Positions 1 through 42,427 of a stretch of 42,427 bases of DNA are shown here, piece after piece (position 1 is the first letter of the stretch; each line of letters begins with the position of its first letter). A program made the translations under genes and the position numbers. Location: positions 1 to 42,427 of the forward strand of contig JAFYOS010000021.1 of assembly GCA_017560125.1 (NCBI GenBank), read 5' to 3'. A model generated the notes under the pieces. It searched no databases. It worked only from the letters and a program-made list of their open reading frames with translations, and was not told the DNA's origin. Source of the stretch: Bacteroidaceae bacterium (lineage in GTDB: Bacteria > Bacteroidota > Bacteroidia > Bacteroidales > Bacteroidaceae).

Positions 1-56
1 ACAGCGAAGATGCAAAAGTTGTTGTTGTGATGGGTGAAGTGGAGGTAGACGAATGA
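1..56 (+). CDS. RusA Holliday junction resolvase, 3' end (partial)
   Basis: This is the last 18 codons and stop of the gene at 41941-42342, seen again because of the terminal overlap. Its final codons (Glu-Val-Asp-Glu) carry the GGAGGT ribosome binding site of the next gene, and its TGA overlaps that gene's ATG. It is not a separate gene. Confidence 0.9.
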   Translation, partial: SEDAKVVVVMGEVEVDE

Positions 57-141
57 TGTGGATAGTTAAGATTTATGAGAACGGCAAGTGGAGGCAGTAC
101 GGGAGTCCGAGTAGTGACTTCCATCGGTTGTGGAAGATATG
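1..141. repeat. Terminal direct repeat (circular closure), left copy
   Basis: Bases 1-141 are identical to 42287-42427. The repeat cuts through the end of the RusA gene and the start of the next gene, and both read through without interruption when the ends are joined. An exact odd-length overlap inside genes is what an assembler leaves when it closes a circular or circularly permuted genome, so I read it as an assembly overlap rather than a biological terminal repeat. The unique length is 42286 bp. Confidence 0.9.
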
Positions 142-208
142 CGAGAAGTTCAGTGAGAACGGTACGAAAGCGAGGGTCGAGCGGTATGGAACAGAAAGCA
201 ATACTTGA
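53..208 (+). CDS. Small unknown protein, 51 aa
   Basis: The ATG overlaps the stop of rusA (ATGA) and lies 5 bases after GGAGGTA, so the two are translationally coupled. The product starts MMWIVKIYENGKWRQYG and is basic and aromatic. The pattern of a short bacterial-style KIYENGKW strand suggests a small beta-rich domain, but I do not recognise the family. The first 89 bases are duplicated at 42339-42427. It overlaps the following gene by 23 bases. Confidence 0.7.
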   Translation: MMWIVKIYENGKWRQYGSPSSDFHRLWKICEKFSENGTKARVERYGTESNT

Positions 209-833
209 GATTGATTTGCCGAACAGTTGTAGCGAGTGTCCATTGTGCGACATCATACACGGAACGGGATGCTCTTATTGGGCAGACGAATTAGACACAC
301 CTACAGACAAACGGCACAACCTTTGTCCGCTGAAACCTAAGCGCACCCGACCCGTTGAAACCGAGGAAGAGAAGCAGACGAAACTGTGTCGCGCACGGCG
401 AGTCCTGTCGCAGTACAACAGAGCGACACTGAATCGGATTCTTACGGCGAACGGGGATTGCGAGTACGACAAGGAACTATACCAAGCAATCGAGGATGTC
501 CTCGGTGAGTTGCGATTCCGTTCTGACAGCCACTGCGCTCTGTTCGTGATTGATGTGGGCAGTAAGAAAAGACGCATCCATCGTATCGGCACGGACATAC
601 ACGATGCACTGTCGGTTTACGATTGGGATGGCAAGAGAGAAATCCACTACAGCAATATGCAGAACGGTGACGGTGGTACGGCAGAGGAGCAAAATGGTCA
701 TGGCTATGTGATTCTTCAGAGCGAGGACGGGTATCTCACGAACGAATACGACAAGATAATTGACCGCCGATTTGTCGAGGAGATAAAGCAGTTCCTTAAG
801 GAAGAATACGGACAGGAGGTTGACGATGGCTGA
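186..833 (+). CDS. Unknown protein with N-terminal cysteine cluster, 215 aa
   Basis: I chose the ATG at 186 (MEQKAILEIDL) because the upstream part of the frame only reads the previous gene out of frame. Cysteines at about residues 15, 18, 21, 28 and 45 (CSECPLC...C...C) could bind a metal. The middle is helical and charged, and the C-terminus is acidic. The gene sits in the early operon between small overlapping genes, and its last codons carry the AGGAGGT site of the next gene. No function is recognised. Confidence 0.75.
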   Translation: MEQKAILEIDLPNSCSECPLCDIIHGTGCSYWADELDTPTDKRHNLCPLKPKRTRPVETEEEKQTKLCRARRVLSQYNRATLNRILTANGDCEYDKELYQAIEDVLGELRFRSDSHCALFVIDVGSKKRRIHRIGTDIHDALSVYDWDGKREIHYSNMQNGDGGTAEEQNGHGYVILQSEDGYLTNEYDKIIDRRFVEEIKQFLKEEYGQEVDDG

Positions 834-1122
834 CAGTTACGACATTGTTGCAGAGGCGGTTCGCAAGTATTGGGAAGAAAACTACCCGTGTGATGTTGTC
901 GCGTTCTTTTGGCAGAAATACGATTTTGAACCCGACACTCGGTGGGAATGGTGCGAGGAAGTGATAACTTGCACATCAAGCACCATCGACAGGGCAGAGA
1001 TTGAGTTCTTGAATGACTTTTGCGAGGGGCAGACCTGCGTAAAGGACTTGCATATCGTTCCTCTTTATGAGGTTACGGGGTATTACACAGAAAAACATTT
1101 TGCAGAGGAGGCAGACGGATGA
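826..1122 (+). CDS. Unknown acidic protein, 98 aa
   Basis: The start is the ATG at 826 (MADSYDIVAEAVRKYW), 6 bases after AGGAGGT. An in-frame TTG at 820 is too close to that site. The protein is acidic with several Trp and Cys residues (Cys at about 23, 44, 50, 68 and 73). It overlaps the previous gene by 8 bases and the next by 4 (ATGA). No family is recognised. The tight packing implies cotranslation with its neighbours. Confidence 0.7.
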   Translation: MADSYDIVAEAVRKYWEENYPCDVVAFFWQKYDFEPDTRWEWCEEVITCTSSTIDRAEIEFLNDFCEGQTCVKDLHIVPLYEVTGYYTEKHFAEEADG

Positions 1123-1361
1123 AAGAAGTAATCTTTAAGTTACCCGATGAGGTGCTGACTTTAATTATTCACAAGGTGGCGAATACTCCGCAAGAGGCGA
1201 GTCTATTGGAGAAGTGGATATACGATGGTGAGGAACGCAAGACGGGCAGATGGATACGCAGACATAGTAAGATGTGGGAGTGTTCCGAGTGCGAACGAGG
1301 GTGTAGATGGCGAGAGAATTTCTGCCCCGATTGCGGAGCAAAGATGGAGGTAGGCGAATGA
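1119..1361 (+). CDS. Small zinc-ribbon protein, 80 aa
   Basis: The C-terminal half carries two Cys pairs (CSEC, then CPDC about 12 residues later), the knuckle pattern of a rubredoxin-like zinc ribbon. It ends CGAKMEVGE. The same CPxCGxKxEV(D/G)E tail recurs at 40845 and 41150, so the three are probably paralogues. The N-terminus (MKEVIFKLPDEVLTLII) looks like a short helical domain. The role is unknown; small zinc ribbons of this type are common in phage early operons. The last codons double as the ribosome binding site of the next gene. Confidence 0.75.
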   Translation: MKEVIFKLPDEVLTLIIHKVANTPQEASLLEKWIYDGEERKTGRWIRRHSKMWECSECERGCRWRENFCPDCGAKMEVGE

Positions 1362-1540
1362 CGGTGCAGATTGTGTTTGGGATATTGCAGGAACTTTGCA
1401 AGTATTCCCGCAAAGCATACAACCAAGACAAGAACATCGAAACCGTTTGCGACCATCCAAGTAATAGTCCAAGTTATTCCTCACGGGGAGAGTGCAATGC
1501 AATTGATTGTCCGTTCTGTATATTGGAGGTGGATGAATGA
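1358..1540 (+). CDS. Small cysteine-containing protein, 60 aa
   Basis: The ATG at 1358 overlaps the stop of the previous zinc-ribbon gene and is 5 bases after GGAGGTA. Cysteines at about residues 14, 31, 47, 52 and 55 end in a CPFC knuckle, so metal binding is possible. It ends LEVDE, the tail shared by several genes in this operon. The function is unknown. Confidence 0.6.
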   Translation: MTVQIVFGILQELCKYSRKAYNQDKNIETVCDHPSNSPSYSSRGECNAIDCPFCILEVDE

Positions 1541-1695
1541 ACGGTATTAAAGTTTTCGTAGACCGAAGAAACTATGTAATTGACATTGATGTTGACGAGG
1601 ACTTGTGGAAGAACAAGAGCAAAGAAGAATTGATGAAACTGATTGAGCAGGAAATAGCGAGAGCGTTGAAAGGAGGGCGATTAAATGATAGTTGA
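1537..1695 (+). CDS. Small unknown protein, 52 aa
   Basis: This gene runs from the ATG overlapping the previous stop (GGAGGTGGATGAATGA) to TGA at 1693. It begins MNGIKVFVDRRNYVIDID and is followed by a Lys/Glu-rich helix (EELMKLIEQEIARAL), a small strand-helix protein. Its 3' end carries AAAGGAGGG, the ribosome binding site of the gene starting at 1685, which it overlaps by 11 bases. The product is too short for a family call. Confidence 0.65.
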   Translation: MNGIKVFVDRRNYVIDIDVDEDLWKNKSKEELMKLIEQEIARALKGGRLNDS

Positions 1696-1927
1696 AACAA
1701 AAACGGGGCGCATAGAGAATGTCGAAACCATTCATATTGATACGGATTATGACACGGCAATTACATACGCTGTATTGATTTCAAGGAACTATCTCGGTTG
1801 GTCAAAGTACGTTATACCTGTGAATGACGTATACAATGTCTATAGTGACGAGGACGGTGAAAATGCGTATAAGAACGCGCTCGGCACAAAGGGTGGCTTT
1901 CGGATAGAAGTGGACGGAAGGAGGTAG
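1685..1927 (+). CDS. Unknown protein, 80 aa
   Basis: The gene begins MIVETKTGRIENVETIHIDTD, after AAAGGAGGGCGATTAA. It is predicted to be beta-rich, with alternating hydrophobic residues and many Asp and Tyr. It ends RIEVDGRR, close to the EVDE tail of the neighbours, with AGGAGGT for the following gene. No family is recognised. Confidence 0.65.
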   Translation: MIVETKTGRIENVETIHIDTDYDTAITYAVLISRNYLGWSKYVIPVNDVYNVYSDEDGENAYKNALGTKGGFRIEVDGRR

Positions 1928-1931
1928 ACGA

Positions 1932-2249
1932 ATGACAAATTGGGAACGGTGGCTTAGTATGCATAAAAGAAAGGACATCATTTGTGCAGTTGGTGATTAT
2001 GACGGGACGGGAAGATGCGACAAGAATTGCATACTGTATCACGTGTGCAAGAAAGATGGTTGCCAAATTCTCGAAGAGCGTTATAAAGCCTGTGACGAGT
2101 TCCTTGATTCAGAGGAACTACCAACGAGGGATGCGGTCGTTATTAACTTAGGCTCGATGCTTAACGAGGCAAGGCAGAACGGATGGGACGGTTATGTAAA
2201 AACGCTTAGTAGGGCGATTGACTTACTTGAAGAAGGAGCAGAGGAATGA
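1932..2249 (+). CDS. Unknown protein with cysteine motif, 105 aa
   Basis: The ATG lies 6 bases after AGGAGGTAGACGA. Cysteines at about residues 18, 29, 33, 39, 44 and 53 include CDKNC and CKKDGC, which may bind a metal. The C-terminal half is helical and acidic (SRAIDLLEEGAEE). The stop overlaps the next start (ATGA). No function is recognised. Confidence 0.65.
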   Translation: MTNWERWLSMHKRKDIICAVGDYDGTGRCDKNCILYHVCKKDGCQILEERYKACDEFLDSEELPTRDAVVINLGSMLNEARQNGWDGYVKTLSRAIDLLEEGAEE

Positions 2250-2434
2250 AGGTAAACATGGCAAACAGAGACAAAGTTGTAGAGGAGTTGAGAGAGGTGG
2301 TGAACCGCAATTCATTGGAGAACGAATGTGGCACACCCGATTATATTATTGCGGAAATGTTGTACCGAGCATATGTAAACTACTGCGATACAGTGACAGA
2401 CCGTGATAAATGGTGGAAAGGAGGGAGACGATGA
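2246..2434 (+). CDS. Small helical protein, 62 aa
   Basis: It starts at an ATG overlapping the previous stop, with GGAGCAGAGGA upstream. A second ATG at 2258 is an alternative start. The product is charged and helical (RDKVVEELREVVNRN) and ends in WWKGGRR, whose codons provide the GGAGGGAG ribosome binding site for the next gene. The function is unknown. Confidence 0.6.
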   Translation: MKVNMANRDKVVEELREVVNRNSLENECGTPDYIIAEMLYRAYVNYCDTVTDRDKWWKGGRR

Positions 2435-2637
2435 ATGACGAAACAATTTACATCGGACGGAAAGAAGAAACCATTTTCCCGCAGAGCGCAAATGGGAAGA
2501 AGATGGCGGTTGAGTATGCGGAACGGCTGAAAGAAAAAGGTATGTTCACGGGATGGATGGAAGATACCGCGCAGATTATCGTCAAGAGTTACACGAGATT
2601 TGCGGTATGGGAAAACGGAGAGGAGGCGGATGAATGA
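2431..2637 (+). CDS. Unknown protein, 68 aa
   Basis: The ATG at 2431 (MNDETIYIGRKEETI) follows GGAGGGAGACG. An in-frame ATG 21 bases earlier lacks spacing to a binding site. The product is acidic with a mixed strand-helix pattern and ends EEADE, again a variant of the shared acidic tail. The stop overlaps the next ATG. The function is unknown. Confidence 0.6.
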   Translation: MNDETIYIGRKEETIFPQSANGKKMAVEYAERLKEKGMFTGWMEDTAQIIVKSYTRFAVWENGEEADE

Positions 2638-2891
2638 TAGGGATTGTTTTGGCGATTGTCCTGCTGATTTGCAAGGCTGATACGAACACGGTGCTGTTGG
2701 GTCTTATCGGCGGTTCACTGTTCGGTATCAACTTCAACTTATCATGGCACAGGACACGGGCGCAGAGGAAGGATAAGGCGATGTCGCGGATGCTTGACGG
2801 TATCGTGGCAGGCATCGAGAAGGGAGCAAAGGATGGACGAGAAAGTTGTAGCGACAATCCCGCCCGAAGTGATACGAGTGACGGTCGATGA
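2634..2891 (+). CDS. Small membrane protein, 85 aa
   Basis: The N-terminal 40 residues form two hydrophobic stretches (MIGIVLAIVLLIC and TVLLGLIGGSLFGINF), consistent with one or two membrane helices. A basic cytoplasmic tail rich in Arg and Lys follows. It is the only clear membrane protein in this end of the early operon and could act at the host membrane, for example in superinfection exclusion, but nothing in the sequence proves this. The last 59 bases overlap the next gene. Confidence 0.65.
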   Translation: MIGIVLAIVLLICKADTNTVLLGLIGGSLFGINFNLSWHRTRAQRKDKAMSRMLDGIVAGIEKGAKDGRESCSDNPARSDTSDGR

Positions 2892-3099
2892 CTTTACCGC
2901 GCAGAACATCGTGGATAAAATGCGTACCGCTCCGATTACGGTTATGACAACCTCGGAGTGTACATTGACTCGTGAAGAGGTAACGCTCGTAAGGAAGATT
3001 CTTCAGTGTGCGAATCAAATGTTCACGGTTGCAGACATTGACTTCCACGAAAACAAACTTGATATGCTAATACGAAAATTACGGAGGTACGAAGAATGA
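2833..3099 (+). CDS. Unknown protein, 88 aa
   Basis: The ATG at 2833 (MDEKVVATIPPEVIRVTV) is preceded by GGGAGCAAAGG. The product is soluble, with an alternating strand pattern followed by a helix (LTREEVTLVRKILQCAN) and a basic C-terminus. It overlaps the 3' end of the membrane-protein gene by 59 bases in another frame, which is long even for this operon. The overlap leaves some doubt about the previous gene's true 3' end. Confidence 0.6.
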   Translation: MDEKVVATIPPEVIRVTVDDFTAQNIVDKMRTAPITVMTTSECTLTREEVTLVRKILQCANQMFTVADIDFHENKLDMLIRKLRRYEE

Positions 3100-3296
3100 A
3101 AGAAGTTACAGAGATTTACACAGTTCAAGTTACAATGATTGGCAGATGTGAGGAGCGCGATGCAGACAGACTTATCGAGTATAAGGAACGCGCCGAAAAA
3201 GAGGTTACCGAGTGGGTGAAGAAACGGTGGGGTGCGGATGATGCGACCGTTGTCAAGCAGGTATTCATCCGCGATTTGGAAGGAGCAGAGGAATGA
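3096..3296 (+). CDS. Small charged protein, 66 aa
   Basis: It starts in an ATGA overlap with the previous gene and is preceded by GGAGGTACGAAG. Composition: short N-terminal strands (IYTVQVTMIG), then a Lys/Glu-rich helix (ADRLIEYKERAEKEV). The stop overlaps the next start. No family is recognised. Confidence 0.6.
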   Translation: MKEVTEIYTVQVTMIGRCEERDADRLIEYKERAEKEVTEWVKKRWGADDATVVKQVFIRDLEGAEE

Positions 3297-3496
3297 ACTG
3301 TGGTTGGATAAGAACAGGCAAGAAGTATGTAACGTCTTGCGGATGGAACAGCAGTTGGCATCGAGGGTATCTGTACTGCCCGTTTTGTGGGAAGATTATA
3401 AAACCCGAAACAGCATACGACAGATGCGAGAGGTTGCTACTTAACGAACTTGCAAAGGGGCTAAAGAATGAAACACGCAAAAGAAATGTTAAGTAA
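3293..3496 (+). CDS. Small zinc-ribbon protein, 67 aa
   Basis: Cysteines at about residues 3, 16, 29 and 32, with a YCPFCGK knuckle, indicate a zinc ribbon related in style to the products at 1119 and 41150. The C-terminus is basic and helical (NELAKGLKNETRKRNVK). The ATG overlaps the previous stop. The function is unknown; nucleic-acid or protein binding is the usual role of such ribbons. Confidence 0.65.
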   Translation: MNCGWIRTGKKYVTSCGWNSSWHRGYLYCPFCGKIIKPETAYDRCERLLLNELAKGLKNETRKRNVK

Positions 3497-3728
3497 GATG
3501 ATTGTCGAGGCAAACAATGTTGAGAATACCGCTGAAACGCGCGAGAATTGCCGAGAATGTGCCGAATGGATTGAGTCGGTAATTCTATCGCCTACACCGC
3601 CTACGATGCGTCAAGTGCCGTTCTCGTGGTTCTACGAGGCAATCTGCGGAAGATGCGGTGCGGTACTCAAGACCGAGGACGATACCTGCCCGAAGTGCGG
3701 TAGCAAGATTGATTGGAAACGGATATAA
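3468..3728 (+). CDS. Zinc-ribbon protein, 86 aa, last early gene
   Basis: The N-terminal helix carries Lys and Glu, and the C-terminal half has CGRC (about residue 60) and CPKCGSK (about residue 75), a full four-cysteine zinc ribbon. It is the last + strand gene before a strong terminator. Its first 29 bases overlap the preceding gene, with GGGGCTAAAGA as a weak ribosome binding site. The function is unknown. Confidence 0.7.
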   Translation: MKHAKEMLSKMIVEANNVENTAETRENCRECAEWIESVILSPTPPTMRQVPFSWFYEAICGRCGAVLKTEDDTCPKCGSKIDWKRI

Positions 3729-3733
3729 AAGAT

Positions 3734-3770
3734 AAGACCGAGAGGGAGCAATCCTTCTCGGTCTTTTTTT
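3734..3770 (+). terminator. Rho-independent terminator between convergent operons
   Basis: A perfect 10-bp stem (AAGACCGAGA at 3734-3743 with TCTCGGTCTT at 3756-3765) is followed by TTTTTTT. It ends the early + strand operon. Read leftward, the same stem is followed by a TTATCTTTT tract, so it may also stop late transcription. Confidence 0.9.
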
Positions 3771-3812
3771 GTTGCGGTTTTTTCTTTTGGGGAAGTGGTT
3801 GGAAACCGCAAG

Positions 3813-4166
3813 TTACCTGCGTTCAATCTTGTCAATGAACCGCTGAAACTCCGCACGGGTAGATTCATCGGGCGCATTGTCCATCATATCACGGAGTGCG
3901 TCTGCCATACCGCCATCCGCATAGCGTCCACGGGAATCACGGGTTGCGTTGCGTCCGCGACCACGGGAATAGGACTTCCCATAGCCACGGCGATAGTCAC
4001 CGTATTCCTCCTCGCCCATAAGTTCCTCGGACTTGAGCAGATTCTTCTTCATGTGCAACAGCGTGTCGGCATACTGAATCTCGGTCATAGACAGGGAATC
4101 CCCACGGTCTACTTTCCGTTCCATATCCTCAAGTTCGTTGCAGATGTAATCGAGTAGTTTGTGCAT
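3813..4166 (-). CDS. Unknown late protein with Arg/Gly-rich linker, 117 aa
   Basis: This is the last late gene. It begins MHKLLDYICNELEDMERK, an acidic helical region (residues 1-50). A tyrosine/arginine/glycine-rich flexible segment (about 55-80) and a C-terminal helix (ADALRDMMDNAPDEST...) follow. A GGGGGTGACGGT site precedes the ATG. Proteins of this layout occur beside the glycine-rich gene in gut phage genomes, but I cannot name a function. It may be a minor virion protein. Confidence 0.7.
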   Translation of the reverse strand: MHKLLDYICNELEDMERKVDRGDSLSMTEIQYADTLLHMKKNLLKSEELMGEEEYGDYRRGYGKSYSRGRGRNATRDSRGRYADGGMADALRDMMDNAPDESTRAEFQRFIDKIERR

Positions 4167-4178
4167 ACCGTCACCCCC

Positions 4179-4889
4179 TTATGCCGTTGCGGGTGTTACG
4201 GGGTTTGCCACGGTGTATGCGGGAATCGGGTACGGCGCAACACGGTTCACGATGTACTGCGTCTGTGCCGTGTTATCCGCAATCAACTGCGCGGTCTGTG
4301 CGGTCTGAGAAGCCGACAGGTTCAGCATATTGACTTGGTTCTGAAGCGATACGTTCTGCGCTCTCAACTGCTCAATCTCCTGTTCGCAGAGTTTGTCAAG
4401 GATAGCCTGCGTCTGATTCTGAATCGCCGCACGAGTAGCCGCGCCTTCACTCTGCACGAGGTTCTGCGTCTGCGCCGTAGCGAGGCGATTAGCACAGCAA
4501 CAATCCTGCAAGGAACTCTGAAGTGCAAAGTTCTGATTCATGTCTGCCATCTGTCTGCTGTTCGCCGCAATCTCTGCCTGTGCGAATCCGTTGGTCACCG
4601 CTCCTGTAAGCCCTGCGATACCGCCGTTGATTGCCGTGATGTTGCTGTTCAGCAGTTGGTCACGGAAACCACCGTTGATGGTGTCGGTCTGATTCAGCCA
4701 CGGGTAGAGCGAGTTCGCGCCACCACCGAATCCACCGCCGTTATTGCCCCAACCGCCGCAGAGCAGGAACAGGAGGATAAGCCACCACCCGTCACCGCCG
4801 AAGCCGCCGAAGCCGCCGTTGTTATAACCGCCCGTAGGCGATACGAGCATCGTTGCGCCGATGCCGTTGCTTTCTTCACTAAGTGCCAT
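4179..4889 (-). CDS. Glycine-rich protein with one membrane helix and coiled coil, 236 aa
   Basis: I start at the ATG at 4889 (MALSEESNGIGATM) because AAGGAAAATTATT precedes it. Residues 20-60 are glycine/asparagine-rich and flank a hydrophobic core (WWLILLFLLCGGW). Residues about 100-215 are Ala/Gln/Asn-rich and coiled-coil-like, with a CCC at about residue 130. The layout of a short hydrophobic patch between Gly-rich arms, then a long coiled coil, suggests a virion or membrane-associated protein. I do not know a proven function. Confidence 0.7.
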   Translation of the reverse strand: MALSEESNGIGATMLVSPTGGYNNGGFGGFGGDGWWLILLFLLCGGWGNNGGGFGGGANSLYPWLNQTDTINGGFRDQLLNSNITAINGGIAGLTGAVTNGFAQAEIAANSRQMADMNQNFALQSSLQDCCCANRLATAQTQNLVQSEGAATRAAIQNQTQAILDKLCEQEIEQLRAQNVSLQNQVNMLNLSASQTAQTAQLIADNTAQTQYIVNRVAPYPIPAYTVANPVTPATA

Positions 4890-4956
4890 AATAATTTTCC
4901 TTTCGTTTGTGTTTATTCTCACACTCCGCGCGTTAAGTGTTTGAGTCCAATAAATG

Positions 4957-5163
4957 TCACTTCAACATTCCCTGTAACTGCTGTGCCATCCGCACTGCGT
5001 TGTTGTACTGCTCGGCGGTAATCCGTCCGCTTTGCAACATCTGCTGTACCATCTGTTGCGGGTTGCCGTTAAAGGATTGCTTAAACTGCTGAAATCTCTG
5101 CATAAGGTTTGCGGTAGGATTGTTCGGCATACCGCCTGCCATCATCTGAAAGAGCGGGTTCAT
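4957..5163 (-). CDS. Small Gln/Met-rich protein, 68 aa
   Basis: The product MNPLFQMMAGGMPNN... is rich in Gln, Met, Asn and Phe, with a helical second half (QQMVQQMLQSGRIT). It overlaps the next upstream gene by 4 bases, with a GGAGG site inside that gene's end. The low-complexity composition is typical of small phage structural or assembly proteins found near the glycine-rich gene. The function is unknown. Confidence 0.65.
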   Translation of the reverse strand: MNPLFQMMAGGMPNNPTANLMQRFQQFKQSFNGNPQQMVQQMLQSGRITAEQYNNAVRMAQQLQGMLK

Positions 5164-5537
5164 TCTTCAATAACCTCCTTCTTCTTCGGGGTGCGTCTGA
5201 TGGACAAATTATCAATCTCGTCACGAAGGTCGCTAATTTGCTCATATAGCGCGTTTAAGTCCTCACGGGTAAGATAGTCTACCTTCGCATCAGAAACGCG
5301 CTCTACGGGGCTTGTAGGCTCTCTGAGGGCATAGTCAAGTATTTTCATACTCGGCATACCACTCGCGTCTGCCGATTTGATGTAAATGGTCTGTGATTCG
5401 GAATCCCACAAAGCCACCGTTGTGTTCGGTGCGATGTACCAAGCCTTCGCGGATTCGATACCGCTCACCCAAGTCAGCCCGTTGTTGTTCGGCTGTTGGT
5501 AATACGGATAGGTCTGCGGATAATAGTTATAGTTCAT
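5160..5537 (-). CDS. Unknown protein with Tyr/Pro-rich start and coiled coil, 125 aa
   Basis: The start at 5537 (MNYNYYPQTYPYYQQP) follows GGAGGACGAAG. The tyrosine/proline-rich arm is followed by a beta-rich domain (WYIAPNTTVALWDSESQTIYIK) and a C-terminal coiled coil (LTREDLNALYEQISDLRDEID). The order of a Tyr-rich arm, compact domain and coil looks like a small virion protein. It overlaps its neighbours at both ends, so it is cotranslated with them. Confidence 0.7.
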   Translation of the reverse strand: MNYNYYPQTYPYYQQPNNNGLTWVSGIESAKAWYIAPNTTVALWDSESQTIYIKSADASGMPSMKILDYALREPTSPVERVSDAKVDYLTREDLNALYEQISDLRDEIDNLSIRRTPKKKEVIEE

Positions 5538-5934
5538 CTTCGTCCTCCATCGGTTCGTCACCTTCTCGATACCACACGAACAGCGGTATCACGCTTGACG
5601 AGTCGTACATATCGTAGATGTCCCCGTCCACTACTGCCACGACATGGTTGTTTGACGCAAGCACATAAGTCCCCTCGGGATTGTCCTCGGCAAAGTCAGC
5701 CACGGTATAGCAATCGGGGCAGGTGTTCGGAATCGCCTTGCGGTAGAATCCGTTCTTCCGCATAGTCGCGGAGAAGGTTGCGCTGTTGTTTGGCATAAGC
5801 CCCATCGCAAAGCCGTTCATCACAAGACGAATGTATGCGGTTTCCCAATCAGTATTGGTCACTTTGGCAAGCGCACGAACCACACAGTCATCGGTCTTAT
5901 TCCCTGTAGGGCTTGGATTGTATTCTTTCCACAT
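5527..5934 (-). CDS. Papain-like cysteine protease-type protein, 135 aa
   Basis: Residues 15-18 (DDCV) put a cysteine at the start of a helix, and NNHVVAVVDG (about residues 95-104) supplies a histidine on a strand. This Cys/His arrangement fits a small C39/papain-like peptidase or transglutaminase fold. Conserved Cys at CPDC (about residue 72) may stabilise the fold. It ends with an acidic tail. It could process a virion or host protein. The fold assignment is by pattern only. It is preceded by AAGGAGGTGTGAACCG. Confidence 0.5.
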   Translation of the reverse strand: MWKEYNPSPTGNKTDDCVVRALAKVTNTDWETAYIRLVMNGFAMGLMPNNSATFSATMRKNGFYRKAIPNTCPDCYTVADFAEDNPEGTYVLASNNHVVAVVDGDIYDMYDSSSVIPLFVWYREGDEPMEDEDEL

Positions 5935-5963
5935 CGGTTCACACCTCCTTGCCTAAAGCATAC

Positions 5964-5997
5964 GAAAAACGGTAGCAAGTCACAAGACCGCTACCGT
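5964..5997 (-). terminator. Leftward intrinsic terminator 1
   Basis: On the - strand the stem ACGGTAGC (5997-5990) pairs with GCTACCGT (5976-5969) and is followed by UUUUU. It lies between the HTH/lysis genes and the five distal late genes, so it can attenuate their expression. Confidence 0.65.
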
Positions 5998-6022
5998 ATC
6001 GCTTTCGTTTCAGTTTCAGTTC

Positions 6023-6055
6023 AAAAGGAAACGCTCGGCTGTGACACCGAGCGTT
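6023..6055 (-). terminator. Leftward intrinsic terminator 2
   Basis: On the - strand AACGCTCGG (6055-6047) pairs with CCGAGCGTT (6038-6030), followed by UCCUUUU. It is a 9-bp stem upstream of terminator 1. Two consecutive terminators here suggest that the genes at 3813-5934 are regulated separately or need antitermination. Confidence 0.65.
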
Positions 6056-6088
6056 CCACCCAAGAAAGGAGGTCTACACTATAGACAA

Positions 6089-6298
6089 CTACCAACGCTG
6101 TGATAAGATAGCCTGCTTCCCGCTTGCGACTATCCGCTTGATTTGTGACACGGATAGGTCGAACTCCGAAGCAAGGCTCTCCATTCCTATGCCATCAATA
6201 AACCTGCGATGGCATATGGCTCTGTCGCGCTCCGAGTATATCCATTGAGAAATCAACTCGTCTATCTCACGACACGGAGCATTTATGATTCCGCACAT
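6089..6298 (-). CDS. Sigma-region-4-like HTH protein, 69 aa
   Basis: The ATG at 6298 (MCGIINAPCREIDELI) lies 8 bases after AAAGGAGG. Residues about 37-65 (IGMESLASEFDLSVSQIKRI) form a helix-turn-helix of the sigma70 region 4 type. It is a paralogue of the product at 6393-6632: both share an acidic helix, an R-A-I-x-x-x-R-x-x-x-G core and the HTH. A late-gene position and length suit a small transcription regulator, perhaps of the late promoter. Confidence 0.7.
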   Translation of the reverse strand: MCGIINAPCREIDELISQWIYSERDRAICHRRFIDGIGMESLASEFDLSVSQIKRIVASGKQAILSQRW

Positions 6299-6362
6299 AC
6301 TCGTTTCCTCCTTTCCTGCGGATAGTATACTTGATACCATCGCACACCACAAGGAAACGGTA

Positions 6363-6406
6363 ATGCAACTTTAGCGCAACCGCAGTGCAACTTTAGTGCA
6401 ACTTTA
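6363..6406. repeat. Four contiguous 11-bp repeats (operator-like)
   Basis: Four head-to-tail 11-bp units follow the pattern RYGCAACTTTA: 6363-6373, 6374-6384 (most diverged), 6385-6395 and 6396-6406. They lie between the two paralogous HTH genes and run into the end of the gene at 6393. An 11-bp period is about one helical turn, so a protein could bind the same face four times. Confidence 0.65.
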
Positions 6407-6632
6407 AGCGGTCAATATGTGACAGTACAATCTCGCGGTACTTACGGATAATGTTCTTCGCTTGTCTTTCGGAAATATCATGCTTGATGGATATTTCCTC
6501 AAAAGTCAATCCGTCCAACCAACGCGAGTAAAGAATGGCACGGTGCTTTGCCACAAAGCAGTATTCATTGATAAGCCATTCTATGTCACTGCGGGATAAG
6601 TCAATCAGATTATGGATGGTTGCGGTTGCCAT
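6393..6632 (-). CDS. Sigma-region-4-like HTH protein, 79 aa
   Basis: The product begins MATATIHNLIDLSRSDIEWL. Residues about 44-70 (LTFEEISIKHDISERQAKNI) form a helix-turn-helix of the sigma70 region 4 type. It is a paralogue of the neighbouring 69-residue protein. The C-terminus (DRLKLH) is encoded by the first unit of the 11-bp repeat. It overlaps the small membrane-protein gene by 23 bases. A transcription regulator is the likely role. Confidence 0.7.
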   Translation of the reverse strand: MATATIHNLIDLSRSDIEWLINEYCFVAKHRAILYSRWLDGLTFEEISIKHDISERQAKNIIRKYREIVLSHIDRLKLH

Positions 6633-6828
6633 CGGTTGACCCTATTACCCCGACAAGAAGGGAAATGATGATGCTGACCGCCATAAGGATAGTTCCGATA
6701 GCGGCATACCGCAGATTCTTTTGGGAACGCTCAAACCGTTCCATCAAAGCGTCATAAACAACATACGGGATAACGGCAATATCTTTCTCGTCTTTCACTT
6801 GCTCCACCGCTCGATGATTGCCTTCCAT
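6610..6828 (-). CDS. Small membrane protein of the lysis region, 72 aa
   Basis: A hydrophilic N-terminal half (residues 1-40) is followed by one membrane helix (AIGTILMAVSIIISLLVGVIG, split here at 42-62) and a short tail. It lies directly downstream of the endolysin, overlapping its end by 34 bases. Position and topology suit a second lysis factor (antiholin, pinholin or spanin-like), but Gram-positive phages do not need spanins and no family is recognised. Confidence 0.6.
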   Translation of the reverse strand: MEGNHRAVEQVKDEKDIAVIPYVVYDALMERFERSQKNLRYAAIGTILMAVSIIISLLVGVIGSTDGNRNHP

Positions 6829-7610
6829 GTTTTCTCTCCGACAATACCATCGGCAGTAAGCCCGTGTTCCTTTTGGAATGTCTTGACCGCTTTCTCCGTG
6901 CCGTTACCGAAGATGCCATCCACGGTCACTCTGACATTCGCCTGTATCGTGCGTACTGCATCGCCCTTGCTACCATTACGGCAGACCTGTAATTCGCTGT
7001 ATTTCACTTCGTCCTCCTTTACGGGCGCGGGTGTAATCTCTTCGTAATCCACCCACGGCAACTTCCCTGCCCCGCCGACTCTGCTCTTCGGCTGATAGAA
7101 CAGGCTGACTTCCTTGACACCATCAAGTGACGGTGCGGATTCGATGTCCTTCTCACCGTACTTGCTGACGGTCATAACGTGGGAATAGTCCTTGAAGAAA
7201 ACCATTTCACCGACTTCCGCTTTGGCATAGTCGGTATGGACATCCTCAAGGCTCTCAACCATTTCCTTGATGGGTTGGTCAATCTCCTGCGTCATGCGTC
7301 CAACTGTTCCATCGGGTCGATAACCCGCGCGGATTCCCTTGATAAGACCACAGCAATCGGCAATAAACCAATTCCCGTCACAGAACTGCAACAGGTACTC
7401 GTAGTTCGTTTTCGTGCTGTCCACTTTGGACTTGGCATTGTACCAATCGGGATACTGACTCCGCTTGCTGACAAGCAACTGCCGAGTCAACCGCTGACCG
7501 AAACATCCCTTGCCGTACTTGGTCTTGCCGACATACCCACGCAGGGCTTTCATAAACTCACTGCGTGGAATCTTCTTTAGGCTCTTCTGATTCTTTAGTG
7601 TTGTTCCCAT
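6795..7610 (-). CDS. Endolysin: NlpC/P60-like cysteine amidase with peptidoglycan-binding domain, 271 aa
   Basis: The N-terminal 160 residues carry an NlpC/P60-type active site. The nucleophile is Cys86 or Cys87 in IADCCGLIKG and the histidine is His144 in YSHVMTV. Residues about 205-268 form a PG_binding_1 repeat (GSKGDAVRTIQ ... VDGIFGNGTEKAVKTFQ). The enzyme would cut stem peptides of host peptidoglycan at the end of infection. The gene overlaps the holin gene by 53 bases, a typical lysis cassette. No signal peptide is seen, so export should depend on the holin. Confidence 0.85.
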   Translation of the reverse strand: MGTTLKNQKSLKKIPRSEFMKALRGYVGKTKYGKGCFGQRLTRQLLVSKRSQYPDWYNAKSKVDSTKTNYEYLLQFCDGNWFIADCCGLIKGIRAGYRPDGTVGRMTQEIDQPIKEMVESLEDVHTDYAKAEVGEMVFFKDYSHVMTVSKYGEKDIESAPSLDGVKEVSLFYQPKSRVGGAGKLPWVDYEEITPAPVKEDEVKYSELQVCRNGSKGDAVRTIQANVRVTVDGIFGNGTEKAVKTFQKEHGLTADGIVGEKTWKAIIERWSK

Positions 7611-8064
7611 CGGATTCCTCCTTTACTTCCTCGACCTCTTTCTTCTTGGTATCTTCTTTCTTCTTGTTGTTTTCGTCACGCAGTTTCTTGAGGAAATCAC
7701 GCAACGGTCTTGGGATAACGACCCCCATCTTCTGAAGGTTCTCGGTAATGCTCAATCCCTCGTTTGCGACATAGAAGAATATGACAAGGGTACGCATTGC
7801 CGCTCCCTGTTGGAGAATCTGCTTGTCGAGCATATTGCCTACCCCGACAAGCACTAATTCTCCTACCTTTTTAGCGATGCCTTTTGCACCGACCTCGCTT
7901 GATAACTCGTGCTTGATAGCCGCCGCCGTGACACCCGTTGCATAATCCAACAGAATGAATGTAATGAGCGTGTAGACGAACCCGTCAAAGCCACCTAAAA
8001 ACCAACCAATCCACCCGCCTATCGCGGCAAAAATAGCCTTCCCCATTGTTATTTTCTCCTTCAT
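7558..8064 (-). CDS. Holin, TcdE/phage_holin_4 type, about 168 aa
   Basis: Hydrophobic segments AAIGGWIGWFLGGFDGFVYT and TFILLDYATGVTAAA, then LVLVGVGNM and MRTLVIFFYVANEGLS, match the three-helix layout of the toxin-secretion/lysis holin family, with its LDYxTG motif. A highly charged Lys/Glu C-terminal tail follows (about 120-168). I start at the ATG at 8064 (MKEKITMGKAIF); the ATG at 8046 with AAGGAG upstream is also possible. It forms holes in the membrane and releases the endolysin encoded next. Confidence 0.85.
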   Translation of the reverse strand: MKEKITMGKAIFAAIGGWIGWFLGGFDGFVYTLITFILLDYATGVTAAAIKHELSSEVGAKGIAKKVGELVLVGVGNMLDKQILQQGAAMRTLVIFFYVANEGLSITENLQKMGVVIPRPLRDFLKKLRDENNKKKEDTKKKEVEEVKEESDGNNTKESEEPKEDSTQ

Positions 8065-8145
8065 AAAAATACTCTCCGTTTCTATTGTGGAATAATCCAC
8101 TATTTATAAAACTATCATACAATGGGTTGCGTGTCAACAGACGGA

Positions 8146-11100
8146 TTATGACGCGCTGATGTATGTGAAACTTGCCGCATAATACTTGTTGGCAATTACC
8201 GCTCCTCCGCGCTTAAACTTAAAGTTTCCGCTCGTATCCACATAGCACTCAATTCCTGTTTGGTTTGTTTGACTTCCCTCGTTTACGCATGGCAATCCAA
8301 CATGATGCTCCGCAGATGCGGCGGGAAGTCCCGTGAACATATTGTTCCCATCAACAACCGTACTTTTTGGCATTAACTGATAAACCGTGACGGACACTAT
8401 TTTCCCTTGCTTTACATAAGAACAAGTGCCACTCGATGTATACGTTGTGTTCCGCGTTCCGCTCCCCGATGTTTCCGTTACTGCGACAGGTCTACCGCTT
8501 GAACTGAAATACACAGGTCTACCCGAAGAGCCGATGCCTGCCCATTCGTCAACATAGACATTGCCTGATGCATTTCTACGGATAATCCATTTGTTGCTTG
8601 TGGTGTATGTGGACGAATCTGTTATGTCAGAACAATATCCATTAGACCAAAGACCTTGAGTTCCACCCGTTGCTATCTGTAGGTAAACGGTCGCGCCTGC
8701 CGCTGTGTTTAGAGAAAACGAACGTTGAGCATTCGCATTGCTTATTGCTATGCTCCTATTGCCAACACCAAAGGAATCTGTTTCAAGAATTGCCAATTCA
8801 CCGCTTTTGTTCGGGAGTGTGTATGTTCTGTTCGCTGTCAGCACCCCGTCTGTGTCTTGAAATCTCGCCCAATACGCGCCTTGACCATACAGAAACAGAG
8901 CACCATATGTCGCACCTGCTGTTCCGCTTGCAACGGAATTTCCCATAACAATTCCACTTGATGCAGATGTTGTTGAGCCGTGCGCTCTACGGATATACAT
9001 TGTTCCCGAAGATGGATTATATAAAAGACCACTGCTCTTCCGAACTCGCTCATATCTGTCGGTGTTATCCGCTGTTTCTCCAAGCAAAATTCTATAATCA
9101 GCATTTGTACTTGGTGTGTTTATTTGATAAACAACATTTCCATCGGTATTTGCGCCCCGTATCTTTGTCCAAGCATTATAAGTATAGACATTTGCTGTTG
9201 CTCCGCCGCTGACATATTGCGTCCAAGTTTCCCCGTATGCGGTAGTTATTGTTCTAATGCAATACTGCCAAGTGGATGCGGGAGTAGAACGTGTGCTTAT
9301 CGGATAATCAACTTCCATCGAAAACGCGATGGAAACAGGACAGTTCGACAATGTTTGCACGTTTGCTGATGTTCCACAATAGTATCGACCCGCATTAAGA
9401 TATGTAACTGTATTCAAATCAGCATTTGCGGGAATCAGTGTGGCAGACCATGCGGTGAACGGTTTGAACTCTTTGAGAAGGTCACGGTTGTTGACTTTAA
9501 GCGTTTGTGCGGTCAGTTCGGAACTTCTCCCCGTACCGTTTTCGCTCACATACAGACCTGTGTACCCCTCGCCATAATTACTCAATTCAACGTATGTATC
9601 ATCTGATGTACCCGAAGAACTTCCATCGTTATATACCTTAACTTCTGCACCGTCAATATGAGTGCCGCCACCCGCTCCGCATCCGATGTTTGCAAAGTCG
9701 GGGTTGAAGTTTGAATATAAGCCATATTCATTATCCACCAAATCAATGGCATAAACACCCGCCTCTTGCAAGTCGTAGTCGGGCTGAATCACAACGCGCC
9801 CGTTCGCCACGAAGTCGCGGGATTCTACCTTGCCACCGTAGGTGACGTTATAGATTTTTGTGTATGCTCCCGTCGAACCCGCCGTGCGTCTTTCCACGCA
9901 GAACGCAGTGCTGTCTGTCGTAGGACTTGCGGGTGCTTGCATACTAATTCGGTATTCGTACCCGCCCGATGTGATTGTCTTATACAGCATATTCGCGCCG
10001 ATGTTCCAATTCGCAATCGTTGCCCCGATTGCCTCTAAGTCCGTCACGGAAATCTTATCCGCAGTAACCGCGCCCGATGCAATCTTTGCCGCTGTTACAG
10101 CAAGCGCATTGAGTTTGTCTGTTGTCACGGCATTAGACGCAATCTTGTCGGCAACCACAGCGTTCGCCGCAATCTTGTCCTCGGTTACAGCGTTCGTAGC
10201 AATCTTCCCTTCCTTAACAGCAAGGGCGGCGAGTTGTGCCGTGTCCACTGCATTGTCCGCAATCTTCGCTGTAGTGACCGCCTTGTCCGCAATGTTCACC
10301 CCTTGCAGAATTGCATCCGCAAGACCGTACCCTCTGCGATAGGTTGCTTGATTGCTCTTACCCGCCAACCGACACGAGCCGTTTAACGTGAACGACCAAT
10401 CGGTAATCGGCACAAACACGGACTCATTATCCGCAGTAACAAAGGTGCATCCGTCAAGCGGTTCGATGTGTGGCATGGGCAGTACGGTTGCCGTGAACGG
10501 GGTATACGAGAAACCGCCAACCTTGTTGAACACACCCGTGGCAACAAAGGTTTCCTGCCCCGATGGAATCAGCGGGTTGTTCTCAATCCGCACCGTCCTG
10601 TCCGCAGTGCCATACAATGTCGTGGTATCGTTGACCACAACCTCAACACCCGTGATAAGAACAGAGCCACGCTCAAGGGTGCTGTCCTTGCGGTTTGCCG
10701 TGGTAAGGCTGAACTGACTTCCTTGATACCACTTGAGCATCAGCGTACCGTCATAGGCGATGTACGCAACATTACCGCTTATCTCGGCAATCCATACCAA
10801 GAGGTCACGGTAGGTCTTTGCATCCTTCGGAAGTGACGGAACGGAAATGCCACCGTTTAAGAGTGTGCCGATATTCCCAAGCGAAACACCGCATACCGTA
10901 CAGATGCGTGTAAGCAGTTGCGTCACGGTGTAAGGGAAGGATAACTGACTCGCGTCAATCGTGCGCTCAAAGAACAGCATCCTGTCTAATGCCGCAAGGC
11001 GAAGAGCCGACTTGTCATAAGCCGCCTCGTCAAACGTGAAGTAGCCAATCGGGATATATACAATATCGTTGTCATCCTCGACACCGACCTCAACATATGC

Positions 11101-11361
11101 CTCTTTGCCGACAAAATCATAATCATCGTAGATGCCATCGCGGTTATCCAACACAAGCGTCAGTTCCGCAGACGCACACGAACCAACCTTGACGGTATCG
11201 CCCGTTTCCGCAAAGCGGTTTAATGACATACCGCCCTGCTTAATGCGGTCGTTCTCTATCAACTGATAGCCCGTCTGTCCTTCTGTGCCGATGGTCACTC
11301 GCGCGTACTGCATTGCACCGCTTTGGAAGATTGCCAATATATCAGAGTTAATCGGGTACAT
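8146..11361 (-). CDS. Tail fibre / receptor-binding protein, 1071 aa
   Basis: Residues 1-350 resemble the tail-attachment module of siphovirus tail proteins (IGTEGQTGYQLIENDRI ... ELTLVLDNRDGIYD). Residues about 355-440 are tandem 10-11-residue repeats of the T-x-x-K-I-A-x-x-A-V type, a phage fibre shaft. A large Ser/Thr/Gly-rich C-terminal region (440-1071) probably holds the receptor-binding beta domains. As the largest gene, between the distal tail protein and the holin, it fits the host-recognition device. The start follows AGGAGGGAGT. Confidence 0.8.
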   Translation of the reverse strand: MYPINSDILAIFQSGAMQYARVTIGTEGQTGYQLIENDRIKQGGMSLNRFAETGDTVKVGSCASAELTLVLDNRDGIYDDYDFVGKEAYVEVGVEDDNDIVYIPIGYFTFDEAAYDKSALRLAALDRMLFFERTIDASQLSFPYTVTQLLTRICTVCGVSLGNIGTLLNGGISVPSLPKDAKTYRDLLVWIAEISGNVAYIAYDGTLMLKWYQGSQFSLTTANRKDSTLERGSVLITGVEVVVNDTTTLYGTADRTVRIENNPLIPSGQETFVATGVFNKVGGFSYTPFTATVLPMPHIEPLDGCTFVTADNESVFVPITDWSFTLNGSCRLAGKSNQATYRRGYGLADAILQGVNIADKAVTTAKIADNAVDTAQLAALAVKEGKIATNAVTEDKIAANAVVADKIASNAVTTDKLNALAVTAAKIASGAVTADKISVTDLEAIGATIANWNIGANMLYKTITSGGYEYRISMQAPASPTTDSTAFCVERRTAGSTGAYTKIYNVTYGGKVESRDFVANGRVVIQPDYDLQEAGVYAIDLVDNEYGLYSNFNPDFANIGCGAGGGTHIDGAEVKVYNDGSSSGTSDDTYVELSNYGEGYTGLYVSENGTGRSSELTAQTLKVNNRDLLKEFKPFTAWSATLIPANADLNTVTYLNAGRYYCGTSANVQTLSNCPVSIAFSMEVDYPISTRSTPASTWQYCIRTITTAYGETWTQYVSGGATANVYTYNAWTKIRGANTDGNVVYQINTPSTNADYRILLGETADNTDRYERVRKSSGLLYNPSSGTMYIRRAHGSTTSASSGIVMGNSVASGTAGATYGALFLYGQGAYWARFQDTDGVLTANRTYTLPNKSGELAILETDSFGVGNRSIAISNANAQRSFSLNTAAGATVYLQIATGGTQGLWSNGYCSDITDSSTYTTSNKWIIRRNASGNVYVDEWAGIGSSGRPVYFSSSGRPVAVTETSGSGTRNTTYTSSGTCSYVKQGKIVSVTVYQLMPKSTVVDGNNMFTGLPAASAEHHVGLPCVNEGSQTNQTGIECYVDTSGNFKFKRGGAVIANKYYAASFTYISAS

Positions 11362-11369
11362 ACTCCCTC

Positions 11370-11744
11370 CTACTGCTCAATGATATTAAATGCCACGTTG
11401 CTCCACAATCCCAACCGTGACGAATATGCGGGGGCAGACCTGTCACCGACATAAAACGTCTTGGTAAGGTATGTTCCTGCTTTCGGGTCAAGATACTTTA
11501 CGGAAAGATATTCGGGATTGAACGCTTGCAAGATTGCGCTTGCCGTTGCCGTGTCAATGTTATTCCACGCAAGTTCTATCTTGACCTTTTGCGTTATGCG
11601 GTTCTTGTGCATAAGACCATCTTCGGTACGACCCGCATCGGGGTCAGATACATCCTGTAACGACCACTGATACACGGAGGGGGAGCGTAAAAACGCTCCA
11701 CCCACGTTATCAATCGGATTGTATAAATCGGGATTGTTCGCCAT
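11370..11744 (-). CDS. Distal tail protein candidate (DUF6711-like), 124 aa
   Basis: The product begins MANNPDLYNPIDNVGGAFL and contains WSLQDVSDPDAGRTEDG and ILQAFNPEYLSVKYLDPK. This pattern belongs to the short phage tail family that sits between the tape measure and the fibre. It is likely a tail-tip component joining tube to fibre. Only 8 bases separate it from the fibre gene and 1 base from the tape-measure gene. It is short for a full Dit, which usually has about 250 residues. Confidence 0.6.
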   Translation of the reverse strand: MANNPDLYNPIDNVGGAFLRSPSVYQWSLQDVSDPDAGRTEDGLMHKNRITQKVKIELAWNNIDTATASAILQAFNPEYLSVKYLDPKAGTYLTKTFYVGDRSAPAYSSRLGLWSNVAFNIIEQ

Positions 11745-11745
11745 A

Positions 11746-14451
11746 TCAACCTCCTACGGGAATCACTGTTGCTCCCACTCGTCTGTTCTGCCTGTTCAAC
11801 GCATTGGTAATGGTGTCGGTAGAAATTGTCGTGACAGGCGAGAAGTCTTTCGATGCGATGATTTGGAGTAATTCGTTCTGCTTCCGAAGTTCCGCAAGCG
11901 TATCTTCGTTTGCCGCCTCCATACCGATTGCCACGCTGTTCGCAATTTGGTCGCGGTTTGCAACCTGCGTATGACCGCCGTGCGATGCGACAATCTCCGC
12001 GCCTCTTTCACCTGCGATAAACACAGAACCCGACTCGGCATATCCACCGCCTGCCATCTTGGTCGTGACGTTCTTAATCTTGCTTGCCGTACTTGCCACA
12101 GGTGTGCCAACGGTAGACGCAGACGAACTCTTTACCGCAGAGCCGAACGCGCTTCCGAAGAAGTCACCGAGGGTCTTTCCGATACTATTAAGCGTACTCT
12201 CAAACTTACCCTTCGTCTTGTCGAAACCGCTCTTGACTTTCTTGATGACATCATCCCAAGACCAACCAAAGTTAAGTTCCCAATTGATTTTGAACGACTC
12301 TCTCTTGATAGCCAACCATGCCGCGATTTCCTCGTCAGAGTATTTGCGGAGCAACTTCTCTTTGTCGGCTTGCTTCTGTAATTCAGAGGTCTGTAGACCC
12401 ATCGCCTCAAGCCTGTCTGCCGCCTCTTCTTTAAGTCGCAACATTTCTGTGAGTTGCACTGCTCTCGCCGCTGTGTCAGCAGAATAGCCCATCTTCATCA
12501 AGAACTGCTTTTGCGACTCGCCCTGTTCTACGAGTGCGTAGTATTTGCTTGCCGCATCCTTTGCGGGTTGCCATGCGTTCGCAATGTTGTGGTATGCTTC
12601 CGTTTCAATGCCAAGACATTCGTTCACGAAGTTATCCCATTCGCCCATTACTTCGGCAAGAGAGTCCTTCATATCATCGCCAAAGGATTCAAATATCTTG
12701 TTGCCAACCTTATAGCCCACCACTGCGGTTATTGCAATTGTTGCCGCAGTTGGAATCAGCGAGGCAATCTTGCCCGTAAGTCCACTGCTTGCCACACCGC
12801 TTGCGATGTTTGCACCAAGCAGGTTTCCAAGCCTCAAACCAACAAGGGCTACCGCAATTGTTCCCGCAACAGGCGATTCTTTAATCAGTTCCCATGCCGC
12901 ATCAATCGCACCGCTGATAACACCCGACAGGGTTTCCCCGAGGTCGCTGATTACTTCGCCCCAATCAATGCCGTTAAGGAACTCGCCAATCTTTTTGCCG
13001 ACACTCTTCCAATCAATGCGAATCATAAGCGTCTTTGCAAACTTCAGCGCACCCTCGATGATGTTCGATATTGTGCGTCCCAACTTCGTAAAATCAAACT
13101 TCTCAATCGCAGTATTGATGGAATCGCCAACAAAGTTTCCGACATCCTCCCACTTTACCTCGGAGAAGAATACGTCCGTCTTTGTGACAACCGTATTGAG
13201 TGCCTCGGCAATCGTAGTGCCAATGCTGTCGGCAAGCCCTTCCGTAGTAACGAAGCCGTTGATTAGTGTTGCCAAAGACCTTGCGTTGCGGGATACGTTT
13301 TGTTTGATTCTATCCCACGGGATACTGTCAAGCCCCTTCTTAATCTTCTCGCCAATCTGTGTGCCGATACTCTCCATATCGCCCGACAGGAAAGCGTTCT
13401 TGATTTGCTCAACAAAACCCTTTGCTTTCGTATCAACGATACGTTCCTCGAACATCTTGGAGTAATCGAGTTGGTCACCCGCTCTTCCGCGAGAACCCTT
13501 GTTATTATCGTCAAGGCGGTTAATCTCATCGAATCCGAGCAGTGTCGCGCGGAGTTTCTTTGCCGACCCCGTTGCATCGTCCAACGATTCCGCATACTCT
13601 TTCGGGTACTTCAGAGCGGCTGTCCATGTGCTTGCCCCTGTGAAGGATGCGATAAGTTCGTTGATTTTGTTCATGCCATCAACCATCTTATCGACAAGCA
13701 TATCAATCGCAGGCGCGACTTGATTTATAATCGGCGCAACCATCGCCGCCAAAGAGTTCTTGGCATACAGCGCAGATGTCGCAAGCATATCCATAGACCT
13801 TGCGAACTGCCCGTCAATCAACTTGCTATACTGATAAAGGTTTTCGATGCCTTCCTTAAAAGCCTTTGTAAGTTCCTTCAAGAAGAATCGGATGGCACGG
13901 TAAACGGCAATTCTCTTCATCGCGGAGAAGAAGCCGCCGAGCCTCTTTGTAACATCCTTTATTGACATCGCAAGGTTTCGGAACGGAGCAATGGCAATTT
14001 TGCCAATCAACTTTCCGATGGCAACCCCGCCTTTCTTTATGCTCCCCTCAAGACTTAGAAACGCACCGCCGACTCCCTTGAGTACAGACCATAACATCTT
14101 CAGTGGAGTTGTAAGCATCTGAATCGGGTTTCCGAGTGCCTTTAGCGCAGACGAAACCATATTCATCTTCGCTGTGGTCGCAAACAGTGCCTGCTGTGCC
14201 TGTCCCCACTGCGTGAGATTATACGTCTTTAGATTGCCGAGTGCCATGTTCAGCATATTAACACCGCTTGTTGTTTTTGCAAAAGCGGTATTTACGGATT
14301 GCATCGTTCCCGTCACAGGCGCACCGAGTTGCTGAACCTTACCCTTGACTTCGCCAAGTTTTGAAGCAAGTTCGTTTAGGTTTGACTTTGCCTTTGATGT
14401 GTCGGCAGTAACAGATATGCTGATTGTTTTGATGTCGCTCTGTTCAGCCAT
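11746..14451 (-). CDS. Tail tape measure protein, 901 aa
   Basis: The N-terminal 120 residues are coiled-coil-rich (NLNELASKLGEVKGKVQQLG). Amphipathic and membrane-like helices follow (IGKLIGKIAIAPFRNLAMSI), with glycine-rich hydrophobic helices near 530-590 (VAGTIAVALVGLRLGNLLG). The C-terminal part has AGGGYAESGSVFIAGERGAEI, a motif common at the end of Gram-positive phage tape measures. Known scaling of about 0.15 nm per residue would give a tail of roughly 130 nm. It lies directly downstream of the frameshifting chaperone genes, as expected. Confidence 0.9.
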   Translation of the reverse strand: MAEQSDIKTISISVTADTSKAKSNLNELASKLGEVKGKVQQLGAPVTGTMQSVNTAFAKTTSGVNMLNMALGNLKTYNLTQWGQAQQALFATTAKMNMVSSALKALGNPIQMLTTPLKMLWSVLKGVGGAFLSLEGSIKKGGVAIGKLIGKIAIAPFRNLAMSIKDVTKRLGGFFSAMKRIAVYRAIRFFLKELTKAFKEGIENLYQYSKLIDGQFARSMDMLATSALYAKNSLAAMVAPIINQVAPAIDMLVDKMVDGMNKINELIASFTGASTWTAALKYPKEYAESLDDATGSAKKLRATLLGFDEINRLDDNNKGSRGRAGDQLDYSKMFEERIVDTKAKGFVEQIKNAFLSGDMESIGTQIGEKIKKGLDSIPWDRIKQNVSRNARSLATLINGFVTTEGLADSIGTTIAEALNTVVTKTDVFFSEVKWEDVGNFVGDSINTAIEKFDFTKLGRTISNIIEGALKFAKTLMIRIDWKSVGKKIGEFLNGIDWGEVISDLGETLSGVISGAIDAAWELIKESPVAGTIAVALVGLRLGNLLGANIASGVASSGLTGKIASLIPTAATIAITAVVGYKVGNKIFESFGDDMKDSLAEVMGEWDNFVNECLGIETEAYHNIANAWQPAKDAASKYYALVEQGESQKQFLMKMGYSADTAARAVQLTEMLRLKEEAADRLEAMGLQTSELQKQADKEKLLRKYSDEEIAAWLAIKRESFKINWELNFGWSWDDVIKKVKSGFDKTKGKFESTLNSIGKTLGDFFGSAFGSAVKSSSASTVGTPVASTASKIKNVTTKMAGGGYAESGSVFIAGERGAEIVASHGGHTQVANRDQIANSVAIGMEAANEDTLAELRKQNELLQIIASKDFSPVTTISTDTITNALNRQNRRVGATVIPVGG

Positions 14452-14911
14452 TTGTTGTGCCTCCTTTTTGTTCAGCCTTTAATCGGTTGACCTTTGCGAA
14501 CCACGCTTTCAAAATCTCTTGATTCGCTAATTCTTTTTCGTCCTCGATTTGCTGTTCAATCTGTTGCGGCAGTTTCTTAGGATACAAGTCAAACGGTTCG
14601 GACAGATATTTGTCTGCCTGTGGGTGTTTAATCCAATCGTGGAACAGAGGACTTACCGCTCCGAGAGCATTGTAGATATACAGACCGTGCAACCACGCAT
14701 CGTGATTTGCCCGTATGCGCTTCAATCGGTCAGCCTCTCGATAATACTTTGGGAGTTCCGCATCCCCGTTCCAATATTCATCCATCGACATACCCATAGC
14801 AAGGTAGTCGGGGCAAAGGTTTCGGATTACTTCCCCGTCTGACAAAGGGGTGGATTGCTCCACCCCGTCACGCTTCGGGAAGTAGTGGCTACCTATTTCA
14901 CTACTTCCCAC
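14444..14911 (-). CDS. Tail assembly chaperone C-terminal part (gpGT type, made by -1 frameshift), 155 aa
   Basis: This frame opens with GTG at 14911, but no ribosome binding site precedes it. It is in the -1 frame of the 108-residue chaperone upstream, which ends in a slippery A AAA AAG heptamer. The main product should be a fusion of about 258 residues (101 from the first frame, then Gly-Ser-Val and onward). Residues about 30-150 are hydrophilic and helical. Such fusions load the tape measure protein and are absent from the virion. It overlaps the tape-measure gene by 8 bases. Confidence 0.8.
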   Translation of the reverse strand: MGSSEIGSHYFPKRDGVEQSTPLSDGEVIRNLCPDYLAMGMSMDEYWNGDAELPKYYREADRLKRIRANHDAWLHGLYIYNALGAVSPLFHDWIKHPQADKYLSEPFDLYPKKLPQQIEQQIEDEKELANQEILKAWFAKVNRLKAEQKGGTTNG

Positions 14912-14923
14912 ACTGCCTTTTTT
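14877..14923 (-). promoter_or_regulatory. Programmed -1 frameshift signal of the tail chaperones
   Basis: On the - strand the in-frame heptamer A AAA AAG (14923-14917) is followed by a 7-base spacer. A perfect 11-bp hairpin comes next: GGGAAGTAGTG (14909-14899), an 11-base loop, then CACTACTTCCC (14887-14877). Slippery site, spacer and stem all match the classic -1 arrangement, and the shift leads straight into the 155-codon frame. Confidence 0.9.
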
Positions 14924-15219
14924 GCTTCATCATCGGGTTCGCCAAAGAGTTCACTCAACTGCTCGTTGTAGAGGTCAATCAATGCTCCGATGAACCCCAT
15001 CTTGTCGGGAATCATCTGCCAAATCGAATCAATCTCTTTGTCGGAAATGGTGCGGTGATACCGAAGGAACGCACCCGCAAACAACTGCGGGATTCCTGCG
15101 ACATAATCTTCTCTCGCCTTCTCAAGCGTGAAGCCATTGTCCGACATCTGCATAATCGTTTTCTTCGAGAACCCAAGCGTGTACTGCTTATCGTCAACCT
15201 TAATGTTGATAGTTGCCAT
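14893..15219 (-). CDS. Tail assembly chaperone (gpG type), 108 aa
   Basis: The product begins MATINIKVDDKQYTLGFSKK and has the short acidic layout of phage tail chaperones that sit between the tube protein and the tape measure. AAAGGGGGCACTAC precedes the ATG. Most ribosomes should stop at 14893; a fraction shift at codons 100-101 (Lys-Lys) to make the long form. It chaperones tape-measure and tube assembly. Confidence 0.8.
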   Translation of the reverse strand: MATINIKVDDKQYTLGFSKKTIMQMSDNGFTLEKAREDYVAGIPQLFAGAFLRYHRTISDKEIDSIWQMIPDKMGFIGALIDLYNEQLSELFGEPDDEAKKAVWEVVK

Positions 15220-15251
15220 AGTGTAGTGCCCCCTTTAAATTCTTTCTTGGT

Positions 15252-15941
15252 TTACTGTGCCGCCTCCACGATAACCGTACAGGTATCGTTATAATCAACT
15301 CCACCATCGGTAATCGTTGCGGAGATAATCGTGCTACCTGCCTGTGCCGCCGTAACAACTCCTGCCGCCACGGATGCCTTAGTCTGTGCCGAGGATGCCC
15401 AAGTGATGGACTTGCCTGCGGGTACGGTAACAGGTGCGAAGGTGTAGGTATCGCCTACGGTCAGACGCAGTGCATGAACGTCAAGTTCAACTCTCGGCAA
15501 CTCCTCTGCGCTCTGTGCCTGCTTAATAACGGTAGTCGGAGCAATCGTGACGGTCATATTCTGAACCTCATTTACTCCACCGCCCGTCTTGGTTACGGTG
15601 ATGTAGCCATCGAACTCAAACTTACCATCAACACCCGTAGGGGTTGCGACTTCGTTTGCTACGGTTGCGCCAAGCCATACCGCAAAGTGATGGACAACAT
15701 ACTCCATAGCCTTAATCTTTGCGTAATCCGCAAGCGTGTAGTTCGCCGTGAACGACAGAGCCTCGGTTTCTTGAATGCCGAGGATATAGGTTCTTGCGGA
15801 ATCCGACATCGTGGTCGTGTCAAGCATTTCGGGAACTCCACCGAGGTCGGGGAACTCCTTAATGTCAATCAACTTGCTCCACACAATCGGGTTTGCATCT
15901 GTGCCGCTCATAAGGAACGACTTGTAGGTGCTAATTGCCAT
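15252..15941 (-). CDS. Major tail tube protein with C-terminal Ig-like (Big_2) domain, 229 aa
   Basis: Residues 1-145 form the tube domain (MAISTYKSFLMSGTDAN ... IKEFPDLGGVPEMLDTTTMS), a pattern of siphovirus major tail proteins. Residues about 150-225 are a bacterial Ig-like group 2 domain (LRLTVGDTYTFAPVTVP ... ITWASS...ASVAAGVVTAAQAG). The extra domain would decorate the outside of the tail and may bind carbohydrates or cells. Position between the tail terminator and chaperone genes agrees. RBS GGAGGTAGAGAA. Confidence 0.9.
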   Translation of the reverse strand: MAISTYKSFLMSGTDANPIVWSKLIDIKEFPDLGGVPEMLDTTTMSDSARTYILGIQETEALSFTANYTLADYAKIKAMEYVVHHFAVWLGATVANEVATPTGVDGKFEFDGYITVTKTGGGVNEVQNMTVTIAPTTVIKQAQSAEELPRVELDVHALRLTVGDTYTFAPVTVPAGKSITWASSAQTKASVAAGVVTAAQAGSTIISATITDGGVDYNDTCTVIVEAAQ

Positions 15942-15945
15942 TTCT

Positions 15946-16350
15946 CTACCTCCTGTAGATTGTTTTTGTGTCTTTCGATACCGTTCCCTCGTACCTCACA
16001 AGGAATCGGTATTTCGTGCCTTCGTCAAGGGATATCGGGTTCGTTGACGTTCTTGCGAACCCGTGAAGAACCATTGTTGTATCAATCCGTGAAAGGATAT
16101 CTTTCGCCGTGGCTTTCTTCCCCGATGAATTATTTGTGAAAATGTTTATCTCGTATGTGACATTTGCGTGACGCTCGTAACTTCCGCTGTCCACCGTAGA
16201 TTGCCGTGTGGTATTGCTCAATTCCTCAACACAGATACACGGGAACTCCGATGGCGATAAGTTCAAGACGCTCTCGAACTTTGCCGTTGGGTAATTCGGG
16301 TATATCGCATTGTATACGAGGTTCATTACTTCGCCTTCAATATCAATCAT
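15946..16350 (-). CDS. Tail terminator / completion protein candidate, 134 aa
   Basis: The product begins MIDIEGEVMNLVYNAIYPNYP and includes FPCICVEELSNTTRQST and a strand-rich core (ANVTYEINIFTNN). This size and position directly upstream of the tube gene suit the tail terminator that caps the tube and joins it to the head. It overlaps the previous gene by 4 bases. Assignment rests on gene order and pattern, not on a catalytic motif. Confidence 0.65.
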   Translation of the reverse strand: MIDIEGEVMNLVYNAIYPNYPTAKFESVLNLSPSEFPCICVEELSNTTRQSTVDSGSYERHANVTYEINIFTNNSSGKKATAKDILSRIDTTMVLHGFARTSTNPISLDEGTKYRFLVRYEGTVSKDTKTIYRR

Positions 16351-16880
16351 TTGAATACCTCTCTTGCAACCGCTTCGATGTGTTCTCGGTCAAGAACCAA
16401 ACTTGCTTCGTACATAGCACGGGCAGGAGGGTTACCAACCGTTTCGACTACGGATTGCCCCTTGTCTTTGCCACGCTTTTTTATGGCTCTGACATAACCG
16501 AGGTTTCCTGCGTCACCGACATACACCCAAGTGCCCTTGCCTTGCTTCTTTCCGTACTGCCCACGACCAACAGCACCAACCTTGTTTCGCATCGCAGGCT
16601 CGGGATAATCCTCGAACACGCTACCTGTTCCGAACTCGATAAATGCCACGTTATCGCCGTTTGCGCGAAGAACCATCGTGTTTCCTTCCCATATAGGAGG
16701 GGACACAATAACATCGTTTCGCCCTGCGTATTTTGCATCTGCAAACTTTACAGAGGCGATATCGTATCCTTCACGCATCAGCCGCTCAACGAGTTCCTTC
16801 ACCTTATCGTCTAAGGTTTTAATCAAGTTCTCCAAGTCGCGTATCGTTGTTTGGAATCCCGTCACACGGATACTAAGCAT
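16347..16880 (-). CDS. HK97 gp10-like tail component, 177 aa
   Basis: The N-terminus is an amphipathic helix (ETTIRDLENLIKTLDDKV region). A core with VAFIEFGTGSVFEDYP and PPARAMYEASLVLDREHIE follows. The (E/F)FGTG and PARPF-like PPARAM motifs mark the HK97 gp10/minor tail family that lies between head connector and tail terminator. It should take part in head-tail joining. It overlaps both neighbours by 4-8 bases. Confidence 0.8.
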   Translation of the reverse strand: MLSIRVTGFQTTIRDLENLIKTLDDKVKELVERLMREGYDIASVKFADAKYAGRNDVIVSPPIWEGNTMVLRANGDNVAFIEFGTGSVFEDYPEPAMRNKVGAVGRGQYGKKQGKGTWVYVGDAGNLGYVRAIKKRGKDKGQSVVETVGNPPARAMYEASLVLDREHIEAVAREVFK

Positions 16881-17304
16881 TGACCTTCACCTTCCGAACA
16901 GCGTACTGCACGAAGTTCAGAGATACGGCTTTCTTCGTCACAATGTAATCGTAGACAAGGGGAACGGGTGCAGGGTCAATTGAGGTGTTTGTTGTGTTTT
17001 CGCCATCCGTTTCCACAGGTTCGGGAGGAAGATTCGGTTGAATGTCGATGCACAGAATCGTGTTCTCGTCAATCTCGCAATCCAAATCATCCGTAAGAAT
17101 CGTCTTGTCATACGACACATCGTTTCCGAAAAGGTCAGCCGAACTCTCGCCCCTTGCGGGGGTTATGTATGCACGGAACTGTTTCCATTCGTTATACTCT
17201 TCGGTATACTCGAATGTGTGGTTTCCGAACGCATCGAGAATCTCTTCCCTATCGTGGTGTACCGCATACCAAAATGTCCTTTTGTTACGTTCAAGCGTTT
17301 TCAT
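16873..17304 (-). CDS. Head-tail stopper-like protein, 143 aa
   Basis: I start at the ATG at 17304 (MKTLERNKRTFWYAVHHD). The earlier in-frame start at 17433 would run 143 bases into the upstream gene. The product is beta-rich (FRAYITPARGESSADLFG, ILCIDIQPNLPPE), like SPP1 gp16/HK97 head-closure proteins. Residues about 95-115 form a Thr/Asn/Pro linker. Gene order (adaptor, stopper, gp10-like, terminator) supports this. Confidence 0.65.
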   Translation of the reverse strand: MKTLERNKRTFWYAVHHDREEILDAFGNHTFEYTEEYNEWKQFRAYITPARGESSADLFGNDVSYDKTILTDDLDCEIDENTILCIDIQPNLPPEPVETDGENTTNTSIDPAPVPLVYDYIVTKKAVSLNFVQYAVRKVKVNA

Positions 17305-17629
17305 CGTCCGTTTCCTCCGCTGACGGAATCTTGCAGTACGGCAGAATGTCGCGCAACATGGATTCGGGAACGGAAGCCGATTCGTAGGTGCGGTTCGTAC
17401 CGTTCTCATCGTGCTTCGTTTCCCCCTCCGCACCGCGCTTGTTCACCAAGTACACTGCAATCTCAATCTGTCTGCGCTGATACTTTCGCGGAACTTCCAC
17501 GACATCATCGCGGAACGGATATACTCGGTTGATGATTACATCGCCCGCTTCATCGAGAAAGGAAGTCAGCACTTCCGATGATTCACCTGTACGCTCAACC
17601 AACTGAGCAAGCATTTCTTCTCGTGTCAT
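17291..17629 (-). CDS. Head-tail connector (gp6/gp15-like adaptor), 112 aa
   Basis: Helical protein (MTREEMLAQLVERTGESSEV ... FLDEAGDVIINRVYP), with QRRQIEIAVYLVNKRGAEGE in the middle, the layout of the gp6-like head-tail connector family. It should form the ring under the portal. It overlaps the next gene by 14 bases, and a GGAGGAAGTCAGT site precedes the ATG. Confidence 0.75.
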   Translation of the reverse strand: MTREEMLAQLVERTGESSEVLTSFLDEAGDVIINRVYPFRDDVVEVPRKYQRRQIEIAVYLVNKRGAEGETKHDENGTNRTYESASVPESMLRDILPYCKIPSAEETDDENA

Positions 17630-17650
17630 ACTGACTTCCTCCTGTCATTC

Positions 17651-17731
17651 TCACTTCGAGTCCTTTTTATCGGACTTCTTCTCGGACTTCTTTTCCGAGG
17701 ATTTTACAACCTTGTTTACTACTACGGACAT
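17651..17731 (-). CDS. Very small lysine/serine-rich protein, 26 aa
   Basis: A short frame (MSVVVNKVVKSSEKKSEKKS...) starts 7 bases after GGAGGTA and ends 22 bases before the connector gene. It has repeated Ser-Glu-Lys-Lys units. Short lysine-rich peptides at this place are found in many Firmicutes phages. The clear ribosome binding site is the main evidence. The function is unknown; capsid DNA binding is a guess. Confidence 0.55.
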   Translation of the reverse strand: MSVVVNKVVKSSEKKSEKKSDKKDSK

Positions 17732-17743
17732 CTTGCTACCTCC

Positions 17744-18148
17744 TTACTGCTTCGGCACAAGGGTAAGACCGCTGAGGTCGTACTCCTGTCTTGTGTTGCC
17801 GTAACCGTCAGCACCCTGCACAAGATTGAACTTCTGCTTGGTGATATCGGTCAACTTGAACACACCGTTTCTGTCGAGGTCGGAGAAGCACTCGATAAGT
17901 CCTGTTCCCGCAGACGGGGTAAGACCTACCCACAACTTGTCCGTATGGGAATCAAGCGAACCCCACTTGAGTGCAAGGAAGTAACCCTCGCCCCAATCGG
18001 TCACCAACTGTCCCGAAGTCATATAGTTCAGAGAACCCGTAATCTTTTTGGTCGTAGCGTTTACGGAAACTCCGCTCTGCAACTGACTTGCGGTTGTGCC
18101 CCAAAAGTCTGTCCCGCTATCCGCTGGGCTTACGGTAGCGGTATTTAA
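17744..18148 (-). CDS. C-terminal extension of the major capsid protein, made by -1 frameshift (134 aa added)
   Basis: This frame has no ATG or GTG and no ribosome binding site; its only start-like codon is TTG at 18082, inside what is clearly coding sequence. It continues the capsid gene in the -1 frame from the slippery heptamer at 18154-18148. The fusion would be 428 residues (294 + 134). The added part (LNTATVSPADSGTDFWG ... LALKWG ... LSGLTLVPKQ) looks like a decoration or head-fibre domain on the capsid surface. If translated alone from TTG it would give 112 residues. Confidence 0.7.
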   Translation of the reverse strand, partial: LNTATVSPADSGTDFWGTTASQLQSGVSVNATTKKITGSLNYMTSGQLVTDWGEGYFLALKWGSLDSHTDKLWVGLTPSAGTGLIECFSDLDRNGVFKLTDITKQKFNLVQGADGYGNTRQEYDLSGLTLVPKQ

Positions 18149-18154
18149 GGGTTT
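18114..18154 (-). promoter_or_regulatory. Probable -1 frameshift signal at the end of the capsid gene
   Basis: The in-frame heptamer A AAC CCT (18154-18148) immediately precedes the capsid TAA stop. After a 6-base spacer, CCGCTA (18141-18136) pairs with TAGCGG (18119-18114). Two more C-G pairs across one bulged A can extend the stem. A shift of -1 reads TTA and continues for 134 codons. Confidence 0.7.
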
Positions 18155-19029
18155 ATTGTACCTACGACAACACCTGCCGCATACTCAACCATAAGGTCGA
18201 TAGCGGACATAATCAGCGACTCAACCTGTGCGCGAGTGTTGTTTGCCTCGCCACTGTTGATGCCGACAAGACCCGTTTCGTCTGCGGTAAGAGCGAATGC
18301 TCTCGCAACATCGCCACCCATCGACATGAAGTAGAGGATGATGTTGTCCTGTGCGGTAGAGTAAACCGTACCCTGCGTAACCTGCGGGGAAAGGATTACA
18401 CGACCAAGACCGAGGAAGTCCTCGATGTACTGCATACCGAAAGCGGTCTGAAGGGTGATGGTTGCGGATGCAAGATAGTCAGCGATGTCGAGCGGGTTCA
18501 CAAAGTGAACAGGCTGAATCGCATCGTTATCGAACAGAACCTGCAACTGACCCCAAGACTTAGCAAGCACTGCCTGCAAGCCCGTGCCCGTCACGGAAGT
18601 GGTGTTGTTAAGGTTCGCAAGGAAACCGAAGAAACGGGTACGGATACCCTTCTGAATCTCGGTGATTGCCTTCTTGTCGGTTTCAGCAACAGCGGTTTCA
18701 TAGCCACTCTTGAGGATAGCCTCAGCAGAGGTAGCCTTTCTCCACTTGAGCAGTGTGACCTCACCAATCGGGGTCTTGGTCTGCTCGAACTCGGACAGCG
18801 GGATAATCTCGCCCTCGGGTACGACACCATCCTGCATCGTTGCAGAAATCTCGTACAGATACATCTGCTCTCCCGCTCTCTTTTCAATCTTGCGGGTAGT
18901 TCCAAGAGCCTCCATCAACTTCGACACATTGAAGTCGGAGAACTTCTTGATAAAGTCAATCTCTCTTGCTCTCTTCAGAGCCGCCGCTTTAATGAGATTG
19001 GTTTCGGCAGTCGTTACAACGTTAGCCAT
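18145..19029 (-). CDS. Major capsid protein (HK97 fold), 294 aa
   Basis: The product begins MANVVTTAETNLIKAAALKR. It carries PEGEIIPLSEFEQTKTPIGE (E-loop region, residues about 70-90) and FVNPLDIADYL (about 178-188), a motif of Gram-positive phage capsid proteins with the HK97 fold. It assembles with the scaffold encoded upstream. The end is followed by a slippery site and a long -1 extension. The start follows AAAGGAGAAACCAAA. Confidence 0.9.
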   Translation of the reverse strand: MANVVTTAETNLIKAAALKRAREIDFIKKFSDFNVSKLMEALGTTRKIEKRAGEQMYLYEISATMQDGVVPEGEIIPLSEFEQTKTPIGEVTLLKWRKATSAEAILKSGYETAVAETDKKAITEIQKGIRTRFFGFLANLNNTTSVTGTGLQAVLAKSWGQLQVLFDNDAIQPVHFVNPLDIADYLASATITLQTAFGMQYIEDFLGLGRVILSPQVTQGTVYSTAQDNIILYFMSMGGDVARAFALTADETGLVGINSGEANNTRAQVESLIMSAIDLMVEYAAGVVVGTINP

Positions 19030-19044
19030 TTTGGTTTCTCCTTT

Positions 19045-19599
19045 TTACTGAAATAGGTCGAGGTGGTCGGCAATCATCTGCTGACGCTTAACGTCATCTT
19101 TGATTTGCATGATTTCCTCGGCTGTGATGGTTTTTGTGCCACTTCCCGCAGGAGGAGTTTTCATTTCCCCGAGCATACCTGCCTTGACCTGTTTGTCGTG
19201 GGCGGTGAGAAAAGCGGCGGTGTTGGCGATAACTTTTGCGTGGTCGCCATCAGCCCAAGCCTGTGCGGTATCCGTAGCAAGAGCATCGTCATAACCCATT
19301 GCAAGGTACTGTGCCTTGTAAGTGGTTATCGCGACATTACGCTCCAATTCAGCGTTGCGTTCCTTCAACTTCTGCAACTCTTCATCGCGCTCCTGCTTCG
19401 CTCTTTCGTCCTCGGAAAGTTTTGCCATGTTCTCCTTCTTCAGTTTGGCAAGGTCGGAGGCGGTCTTGTCAAAGACTTCCTTCTTGACGTAGCCACTGTA
19501 GTCGGGTTCGGCAAGTTCCAAGTTCTCAAGTGCCGCGAGTTTCTGTTCGGGGGTCATCGCATCGTAACCCTCGATTGCGGTAGTGTCAATCTTACCCAT
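19045..19599 (-). CDS. Capsid scaffolding protein, 184 aa
   Basis: The middle is a strong coiled coil of Lys/Glu/Ala (residues about 45-95, DLAKLKKENMAKLSEDERA), followed by a flexible region and a short C-terminal helix. This is the DUF4355/GP20-type scaffold layout. The position directly upstream of the capsid gene supports it. RBS AAAGGAGAACCGAAT. It would line the procapsid and be removed before DNA packaging. Confidence 0.85.
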   Translation of the reverse strand: MGKIDTTAIEGYDAMTPEQKLAALENLELAEPDYSGYVKKEVFDKTASDLAKLKKENMAKLSEDERAKQERDEELQKLKERNAELERNVAITTYKAQYLAMGYDDALATDTAQAWADGDHAKVIANTAAFLTAHDKQVKAGMLGEMKTPPAGSGTKTITAEEIMQIKDDVKRQQMIADHLDLFQ

Positions 19600-19623
19600 A
19601 TTCGGTTCTCCTTTGCGTTTGTA

Positions 19624-19690
19624 GACTTCTCTGTCTTATTCTGTGTTTTAGCGACTTCTCTGTCGTTTGTGTTTTAACGACTTCTCTGTC
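19624..19690. repeat. Three spaced copies of a 12-bp motif upstream of the scaffold gene
   Basis: GACTTCTCTGTC occurs at 19624-19635, 19653-19664 and 19679-19690 (29 and 26 bases apart). On the late mRNA the sequence is GACAGAGAAGTC, able to form a small stem. A fourth copy (11 of 12 bases) is at 21901-21911, just upstream of the portal start. All four sit in late-gene leaders. Confidence 0.6.
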
Positions 19691-19693
19691 GAA

Positions 19694-19775
19694 TGGGAGG
19701 GAAGGATTTGAACCTTCGGCAATCGGTTTGCCTCTCTCCTCAGAAGGCAACCCGTGCCACTGCCGTGTCAACCCA
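19694..19775 (-). tRNA. tRNA-like element, possible tRNA-Leu (GAG), degenerate
   Basis: On the - strand a clean T arm (GAAGG-TTCAAAT-CCTTC) and an anticodon arm GCCTT-CTGAGGA-GAGGC (anticodon GAG at 19741-19739, U33 present) are seen. They are joined by a 12-base variable region as in class II tRNAs. The acceptor stem (TGGGTTG/CCTCCCA) has two mismatches, the D arm is not canonical and no CCA is encoded. It may be a decayed tRNA or a tRNA-like structure separating minor head and scaffold genes. Confidence 0.4.
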
Positions 19776-19824
19776 TCCCCTTGCGGGGTCACTTAAAGGA
19801 AGAAAAACTATGAACAGAACTGTA

Positions 19825-20433
19825 TCAGCCTTGTTTGTTTGATGCGGGTAGCAGATAGCATCTGCATCGGATGTGCGGTTTCTCGGGGACTTTGTGTACA
19901 TCGTAGACTTTGCCATCGCGTCCACGGCAGGTCGCACAGACCCGTCCGTCCTGTTCGGATATCCACCGAACCTTTTCGATACCGCTGTCGATATATCCCT
20001 GTAGCACGGCATAGTCCGTAACCTCGTCCGCATACTGCGTGGTCTGTACGGTAAGGTTGTACATCGCCTGCTTCAGTTCCTTTGCCAAGTCGTTCCTCTT
20101 GGACGCAACCACTGCCTCGAAGGTACGCGCCCTCTTGCGGTCAATCTCGTGGGCAAACACATATTTCGTCAACGGGTCGTATCGGTACAGCCACTGCTGT
20201 AGCCACAGGTACGAGAATAGCCCGTCACGCTCTGTAATGCCCTTATAAGCCTCGTTCGCAACCGCAAGGTATATTTTCTCACACTCGCGCAGAATGTTGC
20301 TGTAACAGGCATTTACTGCGCTCTGAATGGCAGATATCTCATCGAACTGTAGCACGGTATGTTTCATCACCGAGAACTCCCGTTGTATGGTTCGGTTTAT
20401 CTGCTTGATTCCCTTGTCGGTAATCTCATACAT
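19825..20433 (-). CDS. Minor head protein (SPP1 gp7 / Mu F-like), 202 aa
   Basis: The N-terminal 130 residues are helical. The C-terminus has the family signature: SEQDGRVCATCRGRDGKVY, then a PHIRCRC motif (residues about 155-195). These Cys/His residues mark the SPP1 gp7/Mu gpF family, a few copies of which sit inside the head near the portal. The gene lies directly after the portal gene, as usual. Confidence 0.85.
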   Translation of the reverse strand: MYEITDKGIKQINRTIQREFSVMKHTVLQFDEISAIQSAVNACYSNILRECEKIYLAVANEAYKGITERDGLFSYLWLQQWLYRYDPLTKYVFAHEIDRKRARTFEAVVASKRNDLAKELKQAMYNLTVQTTQYADEVTDYAVLQGYIDSGIEKVRWISEQDGRVCATCRGRDGKVYDVHKVPEKPHIRCRCYLLPASNKQG

Positions 20434-20439
20434 TACGGT

Positions 20440-21885
20440 TTAATTTCTCCAATAGGCATTGACGCGATGTTTGCCGACAGCATCCAACTCTTCCTCTTCA
20501 TCCTTCGCCCGTTCCTCGTGGAACTGTTTGCCTGCGGTGTATGCCGCCTCGGGGTCGGTAGTAAGGTTCGATACTTCGTATGCGAACTTCGGATGCACCC
20601 ATCCTTCATCGGGCAACAGCATCTTCAGAACCTGTGCCTTCTCAAGCGTGTTCTCATACTCGCCCTCATCGAAGTGGATGTCGATATCCGCAAGAGCCAA
20701 TTCCTTGCGGGAAGGCTCGACAGCGTCACGGTAGATGTTGAAAGCCTTGAGAACCATCGTCAGCATCCGTCTTTCGCTTGACTCAAAATACTGTTTGGTT
20801 TCTTTGACCGCAGTAGCCGCCGCCGACCAACCGTCACGCAGGACAACCGCGCCCTTGTTGTCGGATGTGGAAGAACCGCCGTTACGGTTCGGCATACCGC
20901 AGATGGTAAGCACTGCTTGGTACAGGTCATCCACAAGGGTCTGCACCTGCGATTGGTTCAGTTCCTTTGTGAGATAATCCATGTCGGTGTTCGGAGGCAG
21001 ACAGATAGCACCTTCCCTACGGAGGGCGGTGATATCGCCGTTGCCCATATCCAATCCCTTGAACACCAAGAGAGCCTGTATGAACTGCTCGACACCATCC
21101 ATGCGGTTGCTCTGTGCAAGGTTGATGGCATCCAACAGGGAAACGACCACCTCGAAGCATCCGAGTCGTGCATAGTTCGCGGGGTATTCCACCAACGGAA
21201 CGTCACCGAGGATGTGAGGCTGTTCGTTTGTGATATTTCCGTTCTCCACGGTGTATACCATGTTCTTGGTATAACAGGTGTAGATAGTGTGGATGTTCTG
21301 CTCGTCATCCTCAACCTTCGTTACATAGACACCCATCATCGGAGGCTGTTCCACGGTATCGGCATAGACCACAAACGCTCTGCGCGGGTCAACCGAGTAG
21401 ATGTGGAACGGGGAATCTTCGCCCGTAGTCACCAAGCGGAAACTCTGTCCTGCGATATGAAACCAATCCACAAGGACACGGTCTTTTCCCGCCTTGCCCT
21501 CGGCATACATAAAGCGGTTGAGTTCGTTTACTTCCCCGATGGTATCTTCCGCGCGGTTCGTATACTGAATGTTCTTGTAAAGGAATCGTCCTGTCTTGAA
21601 CGTGACAATCTCGTAGGCACGGTTCTCGACCACAATGTTGCAGATTTCGGGACGCTCGGTTTTTGTGCGGTAGATGACGGGCTGTTTCCCACGGTAGTAG
21701 TCGTACAGCCAATCGGATTCCCGTGCGTTTTGTTCAAACACGGACACCGCTTTGTTCAGCACCCGAATCAGATTCTCACGGGTAATCTCCGTGACTTCGG
21801 TAAGAATCGGTCTGCGTCCGTGGGTCAACATAACCTGTGACAGTGCCGATAAGATATCTCCTGTTGCAAATGTGTTGTAATCCAT
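20440..21885 (-). CDS. Portal protein (SPP1 gp6-like), about 481 aa
   Basis: The product has RVLVDWFHIAGQSFRLVTT, a DPRRAFVVYAD segment and a GGSSTSDNKGAVVLRDGWSA loop, all typical of SPP1-type portals. The dodecamer forms the DNA channel and terminase docking site. I start at the ATG at 21885 (MDYNTFATGDILSALS, RBS GAAGGA). An ATG at 21951 (MVADAREEKK) after GGGAG is an alternative that adds 22 charged residues. I prefer the shorter form because a late-leader repeat motif lies in that segment. Confidence 0.85.
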   Translation of the reverse strand: MDYNTFATGDILSALSQVMLTHGRRPILTEVTEITRENLIRVLNKAVSVFEQNARESDWLYDYYRGKQPVIYRTKTERPEICNIVVENRAYEIVTFKTGRFLYKNIQYTNRAEDTIGEVNELNRFMYAEGKAGKDRVLVDWFHIAGQSFRLVTTGEDSPFHIYSVDPRRAFVVYADTVEQPPMMGVYVTKVEDDEQNIHTIYTCYTKNMVYTVENGNITNEQPHILGDVPLVEYPANYARLGCFEVVVSLLDAINLAQSNRMDGVEQFIQALLVFKGLDMGNGDITALRREGAICLPPNTDMDYLTKELNQSQVQTLVDDLYQAVLTICGMPNRNGGSSTSDNKGAVVLRDGWSAAATAVKETKQYFESSERRMLTMVLKAFNIYRDAVEPSRKELALADIDIHFDEGEYENTLEKAQVLKMLLPDEGWVHPKFAYEVSNLTTDPEAAYTAGKQFHEERAKDEEEELDAVGKHRVNAYWRN

Positions 21886-22032
21886 TTTTCCTTCGGATAG
21901 GACTTCTCTGTTGCTCCGCACCTTCTTTTCTTCTCTTGCGTCTGCTACCATGTTACACTCCCATATTGCAATCCTCGCGCTGATATGCCAAATAGGGCAT
22001 AGCAAGCCACTACACCCTGTGTATCTATTGTG

Positions 22033-22061
22033 AAAATAACACACAATATCTTGAATTGCAA
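22033..22061 (-). promoter_or_regulatory. Candidate leftward promoter for the head/tail genes
   Basis: On the - strand TTGCAA (22061-22056), a 17-base spacer and an extended TGTTATTTT -10 (hexamer 22038-22033) are found. It lies just after the terminase terminator, so it could start the structural operon. Confidence 0.45.
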
Positions 22062-22087
22062 GTACAAATTTCAACAATATGTCGTAG

Positions 22088-22131
22088 AAAAATAGAATTG
22101 TCTGACAATTTGTTGAGTTGTCAGACAATTC
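22088..22131 (-). terminator. Leftward intrinsic terminator after the large terminase gene
   Basis: A perfect 14-bp inverted repeat (GAATTGTCTGACAA at 22095-22108 and its complement at 22118-22131) with a 9-base loop is followed on the - strand by TATTTTT. It should end terminase transcripts. The 287 bases between the terminase and portal genes hold only this terminator and the candidate promoter at 22033-22061. Confidence 0.75.
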
Positions 22132-22172
22132 CGTATGGGGGTATTGGGAAAATGATGGAAGAGAAAGCACTG

Positions 22173-23861
22173 TTACCACGGACGCTTGAAAATCTTAAAC
22201 GAGATAGACTCGGATTGCATGAACTCGCAAGCCTGTGCCAACGAGTCGGGAGCGTCATCGTGCTGTCTACGCAATCCCTGTTTGGACAGGAACGGCGAGT
22301 AGGTCATTACATTCTTCATAAAGTGGTTGTATTCCTTTGTACGCTGTGGCGCGGACAGGAACACAAAGTATTCGCGGATATCGGGTGCTTTGTCAAAGAT
22401 GCGGGTTGCCTTTGAGGAAGCGGATGCCGAGGTACGCAGACGCACGGCACAGCGGTATCCTATCTTATCCAATTCTTTTTGGATTCCTTCTGCGTAGGAT
22501 TCGGTGGACTTATTGGCTTCGACTTGGATAACGGTGACCCCCCACTTCTTGGCGCGTAGGGCAATCATCGGTATAGTGATGCGCTTATCCCCGTCATTAT
22601 ACACGACATCCACAACGTAGCATTTCATGCCGTACTGAACGCAGACAGGGGAAGCCACGAAGTCACCGCCGCCGAATGCGGGGTCGATAGCCATGAATAC
22701 ACGGTCGGGCTGTATGTCGGGCAGTTTCCCCATGAAGTAATTAAATTCATTGGCATTAAAGAGATTCCCGTCACGCTCGATAGGTTCGCCCATGTACTGC
22801 GCCTGCCACGAAGCCATATCGTTGTTCCGTTCAAAGTTCTCCCGCAGTTGATGGTAGTCGGCGGTGGAGAAGCCCTTGCGGTACGGATAGTCGAAATTCG
22901 ACTCATCGTGTTCATCCAAAGCAGGCAGGTTGATTATCTTAAACCGCCGTGACCCGCTGACGATACCATTCTCCAACAGGTCGATACGCATACCGATAGG
23001 GTCGAACAGCGACCACCGAGTGCCTATCCACAGTATCTTTGTCGTGCCCTTACCACGGGACAGCAGGTTGTTTGCCACCTTGTTCTGTAACTTCTGAAGG
23101 CGGTCTTTGGACATGGCTTCTTCAATACCCGATACCAAGTCATCCGCGATAAGGAAACCGCCATCCACATCACACGCGCCGTTCAGCGTACCGTCAATCG
23201 AACGGCAGGTAAGGGTCGGGTAGTGGTGTTTCATCCCGATATCAATGGTTTCTTCGGCGGCATTCGTCTTAAAGTCGTTTGCCTTCGGGAATACATCCGC
23301 GAACTTATAGGTATCCGTATCCGTCAGTATCTCCAACACGGCATTATAGAAGGAGCGGGTAATCGTATCCGAATAGGACGAGTACAGGTTCGGGTTGTTC
23401 ATCCGTCCACCCATCAGCCACGACACGGAGAACGCTACAATGGAAGTCTTTCCTGTACGGGGCGGCTGTGAGATAGAGCCTTCGTCCAACTTATCATCGT
23501 GCAAATCTTGTATCATATCCACGACTTCCCGTAGCCTGTCCCGCCGTGTCTGATAGAACCGCTCTTCAATCGGTCTGTCCGACTCCATATACAGCAAATA
23601 TTCGTCCAAGTAGTTCGGCGCATCCATCAGCAGTGACCGCTTATAGATATCATACAGCCGTGCAGGATTTGCAGACTCCCGCATCGCCGCATTCAATGCC
23701 CGTCTTGCGTGAAGATTCAGTTCGTGTGCCAACACAATATCGCTCTCGTGGGCATTCAGCGACAGTTGGTACAAATCTTCATGCGCTGTCGGGGTCAGCA
23801 ACACTTCCTTAGATTTACGCATACGCGCGTAGATGTTCTCACTCAATCCGTTATAATCCAT
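22173..23861 (-). CDS. Terminase large subunit, 562 aa
   Basis: The N-terminal ATPase has a Walker A-like QPPRTGKTS (residues 132-140) and Walker B GFLIADDLV (235-243). The C-terminal nuclease has Asp393 and Asp400 in MAIDPAFGGGD and a late acidic/His segment (HDDAPDSLA, about 534-542). It packages DNA into the head through the portal and cuts the concatemer. A nine-G tract (23868-23876) serves as its ribosome binding site after the small subunit stop. Confidence 0.95.
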   Translation of the reverse strand: MDYNGLSENIYARMRKSKEVLLTPTAHEDLYQLSLNAHESDIVLAHELNLHARRALNAAMRESANPARLYDIYKRSLLMDAPNYLDEYLLYMESDRPIEERFYQTRRDRLREVVDMIQDLHDDKLDEGSISQPPRTGKTSIVAFSVSWLMGGRMNNPNLYSSYSDTITRSFYNAVLEILTDTDTYKFADVFPKANDFKTNAAEETIDIGMKHHYPTLTCRSIDGTLNGACDVDGGFLIADDLVSGIEEAMSKDRLQKLQNKVANNLLSRGKGTTKILWIGTRWSLFDPIGMRIDLLENGIVSGSRRFKIINLPALDEHDESNFDYPYRKGFSTADYHQLRENFERNNDMASWQAQYMGEPIERDGNLFNANEFNYFMGKLPDIQPDRVFMAIDPAFGGGDFVASPVCVQYGMKCYVVDVVYNDGDKRITIPMIALRAKKWGVTVIQVEANKSTESYAEGIQKELDKIGYRCAVRLRTSASASSKATRIFDKAPDIREYFVFLSAPQRTKEYNHFMKNVMTYSPFLSKQGLRRQHDDAPDSLAQACEFMQSESISFKIFKRPW

Positions 23862-23878
23862 ACCATTACCCCCCCCCG

Positions 23879-24439
23879 TCAGAAGTCATACTCCCCCGTG
23901 GAAGTTTCTTCTTCTACGCTACCCTCAATACTCCGTACTTCCTTCGCATCCACTACCATAGCGTCTTTATACCGCTGTGCGATACTCGCAGGGTCTTTCC
24001 GCTCACCAAGCAGTTTGTTATGCGTCATTATCACTTCGCGAGGCTCTTCCTTGTACCCGTACTGTGACTTCAAAATGAATATCCCTGCGATGTTATTCGT
24101 ACCGCCATCCAACGTACTCGCTACCGTAGTGTTCTCGCACAGGCTGTAATACTGTTGCATTACCGTCACTACATCGGGATTCGCCGCGATTATCCGATTC
24201 CGTACATCGTCTATCGTGTCCCTCGGTACTCCAATCGCACTCGCCATGTGTGCTACCGTGGGTAACATCCCGTACCGCTCACATATCTCAAGGATATGCT
24301 CCATTACCTCCGTACAGTAGTTACCGTCCGTTTTCCACTCGATACTCTTCGGCAGTTCCATTATCTCCTTCGTTGCCCGTATCGAACTGCTTATCAATGC
24401 CTTCCGCATTTCTTTGGTGCTTTCCCGTTCCTTTCCCAT
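23879..24439 (-). CDS. Terminase small subunit, 186 aa
   Basis: The first late gene. The ATG at 24439 (MGKERESTKEMRKAL) is placed 8 bases after AAAGGGGG. Residues about 60-90 (YGMLPTVAHMASAIGVPRDTID) form a helix-turn-helix for DNA recognition, followed by helices for oligomerisation (NPDVVTVMQQYYSLCEN) and a C-terminal acidic tail that would bind the large subunit. It sits directly before the large subunit gene. Confidence 0.8.
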   Translation of the reverse strand: MGKERESTKEMRKALISSSIRATKEIMELPKSIEWKTDGNYCTEVMEHILEICERYGMLPTVAHMASAIGVPRDTIDDVRNRIIAANPDVVTVMQQYYSLCENTTVASTLDGGTNNIAGIFILKSQYGYKEEPREVIMTHNKLLGERKDPASIAQRYKDAMVVDAKEVRSIEGSVEEETSTGEYDF

Positions 24440-24463
24440 GTGTCGCACCCCCTTTCACTGCAT

Positions 24464-24493
24464 ATTCTACCATACCCTCCTACCCGTTTGCAA
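24464..24493 (-). promoter_or_regulatory. Late promoter upstream of the small terminase gene
   Basis: On the - strand TTGCAA (24493-24488), an 18-base spacer and an extended -10 TGGTAGAAT (hexamer 24469-24464) match the sigma70/sigmaA pattern. The start would lie about 20 bases before the small terminase gene. The -35 resembles that of the promoter at 38747. Confidence 0.65.
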
Positions 24494-24545
24494 CCCCTAT
24501 CCTGTAGAATACTTCCCCCCTAACGGGTTCGGATTTTACACAGCA

Positions 24546-24606
24546 GTTTTTATAATATACGGTATTTATATATATAAATATATATAAATACCTTTATTAT
24601 AAAAAC
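24546..24606. repeat. 61-bp AT-rich long inverted repeat
   Basis: A perfect outer 12-bp arm (GTTTTTATAATA at 24546-24557 with 24595-24606) encloses a 32-base, nearly perfect palindrome (24561-24592, 14-bp arms). Almost all pairs are A-T. It could extrude as a cruciform, serve as a DNA unwinding element beside the iterons, or terminate transcription. Confidence 0.8.
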
Positions 24607-24797
24607 CGTGGGTTTAAATCCCTTCGGCTGTTTTAGGGAAGCCCTTATTCTACTAAGGACTACGGCTGTAGTACGGGAGGGGTCTTTTTGGAAAAAATGT
24701 GGTTATGAGGGTTACCCCGCGCCCGAACAGGTCGGAAAACACCCCCCACGGGGGTATAGCATAGGTAAACAAAAGTTTAGTGACGGTAAAGGGGTAT

Positions 24798-25187
24798 TTA
24801 TTGGACAGTACGGTTTATCGGACAGTGTAAATTATTGGACAGTCCGTTTTATTGGACAGGGTAATTTATCGGACGCAATGCCTGTTTAGTGTGGGTAAAC
24901 TTGGGTATAGTGTGGGTAAACGATACGCCCGACACAACGCGCGCGTGTATATAGTATTCAAAGCCGCGTATACCCGTATTACGTGCCGACATATAGTTTT
25001 CATTACTACGTAATACCGCATTCCGTGGCGTTATGTAGTTTTCATTACTACGTAGTATCGCATACCGTACTATATTACAGTATCCGCGGCGGGTGTGATA
25101 ATGTGGGTAATTTATTGGACTGTGTAAATTATTGGACTTTATTTTTTCATTTCCGACACGGTAAATTTTAAGGGTAATTTATTGGAC
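24798..25187. repeat. Iteron array: eight TTATYGGAC repeats, mostly at 17-bp spacing
   Basis: Copies start at 24798, 24815, 24832, 24849 and 24866 (exactly 17 bp apart), then 25112 and 25129 (17 bp) and 25179 (50 bp on). All are in the same orientation. Regular same-strand iterons beside an AT-rich dyad are typical of plasmid or phage replication origins or of a cooperatively bound operator. Confidence 0.8.
24994..25054. repeat. Pair of 19-bp direct repeats
   Basis: TAGTTTTCATTACTACGTA occurs at 24994-25012 and 25036-25054, 42 bp apart, lying between the two iteron groups. The second copy continues into the palindrome ACTACGTAGT. They may be protein-binding sites of the same origin or operator complex. 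Confidence 0.6.
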
Positions 25188-25226
25188 TTTATGCCATTAC
25201 CGCGGTGGTATCCGTGCCGCCTATGG

Positions 25227-25238
25227 ATTGTATACAAT
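25227..25238. promoter_or_regulatory. Palindromic operator-like site A
   Basis: ATTGTATACAAT is a perfect 12-bp palindrome. Its core TTGTATACAA also occurs at 25485-25494. Several TACAAT direct repeats follow to 25260. Confidence 0.5.
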
Positions 25239-25481
25239 AATACAATGATACAATTATACAGTGGTACATAACGGATAATTTACAAGACGGCACAAACGAC
25301 ACAAATTTACCGAATGCCCCTACAACGCATTTTAAGCCATTTTAAGAGGGTTTTGCTTTTTACCCTATGCGCATATAGGGTAAAGCCCGAAAAACGCAAA
25401 TACGGCAAAATGCGCTATTTTACAGGGGTTTTCGCGTGTTTTTTGCCGCGGTTGATAGTATCGGATACCCGAAACACCCCC

Positions 25482-25505
25482 AAATTGTATACAAGTATAC
25501 AATTT
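25482..25505. promoter_or_regulatory. Palindromic operator-like site B
   Basis: AAATTGTATAC and GTATACAATTT form perfect 11-bp arms around AA. It shares the core of site A 250 bp away. Two related dyads flanking a gene-free stretch suggest binding of one dimeric regulator, possibly with looping. Confidence 0.55.
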
Positions 25506-25586
25506 CATCGCCAAAAATGGGCAAAAATGGCGGTTTTGGGGGGTATTTTGGGGGTATAAGGCATTAAAATGCCCCTGTTTGCAATC

Positions 25587-25748
25587 GGGGGTTTTGGGTT
25601 TACGGGCGGGGCGGGCGGTTTATCGGTAAACAGGGGCGGCGGGTATCGGCGGGGCGGGGCGTTCCCTGTTTGCCCTGTTTGGGGGTATCCGTTGCCGCTG
25701 TTTGGTATCGTTTGGGGCGGGGTATAATCACGGGGGCGGCGGGGCGGG
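25587..25748 (+). other. G-rich tracts with G-quadruplex potential
   Basis: Three clusters on the + strand fit the four-run pattern: 25587-25615 (runs of 5, 3, 3, 4, 3 G), 25633-25659 and 25714-25748. Upstream, 25518-25556 is also G-rich. The G bias is confined to the + strand over about 200 bp. Confidence 0.6.
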
Positions 25749-25766
25749 TTTACCCCTCTTTTTTTA
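25741..25766 (+). terminator. Candidate rightward terminator before the early promoter
   Basis: GGGG (25741-25744) and CCCC (25753-25756) form a short stem followed by TCTTTTTTT. It would insulate the early promoter from transcription entering from the left. Confidence 0.45.
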
Positions 25767-25803
25767 CTATAGAAAAAAGTGTCCCAAAAACGAAAAGTTT
25801 TTG

Positions 25804-25832
25804 TTGACATTATACGCCGTTTGTAGTATCTT
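25804..25832 (+). promoter_or_regulatory. Candidate early promoter
   Basis: A perfect -35 TTGACA (25804-25809) is followed by a 17-base spacer and TATCTT (25827-25832). It points at the Gp88-like gene, leaving a leader of about 800 bases rich in hairpins. The 10-bp sequence TTTACTATAG flanks it at 25763 and 25831. A plain TATAAT at 26454 without a good -35 is a second, weaker candidate. Confidence 0.6.
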
Positions 25833-26642
25833 TACTATAGTAGTATGGTATATGCTACGGGGGCGGGGTTGCTACCGCCGTAAAGTTTAGTAATCGGGTG
25901 TCGCGCCCTATGCGGCGGCGGGCTTGCTACCGTCAAGACGTTTAGCAAGGTGGACACGGACACGCACCGTTATGCATGGGGTAGAAACCCCCGTAAAAAA
26001 AGAGGTTTGCCGCCATAACAGGCACGGCACATAAATGCCGCAAAACCGCCGCCGCGACTGTTTGCGTGGATATCGGCGGGATGTACAAGCGATTGAACGC
26101 GCGCCGCGTTTGGGGCGTTCCGTGACGGTTTACCGCCGCGCAAAACCCCTGTTAGGCGTAACCCCCCGTCAAGGGGTAGAAACCCCCGTAAAAAAAGCCC
26201 GTGCCGCCTATAGGGCGGCAACGGTAGCACCTTGAAAACAGAATAGAAGAGTCCCCCGTTTAACAAGGCGTATTCCCAACGGGGTAAACGATTTTTTCCG
26301 CGTAAAGTATTCCCGATTGTTACGGTTGTTTAGTTTCAAGGCGGGCGCGCTCACGGTTGAAATGGTTTCAAGTTCCCGCACAAATTTCCCGTGCGGGGCG
26401 GTATGGTAAAGCCGCGGAAAACTTGCAAACGCGAAAACAGCGCAAAAGGGGACTATAATAGAAAACACGCAATTTACCTTTTCAGACTTTCCCCAAAAAG
26501 GGGCGGCGGTATGGATACGCGGCGGGGCACAAACCCGCCACCGCGGGCGGCACTGTAAAACGTGCCGTTAGTTCAATTCCCGCGCGCCGCATTCCCGCAA
26601 AAGCGGGCAGTAAAAAACAATCACTTTTTGGAGGTAAAGACA

Positions 26643-27374
26643 ATGAAAAAGAACACAACAAACAACGTAACAACGGCAACTGTATTTGAGATGGAAGCGG
26701 CTATAAACCGCGCAAAACGTCAACCCACAATTCGCGAATTTCGGGAAAAGTACGGCGTGACTATAACGCTTGCAATGACCGCAAAAATGGAGGGCGTCGC
26801 GGGCGTTACAACATCTGTATTAGAAAATCCCTATTGCAAGGCGCGGCGCGGTATTTGCGGCATGGTTTGCGCGAAATGTTACGCGGCGGCGGGTTTAGCA
26901 CGAAAAGCAAATGTTCCCGAGTGCTACGCGCGAAACACAAAAGCGTTAACGACTCAAATCATACCGATTGACGACTTGCCGCATTTATACAGTGAAACGG
27001 GCTATTTCCGTTTCGAGTCTTTCGGCGACATTTCAACGGAAATGCAAGTAGTTAATTATTTCAATATGGCGGCGGTTAATCCACACATGAAATGTGCATT
27101 ATGGACAAAAAACCCGTGGATAATCCGCGAAGCGATGAAACACTACGGAATTGAAAAGCCGCAAAACCTTGTTATTATCGGAAGTAGTTACTATACCGAC
27201 AAAGCAATGTCATTTGATGCCTATGGTTTTATTGACAAGGTTTTTACGGTATACACGAAACAATACGCCGCGGAAAACGGAATCGAAATAAATTGCGGCG
27301 GGCGTTCTTGTGCGGAATGCGGGCGTTGTTACGAAAACTATGGCGGGCGGTATGTTAACGAACTGTTAAAATAA
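26643..27374 (+). CDS. Gp88-family protein with radical-SAM-like cysteine motif, 243 aa
   Basis: I start at 26643 (MKKNTTNNVTTATVF), after TTTTTGGAGGTAAAGACA. Residues 72-79 (CGMVCAKC) show the CX3CX2C spacing of radical SAM enzymes. FRFESFGDIS (about 122-131) follows, and a second cluster (C218, C223, C226, C229) could bind an auxiliary iron-sulfur centre. The pattern matches the mycobacteriophage Gp88-like family, whose function is unknown. It is the first gene of the leader-RNA module and may modify a nucleotide or peptide. Confidence 0.65.
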   Translation: MKKNTTNNVTTATVFEMEAAINRAKRQPTIREFREKYGVTITLAMTAKMEGVAGVTTSVLENPYCKARRGICGMVCAKCYAAAGLARKANVPECYARNTKALTTQIIPIDDLPHLYSETGYFRFESFGDISTEMQVVNYFNMAAVNPHMKCALWTKNPWIIREAMKHYGIEKPQNLVIIGSSYYTDKAMSFDAYGFIDKVFTVYTKQYAAENGIEINCGGRSCAECGRCYENYGGRYVNELLK

Positions 27375-27392
27375 ACCGCCCGCGGCGGTTTT
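27374..27392 (+). terminator. Possible attenuator after the Gp88-like gene
   Basis: AACCGCC (27374-27380) pairs with GGCGGTT (27384-27390) around CGC, followed by TT. The stem begins on the stop codon. The U tract is only four bases, so partial termination is more likely than full termination. Confidence 0.45.
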
Positions 27393-27468
27393 ACGGGGGT
27401 TTTCCCCCGTAACATAATGTTTTACGAAACATTGTGTTACGGTTGAAAATCACATTTAATCACGGAGG
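27393..27468 (+). promoter_or_regulatory. Structured RNA leader, copy 1
   Basis: Hairpin 1 is ACGGGGG (27393-27399) with CCCCCGT (27404-27410). Hairpin 2 is CCGTAACA (27407-27414) with TGTTACGG (27435-27442), with an inner 7-bp stem AATGTTT/AAACATT. The linker GAAAATCACA leads to the Shine-Dalgarno segment CACGGAGG (27461-27468). The CCCCCGT arm could pair with hairpin 1, hairpin 2 or the Shine-Dalgarno sequence. Confidence 0.75.
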
Positions 27469-27476
27469 GAAAAGTT

Positions 27477-27710
27477 ATGGAAACAAGATGGCAAAACAGA
27501 AAATTTAAAAAGGCGTTTCGTATTTGTTACACGGGCGCGCGCGGCGGGTTGTATTCTTATTGTTGTGATTCCGTCGCCGTTGACAAAAATTTGAATGTTT
27601 ATTGTTTCGATTCTAAAAAGCCCGTGCGAATGATTCCGTTTGCATGGGTTGAAACAATAAAAGATATCAATAGAAACCCTGTTGATATCTTGACGTTGCC
27701 GCACTGTTAA
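27477..27710 (+). CDS. Unknown protein, 77 aa (leader module)
   Basis: The ATG lies 8 bases after CACGGAGG. The product METRWQNRKFKKAFRICYTG is basic at its N-terminus and beta-rich later, with cysteines at about residues 17, 29, 30, 43 and 77. No family is recognised. It is the first of eight small genes that each follow a related two-hairpin leader. Confidence 0.7.
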   Translation: METRWQNRKFKKAFRICYTGARGGLYSYCCDSVAVDKNLNVYCFDSKKPVRMIPFAWVETIKDINRNPVDILTLPHC

Positions 27711-27713
27711 AAA

Positions 27714-27796
27714 ACGGGGGTTTACCCCCATAAACTATTGTTTCACGTGAAACAATGGGTTATGGTAGCAAACCACAAAATTTTTAATCATGGAGG
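27714..27796 (+). promoter_or_regulatory. Structured RNA leader, copy 2
   Basis: Hairpin 1: GGGGG (27716-27720) with CCCCC (27725-27729). Hairpin 2 begins CCATAA (27728-27733) and ends TTATGG (27760-27765); its apical part is the parS-like palindrome. The linker TAGCAAACCACA is shared with copies 7 and 8. The Shine-Dalgarno segment is CATGGAGG (27789-27796), with T where copy 1 has C, matching the A in CCAT. Confidence 0.75.
27739..27754. promoter_or_regulatory. parS-like site (Spo0J/ParB binding consensus)
   Basis: TGTTTCACGTGAAACA matches the Bacillus parS consensus TGTTNCACGTGAAACA at every defined base. It lies in a 20-bp perfect palindrome (27737-27756) that forms the top of hairpin 2 of leader copy 2. 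It may recruit host ParB to the phage DNA, or be a chance product of the RNA stem. Confidence 0.6.
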
Positions 27797-27804
27797 GAAA
27801 AGTT

Positions 27805-28053
27805 ATGAAAATTTTAGCAATCGCGGAAAAGGGGCGTGAATTTATTTACGCGCCGAAAACGGCGCACAAGGTAAACGCCGCAAAAGCGGAAAAAGTCGCG
27901 GCTATACTAAACGAATGCGGCTATATGCTCACGGATGCCGCCCGCTATACGTGGCACGTGTATGACGTTGATAGATACGACAACGCCTACGTATACGCCC
28001 AATATCAAAAATTCACGTACGGCAAAACAGGGTTAAAGCGGGTTTTCTGTTAG
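27805..28053 (+). CDS. Unknown protein, 82 aa (leader module)
   Basis: The true start is the ATG at 27805 (MKILAIAEKGREFIYAPK), 8 bases after CATGGAGG. An in-frame ATG at 27790 overlaps the ribosome binding site. The product is basic with many Tyr and Ala. It shows strand-helix-strand character (ILAIAEKG, AEKVAAILNECG, WHVYDVDRY). No family is recognised. Confidence 0.7.
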   Translation: MKILAIAEKGREFIYAPKTAHKVNAAKAEKVAAILNECGYMLTDAARYTWHVYDVDRYDNAYVYAQYQKFTYGKTGLKRVFC

Positions 28054-28071
28054 TTTCTGCAATTTCTAAAA

Positions 28072-28146
28072 CGGGGGATTTTCCCCCATAGGGGCACAAC
28101 AAAAAGTTGTGTTTCTATGGTAGAAAATCAACTAACTTTTTGGAGG
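28072..28146 (+). promoter_or_regulatory. Structured RNA leader, copy 3
   Basis: Hairpin 1: GGGGG (28073-28077) with CCCCC (28083-28087). Hairpin 2 runs 28086-28120 with CCATAG...CTATGG outer arms and an inner CACAAC/GTTGTG stem. The linker is GGTAGAAAATCA. The Shine-Dalgarno segment here is TTTTTGGAGG, the same as before the Gp88-like gene, and does not copy the stem. Confidence 0.7.
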
Positions 28147-28154
28147 TAAAGACA

Positions 28155-28370
28155 ATGAAAAACGAAATGAAAACGCGAACGGTGGCAAAGGTTACAATGC
28201 ATGGTACATGGACGGTTGTTTATCACGCCGACAAACAAATGTATGCTATCAATCACCGATATTATGACGTTTTGAGCGGAAAACAGCGCACGTTTAAATT
28301 TTCGGAGGTAACGACACTTTCCGCGGCATTGCACACGCTTTACAGGGCGGCGGAATCCATGCGGGAATGA
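28155..28370 (+). CDS. Unknown protein, 71 aa (leader module)
   Basis: The ATG at 28155 (MKNEMKTRTVAKVTMHG) follows TTTTTGGAGGTAAAGACA, a sequence identical to that before the Gp88-like gene. The product is basic and beta-rich at the start (WTVVYHADKQMYAINHRYYD), then a helix (LSAALHTLYRAAESM). The layout resembles small phage proteins with a Tyr-rich strand hairpin. The function is unknown. Confidence 0.7.
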   Translation: MKNEMKTRTVAKVTMHGTWTVVYHADKQMYAINHRYYDVLSGKQRTFKFSEVTTLSAALHTLYRAAESMRE

Positions 28371-28389
28371 CTCAAGAACCCATTTCGGG

Positions 28390-28461
28390 CGGGGATTTTT
28401 CCCCGTGAGCATAGAAAAACGGTTTCTGTGTTCACGGCAAAGAATCACGTTTCTACGGAGG
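28390..28461 (+). promoter_or_regulatory. Structured RNA leader, copy 4
   Basis: Hairpin 1: CGGGGA...TCCCCG (28390-28405). Hairpin 2: CCGTGA (28403-28408) with TCACGG (28432-28437), extended by CATAGAAA/TTTCTGTG. The linker is GGCAAAGAATCACG, shared with copy 5. The Shine-Dalgarno segment is ACGGAGG (28455-28461), matching CCGT. Confidence 0.75.
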
Positions 28462-28469
28462 GAAAGACT

Positions 28470-28727
28470 ATGAAAAACAAGAAAAATCTGTTAGTTGTTT
28501 ACAGCACGGCGCGCGGAACTGTTGCCGCGAAAAAATGTGAAAACATGATTTCTGACCACGGGCGCGGCGGGGTTTTGTTAGATTGTGAGCATTTGGTAAA
28601 ATATGAGCGCGTTTTGGCTATATTTTGGGATGATGTGCAAATCTATGAAAAACCCGAATTTTCCTATATCCGCTATAGCGGCGGCTATGCTTCTGCTATT
28701 GACCGTGTCTTGTGCGGCGAGTTCTGA
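28470..28727 (+). CDS. Unknown protein, 85 aa (leader module)
   Basis: The start at 28470 (MKNKKNLLVVYSTARGTVAA) follows TACGGAGGGAAAGACT. The strand LLVVYSTARGTVAAKKCENMI and the later LAIFWDD suggest a small alpha/beta fold. It contains two cysteines and a glycine-rich turn (GRGGVLLDC). No function is recognised. Confidence 0.7.
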   Translation: MKNKKNLLVVYSTARGTVAAKKCENMISDHGRGGVLLDCEHLVKYERVLAIFWDDVQIYEKPEFSYIRYSGGYASAIDRVLCGEF

Positions 28728-28744
28728 GCGGGTTTTTCTGCAAG

Positions 28745-28816
28745 CGGGGATTTTTCCCCGTGAACGCGGAAATTTTGGTTTCTGCGCTCACGGCAAAGAA
28801 TCACGAAAACGGGAGG
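28745..28816 (+). promoter_or_regulatory. Structured RNA leader, copy 5
   Basis: Hairpin 1: CGGGGA...TCCCCG (28745-28760). Hairpin 2: CCGTGA (28758-28763) with TCACGG (28788-28793), extended by CGCGGAAA/TTTCTGCG. The arms differ from copy 4 at paired positions but keep pairing. The Shine-Dalgarno segment is ACGGGAGG, ending at 28816. Confidence 0.75.
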
Positions 28817-28824
28817 TTTTGAAA

Positions 28825-29094
28825 ATGTATCTTTTAGTGAAAAACGGGCGCGTTGAATTTATGTTTGATGCGGAGGAAAACGGCGGGCGCGTGGTTTCTG
28901 AGGCACAACAAGCGGCGGAGTTTCTGTTCGATTGTACCTGTGATGAGGAAATCAACGTAAACGAGTACGAGTTGTGGTTTTTGTGTCCGACAATCGGAGA
29001 TAATGTCACATCCGTTTCTGCTCACTTTTCAGACCGCGAAACAGGGAAAATGAGGTCGATTTTTTCTGACCTTGTTTTCAAAAGCGCGTGGTAA
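28825..29094 (+). CDS. Unknown acidic protein, 89 aa (leader module)
   Basis: The ATG at 28825 (MYLLVKNGRVEFMFDAEENG) follows ACGGGAGGTTTTGAAA. The product is acidic and beta-rich at the N-terminus, then carries a helix (SEAQQAAEFLFDC) and two further strands. Its acidic surface is the type seen in DNA-mimic and anti-defence proteins, but this is only a compositional hint. Confidence 0.7.
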   Translation: MYLLVKNGRVEFMFDAEENGGRVVSEAQQAAEFLFDCTCDEEINVNEYELWFLCPTIGDNVTSVSAHFSDRETGKMRSIFSDLVFKSAW

Positions 29095-29100
29095 TGGTAC

Positions 29101-29174
29101 GGGGGTTTATGCCCCCATATGGGCGCGGCGTTTGCCGCGCTTGTATGGTAACATAAACACATTTTCTATGGAGG
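29101..29174 (+). promoter_or_regulatory. Structured RNA leader, copy 6
   Basis: Hairpin 1: GGGGG (29101-29105) with CCCCC (29112-29116). Hairpin 2 starts CCATA (29115-29119), ends TATGG (29144-29148) and has an inner GCGCGGC/GCCGCGC stem. The Shine-Dalgarno segment is ATGGAGG (29168-29174), again matching the A of CCAT. Confidence 0.75.
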
Positions 29175-29182
29175 GAAAAGTT

Positions 29183-29611
29183 ATGAAAGCAACATTGTTA
29201 GAATCGACTTATCCGTATGCACGAAAGCCGCTTTTGAGAATGCCGAAAAAGCATTTTTCTGCGGGTTATGTCGCCGTGGTGTTCCGTGCGGGGCTTGTCT
29301 ATGAGGCGGTAACAATCCGAGTATACGAAACGGACACGCGCACCTATGCTCACGTGTACATTTCGGACAACTGTTCGTGGGTTGATACAAAAACCGAGCG
29401 GGAACTGTTCTACGGTATCGGAACGGGTAGCGCGGGCGGCGGTGGATATCACAAGGCATCGGCGGCGGTGGAGGAGGCATTCTGCAACGCGGGCGTAAAG
29501 TTCGACACGTACTTGCACAGTGACTACGATATCATGTTAGCCGCGCAAGCGGTAGCAAGGGCGTTGTGGGCTGACGCGGACTACGTGCACGTATCCGAAA
29601 TCGGGTCATAA
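29183..29611 (+). CDS. Unknown protein, 142 aa (leader module)
   Basis: It starts at 29183 (MKATLLESTYPYARKPLLR) after CTATGGAGGGAAAAGTT. Strand-rich core (YVAVVFRAGLVYEAVTIRVY), a glycine loop (GTGSAGGGG) and a C-terminal helix (IMLAAQAVARALWAD). The glycine loop is followed by YHKASAAVEEAFCNAG. No known nucleotide-binding signature fits. The function is unknown. Confidence 0.7.
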   Translation: MKATLLESTYPYARKPLLRMPKKHFSAGYVAVVFRAGLVYEAVTIRVYETDTRTYAHVYISDNCSWVDTKTERELFYGIGTGSAGGGGYHKASAAVEEAFCNAGVKFDTYLHSDYDIMLAAQAVARALWADADYVHVSEIGS

Positions 29612-29630
29612 TCCGCAAGCGATTGCGGGC

Positions 29631-29676
29631 GGGGGTTTACCCCCGTGAGCAGGTATCTGCGGATATCTGCTCACGG
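29631..29676 (+). promoter_or_regulatory. Structured RNA leader, copy 7 (long spacer)
   Basis: Hairpin 1: GGGGG (29631-29635) with CCCCC (29640-29644). Hairpin 2: CCGTGAGCAG (29643-29652) with CTGCTCACGG (29667-29676), plus inner pairs, a perfect stem. The linker TAGCAAACCACG follows. Unlike other copies, about 140 bases separate it from the next Shine-Dalgarno (TTGGAGG, to 29821). In that spacer a 22-codon frame starting GTG at 29760 ends 1 base before the next ATG region, but its GGAGG is only 2 bases away, so I do not call it a gene. Confidence 0.7.
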
Positions 29677-29830
29677 TAGCAAACCACGATTGTAAACGGC
29701 TGTAAACCGTTACCGCGGAAGTAACAGCACACAACGTGCCACGCGCCGTTGTGGAGGTTGTGAAAACCAACACGGGCAATAGAAACGGCGTTTGCATCAC
29801 AAACAAACAACTTTTTGGAGGTAACTGAAA

Positions 29831-30103
29831 ATGGAAGAAATGGTAACTATTGGACTCACGCACGAACTTAAAATGTCGCGGGATTGGTGGGAACTGTTCG
29901 ACAAAGCCGAACAGATTGCACACAAGGAAGCAACCAAACTGTATCGTTTGGCGTGGAGGATGACGGAACACAACTGTTCCGAGGAGGCAATCCGCAAATG
30001 TAGAGAAGAGGCGCGGACGTTACACGAGGGCGTTGGAGCAAATCCCGCATGGTTTCTCGATTGGTTCGGCGCACACAAGTTTGTGTACGCTTTTAAGTTC
30101 TGA
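29831..30103 (+). CDS. Unknown helical protein, 90 aa (leader module)
   Basis: Starts MEEMVTIGLTHELKMSRDWW after TTTTTGGAGGTAACTGAAA. The protein is mainly helical, Glu/Lys/Arg-rich with several Trp, and has cysteines at about residues 54 and 62. No family is recognised. Confidence 0.7.
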   Translation: MEEMVTIGLTHELKMSRDWWELFDKAEQIAHKEATKLYRLAWRMTEHNCSEEAIRKCREEARTLHEGVGANPAWFLDWFGAHKFVYAFKF

Positions 30104-30124
30104 GTTTTCCACTTGCGAACAGCA

Positions 30125-30204
30125 ACGGGGGTTTACCCCCGTAAGCATACAATCTGCGGGTTGTGTGCTTACGGTAGCAAACCACAAAATTTTAATCACG
30201 GAGG
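30125..30204 (+). promoter_or_regulatory. Structured RNA leader, copy 8
   Basis: Hairpin 1: ACGGGGG (30125-30131) with CCCCCGT (30136-30142). Hairpin 2: CCGTAAGCA (30139-30147) with TGCTTACGG (30166-30174), extended by TACAAT/GTTGTG. Linker TAGCAAACCACA. The Shine-Dalgarno segment is CACGGAGG (30197-30204), matching CCGT. Confidence 0.75.
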
Positions 30205-30213
30205 TATCTGAAA

Positions 30214-30810
30214 ATGGCAATTGTTAGACATGATGGGGAAATCAAATACGAGGGCGCGGTGTTGACAACATACGACCATATGTGGATGGACGGAATGTTA
30301 GAAACAACGGCAATCTGTTGGGACATCGAGAAGCACGAGGCGGTGCATATCATGGTTGGATACTATGGTAGCGATTGTTGCAATATGTGCGGCGGTAGTT
30401 ACGAGATTGACGCTACGGAAGAGGTCAAACGAGATATTCTGCGAACCTTGAAGCGGCGCGCCGCGGAAAGTTTTGCAAGGTCGGTAGTGGAGTACAAACA
30501 GGAAATCCGAGCAGGTCGCACAGCGGTCGTTGCGCGGGGTCGCAAAGTTCCGAAGGGAACTGAGGTTACCGTCTTTTGGGTGGGTGACCGCCCTACGTAC
30601 CGTAGCCGCGGATACGCATGGATGAACGAAACGGAGCGCATCGCGGGATGCAAGGACGCGGACGGAAACAAGATTTGGATTAAAGCCGAATATCTTGAAG
30701 CAACCGATATTTTGAAAAGCCCTTCTGCAAAAGAGCGGAAAAAGTTCATAAAGTCGTGGGTGCAGGAAAGCGCGAAAGCCTACAACATCCACTGCAAGTA
30801 TTGGAGGTGA
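30214..30810 (+). CDS. Unknown protein with KOW/SH3-like segment, 198 aa (last of the leader module)
   Basis: It starts MAIVRHDGEIKYEGAVLTTY after CACGGAGGTATCTGAAA. The N-terminal half contains CCNMCGG (about residue 55). The second half has VVARGRKVPKGTEVTVFWVG and the strand NKIWIKAEYLEA, a small beta-barrel pattern like KOW/SH3 domains that bind RNA or the transcription machinery. The hammerhead ribozyme begins 3 bases after its stop, so cleavage would define the 3' end of its mRNA. Confidence 0.7.
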   Translation: MAIVRHDGEIKYEGAVLTTYDHMWMDGMLETTAICWDIEKHEAVHIMVGYYGSDCCNMCGGSYEIDATEEVKRDILRTLKRRAAESFARSVVEYKQEIRAGRTAVVARGRKVPKGTEVTVFWVGDRPTYRSRGYAWMNETERIAGCKDADGNKIWIKAEYLEATDILKSPSAKERKKFIKSWVQESAKAYNIHCKYWR

Positions 30811-30812
30811 AA

Positions 30813-30869
30813 GCCGAAACGCCCGTAGGGGCGTATAGCGCGGGATGGCAACCCCGCTACTGATGAGGC
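30813..30869 (+). ncRNA. Type II hammerhead ribozyme
   Basis: All core elements are present in the permuted type II order: open stem II GCC (30813-30815), GAAA (30816-30819), stem III CGCCC/GGGCG with GTAG loop (30820-30833), U-A (30834-30835), stem I TAGCG (30836-30840) with CGCTA (30855-30859) and an inner GGG/CCC, the exact CTGATGA box (30860-30866), and GGC (30867-30869) closing stem II with the required G-C pair. Cleavage is predicted between 30835 and 30836. It would separate the leader module from the downstream genes. Confidence 0.88.
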
Positions 30870-30901
30870 AAGCCACAAACAAACAACGGGAGGTTTGAAA
30901 G

Positions 30902-31105
30902 ATGGAACAGTATTTTGCAACCAAGACAGATGCCAACGGCAACAGATTTGTGCTGTATATCAACCACGGAACGAAACGGTTCACGGTGAGTTGTTTTCTG
31001 ATGGTTCACAAGAGCGACATAACCGCAACGGTCACGCGGAAAAAGATGCGCGAAATCTGCTTTGAACTCAAGGAAAACGGGTACACCGAATACATCAAAC
31101 TGTAA
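30902..31105 (+). CDS. Unknown protein, 67 aa
   Basis: First gene after the ribozyme, starting MEQYFATKTDANGNRFVLYI after AACGGGAGGTTTGAAAG. A beta-hairpin-rich N-terminus is followed by a C-terminal helix (KKMREICFELKENGYTEY). No family is recognised. Its mRNA would start with a 5'-hydroxyl end 66 bases upstream if the ribozyme is active. Confidence 0.65.
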   Translation: MEQYFATKTDANGNRFVLYINHGTKRFTVSCFLMVHKSDITATVTRKKMREICFELKENGYTEYIKL

Positions 31106-31119
31106 AGGAGGATTACAAA

Positions 31120-31584
31120 ATGAAGTGGTACGGAAGTCTTAACAACAGGCTTGAAGAGAACAGAGAGTTCTGCGAGGTCATCGAGGTTGGTACAGGAATG
31201 ACCGAATATCTGTGGAGCGACAGACACGCATACGAAGTAATCGAGGTCAAGTCGCAAAAAAACGTGGTGGTTCGGGAACTCGGACACCGCGCAAAGAGCG
31301 AGGGATGGCACAACGATTGGGAACTGTACAGCGACCCGAATCTGCCGACCCTTGAAATGGTCAAGCGAGGCAAGTATTGGTACTCGGTGGTCGAGTGTAC
31401 ACCCGAGGACGCACAGAGAGCAAAGGACGCATACGCGAACGGCAAGTACGACCTGCTTCTGTGGATGGCACACAACGACTTCAACGCGGACGAGATACTC
31501 GCCACGGGCAAGGCGAAAAAGAAGTATCACCGAAAGAATGTAAGTTTCGGGATTGCTGATTACTACTACGACTTCGAGTTCTAA
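31120..31584 (+). CDS. Unknown protein, 154 aa
   Basis: It starts MKWYGSLNNRLEENREFCEV after AAAGGAGGATTACAAA. Strands (CEVIEVGTGMTEYLWSD, NVVVRELGHRA) alternate with an acidic helix (PEDAQRAKDAYANGKYDLL), and the C-terminus is Lys- and Tyr-rich. It has the size and composition of an early host-takeover protein, but there is no recognised domain. Confidence 0.7.
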   Translation: MKWYGSLNNRLEENREFCEVIEVGTGMTEYLWSDRHAYEVIEVKSQKNVVVRELGHRAKSEGWHNDWELYSDPNLPTLEMVKRGKYWYSVVECTPEDAQRAKDAYANGKYDLLLWMAHNDFNADEILATGKAKKKYHRKNVSFGIADYYYDFEF

Positions 31585-31616
31585 GCGATATCAATGAGAG
31601 ATTAGGAGGTAGCGAC

Positions 31617-31811
31617 ATGATGGGAAAAAGATATGCCGAGCCGTGCAAACGGTGGGGCGGTGTGTGGTGCGTAGCCGTACACGATGAATACGGATGGTGC
31701 TATATGTGCAAGTACGATGATACAAAAGAGGATTGGGTTACCTGCACGTTTGACACGCAGGAAGAAGCGGAGAAAGCCGCGCAGGAATACACGGATTTCT
31801 TTAAGGAATAA
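31617..31811 (+). CDS. Unknown protein, 64 aa
   Basis: Starts MMGKRYAEPCKRWGGVWCVA after TTAGGAGGTAGCGAC. Five Cys/Trp-rich turns (WCVAV, WCYMC, WVTC) and a C-terminal acidic helix (EEAEKAAQEYTDF). A compact strand domain with a cap helix is likely. The function is unknown. Confidence 0.65.
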   Translation: MMGKRYAEPCKRWGGVWCVAVHDEYGWCYMCKYDDTKEDWVTCTFDTQEEAEKAAQEYTDFFKE

Positions 31812-31817
31812 GCCACG

Positions 31818-31886
31818 GTGGGTAATCCCCCGCGCGCGGGAGCAACGCCCGCGGCGTGGCATACGGCGAAACGCCGAAATAAAATC
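31818..31886 (+). other. Highly structured GC-rich leader before the gene at 31902
   Basis: GCCACG (from 31812) can pair with CGTGGC (31855-31860). Inside lie a GC palindrome (CCCGCGCGCGGG) and CCGCGG, and downstream CGGCGAAACGCCG forms a 5-bp hairpin. The RNA must fold strongly, but I cannot assign a known ribozyme or riboswitch. Confidence 0.4.
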
Positions 31887-31901
31887 TTAGGAGGATTGAC
31901 T

Positions 31902-32231
31902 ATGGAAACAACAAAGTATGGGTTGAAGGTCATCATCTGCGACCCGAACACCAAAGAGGGAATGAACAGCGACCTGTTCTTCGACCTCGATGATTGCGCC
32001 ATCTGCTACGACCCCGCCGACTACGGCAACGGGTGCGTGGCGTATATCGGAAGCAGGGACGGGTTCTTCGACCTGCACAGAAACATCTGCATCGACCTGC
32101 GGTACGAAAAGGGCTTCCGCAAGGAAGATGCGGAAGCGTGGTTTGAAAAATGGGCGCGCGAGTATTGGAACGGCGAGGGCGGCAACTACACAGTAAAAAG
32201 AATCGTGATTACGAAGGAGGTAGTAAGATGA
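31902..32231 (+). CDS. Unknown acidic protein, 109 aa
   Basis: I start at 31902 (METTKYGLKVIICDPNTKEG), after TTAGGAGGATTGACT; the longer frame upstream reads the structured leader. Strands plus a helix with Trp (EDAEAWFEKWAREYWNG) are seen. Acidic, with several Cys and Asp (FFDLDDCAICYDPADYG). No family is recognised. Its end overlaps the next ATG by 4 bases. Confidence 0.65.
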   Translation: METTKYGLKVIICDPNTKEGMNSDLFFDLDDCAICYDPADYGNGCVAYIGSRDGFFDLHRNICIDLRYEKGFRKEDAEAWFEKWAREYWNGEGGNYTVKRIVITKEVVR

Positions 32232-32500
32232 CAAACGAGGCAAAGAAACTGTTGGAAGGATGGGGCGCGAGGATGCTCATTTCGGAGGTCGCTATGGCAT
32301 CGCAGTATGCCACCGAGTGCAAGCACGAGTTCGGAAGAAACGCGCAGGAAACGCAGGATGCAAGAGAGGAATTGCAGTTCACGGTGGAACTGCTCGACAA
32401 GAAAGTCAAGGAGTTGGAAGAGAAGGCAAAGGTTGCCGACAAGGTTGTATCGGCACTCGAACTTATCAACGAGATTATGGAGGTACAGAAAAATGGCTAA
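32228..32500 (+). CDS. Coiled-coil protein, 90 aa
   Basis: The product begins MTNEAKKLLEGWGARMLISE and from about residue 40 is a long Glu/Lys/Gln coiled coil (QETQDAREELQFTVELLDKK). AAGGAGGTAGTAAG precedes the ATG, and the end overlaps the next gene by 8 bases. A dimeric adaptor or regulator is possible. There is no specific family. Confidence 0.65.
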   Translation: MTNEAKKLLEGWGARMLISEVAMASQYATECKHEFGRNAQETQDAREELQFTVELLDKKVKELEEKAKVADKVVSALELINEIMEVQKNG

Positions 32501-32963
32501 AGGATTAAACGCACAGGAAGTATTGGAGAACATCGACAAGTGTATCGCAGAGATTGGGAACGGAATCGAGTGTTATTGGAGATACCCGCGCTACGCAAGA
32601 ACGAGAAGCGGCAAGGTCGGGTTCAAGATTCGAGAGGTTTGTGAGGAACTGTCCATCTTTGATTGGTGGAATGATGAACTGTCCGTGTCGCAGTTGAAGC
32701 AGATGCGGGCGTTCGTAAAGACCGCCATCAAGTTGGGGTTCACGGGCTATGTCTGCTTCAAGGTCGGCGCGACAGGTTGTAGCCACGGTATGTGGGCGGC
32801 AAAGGAAGAGAGCCTTGACGGGTACAGCCCAAATGGCGACACCCTGTTCCACAGTTTTCGGTGTGACGAGAACAATTGGAGCATCTGCCTTAACGACAAG
32901 TGGGGCGCATACAATATGACGCTTGCGGAAGTTAAGGACGCGATAGCGCGGAAGGAGGTATGA
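32493..32963 (+). CDS. Unknown protein, 156 aa
   Basis: It starts MAKGLNAQEVLENIDKCIAE after GGAGGTACAGAAAA. An N-terminal helix is followed by basic and aromatic strands and another helix (SVSQLKQMRAFVKTAIKLGF). The C-terminal half contains GCSHGMWAAKEES. I do not recognise the family. Confidence 0.65.
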   Translation: MAKGLNAQEVLENIDKCIAEIGNGIECYWRYPRYARTRSGKVGFKIREVCEELSIFDWWNDELSVSQLKQMRAFVKTAIKLGFTGYVCFKVGATGCSHGMWAAKEESLDGYSPNGDTLFHSFRCDENNWSICLNDKWGAYNMTLAEVKDAIARKEV

Positions 32964-32967
32964 CACA

Positions 32968-33423
32968 ATGTATTACGGACAGAGGCAGTTTCCGAAAGAA
33001 GATAGGTGGGAGTTCAAGTACGAGCGGGACGGGCACACACGGTACTGCTACCCGCGCTCGAAAGAGTCCATCGAGGACAACCGAAAGTTCTGTTTGGAAA
33101 AGGGGTGGAAGGTTCTGTCGGTCAAGAAGGTCTACCCCTTCTCCACCGAGAAGAATCAGCACAACTTTGAACTCATCCGCAACGTGTGTTCCAATCGGAT
33201 GCACGACATGGATATGGGTGACATCCCGTATGACGGGGAGGCATACGACAAGATGTACGACCTAAAGGAACGTGCGGAGCAGTACATGGGTCTGCCACTT
33301 CCTGTGGCATGGTTGCCCTATGAGCAACTGAAGGAGGCTAAAGAGATTGTGGCTATGGCGCACGAGCATCGGTATGCCGCAAACCTTGCGGCAGGTAATT
33401 ACAGATGGTTGCATTTGTGTTAA
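32968..33423 (+). CDS. Unknown protein, 151 aa
   Basis: Starts MYYGQRQFPKEDRWEFKYER after GGAAGGAGGTATGACACA. Rich in Tyr, Arg and Lys, with a helix (ESIEDNRKFCLEKGWK) and a C-terminal helical segment (EQLKEAKEIVAMAHEHRYAA). No family is recognised. Confidence 0.65.
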   Translation: MYYGQRQFPKEDRWEFKYERDGHTRYCYPRSKESIEDNRKFCLEKGWKVLSVKKVYPFSTEKNQHNFELIRNVCSNRMHDMDMGDIPYDGEAYDKMYDLKERAEQYMGLPLPVAWLPYEQLKEAKEIVAMAHEHRYAANLAAGNYRWLHLC

Positions 33424-33440
33424 AACGGAAGGAGGAACAG

Positions 33441-33632
33441 ATGACAATACAGGAAGCAAAGAACCACTTCGGGTTGCAAGACGGTGACCGCATAAGGCGC
33501 GAAGGTCTGTTGGCTATCAAAGCCGCAGACGAGAAATCACTTAGCGTATGGTCGCAAAGCACTTCAATAAAAGCCGAACTAAGATTAGAGATAGAAGCAA
33601 TCAATGTGTTGCTGATAATTGCAGAAGATTAA
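33441..33632 (+). CDS. Small unknown protein, 63 aa
   Basis: Starts MTIQEAKNHFGLQDGDRIRR after GGAAGGAGGAACAG. A short helix, a basic GDRIRREG turn and strands suggest a small barrel or HTH-like fold. The function is unknown. Confidence 0.6.
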   Translation: MTIQEAKNHFGLQDGDRIRREGLLAIKAADEKSLSVWSQSTSIKAELRLEIEAINVLLIIAED

Positions 33633-33644
33633 GGAGGTATGATT

Positions 33645-33893
33645 ATGGAAAGATTGATGTTTAACACATTCGCTTACAAGGTGAGCGAGTATTGGCGATG
33701 CGACATATCCGAGTCATCGTGCCGTGATATTGACACATATGACGCTTGGTTATACCACAAGGATTGTGGAATCAAAATGTTTATGTTCGGTGTCGATGTG
33801 AGGGATTGTGGCATCGAGCAGTTTAAGCAGATGGTGTCCAATTTGTGGGTTGACTATGTGAGCGAGTACACCGAGAGATTTATGGAGGAGTGA
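33645..33893 (+). CDS. Unknown protein, 82 aa
   Basis: I choose the ATG at 33645 because AAGGAGGT is only 1 base from the in-frame ATG at 33639 but 7 bases from this one. The product is acidic, aromatic and Cys-containing (WRCDISESSCRDIDTYDAWL), ending in an acidic helix. No family is recognised. Confidence 0.6.
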   Translation: MERLMFNTFAYKVSEYWRCDISESSCRDIDTYDAWLYHKDCGIKMFMFGVDVRDCGIEQFKQMVSNLWVDYVSEYTERFMEE

Positions 33894-33895
33894 TT

Positions 33896-34165
33896 ATGGA
33901 AAAACTCGGAATAGTTACCGCAAACGATACGTTTCTTGTTTGCGGAGGGGAATATATCCCGTACAAGTGCAAGGTGTTCCGAGGCGGCAAGGTGGTAACG
34001 CAATATAGGGCTAAGGTTTTCTCGGTGACCGACCATTGGTTTGATAGCGACTACCACGACATCTACAACGTCCACAAGGACGCATATGTAAAGAACAACC
34101 GCGGAAGAAAATATTACCTAAAGAACGCGCAGATTAGTATCGACAGAAAGACGATATATGTGTAG
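33896..34165 (+). CDS. Unknown basic protein, 89 aa
   Basis: It starts MEKLGIVTANDTFLVCGGEY after GGAGTGATT, 2 bases after the previous stop. Beta-rich and basic (CKVFRGGKVVTQYRAKVF; C-terminal NNRGRKYYLKNAQISIDRK), consistent with a small nucleic-acid-binding barrel, but not proven. Confidence 0.6.
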   Translation: MEKLGIVTANDTFLVCGGEYIPYKCKVFRGGKVVTQYRAKVFSVTDHWFDSDYHDIYNVHKDAYVKNNRGRKYYLKNAQISIDRKTIYV

Positions 34166-34179
34166 AACAGGAGGGCATT

Positions 34180-34986
34180 ATGGAGGTAACATTCACGACA
34201 CCGACAGGCACGACCTACAGCCTGTTCAATGATATGCTCAAGCAATCCCACCTGTTGATTGCGGGGGCTTCGGGTAGTGGTAAGTCCGTTCTTGTGAACG
34301 GGCTTATCTGCACCGCCCTGTACAGCCACCCGTTCGACAAGGCAGGTGGGAAGCAGTTGATTCTGATTGACCCCAAGCGGACGGAGTTAAGCCCGTACAA
34401 GCGAGTTCCGCACTGCCTGCGGTATGCAAGCGAACCGAACACAATGGTTGACGCACTGCACTACGCACTCGGCATTGTGGAGCAGAGATACCGAGTGATG
34501 GAAGCACAGGGGTTACGCAAGTACAACGGCAGTGATGTGTACGTCATCATCGAGGAGTTGGCAGATTTGATGACCACACAGAAGCGGACGGTACAACCAC
34601 TGATTCAGCGGTTGTGTCAGATAGCACGGGCGGCACGAGTTCACCTGTGGGCAATCACACAGTGTCCTCTCGCTACCATAATAACCACCCCCATTAAGGT
34701 CAATTTCGATGGCATCGTAGCACTCCGCACACGATGTGCACAGGACAGCCGAAACATCATCGGGGTGAAGGGAGCAGAGGTTCTGCCGAGGTACGGCGAT
34801 TGCCTGTATCTGACACCCGACAAGACCGAGGTTGAGCGGTGGAAAGTTCCGTACATCACGGAAGCAGAGCAGAGCGAAATGATTCGGTGGTGGGTAGCGC
34901 AGTTGCCGACAAGACAGCCACTGCCGACACCGCCGTTTCCGACACCGCCGAGGCGCGGATTCTTCAAGAGATTATTTGGGAGGTAA
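34180..34986 (+). CDS. FtsK/SpoIIIE-like ATPase, 268 aa
   Basis: Walker A GASGSGKS (residues 29-36), an FtsK-type IDPKRTEL segment (63-70), Walker B VIIEELADL (122-130) and the LIQRLCQIARAARVHLWAIT block (141-160) define the FtsK motor domain. It lacks the membrane and gamma DNA-binding domains of cellular FtsK; a Pro-rich tail ends RGFFKRLFGR. It could move or resolve phage DNA. Such minimal motors also occur in plasmids and conjugative elements. RBS AGGAGGGCATT. Confidence 0.85.
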   Translation: MEVTFTTPTGTTYSLFNDMLKQSHLLIAGASGSGKSVLVNGLICTALYSHPFDKAGGKQLILIDPKRTELSPYKRVPHCLRYASEPNTMVDALHYALGIVEQRYRVMEAQGLRKYNGSDVYVIIEELADLMTTQKRTVQPLIQRLCQIARAARVHLWAITQCPLATIITTPIKVNFDGIVALRTRCAQDSRNIIGVKGAEVLPRYGDCLYLTPDKTEVERWKVPYITEAEQSEMIRWWVAQLPTRQPLPTPPFPTPPRRGFFKRLFGR

Positions 34987-34990
34987 AACA

Positions 34991-35200
34991 ATGGAAACCA
35001 AGTTAGCATGGATTCGGAGAATGAACGGGTTGAGTCAGACCCAACTCGCAAAGAAGTCGGGGGTATGTGCAAATGCCATCCGCAATTATGAGCAGAGAAG
35101 GCGAAGGATAGATGCCGCATCTGCCGAGGTCGTGTGGAGGCTTGCCACGGTACTCGAAGTGCCGATGGAATCCCTCCTCGAACACGACAAAGAGTTCTGA
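34991..35200 (+). CDS. XRE-family helix-turn-helix regulator, 69 aa
   Basis: Residues 6-62 form a Cro/C1-type HTH (LAWIRRMNGLSQTQLAKKSG, then CANAIRNYEQRRRRIDAA). It is single-domain, so more like Cro than a CI repressor. It lies directly upstream of a strong promoter with an inverted repeat over its -35, a likely target. RBS TTGGGAGGTAAAACA. Confidence 0.85.
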   Translation: METKLAWIRRMNGLSQTQLAKKSGVCANAIRNYEQRRRRIDAASAEVVWRLATVLEVPMESLLEHDKEF

Positions 35201-35203
35201 AAA

Positions 35204-35232
35204 TGAAACATTGTTGTTGACATTTTGTTTCA
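35204..35232. promoter_or_regulatory. Inverted repeat (operator candidate) over the second early promoter
   Basis: TGAAACA (35204-35210) and TGTTTCA (35226-35232) are perfect inverted arms spaced by 15 bases. They flank and enter the -35 region of the promoter at 35217. The XRE gene ends 4 bases upstream, so autoregulation or repression of the downstream genes is plausible. Confidence 0.55.
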
Positions 35233-35245
35233 CATTTGGTACAAT
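35217..35245 (+). promoter_or_regulatory. Strong second early promoter
   Basis: TTGACA (35217-35222), a 17-base spacer and TACAAT (35240-35245) make the best sigma70/sigmaA match in the window. It drives the operon from 35281, including recombination and replication genes. Confidence 0.8.
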
Positions 35246-35280
35246 TAGATAGTAGCAAGGCTACAAGGAAGGAGATAACT

Positions 35281-35517
35281 ATGACCGATACGCAGTATGA
35301 TTACATCAAGGAAAATCTGCCGAAGTGGGCAGAGAAAATCGAGGAAGTCGCCCGACTTATGGAAGGGCAAAGAGCCAATGAATATGAATCCGCTCTTTAC
35401 CTCAACGGTTATCTTTGGGGACTTTCCGCAGGGGCATCCCTTCTCGGGATGCTGTCTGAGGCTGACGAGTTCACGCTCGAAACTATCAAGAGAATTAAGG
35501 AGGAACAGGAAAGATGA
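35281..35517 (+). CDS. Unknown helical protein, 78 aa
   Basis: Starts MTDTQYDYIKENLPKWAEKI after GGAAGGAGATAACT, 36 bases after the promoter -10. Mostly helical and acidic, with a small Gly/Leu-rich segment (GYLWGLSAGASLLGML). The function is unknown. The stop overlaps the next start. Confidence 0.65.
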   Translation: MTDTQYDYIKENLPKWAEKIEEVARLMEGQRANEYESALYLNGYLWGLSAGASLLGMLSEADEFTLETIKRIKEEQER

Positions 35518-35792
35518 AGCGTTGCGACAAATGTGGGAACTTAGCGCGGGAGTTGTTCGCGTGGGACGGTGAGGAGATTTGTATAGGATGTCTTGACAGG
35601 GAAACCGAAAGCATATGTTTCCGTTGTGACGAGTGCGGTGACGCGGATAACCCACTGCACGAATACAACGGGCAGAAACTTTGCTTTTGCTGTCTGTGTA
35701 ACAAACTCAAGGTTCACGATTATGCGTGGGAAACTGACGACAGCCCCGACCCGATGGATATTGCAAGGGCTTGGGCTGTAGACCATATGTGA
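35514..35792 (+). CDS. Cysteine-rich zinc-finger protein, 92 aa
   Basis: Three zinc knuckles: CDKCG (residues 4-8), CIGC (about 23-26), CDEC (about 38-41) and CFCCLC (about 57-62). This tandem pattern suits a double zinc ribbon or treble-clef protein. RBS AAGGAGGAACAGGAAAG. Likely nucleic-acid or protein binding in early infection. The function is otherwise unknown. Confidence 0.7.
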   Translation: MKRCDKCGNLARELFAWDGEEICIGCLDRETESICFRCDECGDADNPLHEYNGQKLCFCCLCNKLKVHDYAWETDDSPDPMDIARAWAVDHM

Positions 35793-35805
35793 AAGGAGAA
35801 ACGAT

Positions 35806-36060
35806 ATGACAGAAACCGAGTTCTATCTGAAAGCAAAGCCGTGTCCGTTCTGTGGAGAAACGGACGAGTTGGAAGTAACCCCGAGAAAGAGATTCATTGA
35901 TTGCGGTGGCGATGATGAATCCATCGGTGGGTGCGTATCCGTCACCTGCAACCGTTGCAACGTGGATTTGTATGACTTCACCCGCAAGGAAACAGACTAC
36001 GGCAAACGGCTGTATCTGTTGCTGAACAAGTGGAACACAAGGGAGGGAGCAAATGAATAA
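35806..36060 (+). CDS. Lar-like restriction alleviation protein, 84 aa
   Basis: The N-terminal KPCPFCGETDELEV is the signature of the phage Lar family, followed by a second Cys pair (CNRC, about residue 52) and a C-terminal strand ending KWNTR. Known Lar proteins relieve type I restriction, but many homologues are only called Lar-like on this motif. RBS AAAGGAGAAACGAT. Confidence 0.7.
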   Translation: MTETEFYLKAKPCPFCGETDELEVTPRKRFIDCGGDDESIGGCVSVTCNRCNVDLYDFTRKETDYGKRLYLLLNKWNTREGANE

Positions 36061-36895
36061 GGGAATACGGTCACTGCTTATCGGAGGTGGTATCGGATGT
36101 GTGTTGATTCTGTTCGCCATATGGACAGCAGGGATTCAGCAGGATGTCGGCAAGCAGAGCAGTAAGCCTACGGAGGAGGCGGGGTACATCGCCCCGTCCC
36201 CTACCGAGGACTTGAGCATCGTGTTTGTTGATGATATCCCGATGGCGGTTTCCCTGTTTCCGACACCGACACCACCGCCGACAGCAACACCGACAAACAC
36301 CCCGATTCCTACGGTTGCCCCTACAGCCACGGAGAAGCCCAAGAAGCCCACTAATACACCTAAGCCTACGAATACCCCTACCCCGACAAAGAAACCGCAA
36401 AATACGGCAAAATACGAAAGAGGAACGGCAGGTACAAAGTATGCCGAGGTGAACGGAAAGCACGGTTACAAACCGTGGGCAAGACATACGGCGGTCACCA
36501 ACAAGAAGTCCCCGCAGTATCGGTTGGAACAGATTGCAAAGACGGATGAGTTAGGCAGACGGATTGTGAAAGACCCGAACGGCGAGTGGAGATACTTGGT
36601 TGCGCTCCCCGTATATTGGGCGGGAGGAACGTATGAAGATGTTGGCAGGTGCGTGGATATCAAGATGGCAAATGGCGCGACGCTCAAATGTGTTCTTGCC
36701 GATATCAAAAAGATAGAACACAGCCAAGGAAAGCAAGGCAAGTACGGAGCAAACGGCGAAGTCATCGAAGTCATCTGCGACAAGGCGAAACTGATTCCCA
36801 CCGTGAAAAACAGCGGTGACGCAAGCAAGTTTGGGAAAGAATGGGAGGGTGATGTGAAGTCGGTCACCGCCTATGATATGTTTGTAGAATTTTGA
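36053..36895 (+). CDS. Membrane-anchored surface protein with Pro/Thr linker, 280 aa
   Basis: An uncleaved signal anchor at residues 7-25 (SLLIGGGIGCVLILFAIW) is followed by a Pro/Thr/Lys linker at about 68-118. A C-terminal domain of about 155 residues contains YLVALPVYWAGGTYEDVG and ATLKCVLADIKKIEHSQGKQ. It should sit outside the membrane, with the linker spanning the cell wall. The domain resembles a small beta-barrel, perhaps carbohydrate-related, but there is no sure family. An early-expressed surface protein could block superinfection. Confidence 0.65.
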   Translation: MNKGIRSLLIGGGIGCVLILFAIWTAGIQQDVGKQSSKPTEEAGYIAPSPTEDLSIVFVDDIPMAVSLFPTPTPPPTATPTNTPIPTVAPTATEKPKKPTNTPKPTNTPTPTKKPQNTAKYERGTAGTKYAEVNGKHGYKPWARHTAVTNKKSPQYRLEQIAKTDELGRRIVKDPNGEWRYLVALPVYWAGGTYEDVGRCVDIKMANGATLKCVLADIKKIEHSQGKQGKYGANGEVIEVICDKAKLIPTVKNSGDASKFGKEWEGDVKSVTAYDMFVEF

Positions 36896-36909
36896 AAGGA
36901 GGATAACGG

Positions 36910-37119
36910 ATGCAGAACAAAGTAATCAAACAGAGCATTGAGCAGAAGTCAACCTACATTGATGTTGCGAAGGCACTCGGGTGCGGACGGTCAAGCCTGT
37001 ACCGCAAGGTGAACGGCGAAGCACCGTGGAAGATAACCGAGTTGATTGCCCTGTCCCGAATCTGCGAGTGGACAGTGGAACAGTTTTTGGAAATCATTGA
37101 ATACAAGGAGGAACAGTAA
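36910..37119 (+). CDS. Small HTH regulator, 69 aa
   Basis: Residues 16-40 (TYIDVAKALGCGRSSLYRKV) form a helix-turn-helix with a recognition helix GRSSLYRKVNGE, and the end is a helical dimer-type tail. It lies directly upstream of the ERF gene, sharing one base with its start. RBS AAAGGAGGATAACGG. A transcription regulator of the recombination/replication operon is likely. Confidence 0.7.
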   Translation: MQNKVIKQSIEQKSTYIDVAKALGCGRSSLYRKVNGEAPWKITELIALSRICEWTVEQFLEIIEYKEEQ

Positions 37120-37730
37120 TGAACATTTTTGAATCCATCAACAAGATTATGGAGCAGATTGGTGCTATCGGAAAGAACACCAAGAACCAACAGCAGGGCT
37201 TTATGTACCGAGGGATTGATGCAGTGATGAACGCGCTGTCCCCCGCACTCACGGCGAACAAGGTATTCGTAGTCCCCGAGGTGTTGGAGCAGACCCGTGA
37301 GGAACGCACGAACAGCAAGGGAACAACGCTCCTGTATTCCATCATCAAGGTGAAGTACACCTTCTATGCCGAGGACGGGTCGAGCGTATGCGCTACGGTC
37401 ATCGGAGAGGGAATGGACAGCGGTGATAAGGCAACCAACAAGGCTATGTCCATCGCGTTCAAGTATGCCTGTTTCCAAGTGTTCTGCATCCCTACTGAGG
37501 AAATGGTTGACCCCGATGCGGAGTGCCACGAGGTCAAGGCAAAGACAATCTCCGAGGCGATGGTTACGGCATTGACCAAAGAGGCAAACGAGCGCGGGCT
37601 GATTGCCGAGGATATCTGCAATGCCTATAAGATTAAGCACCTGCGAGAACTCACGGTAAGTCAGCACGATGCCGTGCGTAAGAATTGGGACAAGTTGTTG
37701 GAGTGGAAAGCAAAGCAGACGGAGGCATAA
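37119..37730 (+). CDS. ERF-family single-strand annealing recombinase, 203 aa
   Basis: The ERF pattern is present: MNIFESINKIMEQIG, YRGIDAVMNALSPALTANKV (about 29-48), SIIKVKYTFYAEDG and the GEGMDSGDKATNKAMSIAFK block (about 97-116). It anneals complementary strands to support recombination-dependent replication and genome circularisation. It is encoded with SSB and RusA. RBS AAGGAGGAACAGTA. Confidence 0.85.
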   Translation: MNIFESINKIMEQIGAIGKNTKNQQQGFMYRGIDAVMNALSPALTANKVFVVPEVLEQTREERTNSKGTTLLYSIIKVKYTFYAEDGSSVCATVIGEGMDSGDKATNKAMSIAFKYACFQVFCIPTEEMVDPDAECHEVKAKTISEAMVTALTKEANERGLIAEDICNAYKIKHLRELTVSQHDAVRKNWDKLLEWKAKQTEA

Positions 37731-37733
37731 CCT

Positions 37734-37910
37734 ATGGGTTGCGAGTTTGCACGGCACTACAAAGAAGCGAACGGGCGGTCATTACGGTGTGATGATTGCC
37801 CGAAGCAACATACGCGAAAATGTGAGAAGGAGGTAAAACATGGGCGAGGTATTCACAATGCCAAAAGGACAGAAGGCAAGGGTGCTTATGTTCCTACAGA
37901 AGTTCGGTAG
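37734..37910 (+). CDS. Possible small cysteine-rich protein, 58 aa
   Basis: The ATG lies 8 bases after GGAGG. It reads MGCEFARHYKEANGRSLRCD and has a CDDCPKQHTRKC metal-binding pattern. It overlaps the next gene by 71 bases in another frame, which is unusually long, so the true gene may end earlier or be coupled. The Cys pattern and ribosome binding site are the evidence. Confidence 0.45.
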   Translation: MGCEFARHYKEANGRSLRCDDCPKQHTRKCEKEVKHGRGIHNAKRTEGKGAYVPTEVR

Positions 37911-38091
37911 CATTACACCGTATGATGCGGACAAAGAGTTCGGAATCATGCGGTTATCGGCTATCATCTTCAAACTCAGAAACGATGAGAAGAACCCCAT
38001 GCCGATTGCGACAAAGATGGAACGGTCAATCAATCGGTTCGGAGAACCTGTTCGGTACGCACGGTACGTTATGTTGGAGGAATCCGAATGA
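37840..38091 (+). CDS. Helix-turn-helix domain protein, 83 aa
   Basis: The product (MGEVFTMPKGQKARVLMFLQ) has helices forming a winged-helix-like motif (SITPYDADKEFGIMRLSAII), the type used by phages near replication genes, ending acidic. RBS GAAGGAGGTAAAAC. It sits between ERF and SSB and may be a transcription or replication regulator. Confidence 0.65.
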   Translation: MGEVFTMPKGQKARVLMFLQKFGSITPYDADKEFGIMRLSAIIFKLRNDEKNPMPIATKMERSINRFGEPVRYARYVMLEESE

Positions 38092-38312
38092 CGAAAGCGG
38101 AACGCAAGGAATACGCACGAGCCTACCGCGAGAAGAACCGCGAGGCATTGAACGCATACAAACGGCAATACTTCGCAACCCATCCCGAAGCGCGGGAGAA
38201 GCGCACGGCTTGCACGAAGGCTTGGATAGAGAGAAACCGCAGACGTTGGTATCTCTATGTATCAAATTACAGTTATCGCCGTAGGAACGGCGAAGAAAAC
38301 AAGGAGGATTAA
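38088..38312 (+). CDS. Small very basic protein, 74 aa
   Basis: MTKAERKEYARAYREKNREA is a single highly charged helix, followed by RTACTKAWIERNRRRWYLYV and a basic tail. The composition suits nucleic-acid binding. It overlaps its upstream neighbour (ATGA). The function is unknown. Confidence 0.65.
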   Translation: MTKAERKEYARAYREKNREALNAYKRQYFATHPEAREKRTACTKAWIERNRRRWYLYVSNYSYRRRNGEENKED

Positions 38313-38315
38313 ATC

Positions 38316-38738
38316 ATGGCTCTTAATACAATCATCATCTGTGGTCGCCTTACCCGCGACCCCGAAATCAGAAACACGGGAAGCGATTCCTGCGTGGCAC
38401 GGTACACCGTTGCGGTTGACCGCACCTACAAGCGTGAGGGTTCGCCCGATGCGGACTTCTTCGATTGCGTGGCTTTCAAGAAGGGCGCGGAGTTTGCCGA
38501 CAAGTTCTTGAATAAGGGAACGAAGGTTATCGTACAGGGCACGATGCAGTGCGAACCGTACACGGATAAGGACGGTAACAAGAAGTACCCGTGGCAGTTG
38601 CTTGTCAACACCTGCGAGTTTGCAGAGAGCAAGAAAACCGCAGAAGAGAACGGTACGAAGCCGAGCGGGGTCAAGACCGACAAGAACGGTTACGTTGACG
38701 TTTCCGATGGCATCATGGAAGATTTGCCGTTCATGTAA
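38316..38738 (+). CDS. ssb: Single-stranded DNA-binding protein, 140 aa
   Basis: The OB fold begins MALNTIIICGRLTRDPEIRN and contains DADFFDCVAFKKGAEFADKF and the LVNTCEF strand. The C-terminal tail is acidic and ends MEDLPFM, like the DDxPF tip that recruits partner proteins. RBS AAGGAGGATTAAATC. It protects replication intermediates and cooperates with ERF. Confidence 0.9.
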   Translation: MALNTIIICGRLTRDPEIRNTGSDSCVARYTVAVDRTYKREGSPDADFFDCVAFKKGAEFADKFLNKGTKVIVQGTMQCEPYTDKDGNKKYPWQLLVNTCEFAESKKTAEENGTKPSGVKTDKNGYVDVSDGIMEDLPFM

Positions 38739-38746
38739 ATTGGCTA

Positions 38747-38775
38747 TTGCAATCCTGCAAAGGATATGGTACACT
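38747..38775 (+). promoter_or_regulatory. Promoter for a structured leader upstream of the initiator gene
   Basis: TTGCAA (38747-38752), a 17-base spacer and an extended -10 TGGTACACT (hexamer 38770-38775) form a good match. It lies just after the SSB stop codon and would start transcription near 38782. Confidence 0.65.
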
Positions 38776-38777
38776 AT

Positions 38778-38921
38778 GGGTGCGGCGGTAGATTGCAACT
38801 ACCGCTTCACCCCTACAATGGTCTGTTTCTGTATGGTGGACAGAAACGGACAACATACAGAAGCAGACCAAGCATTAGCCGATTGTGCGAGTACCACCAT
38901 TACTCAAGCAATCGGCTTTTG
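38778..38921 (+). ncRNA. Structured leader or small RNA with three hairpins
   Basis: H1 is GCGGTAG (38785-38791) with CTACCGC (38799-38805), extendable by GGGTG/CACCC. H2 is a 12-bp stem with one wobble (38821-38832 with 38840-38851). H3 is AGCCGATTG (38877-38885) with CAATCGGCT (38909-38917), with an inner GAGT/ACTC, followed by TTTT like a weak terminator. Its own promoter lies just upstream. It could be an attenuator of the replication gene, a regulatory RNA or part of an origin transcript. Confidence 0.6.
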
Positions 38922-38941
38922 CGTTAGCAAGGAGATTTGAA

Positions 38942-39706
38942 ATGGCAGAGAATAAAAAGCACTCGTTCGTCATCTACGAGGATTGGATGAACCTAACGCT
39001 CTCCCTTCCCGATGATGATGCGATTGATTTTATCCGCGCTGTATTCAGCCACTGCCTCGACAAAGAGTACACGGCAAGCCCTGTGTCGAACGCACTGTTA
39101 CAGACAGTAATTCCCAAGTTGGACGCAGACATTGACAAGTACAACACAAAGCGTCAGAAGGCAAAGGAAAGCGTTGCGAAGCGGTGGGAGAAATACAGAA
39201 ATGGCGATACGGACGTATACGATGGTATACAAACGAATACGGACGTATACGAACGTATACCATCGAATACGAACGTTATACATGATAATGTATATGATAA
39301 TGTATATGATAATGTATATGATAATGATTATGTAAATGATAATGATAATGATAATGATGTCCTTACGGACATAACTAAGAAAGAGGATGCTAAAGCATCC
39401 AAGAAAGAAGTGCGTCACAAGTACGGTCAATATGAGAACGTCTTACTTAGCGACACCGATATGGATAAACTGAAAGACGAGTTTCCTATGGATTGGCAGG
39501 AACGTATCGAACGGTTATCCGAGTACATCGAGAGCAAGGGAGCAAAGTACAAGAACCACTTGGCAACTATCCGTGCATGGGCAAGAAAGAACAATGACCG
39601 CAAAAGACCTGCGCGAAGTGCTTTGGGCGATATCCTTAACGATATGCCGTTCGATAGCAGTGGCGACATTACAGGCAGTAAGGTATGGGAGGTATTTAAC
39701 AAATGA
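38942..39706 (+). CDS. Replication initiation protein (DUF6291/DnaD-like region), 254 aa
   Basis: Starts MAENKKHSFVIYEDWMNLTL after AAGGAGATTTGAA. The N-terminal domain (DDDAIDFIRAVFSHCLDKEY) is the DUF6291-like phage replication domain. The middle (residues about 90-140) is a low-complexity Thr/Asp/Tyr/Asn region encoded by phased DNA repeats. The C-terminal part (EWQERIERLSEYIESKGAKY-type) is DnaD-like. By analogy to lambda O, it may bind repeats inside its own gene and recruit the loader encoded next. Confidence 0.7.
   Translation: MAENKKHSFVIYEDWMNLTLSLPDDDAIDFIRAVFSHCLDKEYTASPVSNALLQTVIPKLDADIDKYNTKRQKAKESVAKRWEKYRNGDTDVYDGIQTNTDVYERIPSNTNVIHDNVYDNVYDNVYDNDYVNDNDNDNDVLTDITKKEDAKASKKEVRHKYGQYENVLLSDTDMDKLKDEFPMDWQERIERLSEYIESKGAKYKNHLATIRAWARKNNDRKRPARSALGDILNDMPFDSSGDITGSKVWEVFNK
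39201..39358. repeat. Origin candidate: 10-bp phased repeats plus AT-rich repeats inside the initiator gene
   Basis: From 39201 to 39270 seven contiguous 10-bp units each end in ATAC, several with GTATAC palindromes. From 39284 to 39358 GATAATGTATAT-type 12-bp units form an AT-rich stretch. The 10-bp period is not a multiple of three, so it is selected at the DNA level rather than the protein level. Confidence 0.65.
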
Positions 39707-40263
39707 CACTTGACGAATGGAAAGATGTGGCACGGTTGATGAACTCGCTGTATGACGATGGTAAGAACCCGATGTTTGAGAAAGAATCTAAGGTAATCGC
39801 TTGGTACTCCTGCCTGTCGGATATGCCGTATGAGGGTGTGTCCCGTGCGATTAAGAACCTCGCGATGCGGAATAAGTTCCGTCCTTCCATCGCAGAGATA
39901 CGGGCAGAGGTTATCGGGATGATTACCGAACCCGATATGTCCGAGGGCGAAGCGTGGGCTATGGTTCGTGACGGAATCCGCAACGGCACATACGGTGCTA
40001 CGGAAGAGTTTAACAAGTTCCCGCCTGTGGTACAGAGAGCGGTAGGCAATCCGATGTCCCTGTCCGAGTGGGCGATGATGTCGAGTGACGATATTGAAAC
40101 GATTGTACACTCGCAATTCCTACGCTCCTACAGGGCAGTAAAGGACGAGGAAAAGGACGAGCGGGTGTTGGGTCAGATAGGCACACGGAAGGGCGAAATG
40201 AAAGCGATTGCGGACAGTGTGCTAAAGAGATTGGAGGTGTGGACGAATGACACCGAAGGCTGA
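39703..40263 (+). CDS. Helicase loader (G39P-like), 186 aa
   Basis: The N-terminal 80 residues (VARLMNSLYDDGKNPMFEKE, WYSCLSDMPYEGVSRAIKN) match the loader/inhibitor family of SPP1 G39P. A flexible C-terminal region follows, as in that family. It would deliver the host replicative helicase to the origin, which suits the lack of a phage helicase. It overlaps the initiator gene by 4 bases. Confidence 0.8.
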   Translation: MTLDEWKDVARLMNSLYDDGKNPMFEKESKVIAWYSCLSDMPYEGVSRAIKNLAMRNKFRPSIAEIRAEVIGMITEPDMSEGEAWAMVRDGIRNGTYGATEEFNKFPPVVQRAVGNPMSLSEWAMMSSDDIETIVHSQFLRSYRAVKDEEKDERVLGQIGTRKGEMKAIADSVLKRLEVWTNDTEG

Positions 40264-40423
40264 AACACTACACGAGGTTCTTGATATTATGAACGCATTG
40301 GATGGGAACGGTACATATGAGGGAACAGCGTCAGATTGGCAGGAACTAAGAGAAGTGTTGTGCGAAATGCTGATTTGTGAAGCAACCAACACAGGAGGAA
40401 GTAACGATGCAGATAGTATGTGA
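40247..40423 (+). CDS. Small unknown protein, 58 aa
   Basis: The ATG follows GGAGGTGTGGACGA in the end of the loader gene. The product MTPKAETLHEVLDIMNALDG is acidic and helical, with three Cys/Met turns later. It overlaps the next gene by 17 bases, whose AGGAGGAAG site lies in its end. The function is unknown. Confidence 0.55.
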   Translation: MTPKAETLHEVLDIMNALDGNGTYEGTASDWQELREVLCEMLICEATNTGGSNDADSM

Positions 40424-40670
40424 TATACCCGATGATTTTTACGAACGTGTAAACAAGGACGGTTGTATGTCGTACACGGACGCAGAGGTTGTAGTAAATG
40501 CCTTCTATCTCGGCAAGGCATTACCAAAAGGACACGGACGGTTGATTGACGAGAATGAAATACTAAACAATCCCGACGGAATATATTACGACCTGTATGA
40601 TGTACCCGAATACTTGGAGCAATGTATACCTACGGTTATTGAAGCAGACAAGGAAGGAGCAGACGAATGA
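40407..40670 (+). CDS. Unknown acidic protein, 87 aa
   Basis: I start at 40407 (MQIVCDIPDDFYERVNKDGC) after AGGAGGAAGTAACG; the frame extends upstream without a ribosome binding site. It contains AFYLGKALPKGHGRLIDENE, a pattern common in small phage proteins, where PKGHGRLID is a recurrent motif of unknown role. It ends KEGADE, whose codons supply the next gene's GGAGCAGACGA. Confidence 0.7.
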   Translation: MQIVCDIPDDFYERVNKDGCMSYTDAEVVVNAFYLGKALPKGHGRLIDENEILNNPDGIYYDLYDVPEYLEQCIPTVIEADKEGADE

Positions 40671-40873
40671 CAGAGATTGTAGCAAAGCCGTTTGATTGGA
40701 ATGACAATTTATCTGAGGTAGCGATAGAAGATTTCAATTCGATAAGTGATAGGATGTCATATGGGGTTGCGGCTACCATATGGACAGCACTCGCAAAGTT
40801 ATCGCTATTGGAAAAACAAGGATGTAAGGTTAAGGAGGTAGACAATGCCAATGAGTTGCAAGTGCATCCTTGA
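40667..40873 (+). CDS. Unknown protein, 68 aa
   Basis: Starts MTEIVAKPFDWNDNLSEVAI in an ATGA overlap. An acidic N-terminus is followed by a hydrophobic helix (MSYGVAATIWTALAKLSLL). Its end overlaps the next gene by 29 bases. No family is recognised. Confidence 0.6.
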   Translation: MTEIVAKPFDWNDNLSEVAIEDFNSISDRMSYGVAATIWTALAKLSLLEKQGCKVKEVDNANELQVHP

Positions 40874-41153
40874 CCGAATGGTGTTTAAGGGTGCTATGAC
40901 AGAAAAGGAACGGGAAAAGATTATGCGAAAGATTAAAGAAAAACCATTGGTTGATTTGAACGAGGTAGGCAGAACGTGTGAAAATGTCGGAACGGACTAT
41001 GCAGAATGCGACCAATTCGTATGCTCGAAGTGTGGCATTGAATTGCAGGATTGGCACAGCGTTGAACGGTGCGAGGACGGAGAAGTTATTTTTCACGAAT
41101 ACACTTTCCGATACTGTCCACATTGTGGAAGAAAGATTGAGGTAGACGAATGA
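40845..41153 (+). CDS. Zinc-ribbon protein, 102 aa
   Basis: The ATG at 40845 (MPMSCKCILDRMVFKGAMTE) follows GGAGGTAGACA. The N-terminal helix is basic (EKEREKIMRKIKEK). The C-terminal zinc ribbon has CSKC (about residue 60) and CPHCGRK (about 92-98) and ends KIEVDE. It is related to the products at 1119 and 41150. The function is unknown. Confidence 0.7.
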   Translation: MPMSCKCILDRMVFKGAMTEKEREKIMRKIKEKPLVDLNEVGRTCENVGTDYAECDQFVCSKCGIELQDWHSVERCEDGEVIFHEYTFRYCPHCGRKIEVDE

Positions 41154-41398
41154 AGAATGAAACAGAGGACATTGTTTATCGGTGCAAGGATTGTATCAAG
41201 TACAACCTTTGCAGTTATTATTACAGGCGAAAGGAAACCTCACAAATCTGTCACTACTTTGAATTGAAGGGTAAGACGGGAAAGTGGAAACACATTCACC
41301 AATGGACATGGGATTGTTCGGAATGTGGGTATAGAGTAAACGCAAAATATTTTAAGTATTGCCCTAACTGCGGAGCGAAGATGGAGGTAGACGAATGA
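41150..41398 (+). CDS. Double zinc-ribbon protein, 82 aa
   Basis: Starts MKNETEDIVYRCKDCIKYNL with GAGGTAGACGA before it. Cys at CKDC and C (about 12-15 and 20), then CSEC and CPNCGAK (about 56-77), make two ribbons. It ends KMEVDE. It looks like a paralogue of the product at 1119 (same CGAKMEV tail). RNA polymerase or DNA binding is possible but unproven. Confidence 0.7.
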   Translation: MKNETEDIVYRCKDCIKYNLCSYYYRRKETSQICHYFELKGKTGKWKHIHQWTWDCSECGYRVNAKYFKYCPNCGAKMEVDE

Positions 41399-41730
41399 GC
41401 GATGAAATGTACTATGACACATTTGCAAACGAATATGTGTCCAAAGAAAAGGCAGAAGCAGATAAAATCGCTCCTCCCGAAAGATACCTATTGACGTTGC
41501 GAGGAGTCGAAGGGGTGTATGTTGAAACGTATGAGAATAACGGTGAACGGTTGGATATTGCTTATACCGAAGCAGACCTGCAATACGGGTTTGTAAATCA
41601 AATCCGATACGGCGAGGCAGAACGGCACGGATGGAGAATACAATTCCAAACTGCAAGAATGGTCAAGTGGTGCATTCCGTGTTCTTTGTTCGACATATAT
41701 TACAAGCGGTTTGTGGAGGTAGACGAATGA
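41395..41730 (+). CDS. Unknown protein, 111 aa
   Basis: Starts MSDEMYYDTFANEYVSKEKA in an ATGA overlap after GGAGGTAGACGA. A beta-rich core (YLLTLRGVEGVYVETYENN) and aromatic residues are seen. It ends FVEVDE, whose codons provide the next gene's ribosome binding site. No family is recognised. Confidence 0.65.
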   Translation: MSDEMYYDTFANEYVSKEKAEADKIAPPERYLLTLRGVEGVYVETYENNGERLDIAYTEADLQYGFVNQIRYGEAERHGWRIQFQTARMVKWCIPCSLFDIYYKRFVEVDE

Positions 41731-41966
41731 GAAACGCACCGTGTCTGAATTGCGAGAAACGGCATCGAGCCTGTCACGACACTTGCCCCGAATACCAAGC
41801 GTATCACAAGCACCGCGAGGAAATCCTTGAGGAACAGCAACGGGTCAATATGTTGGAAGAGGTCGAGTCTACCCGCGACCATCGGAGTTGGTTGGGATGG
41901 AAACGGGACGGGCAGAAGAGAAGAAAAGGGAGGGCATACAATGGTAACAATTACGATACTCGGTAA
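41727..41966 (+). CDS. Small cysteine-rich basic protein, 79 aa
   Basis: The ATG at 41727 overlaps the previous stop. N-terminal cysteines (CLNCEKRHRACHDTC, residues 6-20) make a zinc-finger-like cluster. Then a Glu/Gln helix and a strongly basic tail (WKRDGQKRRKGRA) follow. It overlaps rusA by 26 bases. DNA binding is plausible. Confidence 0.65.
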   Translation: MRNAPCLNCEKRHRACHDTCPEYQAYHKHREEILEEQQRVNMLEEVESTRDHRSWLGWKRDGQKRRKGRAYNGNNYDTR

Positions 41967-42342
41967 GCCAATGAGCAAAGGCAGACCGAGATTCGGAAAC
42001 GGATTTACATACACACCGAAGAAAACGATTGAGTATGAAAACCTTGTGCGTCTTGCGTGGATGCAGAGCGGAGCGGAGAAGTTAAGCGGATATATAAGCG
42101 CAAGCGTATACGCATACTTCCCGATTCCCAAAAGCGTAAGTAAAAAGAAACGCGCAGAAATGTGCGGAGGGTTTTACGCAAAGAAACCCGATTGTGACAA
42201 CATCGCAAAAATAGTCCTTGACGCATTGAATGGGGTTGCCTATGACGATGACTCGCAGATTGTAATGTTAAGCGTAATAAAGCGGTACAGCGAAGATGCA
42301 AAAGTTGTTGTTGTGATGGGTGAAGTGGAGGTAGACGAATGA
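41941..42342 (+). CDS. rusA: RusA-family Holliday junction resolvase, 133 aa
   Basis: The start at 41941 (MVTITILGKPMSKGRPRFGN) follows AAGGGAGGGCATACA; an upstream in-frame ATG is inside the previous gene. The GKPMSKGRPR N-terminus and the metal-binding segment KPDCDNIAKIVLDALN plus DDDSQI (Asp residues about 83-103) are the RusA signature. It resolves branched DNA before packaging. It ends GEVEVDE, with the built-in ribosome binding site for the next gene across the circle junction. Confidence 0.9.
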   Translation: MVTITILGKPMSKGRPRFGNGFTYTPKKTIEYENLVRLAWMQSGAEKLSGYISASVYAYFPIPKSVSKKKRAEMCGGFYAKKPDCDNIAKIVLDALNGVAYDDDSQIVMLSVIKRYSEDAKVVVVMGEVEVDE

Positions 42343-42427
42343 TGTGGATAGTTAAGATTTATGAGAACGGCAAGTGGAGGCAGTACGGGAGTCCGAGTAG
42401 TGACTTCCATCGGTTGTGGAAGATATG
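42287..42427. repeat. Terminal direct repeat, right copy
   Basis: Identical to 1-141. It contains the end of rusA and, from 42339, the first 89 bases of the 51-codon gene at 53-208. Confidence 0.9.
42339..42427 (+). CDS. Small unknown protein, 5' part (partial copy)
   Basis: This is the duplicated beginning of the gene at 53-208, cut by the window end. It is the same gene, not a paralogue. Confidence 0.85.
   Translation, partial: MMWIVKIYENGKWRQYGSPSSDFHRLWKI

Follow-up and report, generated by a model that had tools for sequence, protein, structure and literature searches.

How phages separate and balance the expression of tightly packed small genes is poorly understood. In phage T7, RNase III sites lie between the early genes, and in T4-type phages repeated intergenic cassettes among small genes carry promoters, these being reportedly the 'mobile regulatory cassettes' of Arbiol et al. 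2010. The locus described here, in a 42,427-nt phage contig from a Bacteroidaceae genome bin (the window), resembles the T4-type cassettes in its repeated intergenic units among small genes, but shows no promoter excess. It also resembles the T7 intercistronic sites such as R1.1, which are imperfect hairpins in the phage message chosen by structure more than by sequence (PMC8708148), but differs in presenting eight copies of one architecture and in having a GGGG/CCCC hairpin that competes with the lower stem. In prophages, hammerhead ribozymes flank single genes or short blocks, an arrangement from which the authors conclude that processing of long transcripts may occur (Perreault et al. 2011, PMC3088659); here too structured RNAs flank single genes and a hammerhead adjoins them, but the eight elements themselves do not match hammerhead models. 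The SAS and ESAS sequences of cluster K mycobacteriophages likewise lie in many copies just upstream of different gene starts (Pope et al. 2011, PMC3203893). About half of these have inverted repeats, for which the authors see little RNA-hairpin support and favour DNA-binding sites, whereas here pairing is kept and sequence is not; the 13-bp consensus GGGATAGGAGCCC given there (PMC3203893) is absent from the eight leaders as read. Finally, unlike our elements, the STAXI motif (RF01728) repeats in tandem and is listed from Enterobacteriales, and nothing here matches RF01728 in Rfam.

Each of the eight consecutive gaps in 27374-30214 carries one RNA element of 58-62 nt on the coding strand (Table 1), bearing out an initial annotation that had placed one two-hairpin element in each gap before eight genes. 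The encoded proteins are, as that annotation held, unrelated: no pair reaches E<0.01 by blastp, the lowest being g1/g4 (28 aa, E 0.022). We read the start of the second protein as 27805, not the in-frame ATG at 27790, because of the Shine-Dalgarno (SD) spacing and the homologue in L025, a syntenic relative. Array gaps measure 88-219 nt (n = 8); of the 11 that come next, nine run from about -8 to 32 nt and the other two measure 90-91 nt. These later lengths are approximate because three gene starts were set by hand, two of which are wrong by one base. With c6 omitted, a strand-specific covariance model of the other seven copies (R1), in line with the check first proposed, recovers 8/8 copies in the window, including c6 itself (29.9 bits, E 2.7e-07); the top reverse-strand echo, which belongs to a different copy, scores nearly as high (28.6 bits). 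Elsewhere in the bin, with 150 of 357 candidates scored and reverse-strand echoes aside, R1 found only two places outside the array (18.1 and 15.3 bits).

Table 1. Features of the array and its surroundings (bit scores for c1-c8 are from R1)
Feature	Position	Strand	Gene context	Details
c1	27394..27453	+	before gene 27477-27710	74.6 bits; H 7/7 incl. one G-U; P2 16 bp
c2	27715..27776	+	before gene 27805-28053	65.7 bits; H 6/7, one A-C; P2 16 bp + one mismatch
c3	28072..28131	+	before gene 28155-28370	61.6 bits; H 7/7; P2 15 bp
c4	28390..28448	+	before gene 28470-28727	72.3 bits; H 7/7 incl. one U-G; P2 15 bp
c5	28745..28804	+	before gene 28825-29094	72.2 bits; H 7/7 incl. one U-G, identical to c4 H; P2 15 bp + one mismatch
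c6, divergent copy	29100..29160	+	before gene 29183-29611	29.9 bits, outside model; H 7/7; P2 15 bp; 3x3 internal loop
c7	29630..29687	+	before gene 29831-30103	72.6 bits; H 6/7, one A-C; P2 15 bp
c8	30126..30185	+	before gene 30214-30810	79.1 bits; H 6/7, one A-C; P2 16 bp
Type II hammerhead ribozyme (predicted)	30812..30878	+	before gene 30902-31105	RF02276, 37.7 bits (gathering 37), model 1-66/66
GP88 gene, Pfam PF17338	26643..27374	+	precedes array	E 1.8e-07; syntenic in L025, 59% identity
Promoter-like site TTGACA-17-TATCTT	25804..25832	+	upstream of whole module	consensus match only, 10/12

The first hairpin (P1) is built on GGGG and CCCC runs that are nearly invariant, and the second (P2) starts with CCRTRA in most copies, as initially annotated, but with CCATAG in c3 and CCATAT in c6. 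The linker that follows was rightly called conserved, but it does more than persist: it is complementary to the loop of P1 in every copy (53/56 cells), forming a third helix, H, which had been overlooked. When extended, each element comprises a lower stem H of 7 positions, an upper stem P2 of 15-17 positions and a tight apical loop, with an internal loop between H and P2 that is symmetric in all eight (2x2 in every copy except c6). The inner stem is rewritten from copy to copy, yet total helix positions stay at 22-24. Outside the helices, where the ligand-binding core of a riboswitch would carry conserved unpaired nucleotides, few letters are invariant: the C before the G run (8/8), joined by the G and C runs themselves when the fold is extended.

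Both P2 and H covary across copies in shuffle, swap and permutation tests. The view that inner stems vary with pairing kept proved correct for P2, which has 28 double-changed cells with pairing kept, a count reached in 0/500 shuffles; the alignment behind it (A5) had been adjusted to the model, is biased in the model's favour and misplaces c6 in the H register. For the swap and permutation tests each copy kept its original letters, and registers were chosen either manually or as the best match. For H, 24 of 40,320 permutations of the copies match as well as the true assignment; c4/c5 and c2/c7/c8 are not independent, and with the five distinct H pairs only, 2 of 120 permutations are as good. 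The compensatory changes in P2 and H point to selection for the structure, and the excess of G-U over A-C among 181 helix positions (18 vs. 4) is as expected with selection on coding-strand RNA. An element acting at the DNA level was rejected on the same G-U and A-C counts, together with the much higher model scores of the coding strand. Counter to coding-strand selection, c2 and c7 fold slightly better on the opposite strand.

According to folding predictions, every copy has two options, a pair of hairpins or one hairpin in which 22-24 helix positions are interrupted by a small internal loop. The two differ little in predicted stability, and which is preferred depends on how much flanking sequence is folded along. 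For the element alone, the extended fold lies 0.5-3.9 kcal/mol below the plain two-hairpin fold in 8/8 copies, but in c2, c7 and c8 the lowest fold is P1+P2 with a small third hairpin; when the leader up to the start codon is folded, P1+P2 comes out lowest in c1, c2, c7 and c8, and once 18 nt of the gene are included, only c3 and c4 have a lowest fold that lacks P1. A long, mostly double-stranded hairpin of about two helical turns, as in an RNase III site, can form in 8/8 copies, though it is not always the lowest fold. Low folding energy by itself is not special locally, with 26 windows of 120 nt having z below -3.2 in 24201-42427, many of them intragenic.

Taken from the pairings, P1 and H could also coexist on paper, giving an H-type pseudoknot (P1, loop-to-linker H, hairpin P2) of the kind that a new class of small self-cleaving ribozyme might use, which would play in the eight gaps the part of the hammerhead in the ninth. 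Such a class would suit the C before the G run in all copies and the hammerhead that neighbours the series, but we consider it highly improbable: with so few invariant letters outside the helices a catalytic core would be hard to accommodate, the elements stay below threshold with every Rfam ribozyme model, H outside P1 has only 4 uninterrupted pairs in c7 and c8, and the pseudoknot descriptor is loose (26 matches on the plus and 25 on the minus strand of the window vs. 11 per strand in locally shuffled sequence).

The ribosome binding site lies just downstream of the element in 7/8 copies, where the initial annotation had put it throughout; in c7 it lies about 140 nt further on. Six of the eight SD sites read AYGG(G)AGG with Y matching the R of CCRT, for which a hand count gives a probability of 1/15 if the six copies were independent, which they are not. 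CCCCRT could therefore, judging by complementarity, pair with the SD, which hints at a translational link. Parts of the SD regions recur as cassettes, TCAYGGAGGGAAAAGTTATG in c1 and c2 (c6 similar) and ACTTTTTGGAGGTAA in c3, c7 and also ahead of the GP88 gene. These leaders are where a shared translational switch would act, with competing folds, or a phage or host protein preferring one of them, setting ribosome access for eight genes. We rate such a switch as possible, if somewhat unlikely. It accords with the position of the elements beside the ribosome binding site, the two close alternative folds in every copy, the SD match to CCRT and a c6 start codon that is predicted to be paired most of the time (unpaired 0.17-0.20). 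However, the SD is at least partly open in the pseudoknot-free predicted ensemble (highest unpaired value 0.73-0.99 per copy in seven copies, c2 excluded), few letters outside the helices are invariant, and the SD match, which c3 and c7 do not fit, may come from a cassette duplicated together with the SD. Full hiding of the SD was rejected on these seven ensembles. If the switch is true, the locus would be an RNA operon under the control of repeated leaders. A trans-acting RNA, TTGCTACCG (25869, 25924), was also rejected, as it complements the linkers of c7, c8 and c2 (one mismatch) and not those of the other five.

Promoter-like sites show no excess in the region (13 found vs. 11.2 expected, sd 2.8), and terminator-like sites fall below expectation (6 found vs. 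11.2 expected, sd 3.5). An antiterminator, attenuator or terminator is a reading we strongly doubt: the two alternative hairpins are attenuator-like and c1 has a coding-strand intrinsic-terminator-like site (a G+C-rich hairpin plus U tract), but the other seven copies lack one, and the regional count is low.

In the ninth gap, immediately after the array, stands the predicted hammerhead, whose GAAA and CUGAUGA core letters align to RF02276. In L025 the GP88 gene, a g2 homologue and an FtsK-like gene are present, and the elements are not. Both this absence and the recurring cassettes TCAYGGAGGGAAAAGTTATG and ACTTTTTGGAGGTAA would fit a spreading structured unit that does little in its own right, is duplicated along with the SD region and acts as a linker at which small genes recombine; the T4-type cassettes would be a precedent. 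This is decidedly unlikely in our estimate, since compensatory change in P2 and H suggests selection for structure, and one copy per gap in a single orientation is orderly for a drifting element.

We tentatively favour, at somewhat less than even confidence, a role in processing or insulating the message between cistrons, in which an enzyme resembling RNase III perhaps cuts the elements. Of the two functions offered at the outset, RNase processing sites fit somewhat better than shared post-transcriptional control because helix length is near-constant, every gap is occupied, promoters are not in excess and a hammerhead occupies the next gap. What we infer for the single message, the prevailing fold, the cleavage, its enzyme and the effect on expression is as follows. 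The genes would be transcribed early as one long RNA that the elements punctuate; a nuclease specific for double strands, similar to RNase III and most probably supplied by the host, would respond to helix length and shape, not sequence; and cutting, or mere end protection, would split the small genes into individually stable, translatable pieces, with the hammerhead doing an equivalent job by self-cleavage in the ninth gap. P1 could form first during transcription and compete with H, in which case a two-hairpin or pseudoknot state may be either a transient or a resting form of the element. Several observations run counter to the RNase III reading, namely the near-invariant GGGG/CCCC runs, for which an ordinary RNase III hairpin has no use, the AYGG(G)AGG/CCRT match in 6/8 SD sites, the genes kept without elements in L025, and the dependence of the lowest predicted fold on the flanks included. 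A hitherto unknown class of small phage RNA, bistable or pseudoknotted, with one unit per gap, interchangeable with a hammerhead and dividing a polycistronic message by regulated or autocatalytic cleavage, appears rather unlikely. If processing is true, the element would serve as a small, modular insulator and add an independent case of processing between cistrons. Eight diverged RNA copies and a ribozyme in the ninth gap amount to a natural internal experiment, in which structure is conserved, sequence varied and the genes unrelated.

The initial annotation knew of no described class that matches, and indeed no family in Rfam (release 15, 4227 models) reaches its gathering score on the elements, which draw sub-threshold matches only, mostly to microRNA and sRNA models; the sole match of the Rfam hammerhead models in the window is 30812-30878, with none on the eight elements. 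Its proposal of a phage RNA family stands within this contig and went no further: it had named a lack of further homologues as evidence against itself, and none turned up in viral, genome, phage or plasmid searches (metagenome contigs were outside their scope). Among viral contigs, three DNA patterns gave 0 matches and one gave 92 stretches; in 80 of these loci, 0/30 distinct sequences had P2 >=9/10 plus H >=6/7, criteria that 5/5 pattern-matched window copies pass, and R1 on 31 of the 80 scored at best 22.1 bits. The genome-contig pattern yielded 10 loci, none convincing (best R1 16.4 bits), four of them Anaerotruncus records with near-identical unrelated sequence. Across 399 genomes of the bin's family R1 matched two, the bin itself and an A/T-rich hairpin (25.9 bits), and 44 genomes of its genus (partly overlapping the family set) gave the same two matches only; 391 genomes of another class gave none at E<=1e-4, and a set of 3 genomes gave one terminator-like chance match (27.2 bits), which the other-class scan did not list. 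The family, genus and other-class scans used stricter filters and few candidates per genome (c6 being omitted by the family scan), and thus could miss weak relatives.

Scans of viral contigs with g2 and g8, and of genome contigs with TerL, found nothing, and two single elements compared with phages by blastn returned 0 and 5 records (E>=3); blastn of plasmids gave 1 record (E 0.1). No element turned up in L038 or in the records of eight TerL relatives found in viral contigs (a GP88 scan found 2 relatives); a GGGG-loop-CCCC scan of those eight marked one unrelated place only, in L010, and six relative loci gave just one 12-nt P1-like match (L026, 10 bits). In the blastn comparison with phages (best 20 of 30 records), Streptomyces phages and Dulem virus 39 match the hammerhead only and the rest are short, the hammerhead DNA being alike in at least 17 Streptomyces phage records and Dulem virus 39.

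We identified a repeated structured RNA, as the initial annotation had proposed, in eight successive gaps (88-219 nt) of the stretch of small plus-strand genes that extends from a GP88-like gene to position 30214, with one element of 58-62 nt in each gap (copies c1-c8, in order). A covariance model built from seven copies (R1) recovers all eight, with the copy excluded from model building, c6, still scoring 29.9 bits; reverse-strand echoes of other copies reach up to 28.6 bits, and the best score elsewhere in the bin is 18.1 bits.

Each element contains a first hairpin, P1, of the form GGGG(G)-loop-CCCC(C), with a C directly before the G run in every copy (8/8), and a second hairpin, P2, which starts with CCRT, ends with AYGG, and comprises 15-16 pairs closed by an apical loop of 4-5 nt. 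Both hairpins of the original two-hairpin description are present, but that description overlooked a third helix, H, in which the linker is complementary to the P1 loop region. The 5' side of H consists of seven letters—the final one or two Gs of P1, the P1 loop and, in five copies, the first C of P1—and its 3' side of seven complementary linker letters; pairing is complete in five copies, with one A-C each in c2, c7 and c8. Stacked on P2, H yields an extended hairpin of 22-24 helix positions with a 2x2 internal loop (3x3 in c6 alone). Some letters belong to both P1 and H, so three forms are open to the element: two hairpins, the extended hairpin, and a pseudoknot in which P1 is shortened.

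On the model-fitted alignment (8 rows), 97.5% of P1 and P2 cells are paired and 28 are changed on both sides; neither figure is matched in any of 500 shuffles, and a one-column offset between the partners lowers pairing to 42-46%. The extended form reaches 95.4% paired with 31 double-changed cells (0/500 shuffles as high). Since this alignment is biased towards the structure, we also paired the arms of each copy with those of every other copy. For P2, compared in seven copies (without c2), 13-14 of 14 positions pair when both arms come from one copy, against a mean of 9.7 (range 7-14) across the 42 swaps among the same copies; the 5' arm of c5 makes one more pair when combined with the c4 3' arm than within its own copy. 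For H, matched arms score 51.5 in total and permuted ones average 41.0, with 24 of 40,320 permutations doing as well (2 of 120 using just five distinct pairs), and changes are seen at positions 2 (G-C, G-U, A-U, U-A), 5 (U-A, U-G, A-U) and 7 (C-G, U-A, G-C). P1 is almost invariant and covariation says little for it; its G-run and C-run lengths, equal in all copies (5/5 in six, 4/4 in c4 and c5), support it weakly. G-U pairs outnumber A-C pairs 18 to 4, as expected if selection acts on coding-strand RNA.

The gap after the array holds a hammerhead ribozyme that resembles DNA in 17 Streptomyces phage records and Dulem virus 39. Two of the eleven gaps after the array measure 90-91 nt, and the other nine about -8 to 32 nt. 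The near-fixed helix length, free sequence, single element per gap, packed gene cluster and adjoining self-cleaving ribozyme in the same series lead us tentatively to favor the reading that the elements might cut or insulate the message; a passage of Perreault et al. (PMC3088659) makes the same suggestion for hammerheads flanking single genes in prophages. Promoter-like sites are not enriched in the region (13 found, 11.2 expected), one of the two best lying inside the GP88 gene and the other upstream of the whole module, and terminator-like sites are rarer than expected, c1 being the sole copy flagged on the coding strand. The simplest picture would be one transcript across all these genes, and we consider it very unlikely that the elements act through transcriptional control.

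The main rival to cutting or insulation is a translational switch, a reading favored by the two competing folds. With energies scored without pseudoknots, the extended form of the element alone lies 0.5-3.9 kcal/mol below the plain two-hairpin form in all eight copies, but in c2, c7 and c8 a fold combining P1, P2 and a small third hairpin is lowest overall. With the sequence extended through the leader to roughly the start codon, the minimum is P1+P2 for c1, c2, c7 and c8 and the extended form for the four others, c3-c6; once 18 nt of gene are included as well, every copy except c3 and c4 has P1 in its lowest fold. As the lowest fold thus changes with the flanking sequence included, the two forms are predicted to be nearly balanced. 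For each of the eight leaders, all 200 shuffled versions fold less well (z between -3.6 and -5.5), although low folding z also occurs in many other windows of the contig. In six of the eight copies the Shine-Dalgarno site reads AYGG(G)AGG, mirroring P2, in keeping with a switch; however, the predicted folds leave part of the site open in the seven copies computed, and we regard this reading as rather doubtful.

A syntenic relative from viral contigs (L025) keeps the gene order of a GP88 gene (59%), a homologue of g2, the second small gene (61% over 36 aa), and an FtsK-like gene (64%). The g2 homologue there is preceded by a gap of some 15 letters that includes a ribosome binding site; the gap after the GP88 gene is longer and carries a G+C-rich hairpin of another kind. 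R1 matches nothing in 14,840 bases of L025, so either the window's lineage gained the elements or L025 lost them. Much of the evidence would also fit a spreading cassette, a reading alongside which others may hold and which we judge quite unlikely. No further homologues were found in the viral contigs, genomes, and phage and plasmid records searched, where pattern scans catch close variants only and genome scans were strictly filtered. No Rfam family reaches gathering score on the elements, and no description of them was found in the open-licence literature searched; a new ribozyme seems highly improbable. The nearest things that this literature offered are SAS/ESAS, STAXI, hammerhead arrays and T7 sites, and the evidence, all from one contig, would place the elements with intercistronic phage RNA elements.

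Features of the window
Feature	Coordinates	Strand	Description
17-bp iterons TTTATTGGACAGT	24797-25137		Within about 2 kb lacking obvious genes (by reading), between the structural module and the early one; candidate replication origin
Promoter-like site	25804-25832		Upstream of whole module; one of two best, 10/12 matches
TTGCTACCG	25869-25877, 25924-25932	+	Complementary to c7 and c8 linkers; one mismatch with c2 linker
Direct repeat GGGGTAGAAACCCCCGTAAAAAAAG	25978-26002, 26173-26197		Upstream of module; carries P1-like hairpin
Predicted tRNA-like cloverleaf	26500-26600	+	Upstream of GP88 gene; no ARAGORN tRNA call
GP88-like gene	26643-27374		Pfam GP88, E 1.8e-07
Promoter-like site	27390-27418		Over first gap; 9/12 matches
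Elements c1-c8	27394-27453, 27715-27776, 28072-28131, 28390-28448, 28745-28804, 29100-29160, 29630-29687, 30126-30185	+	
Type II hammerhead, complete			Ninth gap (91 nt), after the array
Predicted three-way junction plus hairpin	about 31805-31902	+	90-nt gap; z -1.8; no Rfam match; possibly another punctuation RNA
Predicted large multibranched RNA	38738-38885	+	Gap between SSB-like (by reading) and DnaD-like genes; -75.1 kcal/mol, z -10.1; below gathering score for all Rfam families
Tandem 10-bp and 12-bp repeats	39207-39350		Within DnaD-like ORF

The window carries tailed-phage genes on both the minus strand (portal, large terminase, tape measure, tail proteins) and the plus strand (FtsK-like, Erf-like, DnaD-like). 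Because it is an entire contig (42,427 bases) of a 2.6 Mb bin with an estimated contamination of 6.4%, and because strong GGAGG sites precede many of its phage genes, the bin may differ from the phage's true host. Counting both strands, TTGCTACCG occurs seven times in the window, compared with 0.33 expected.
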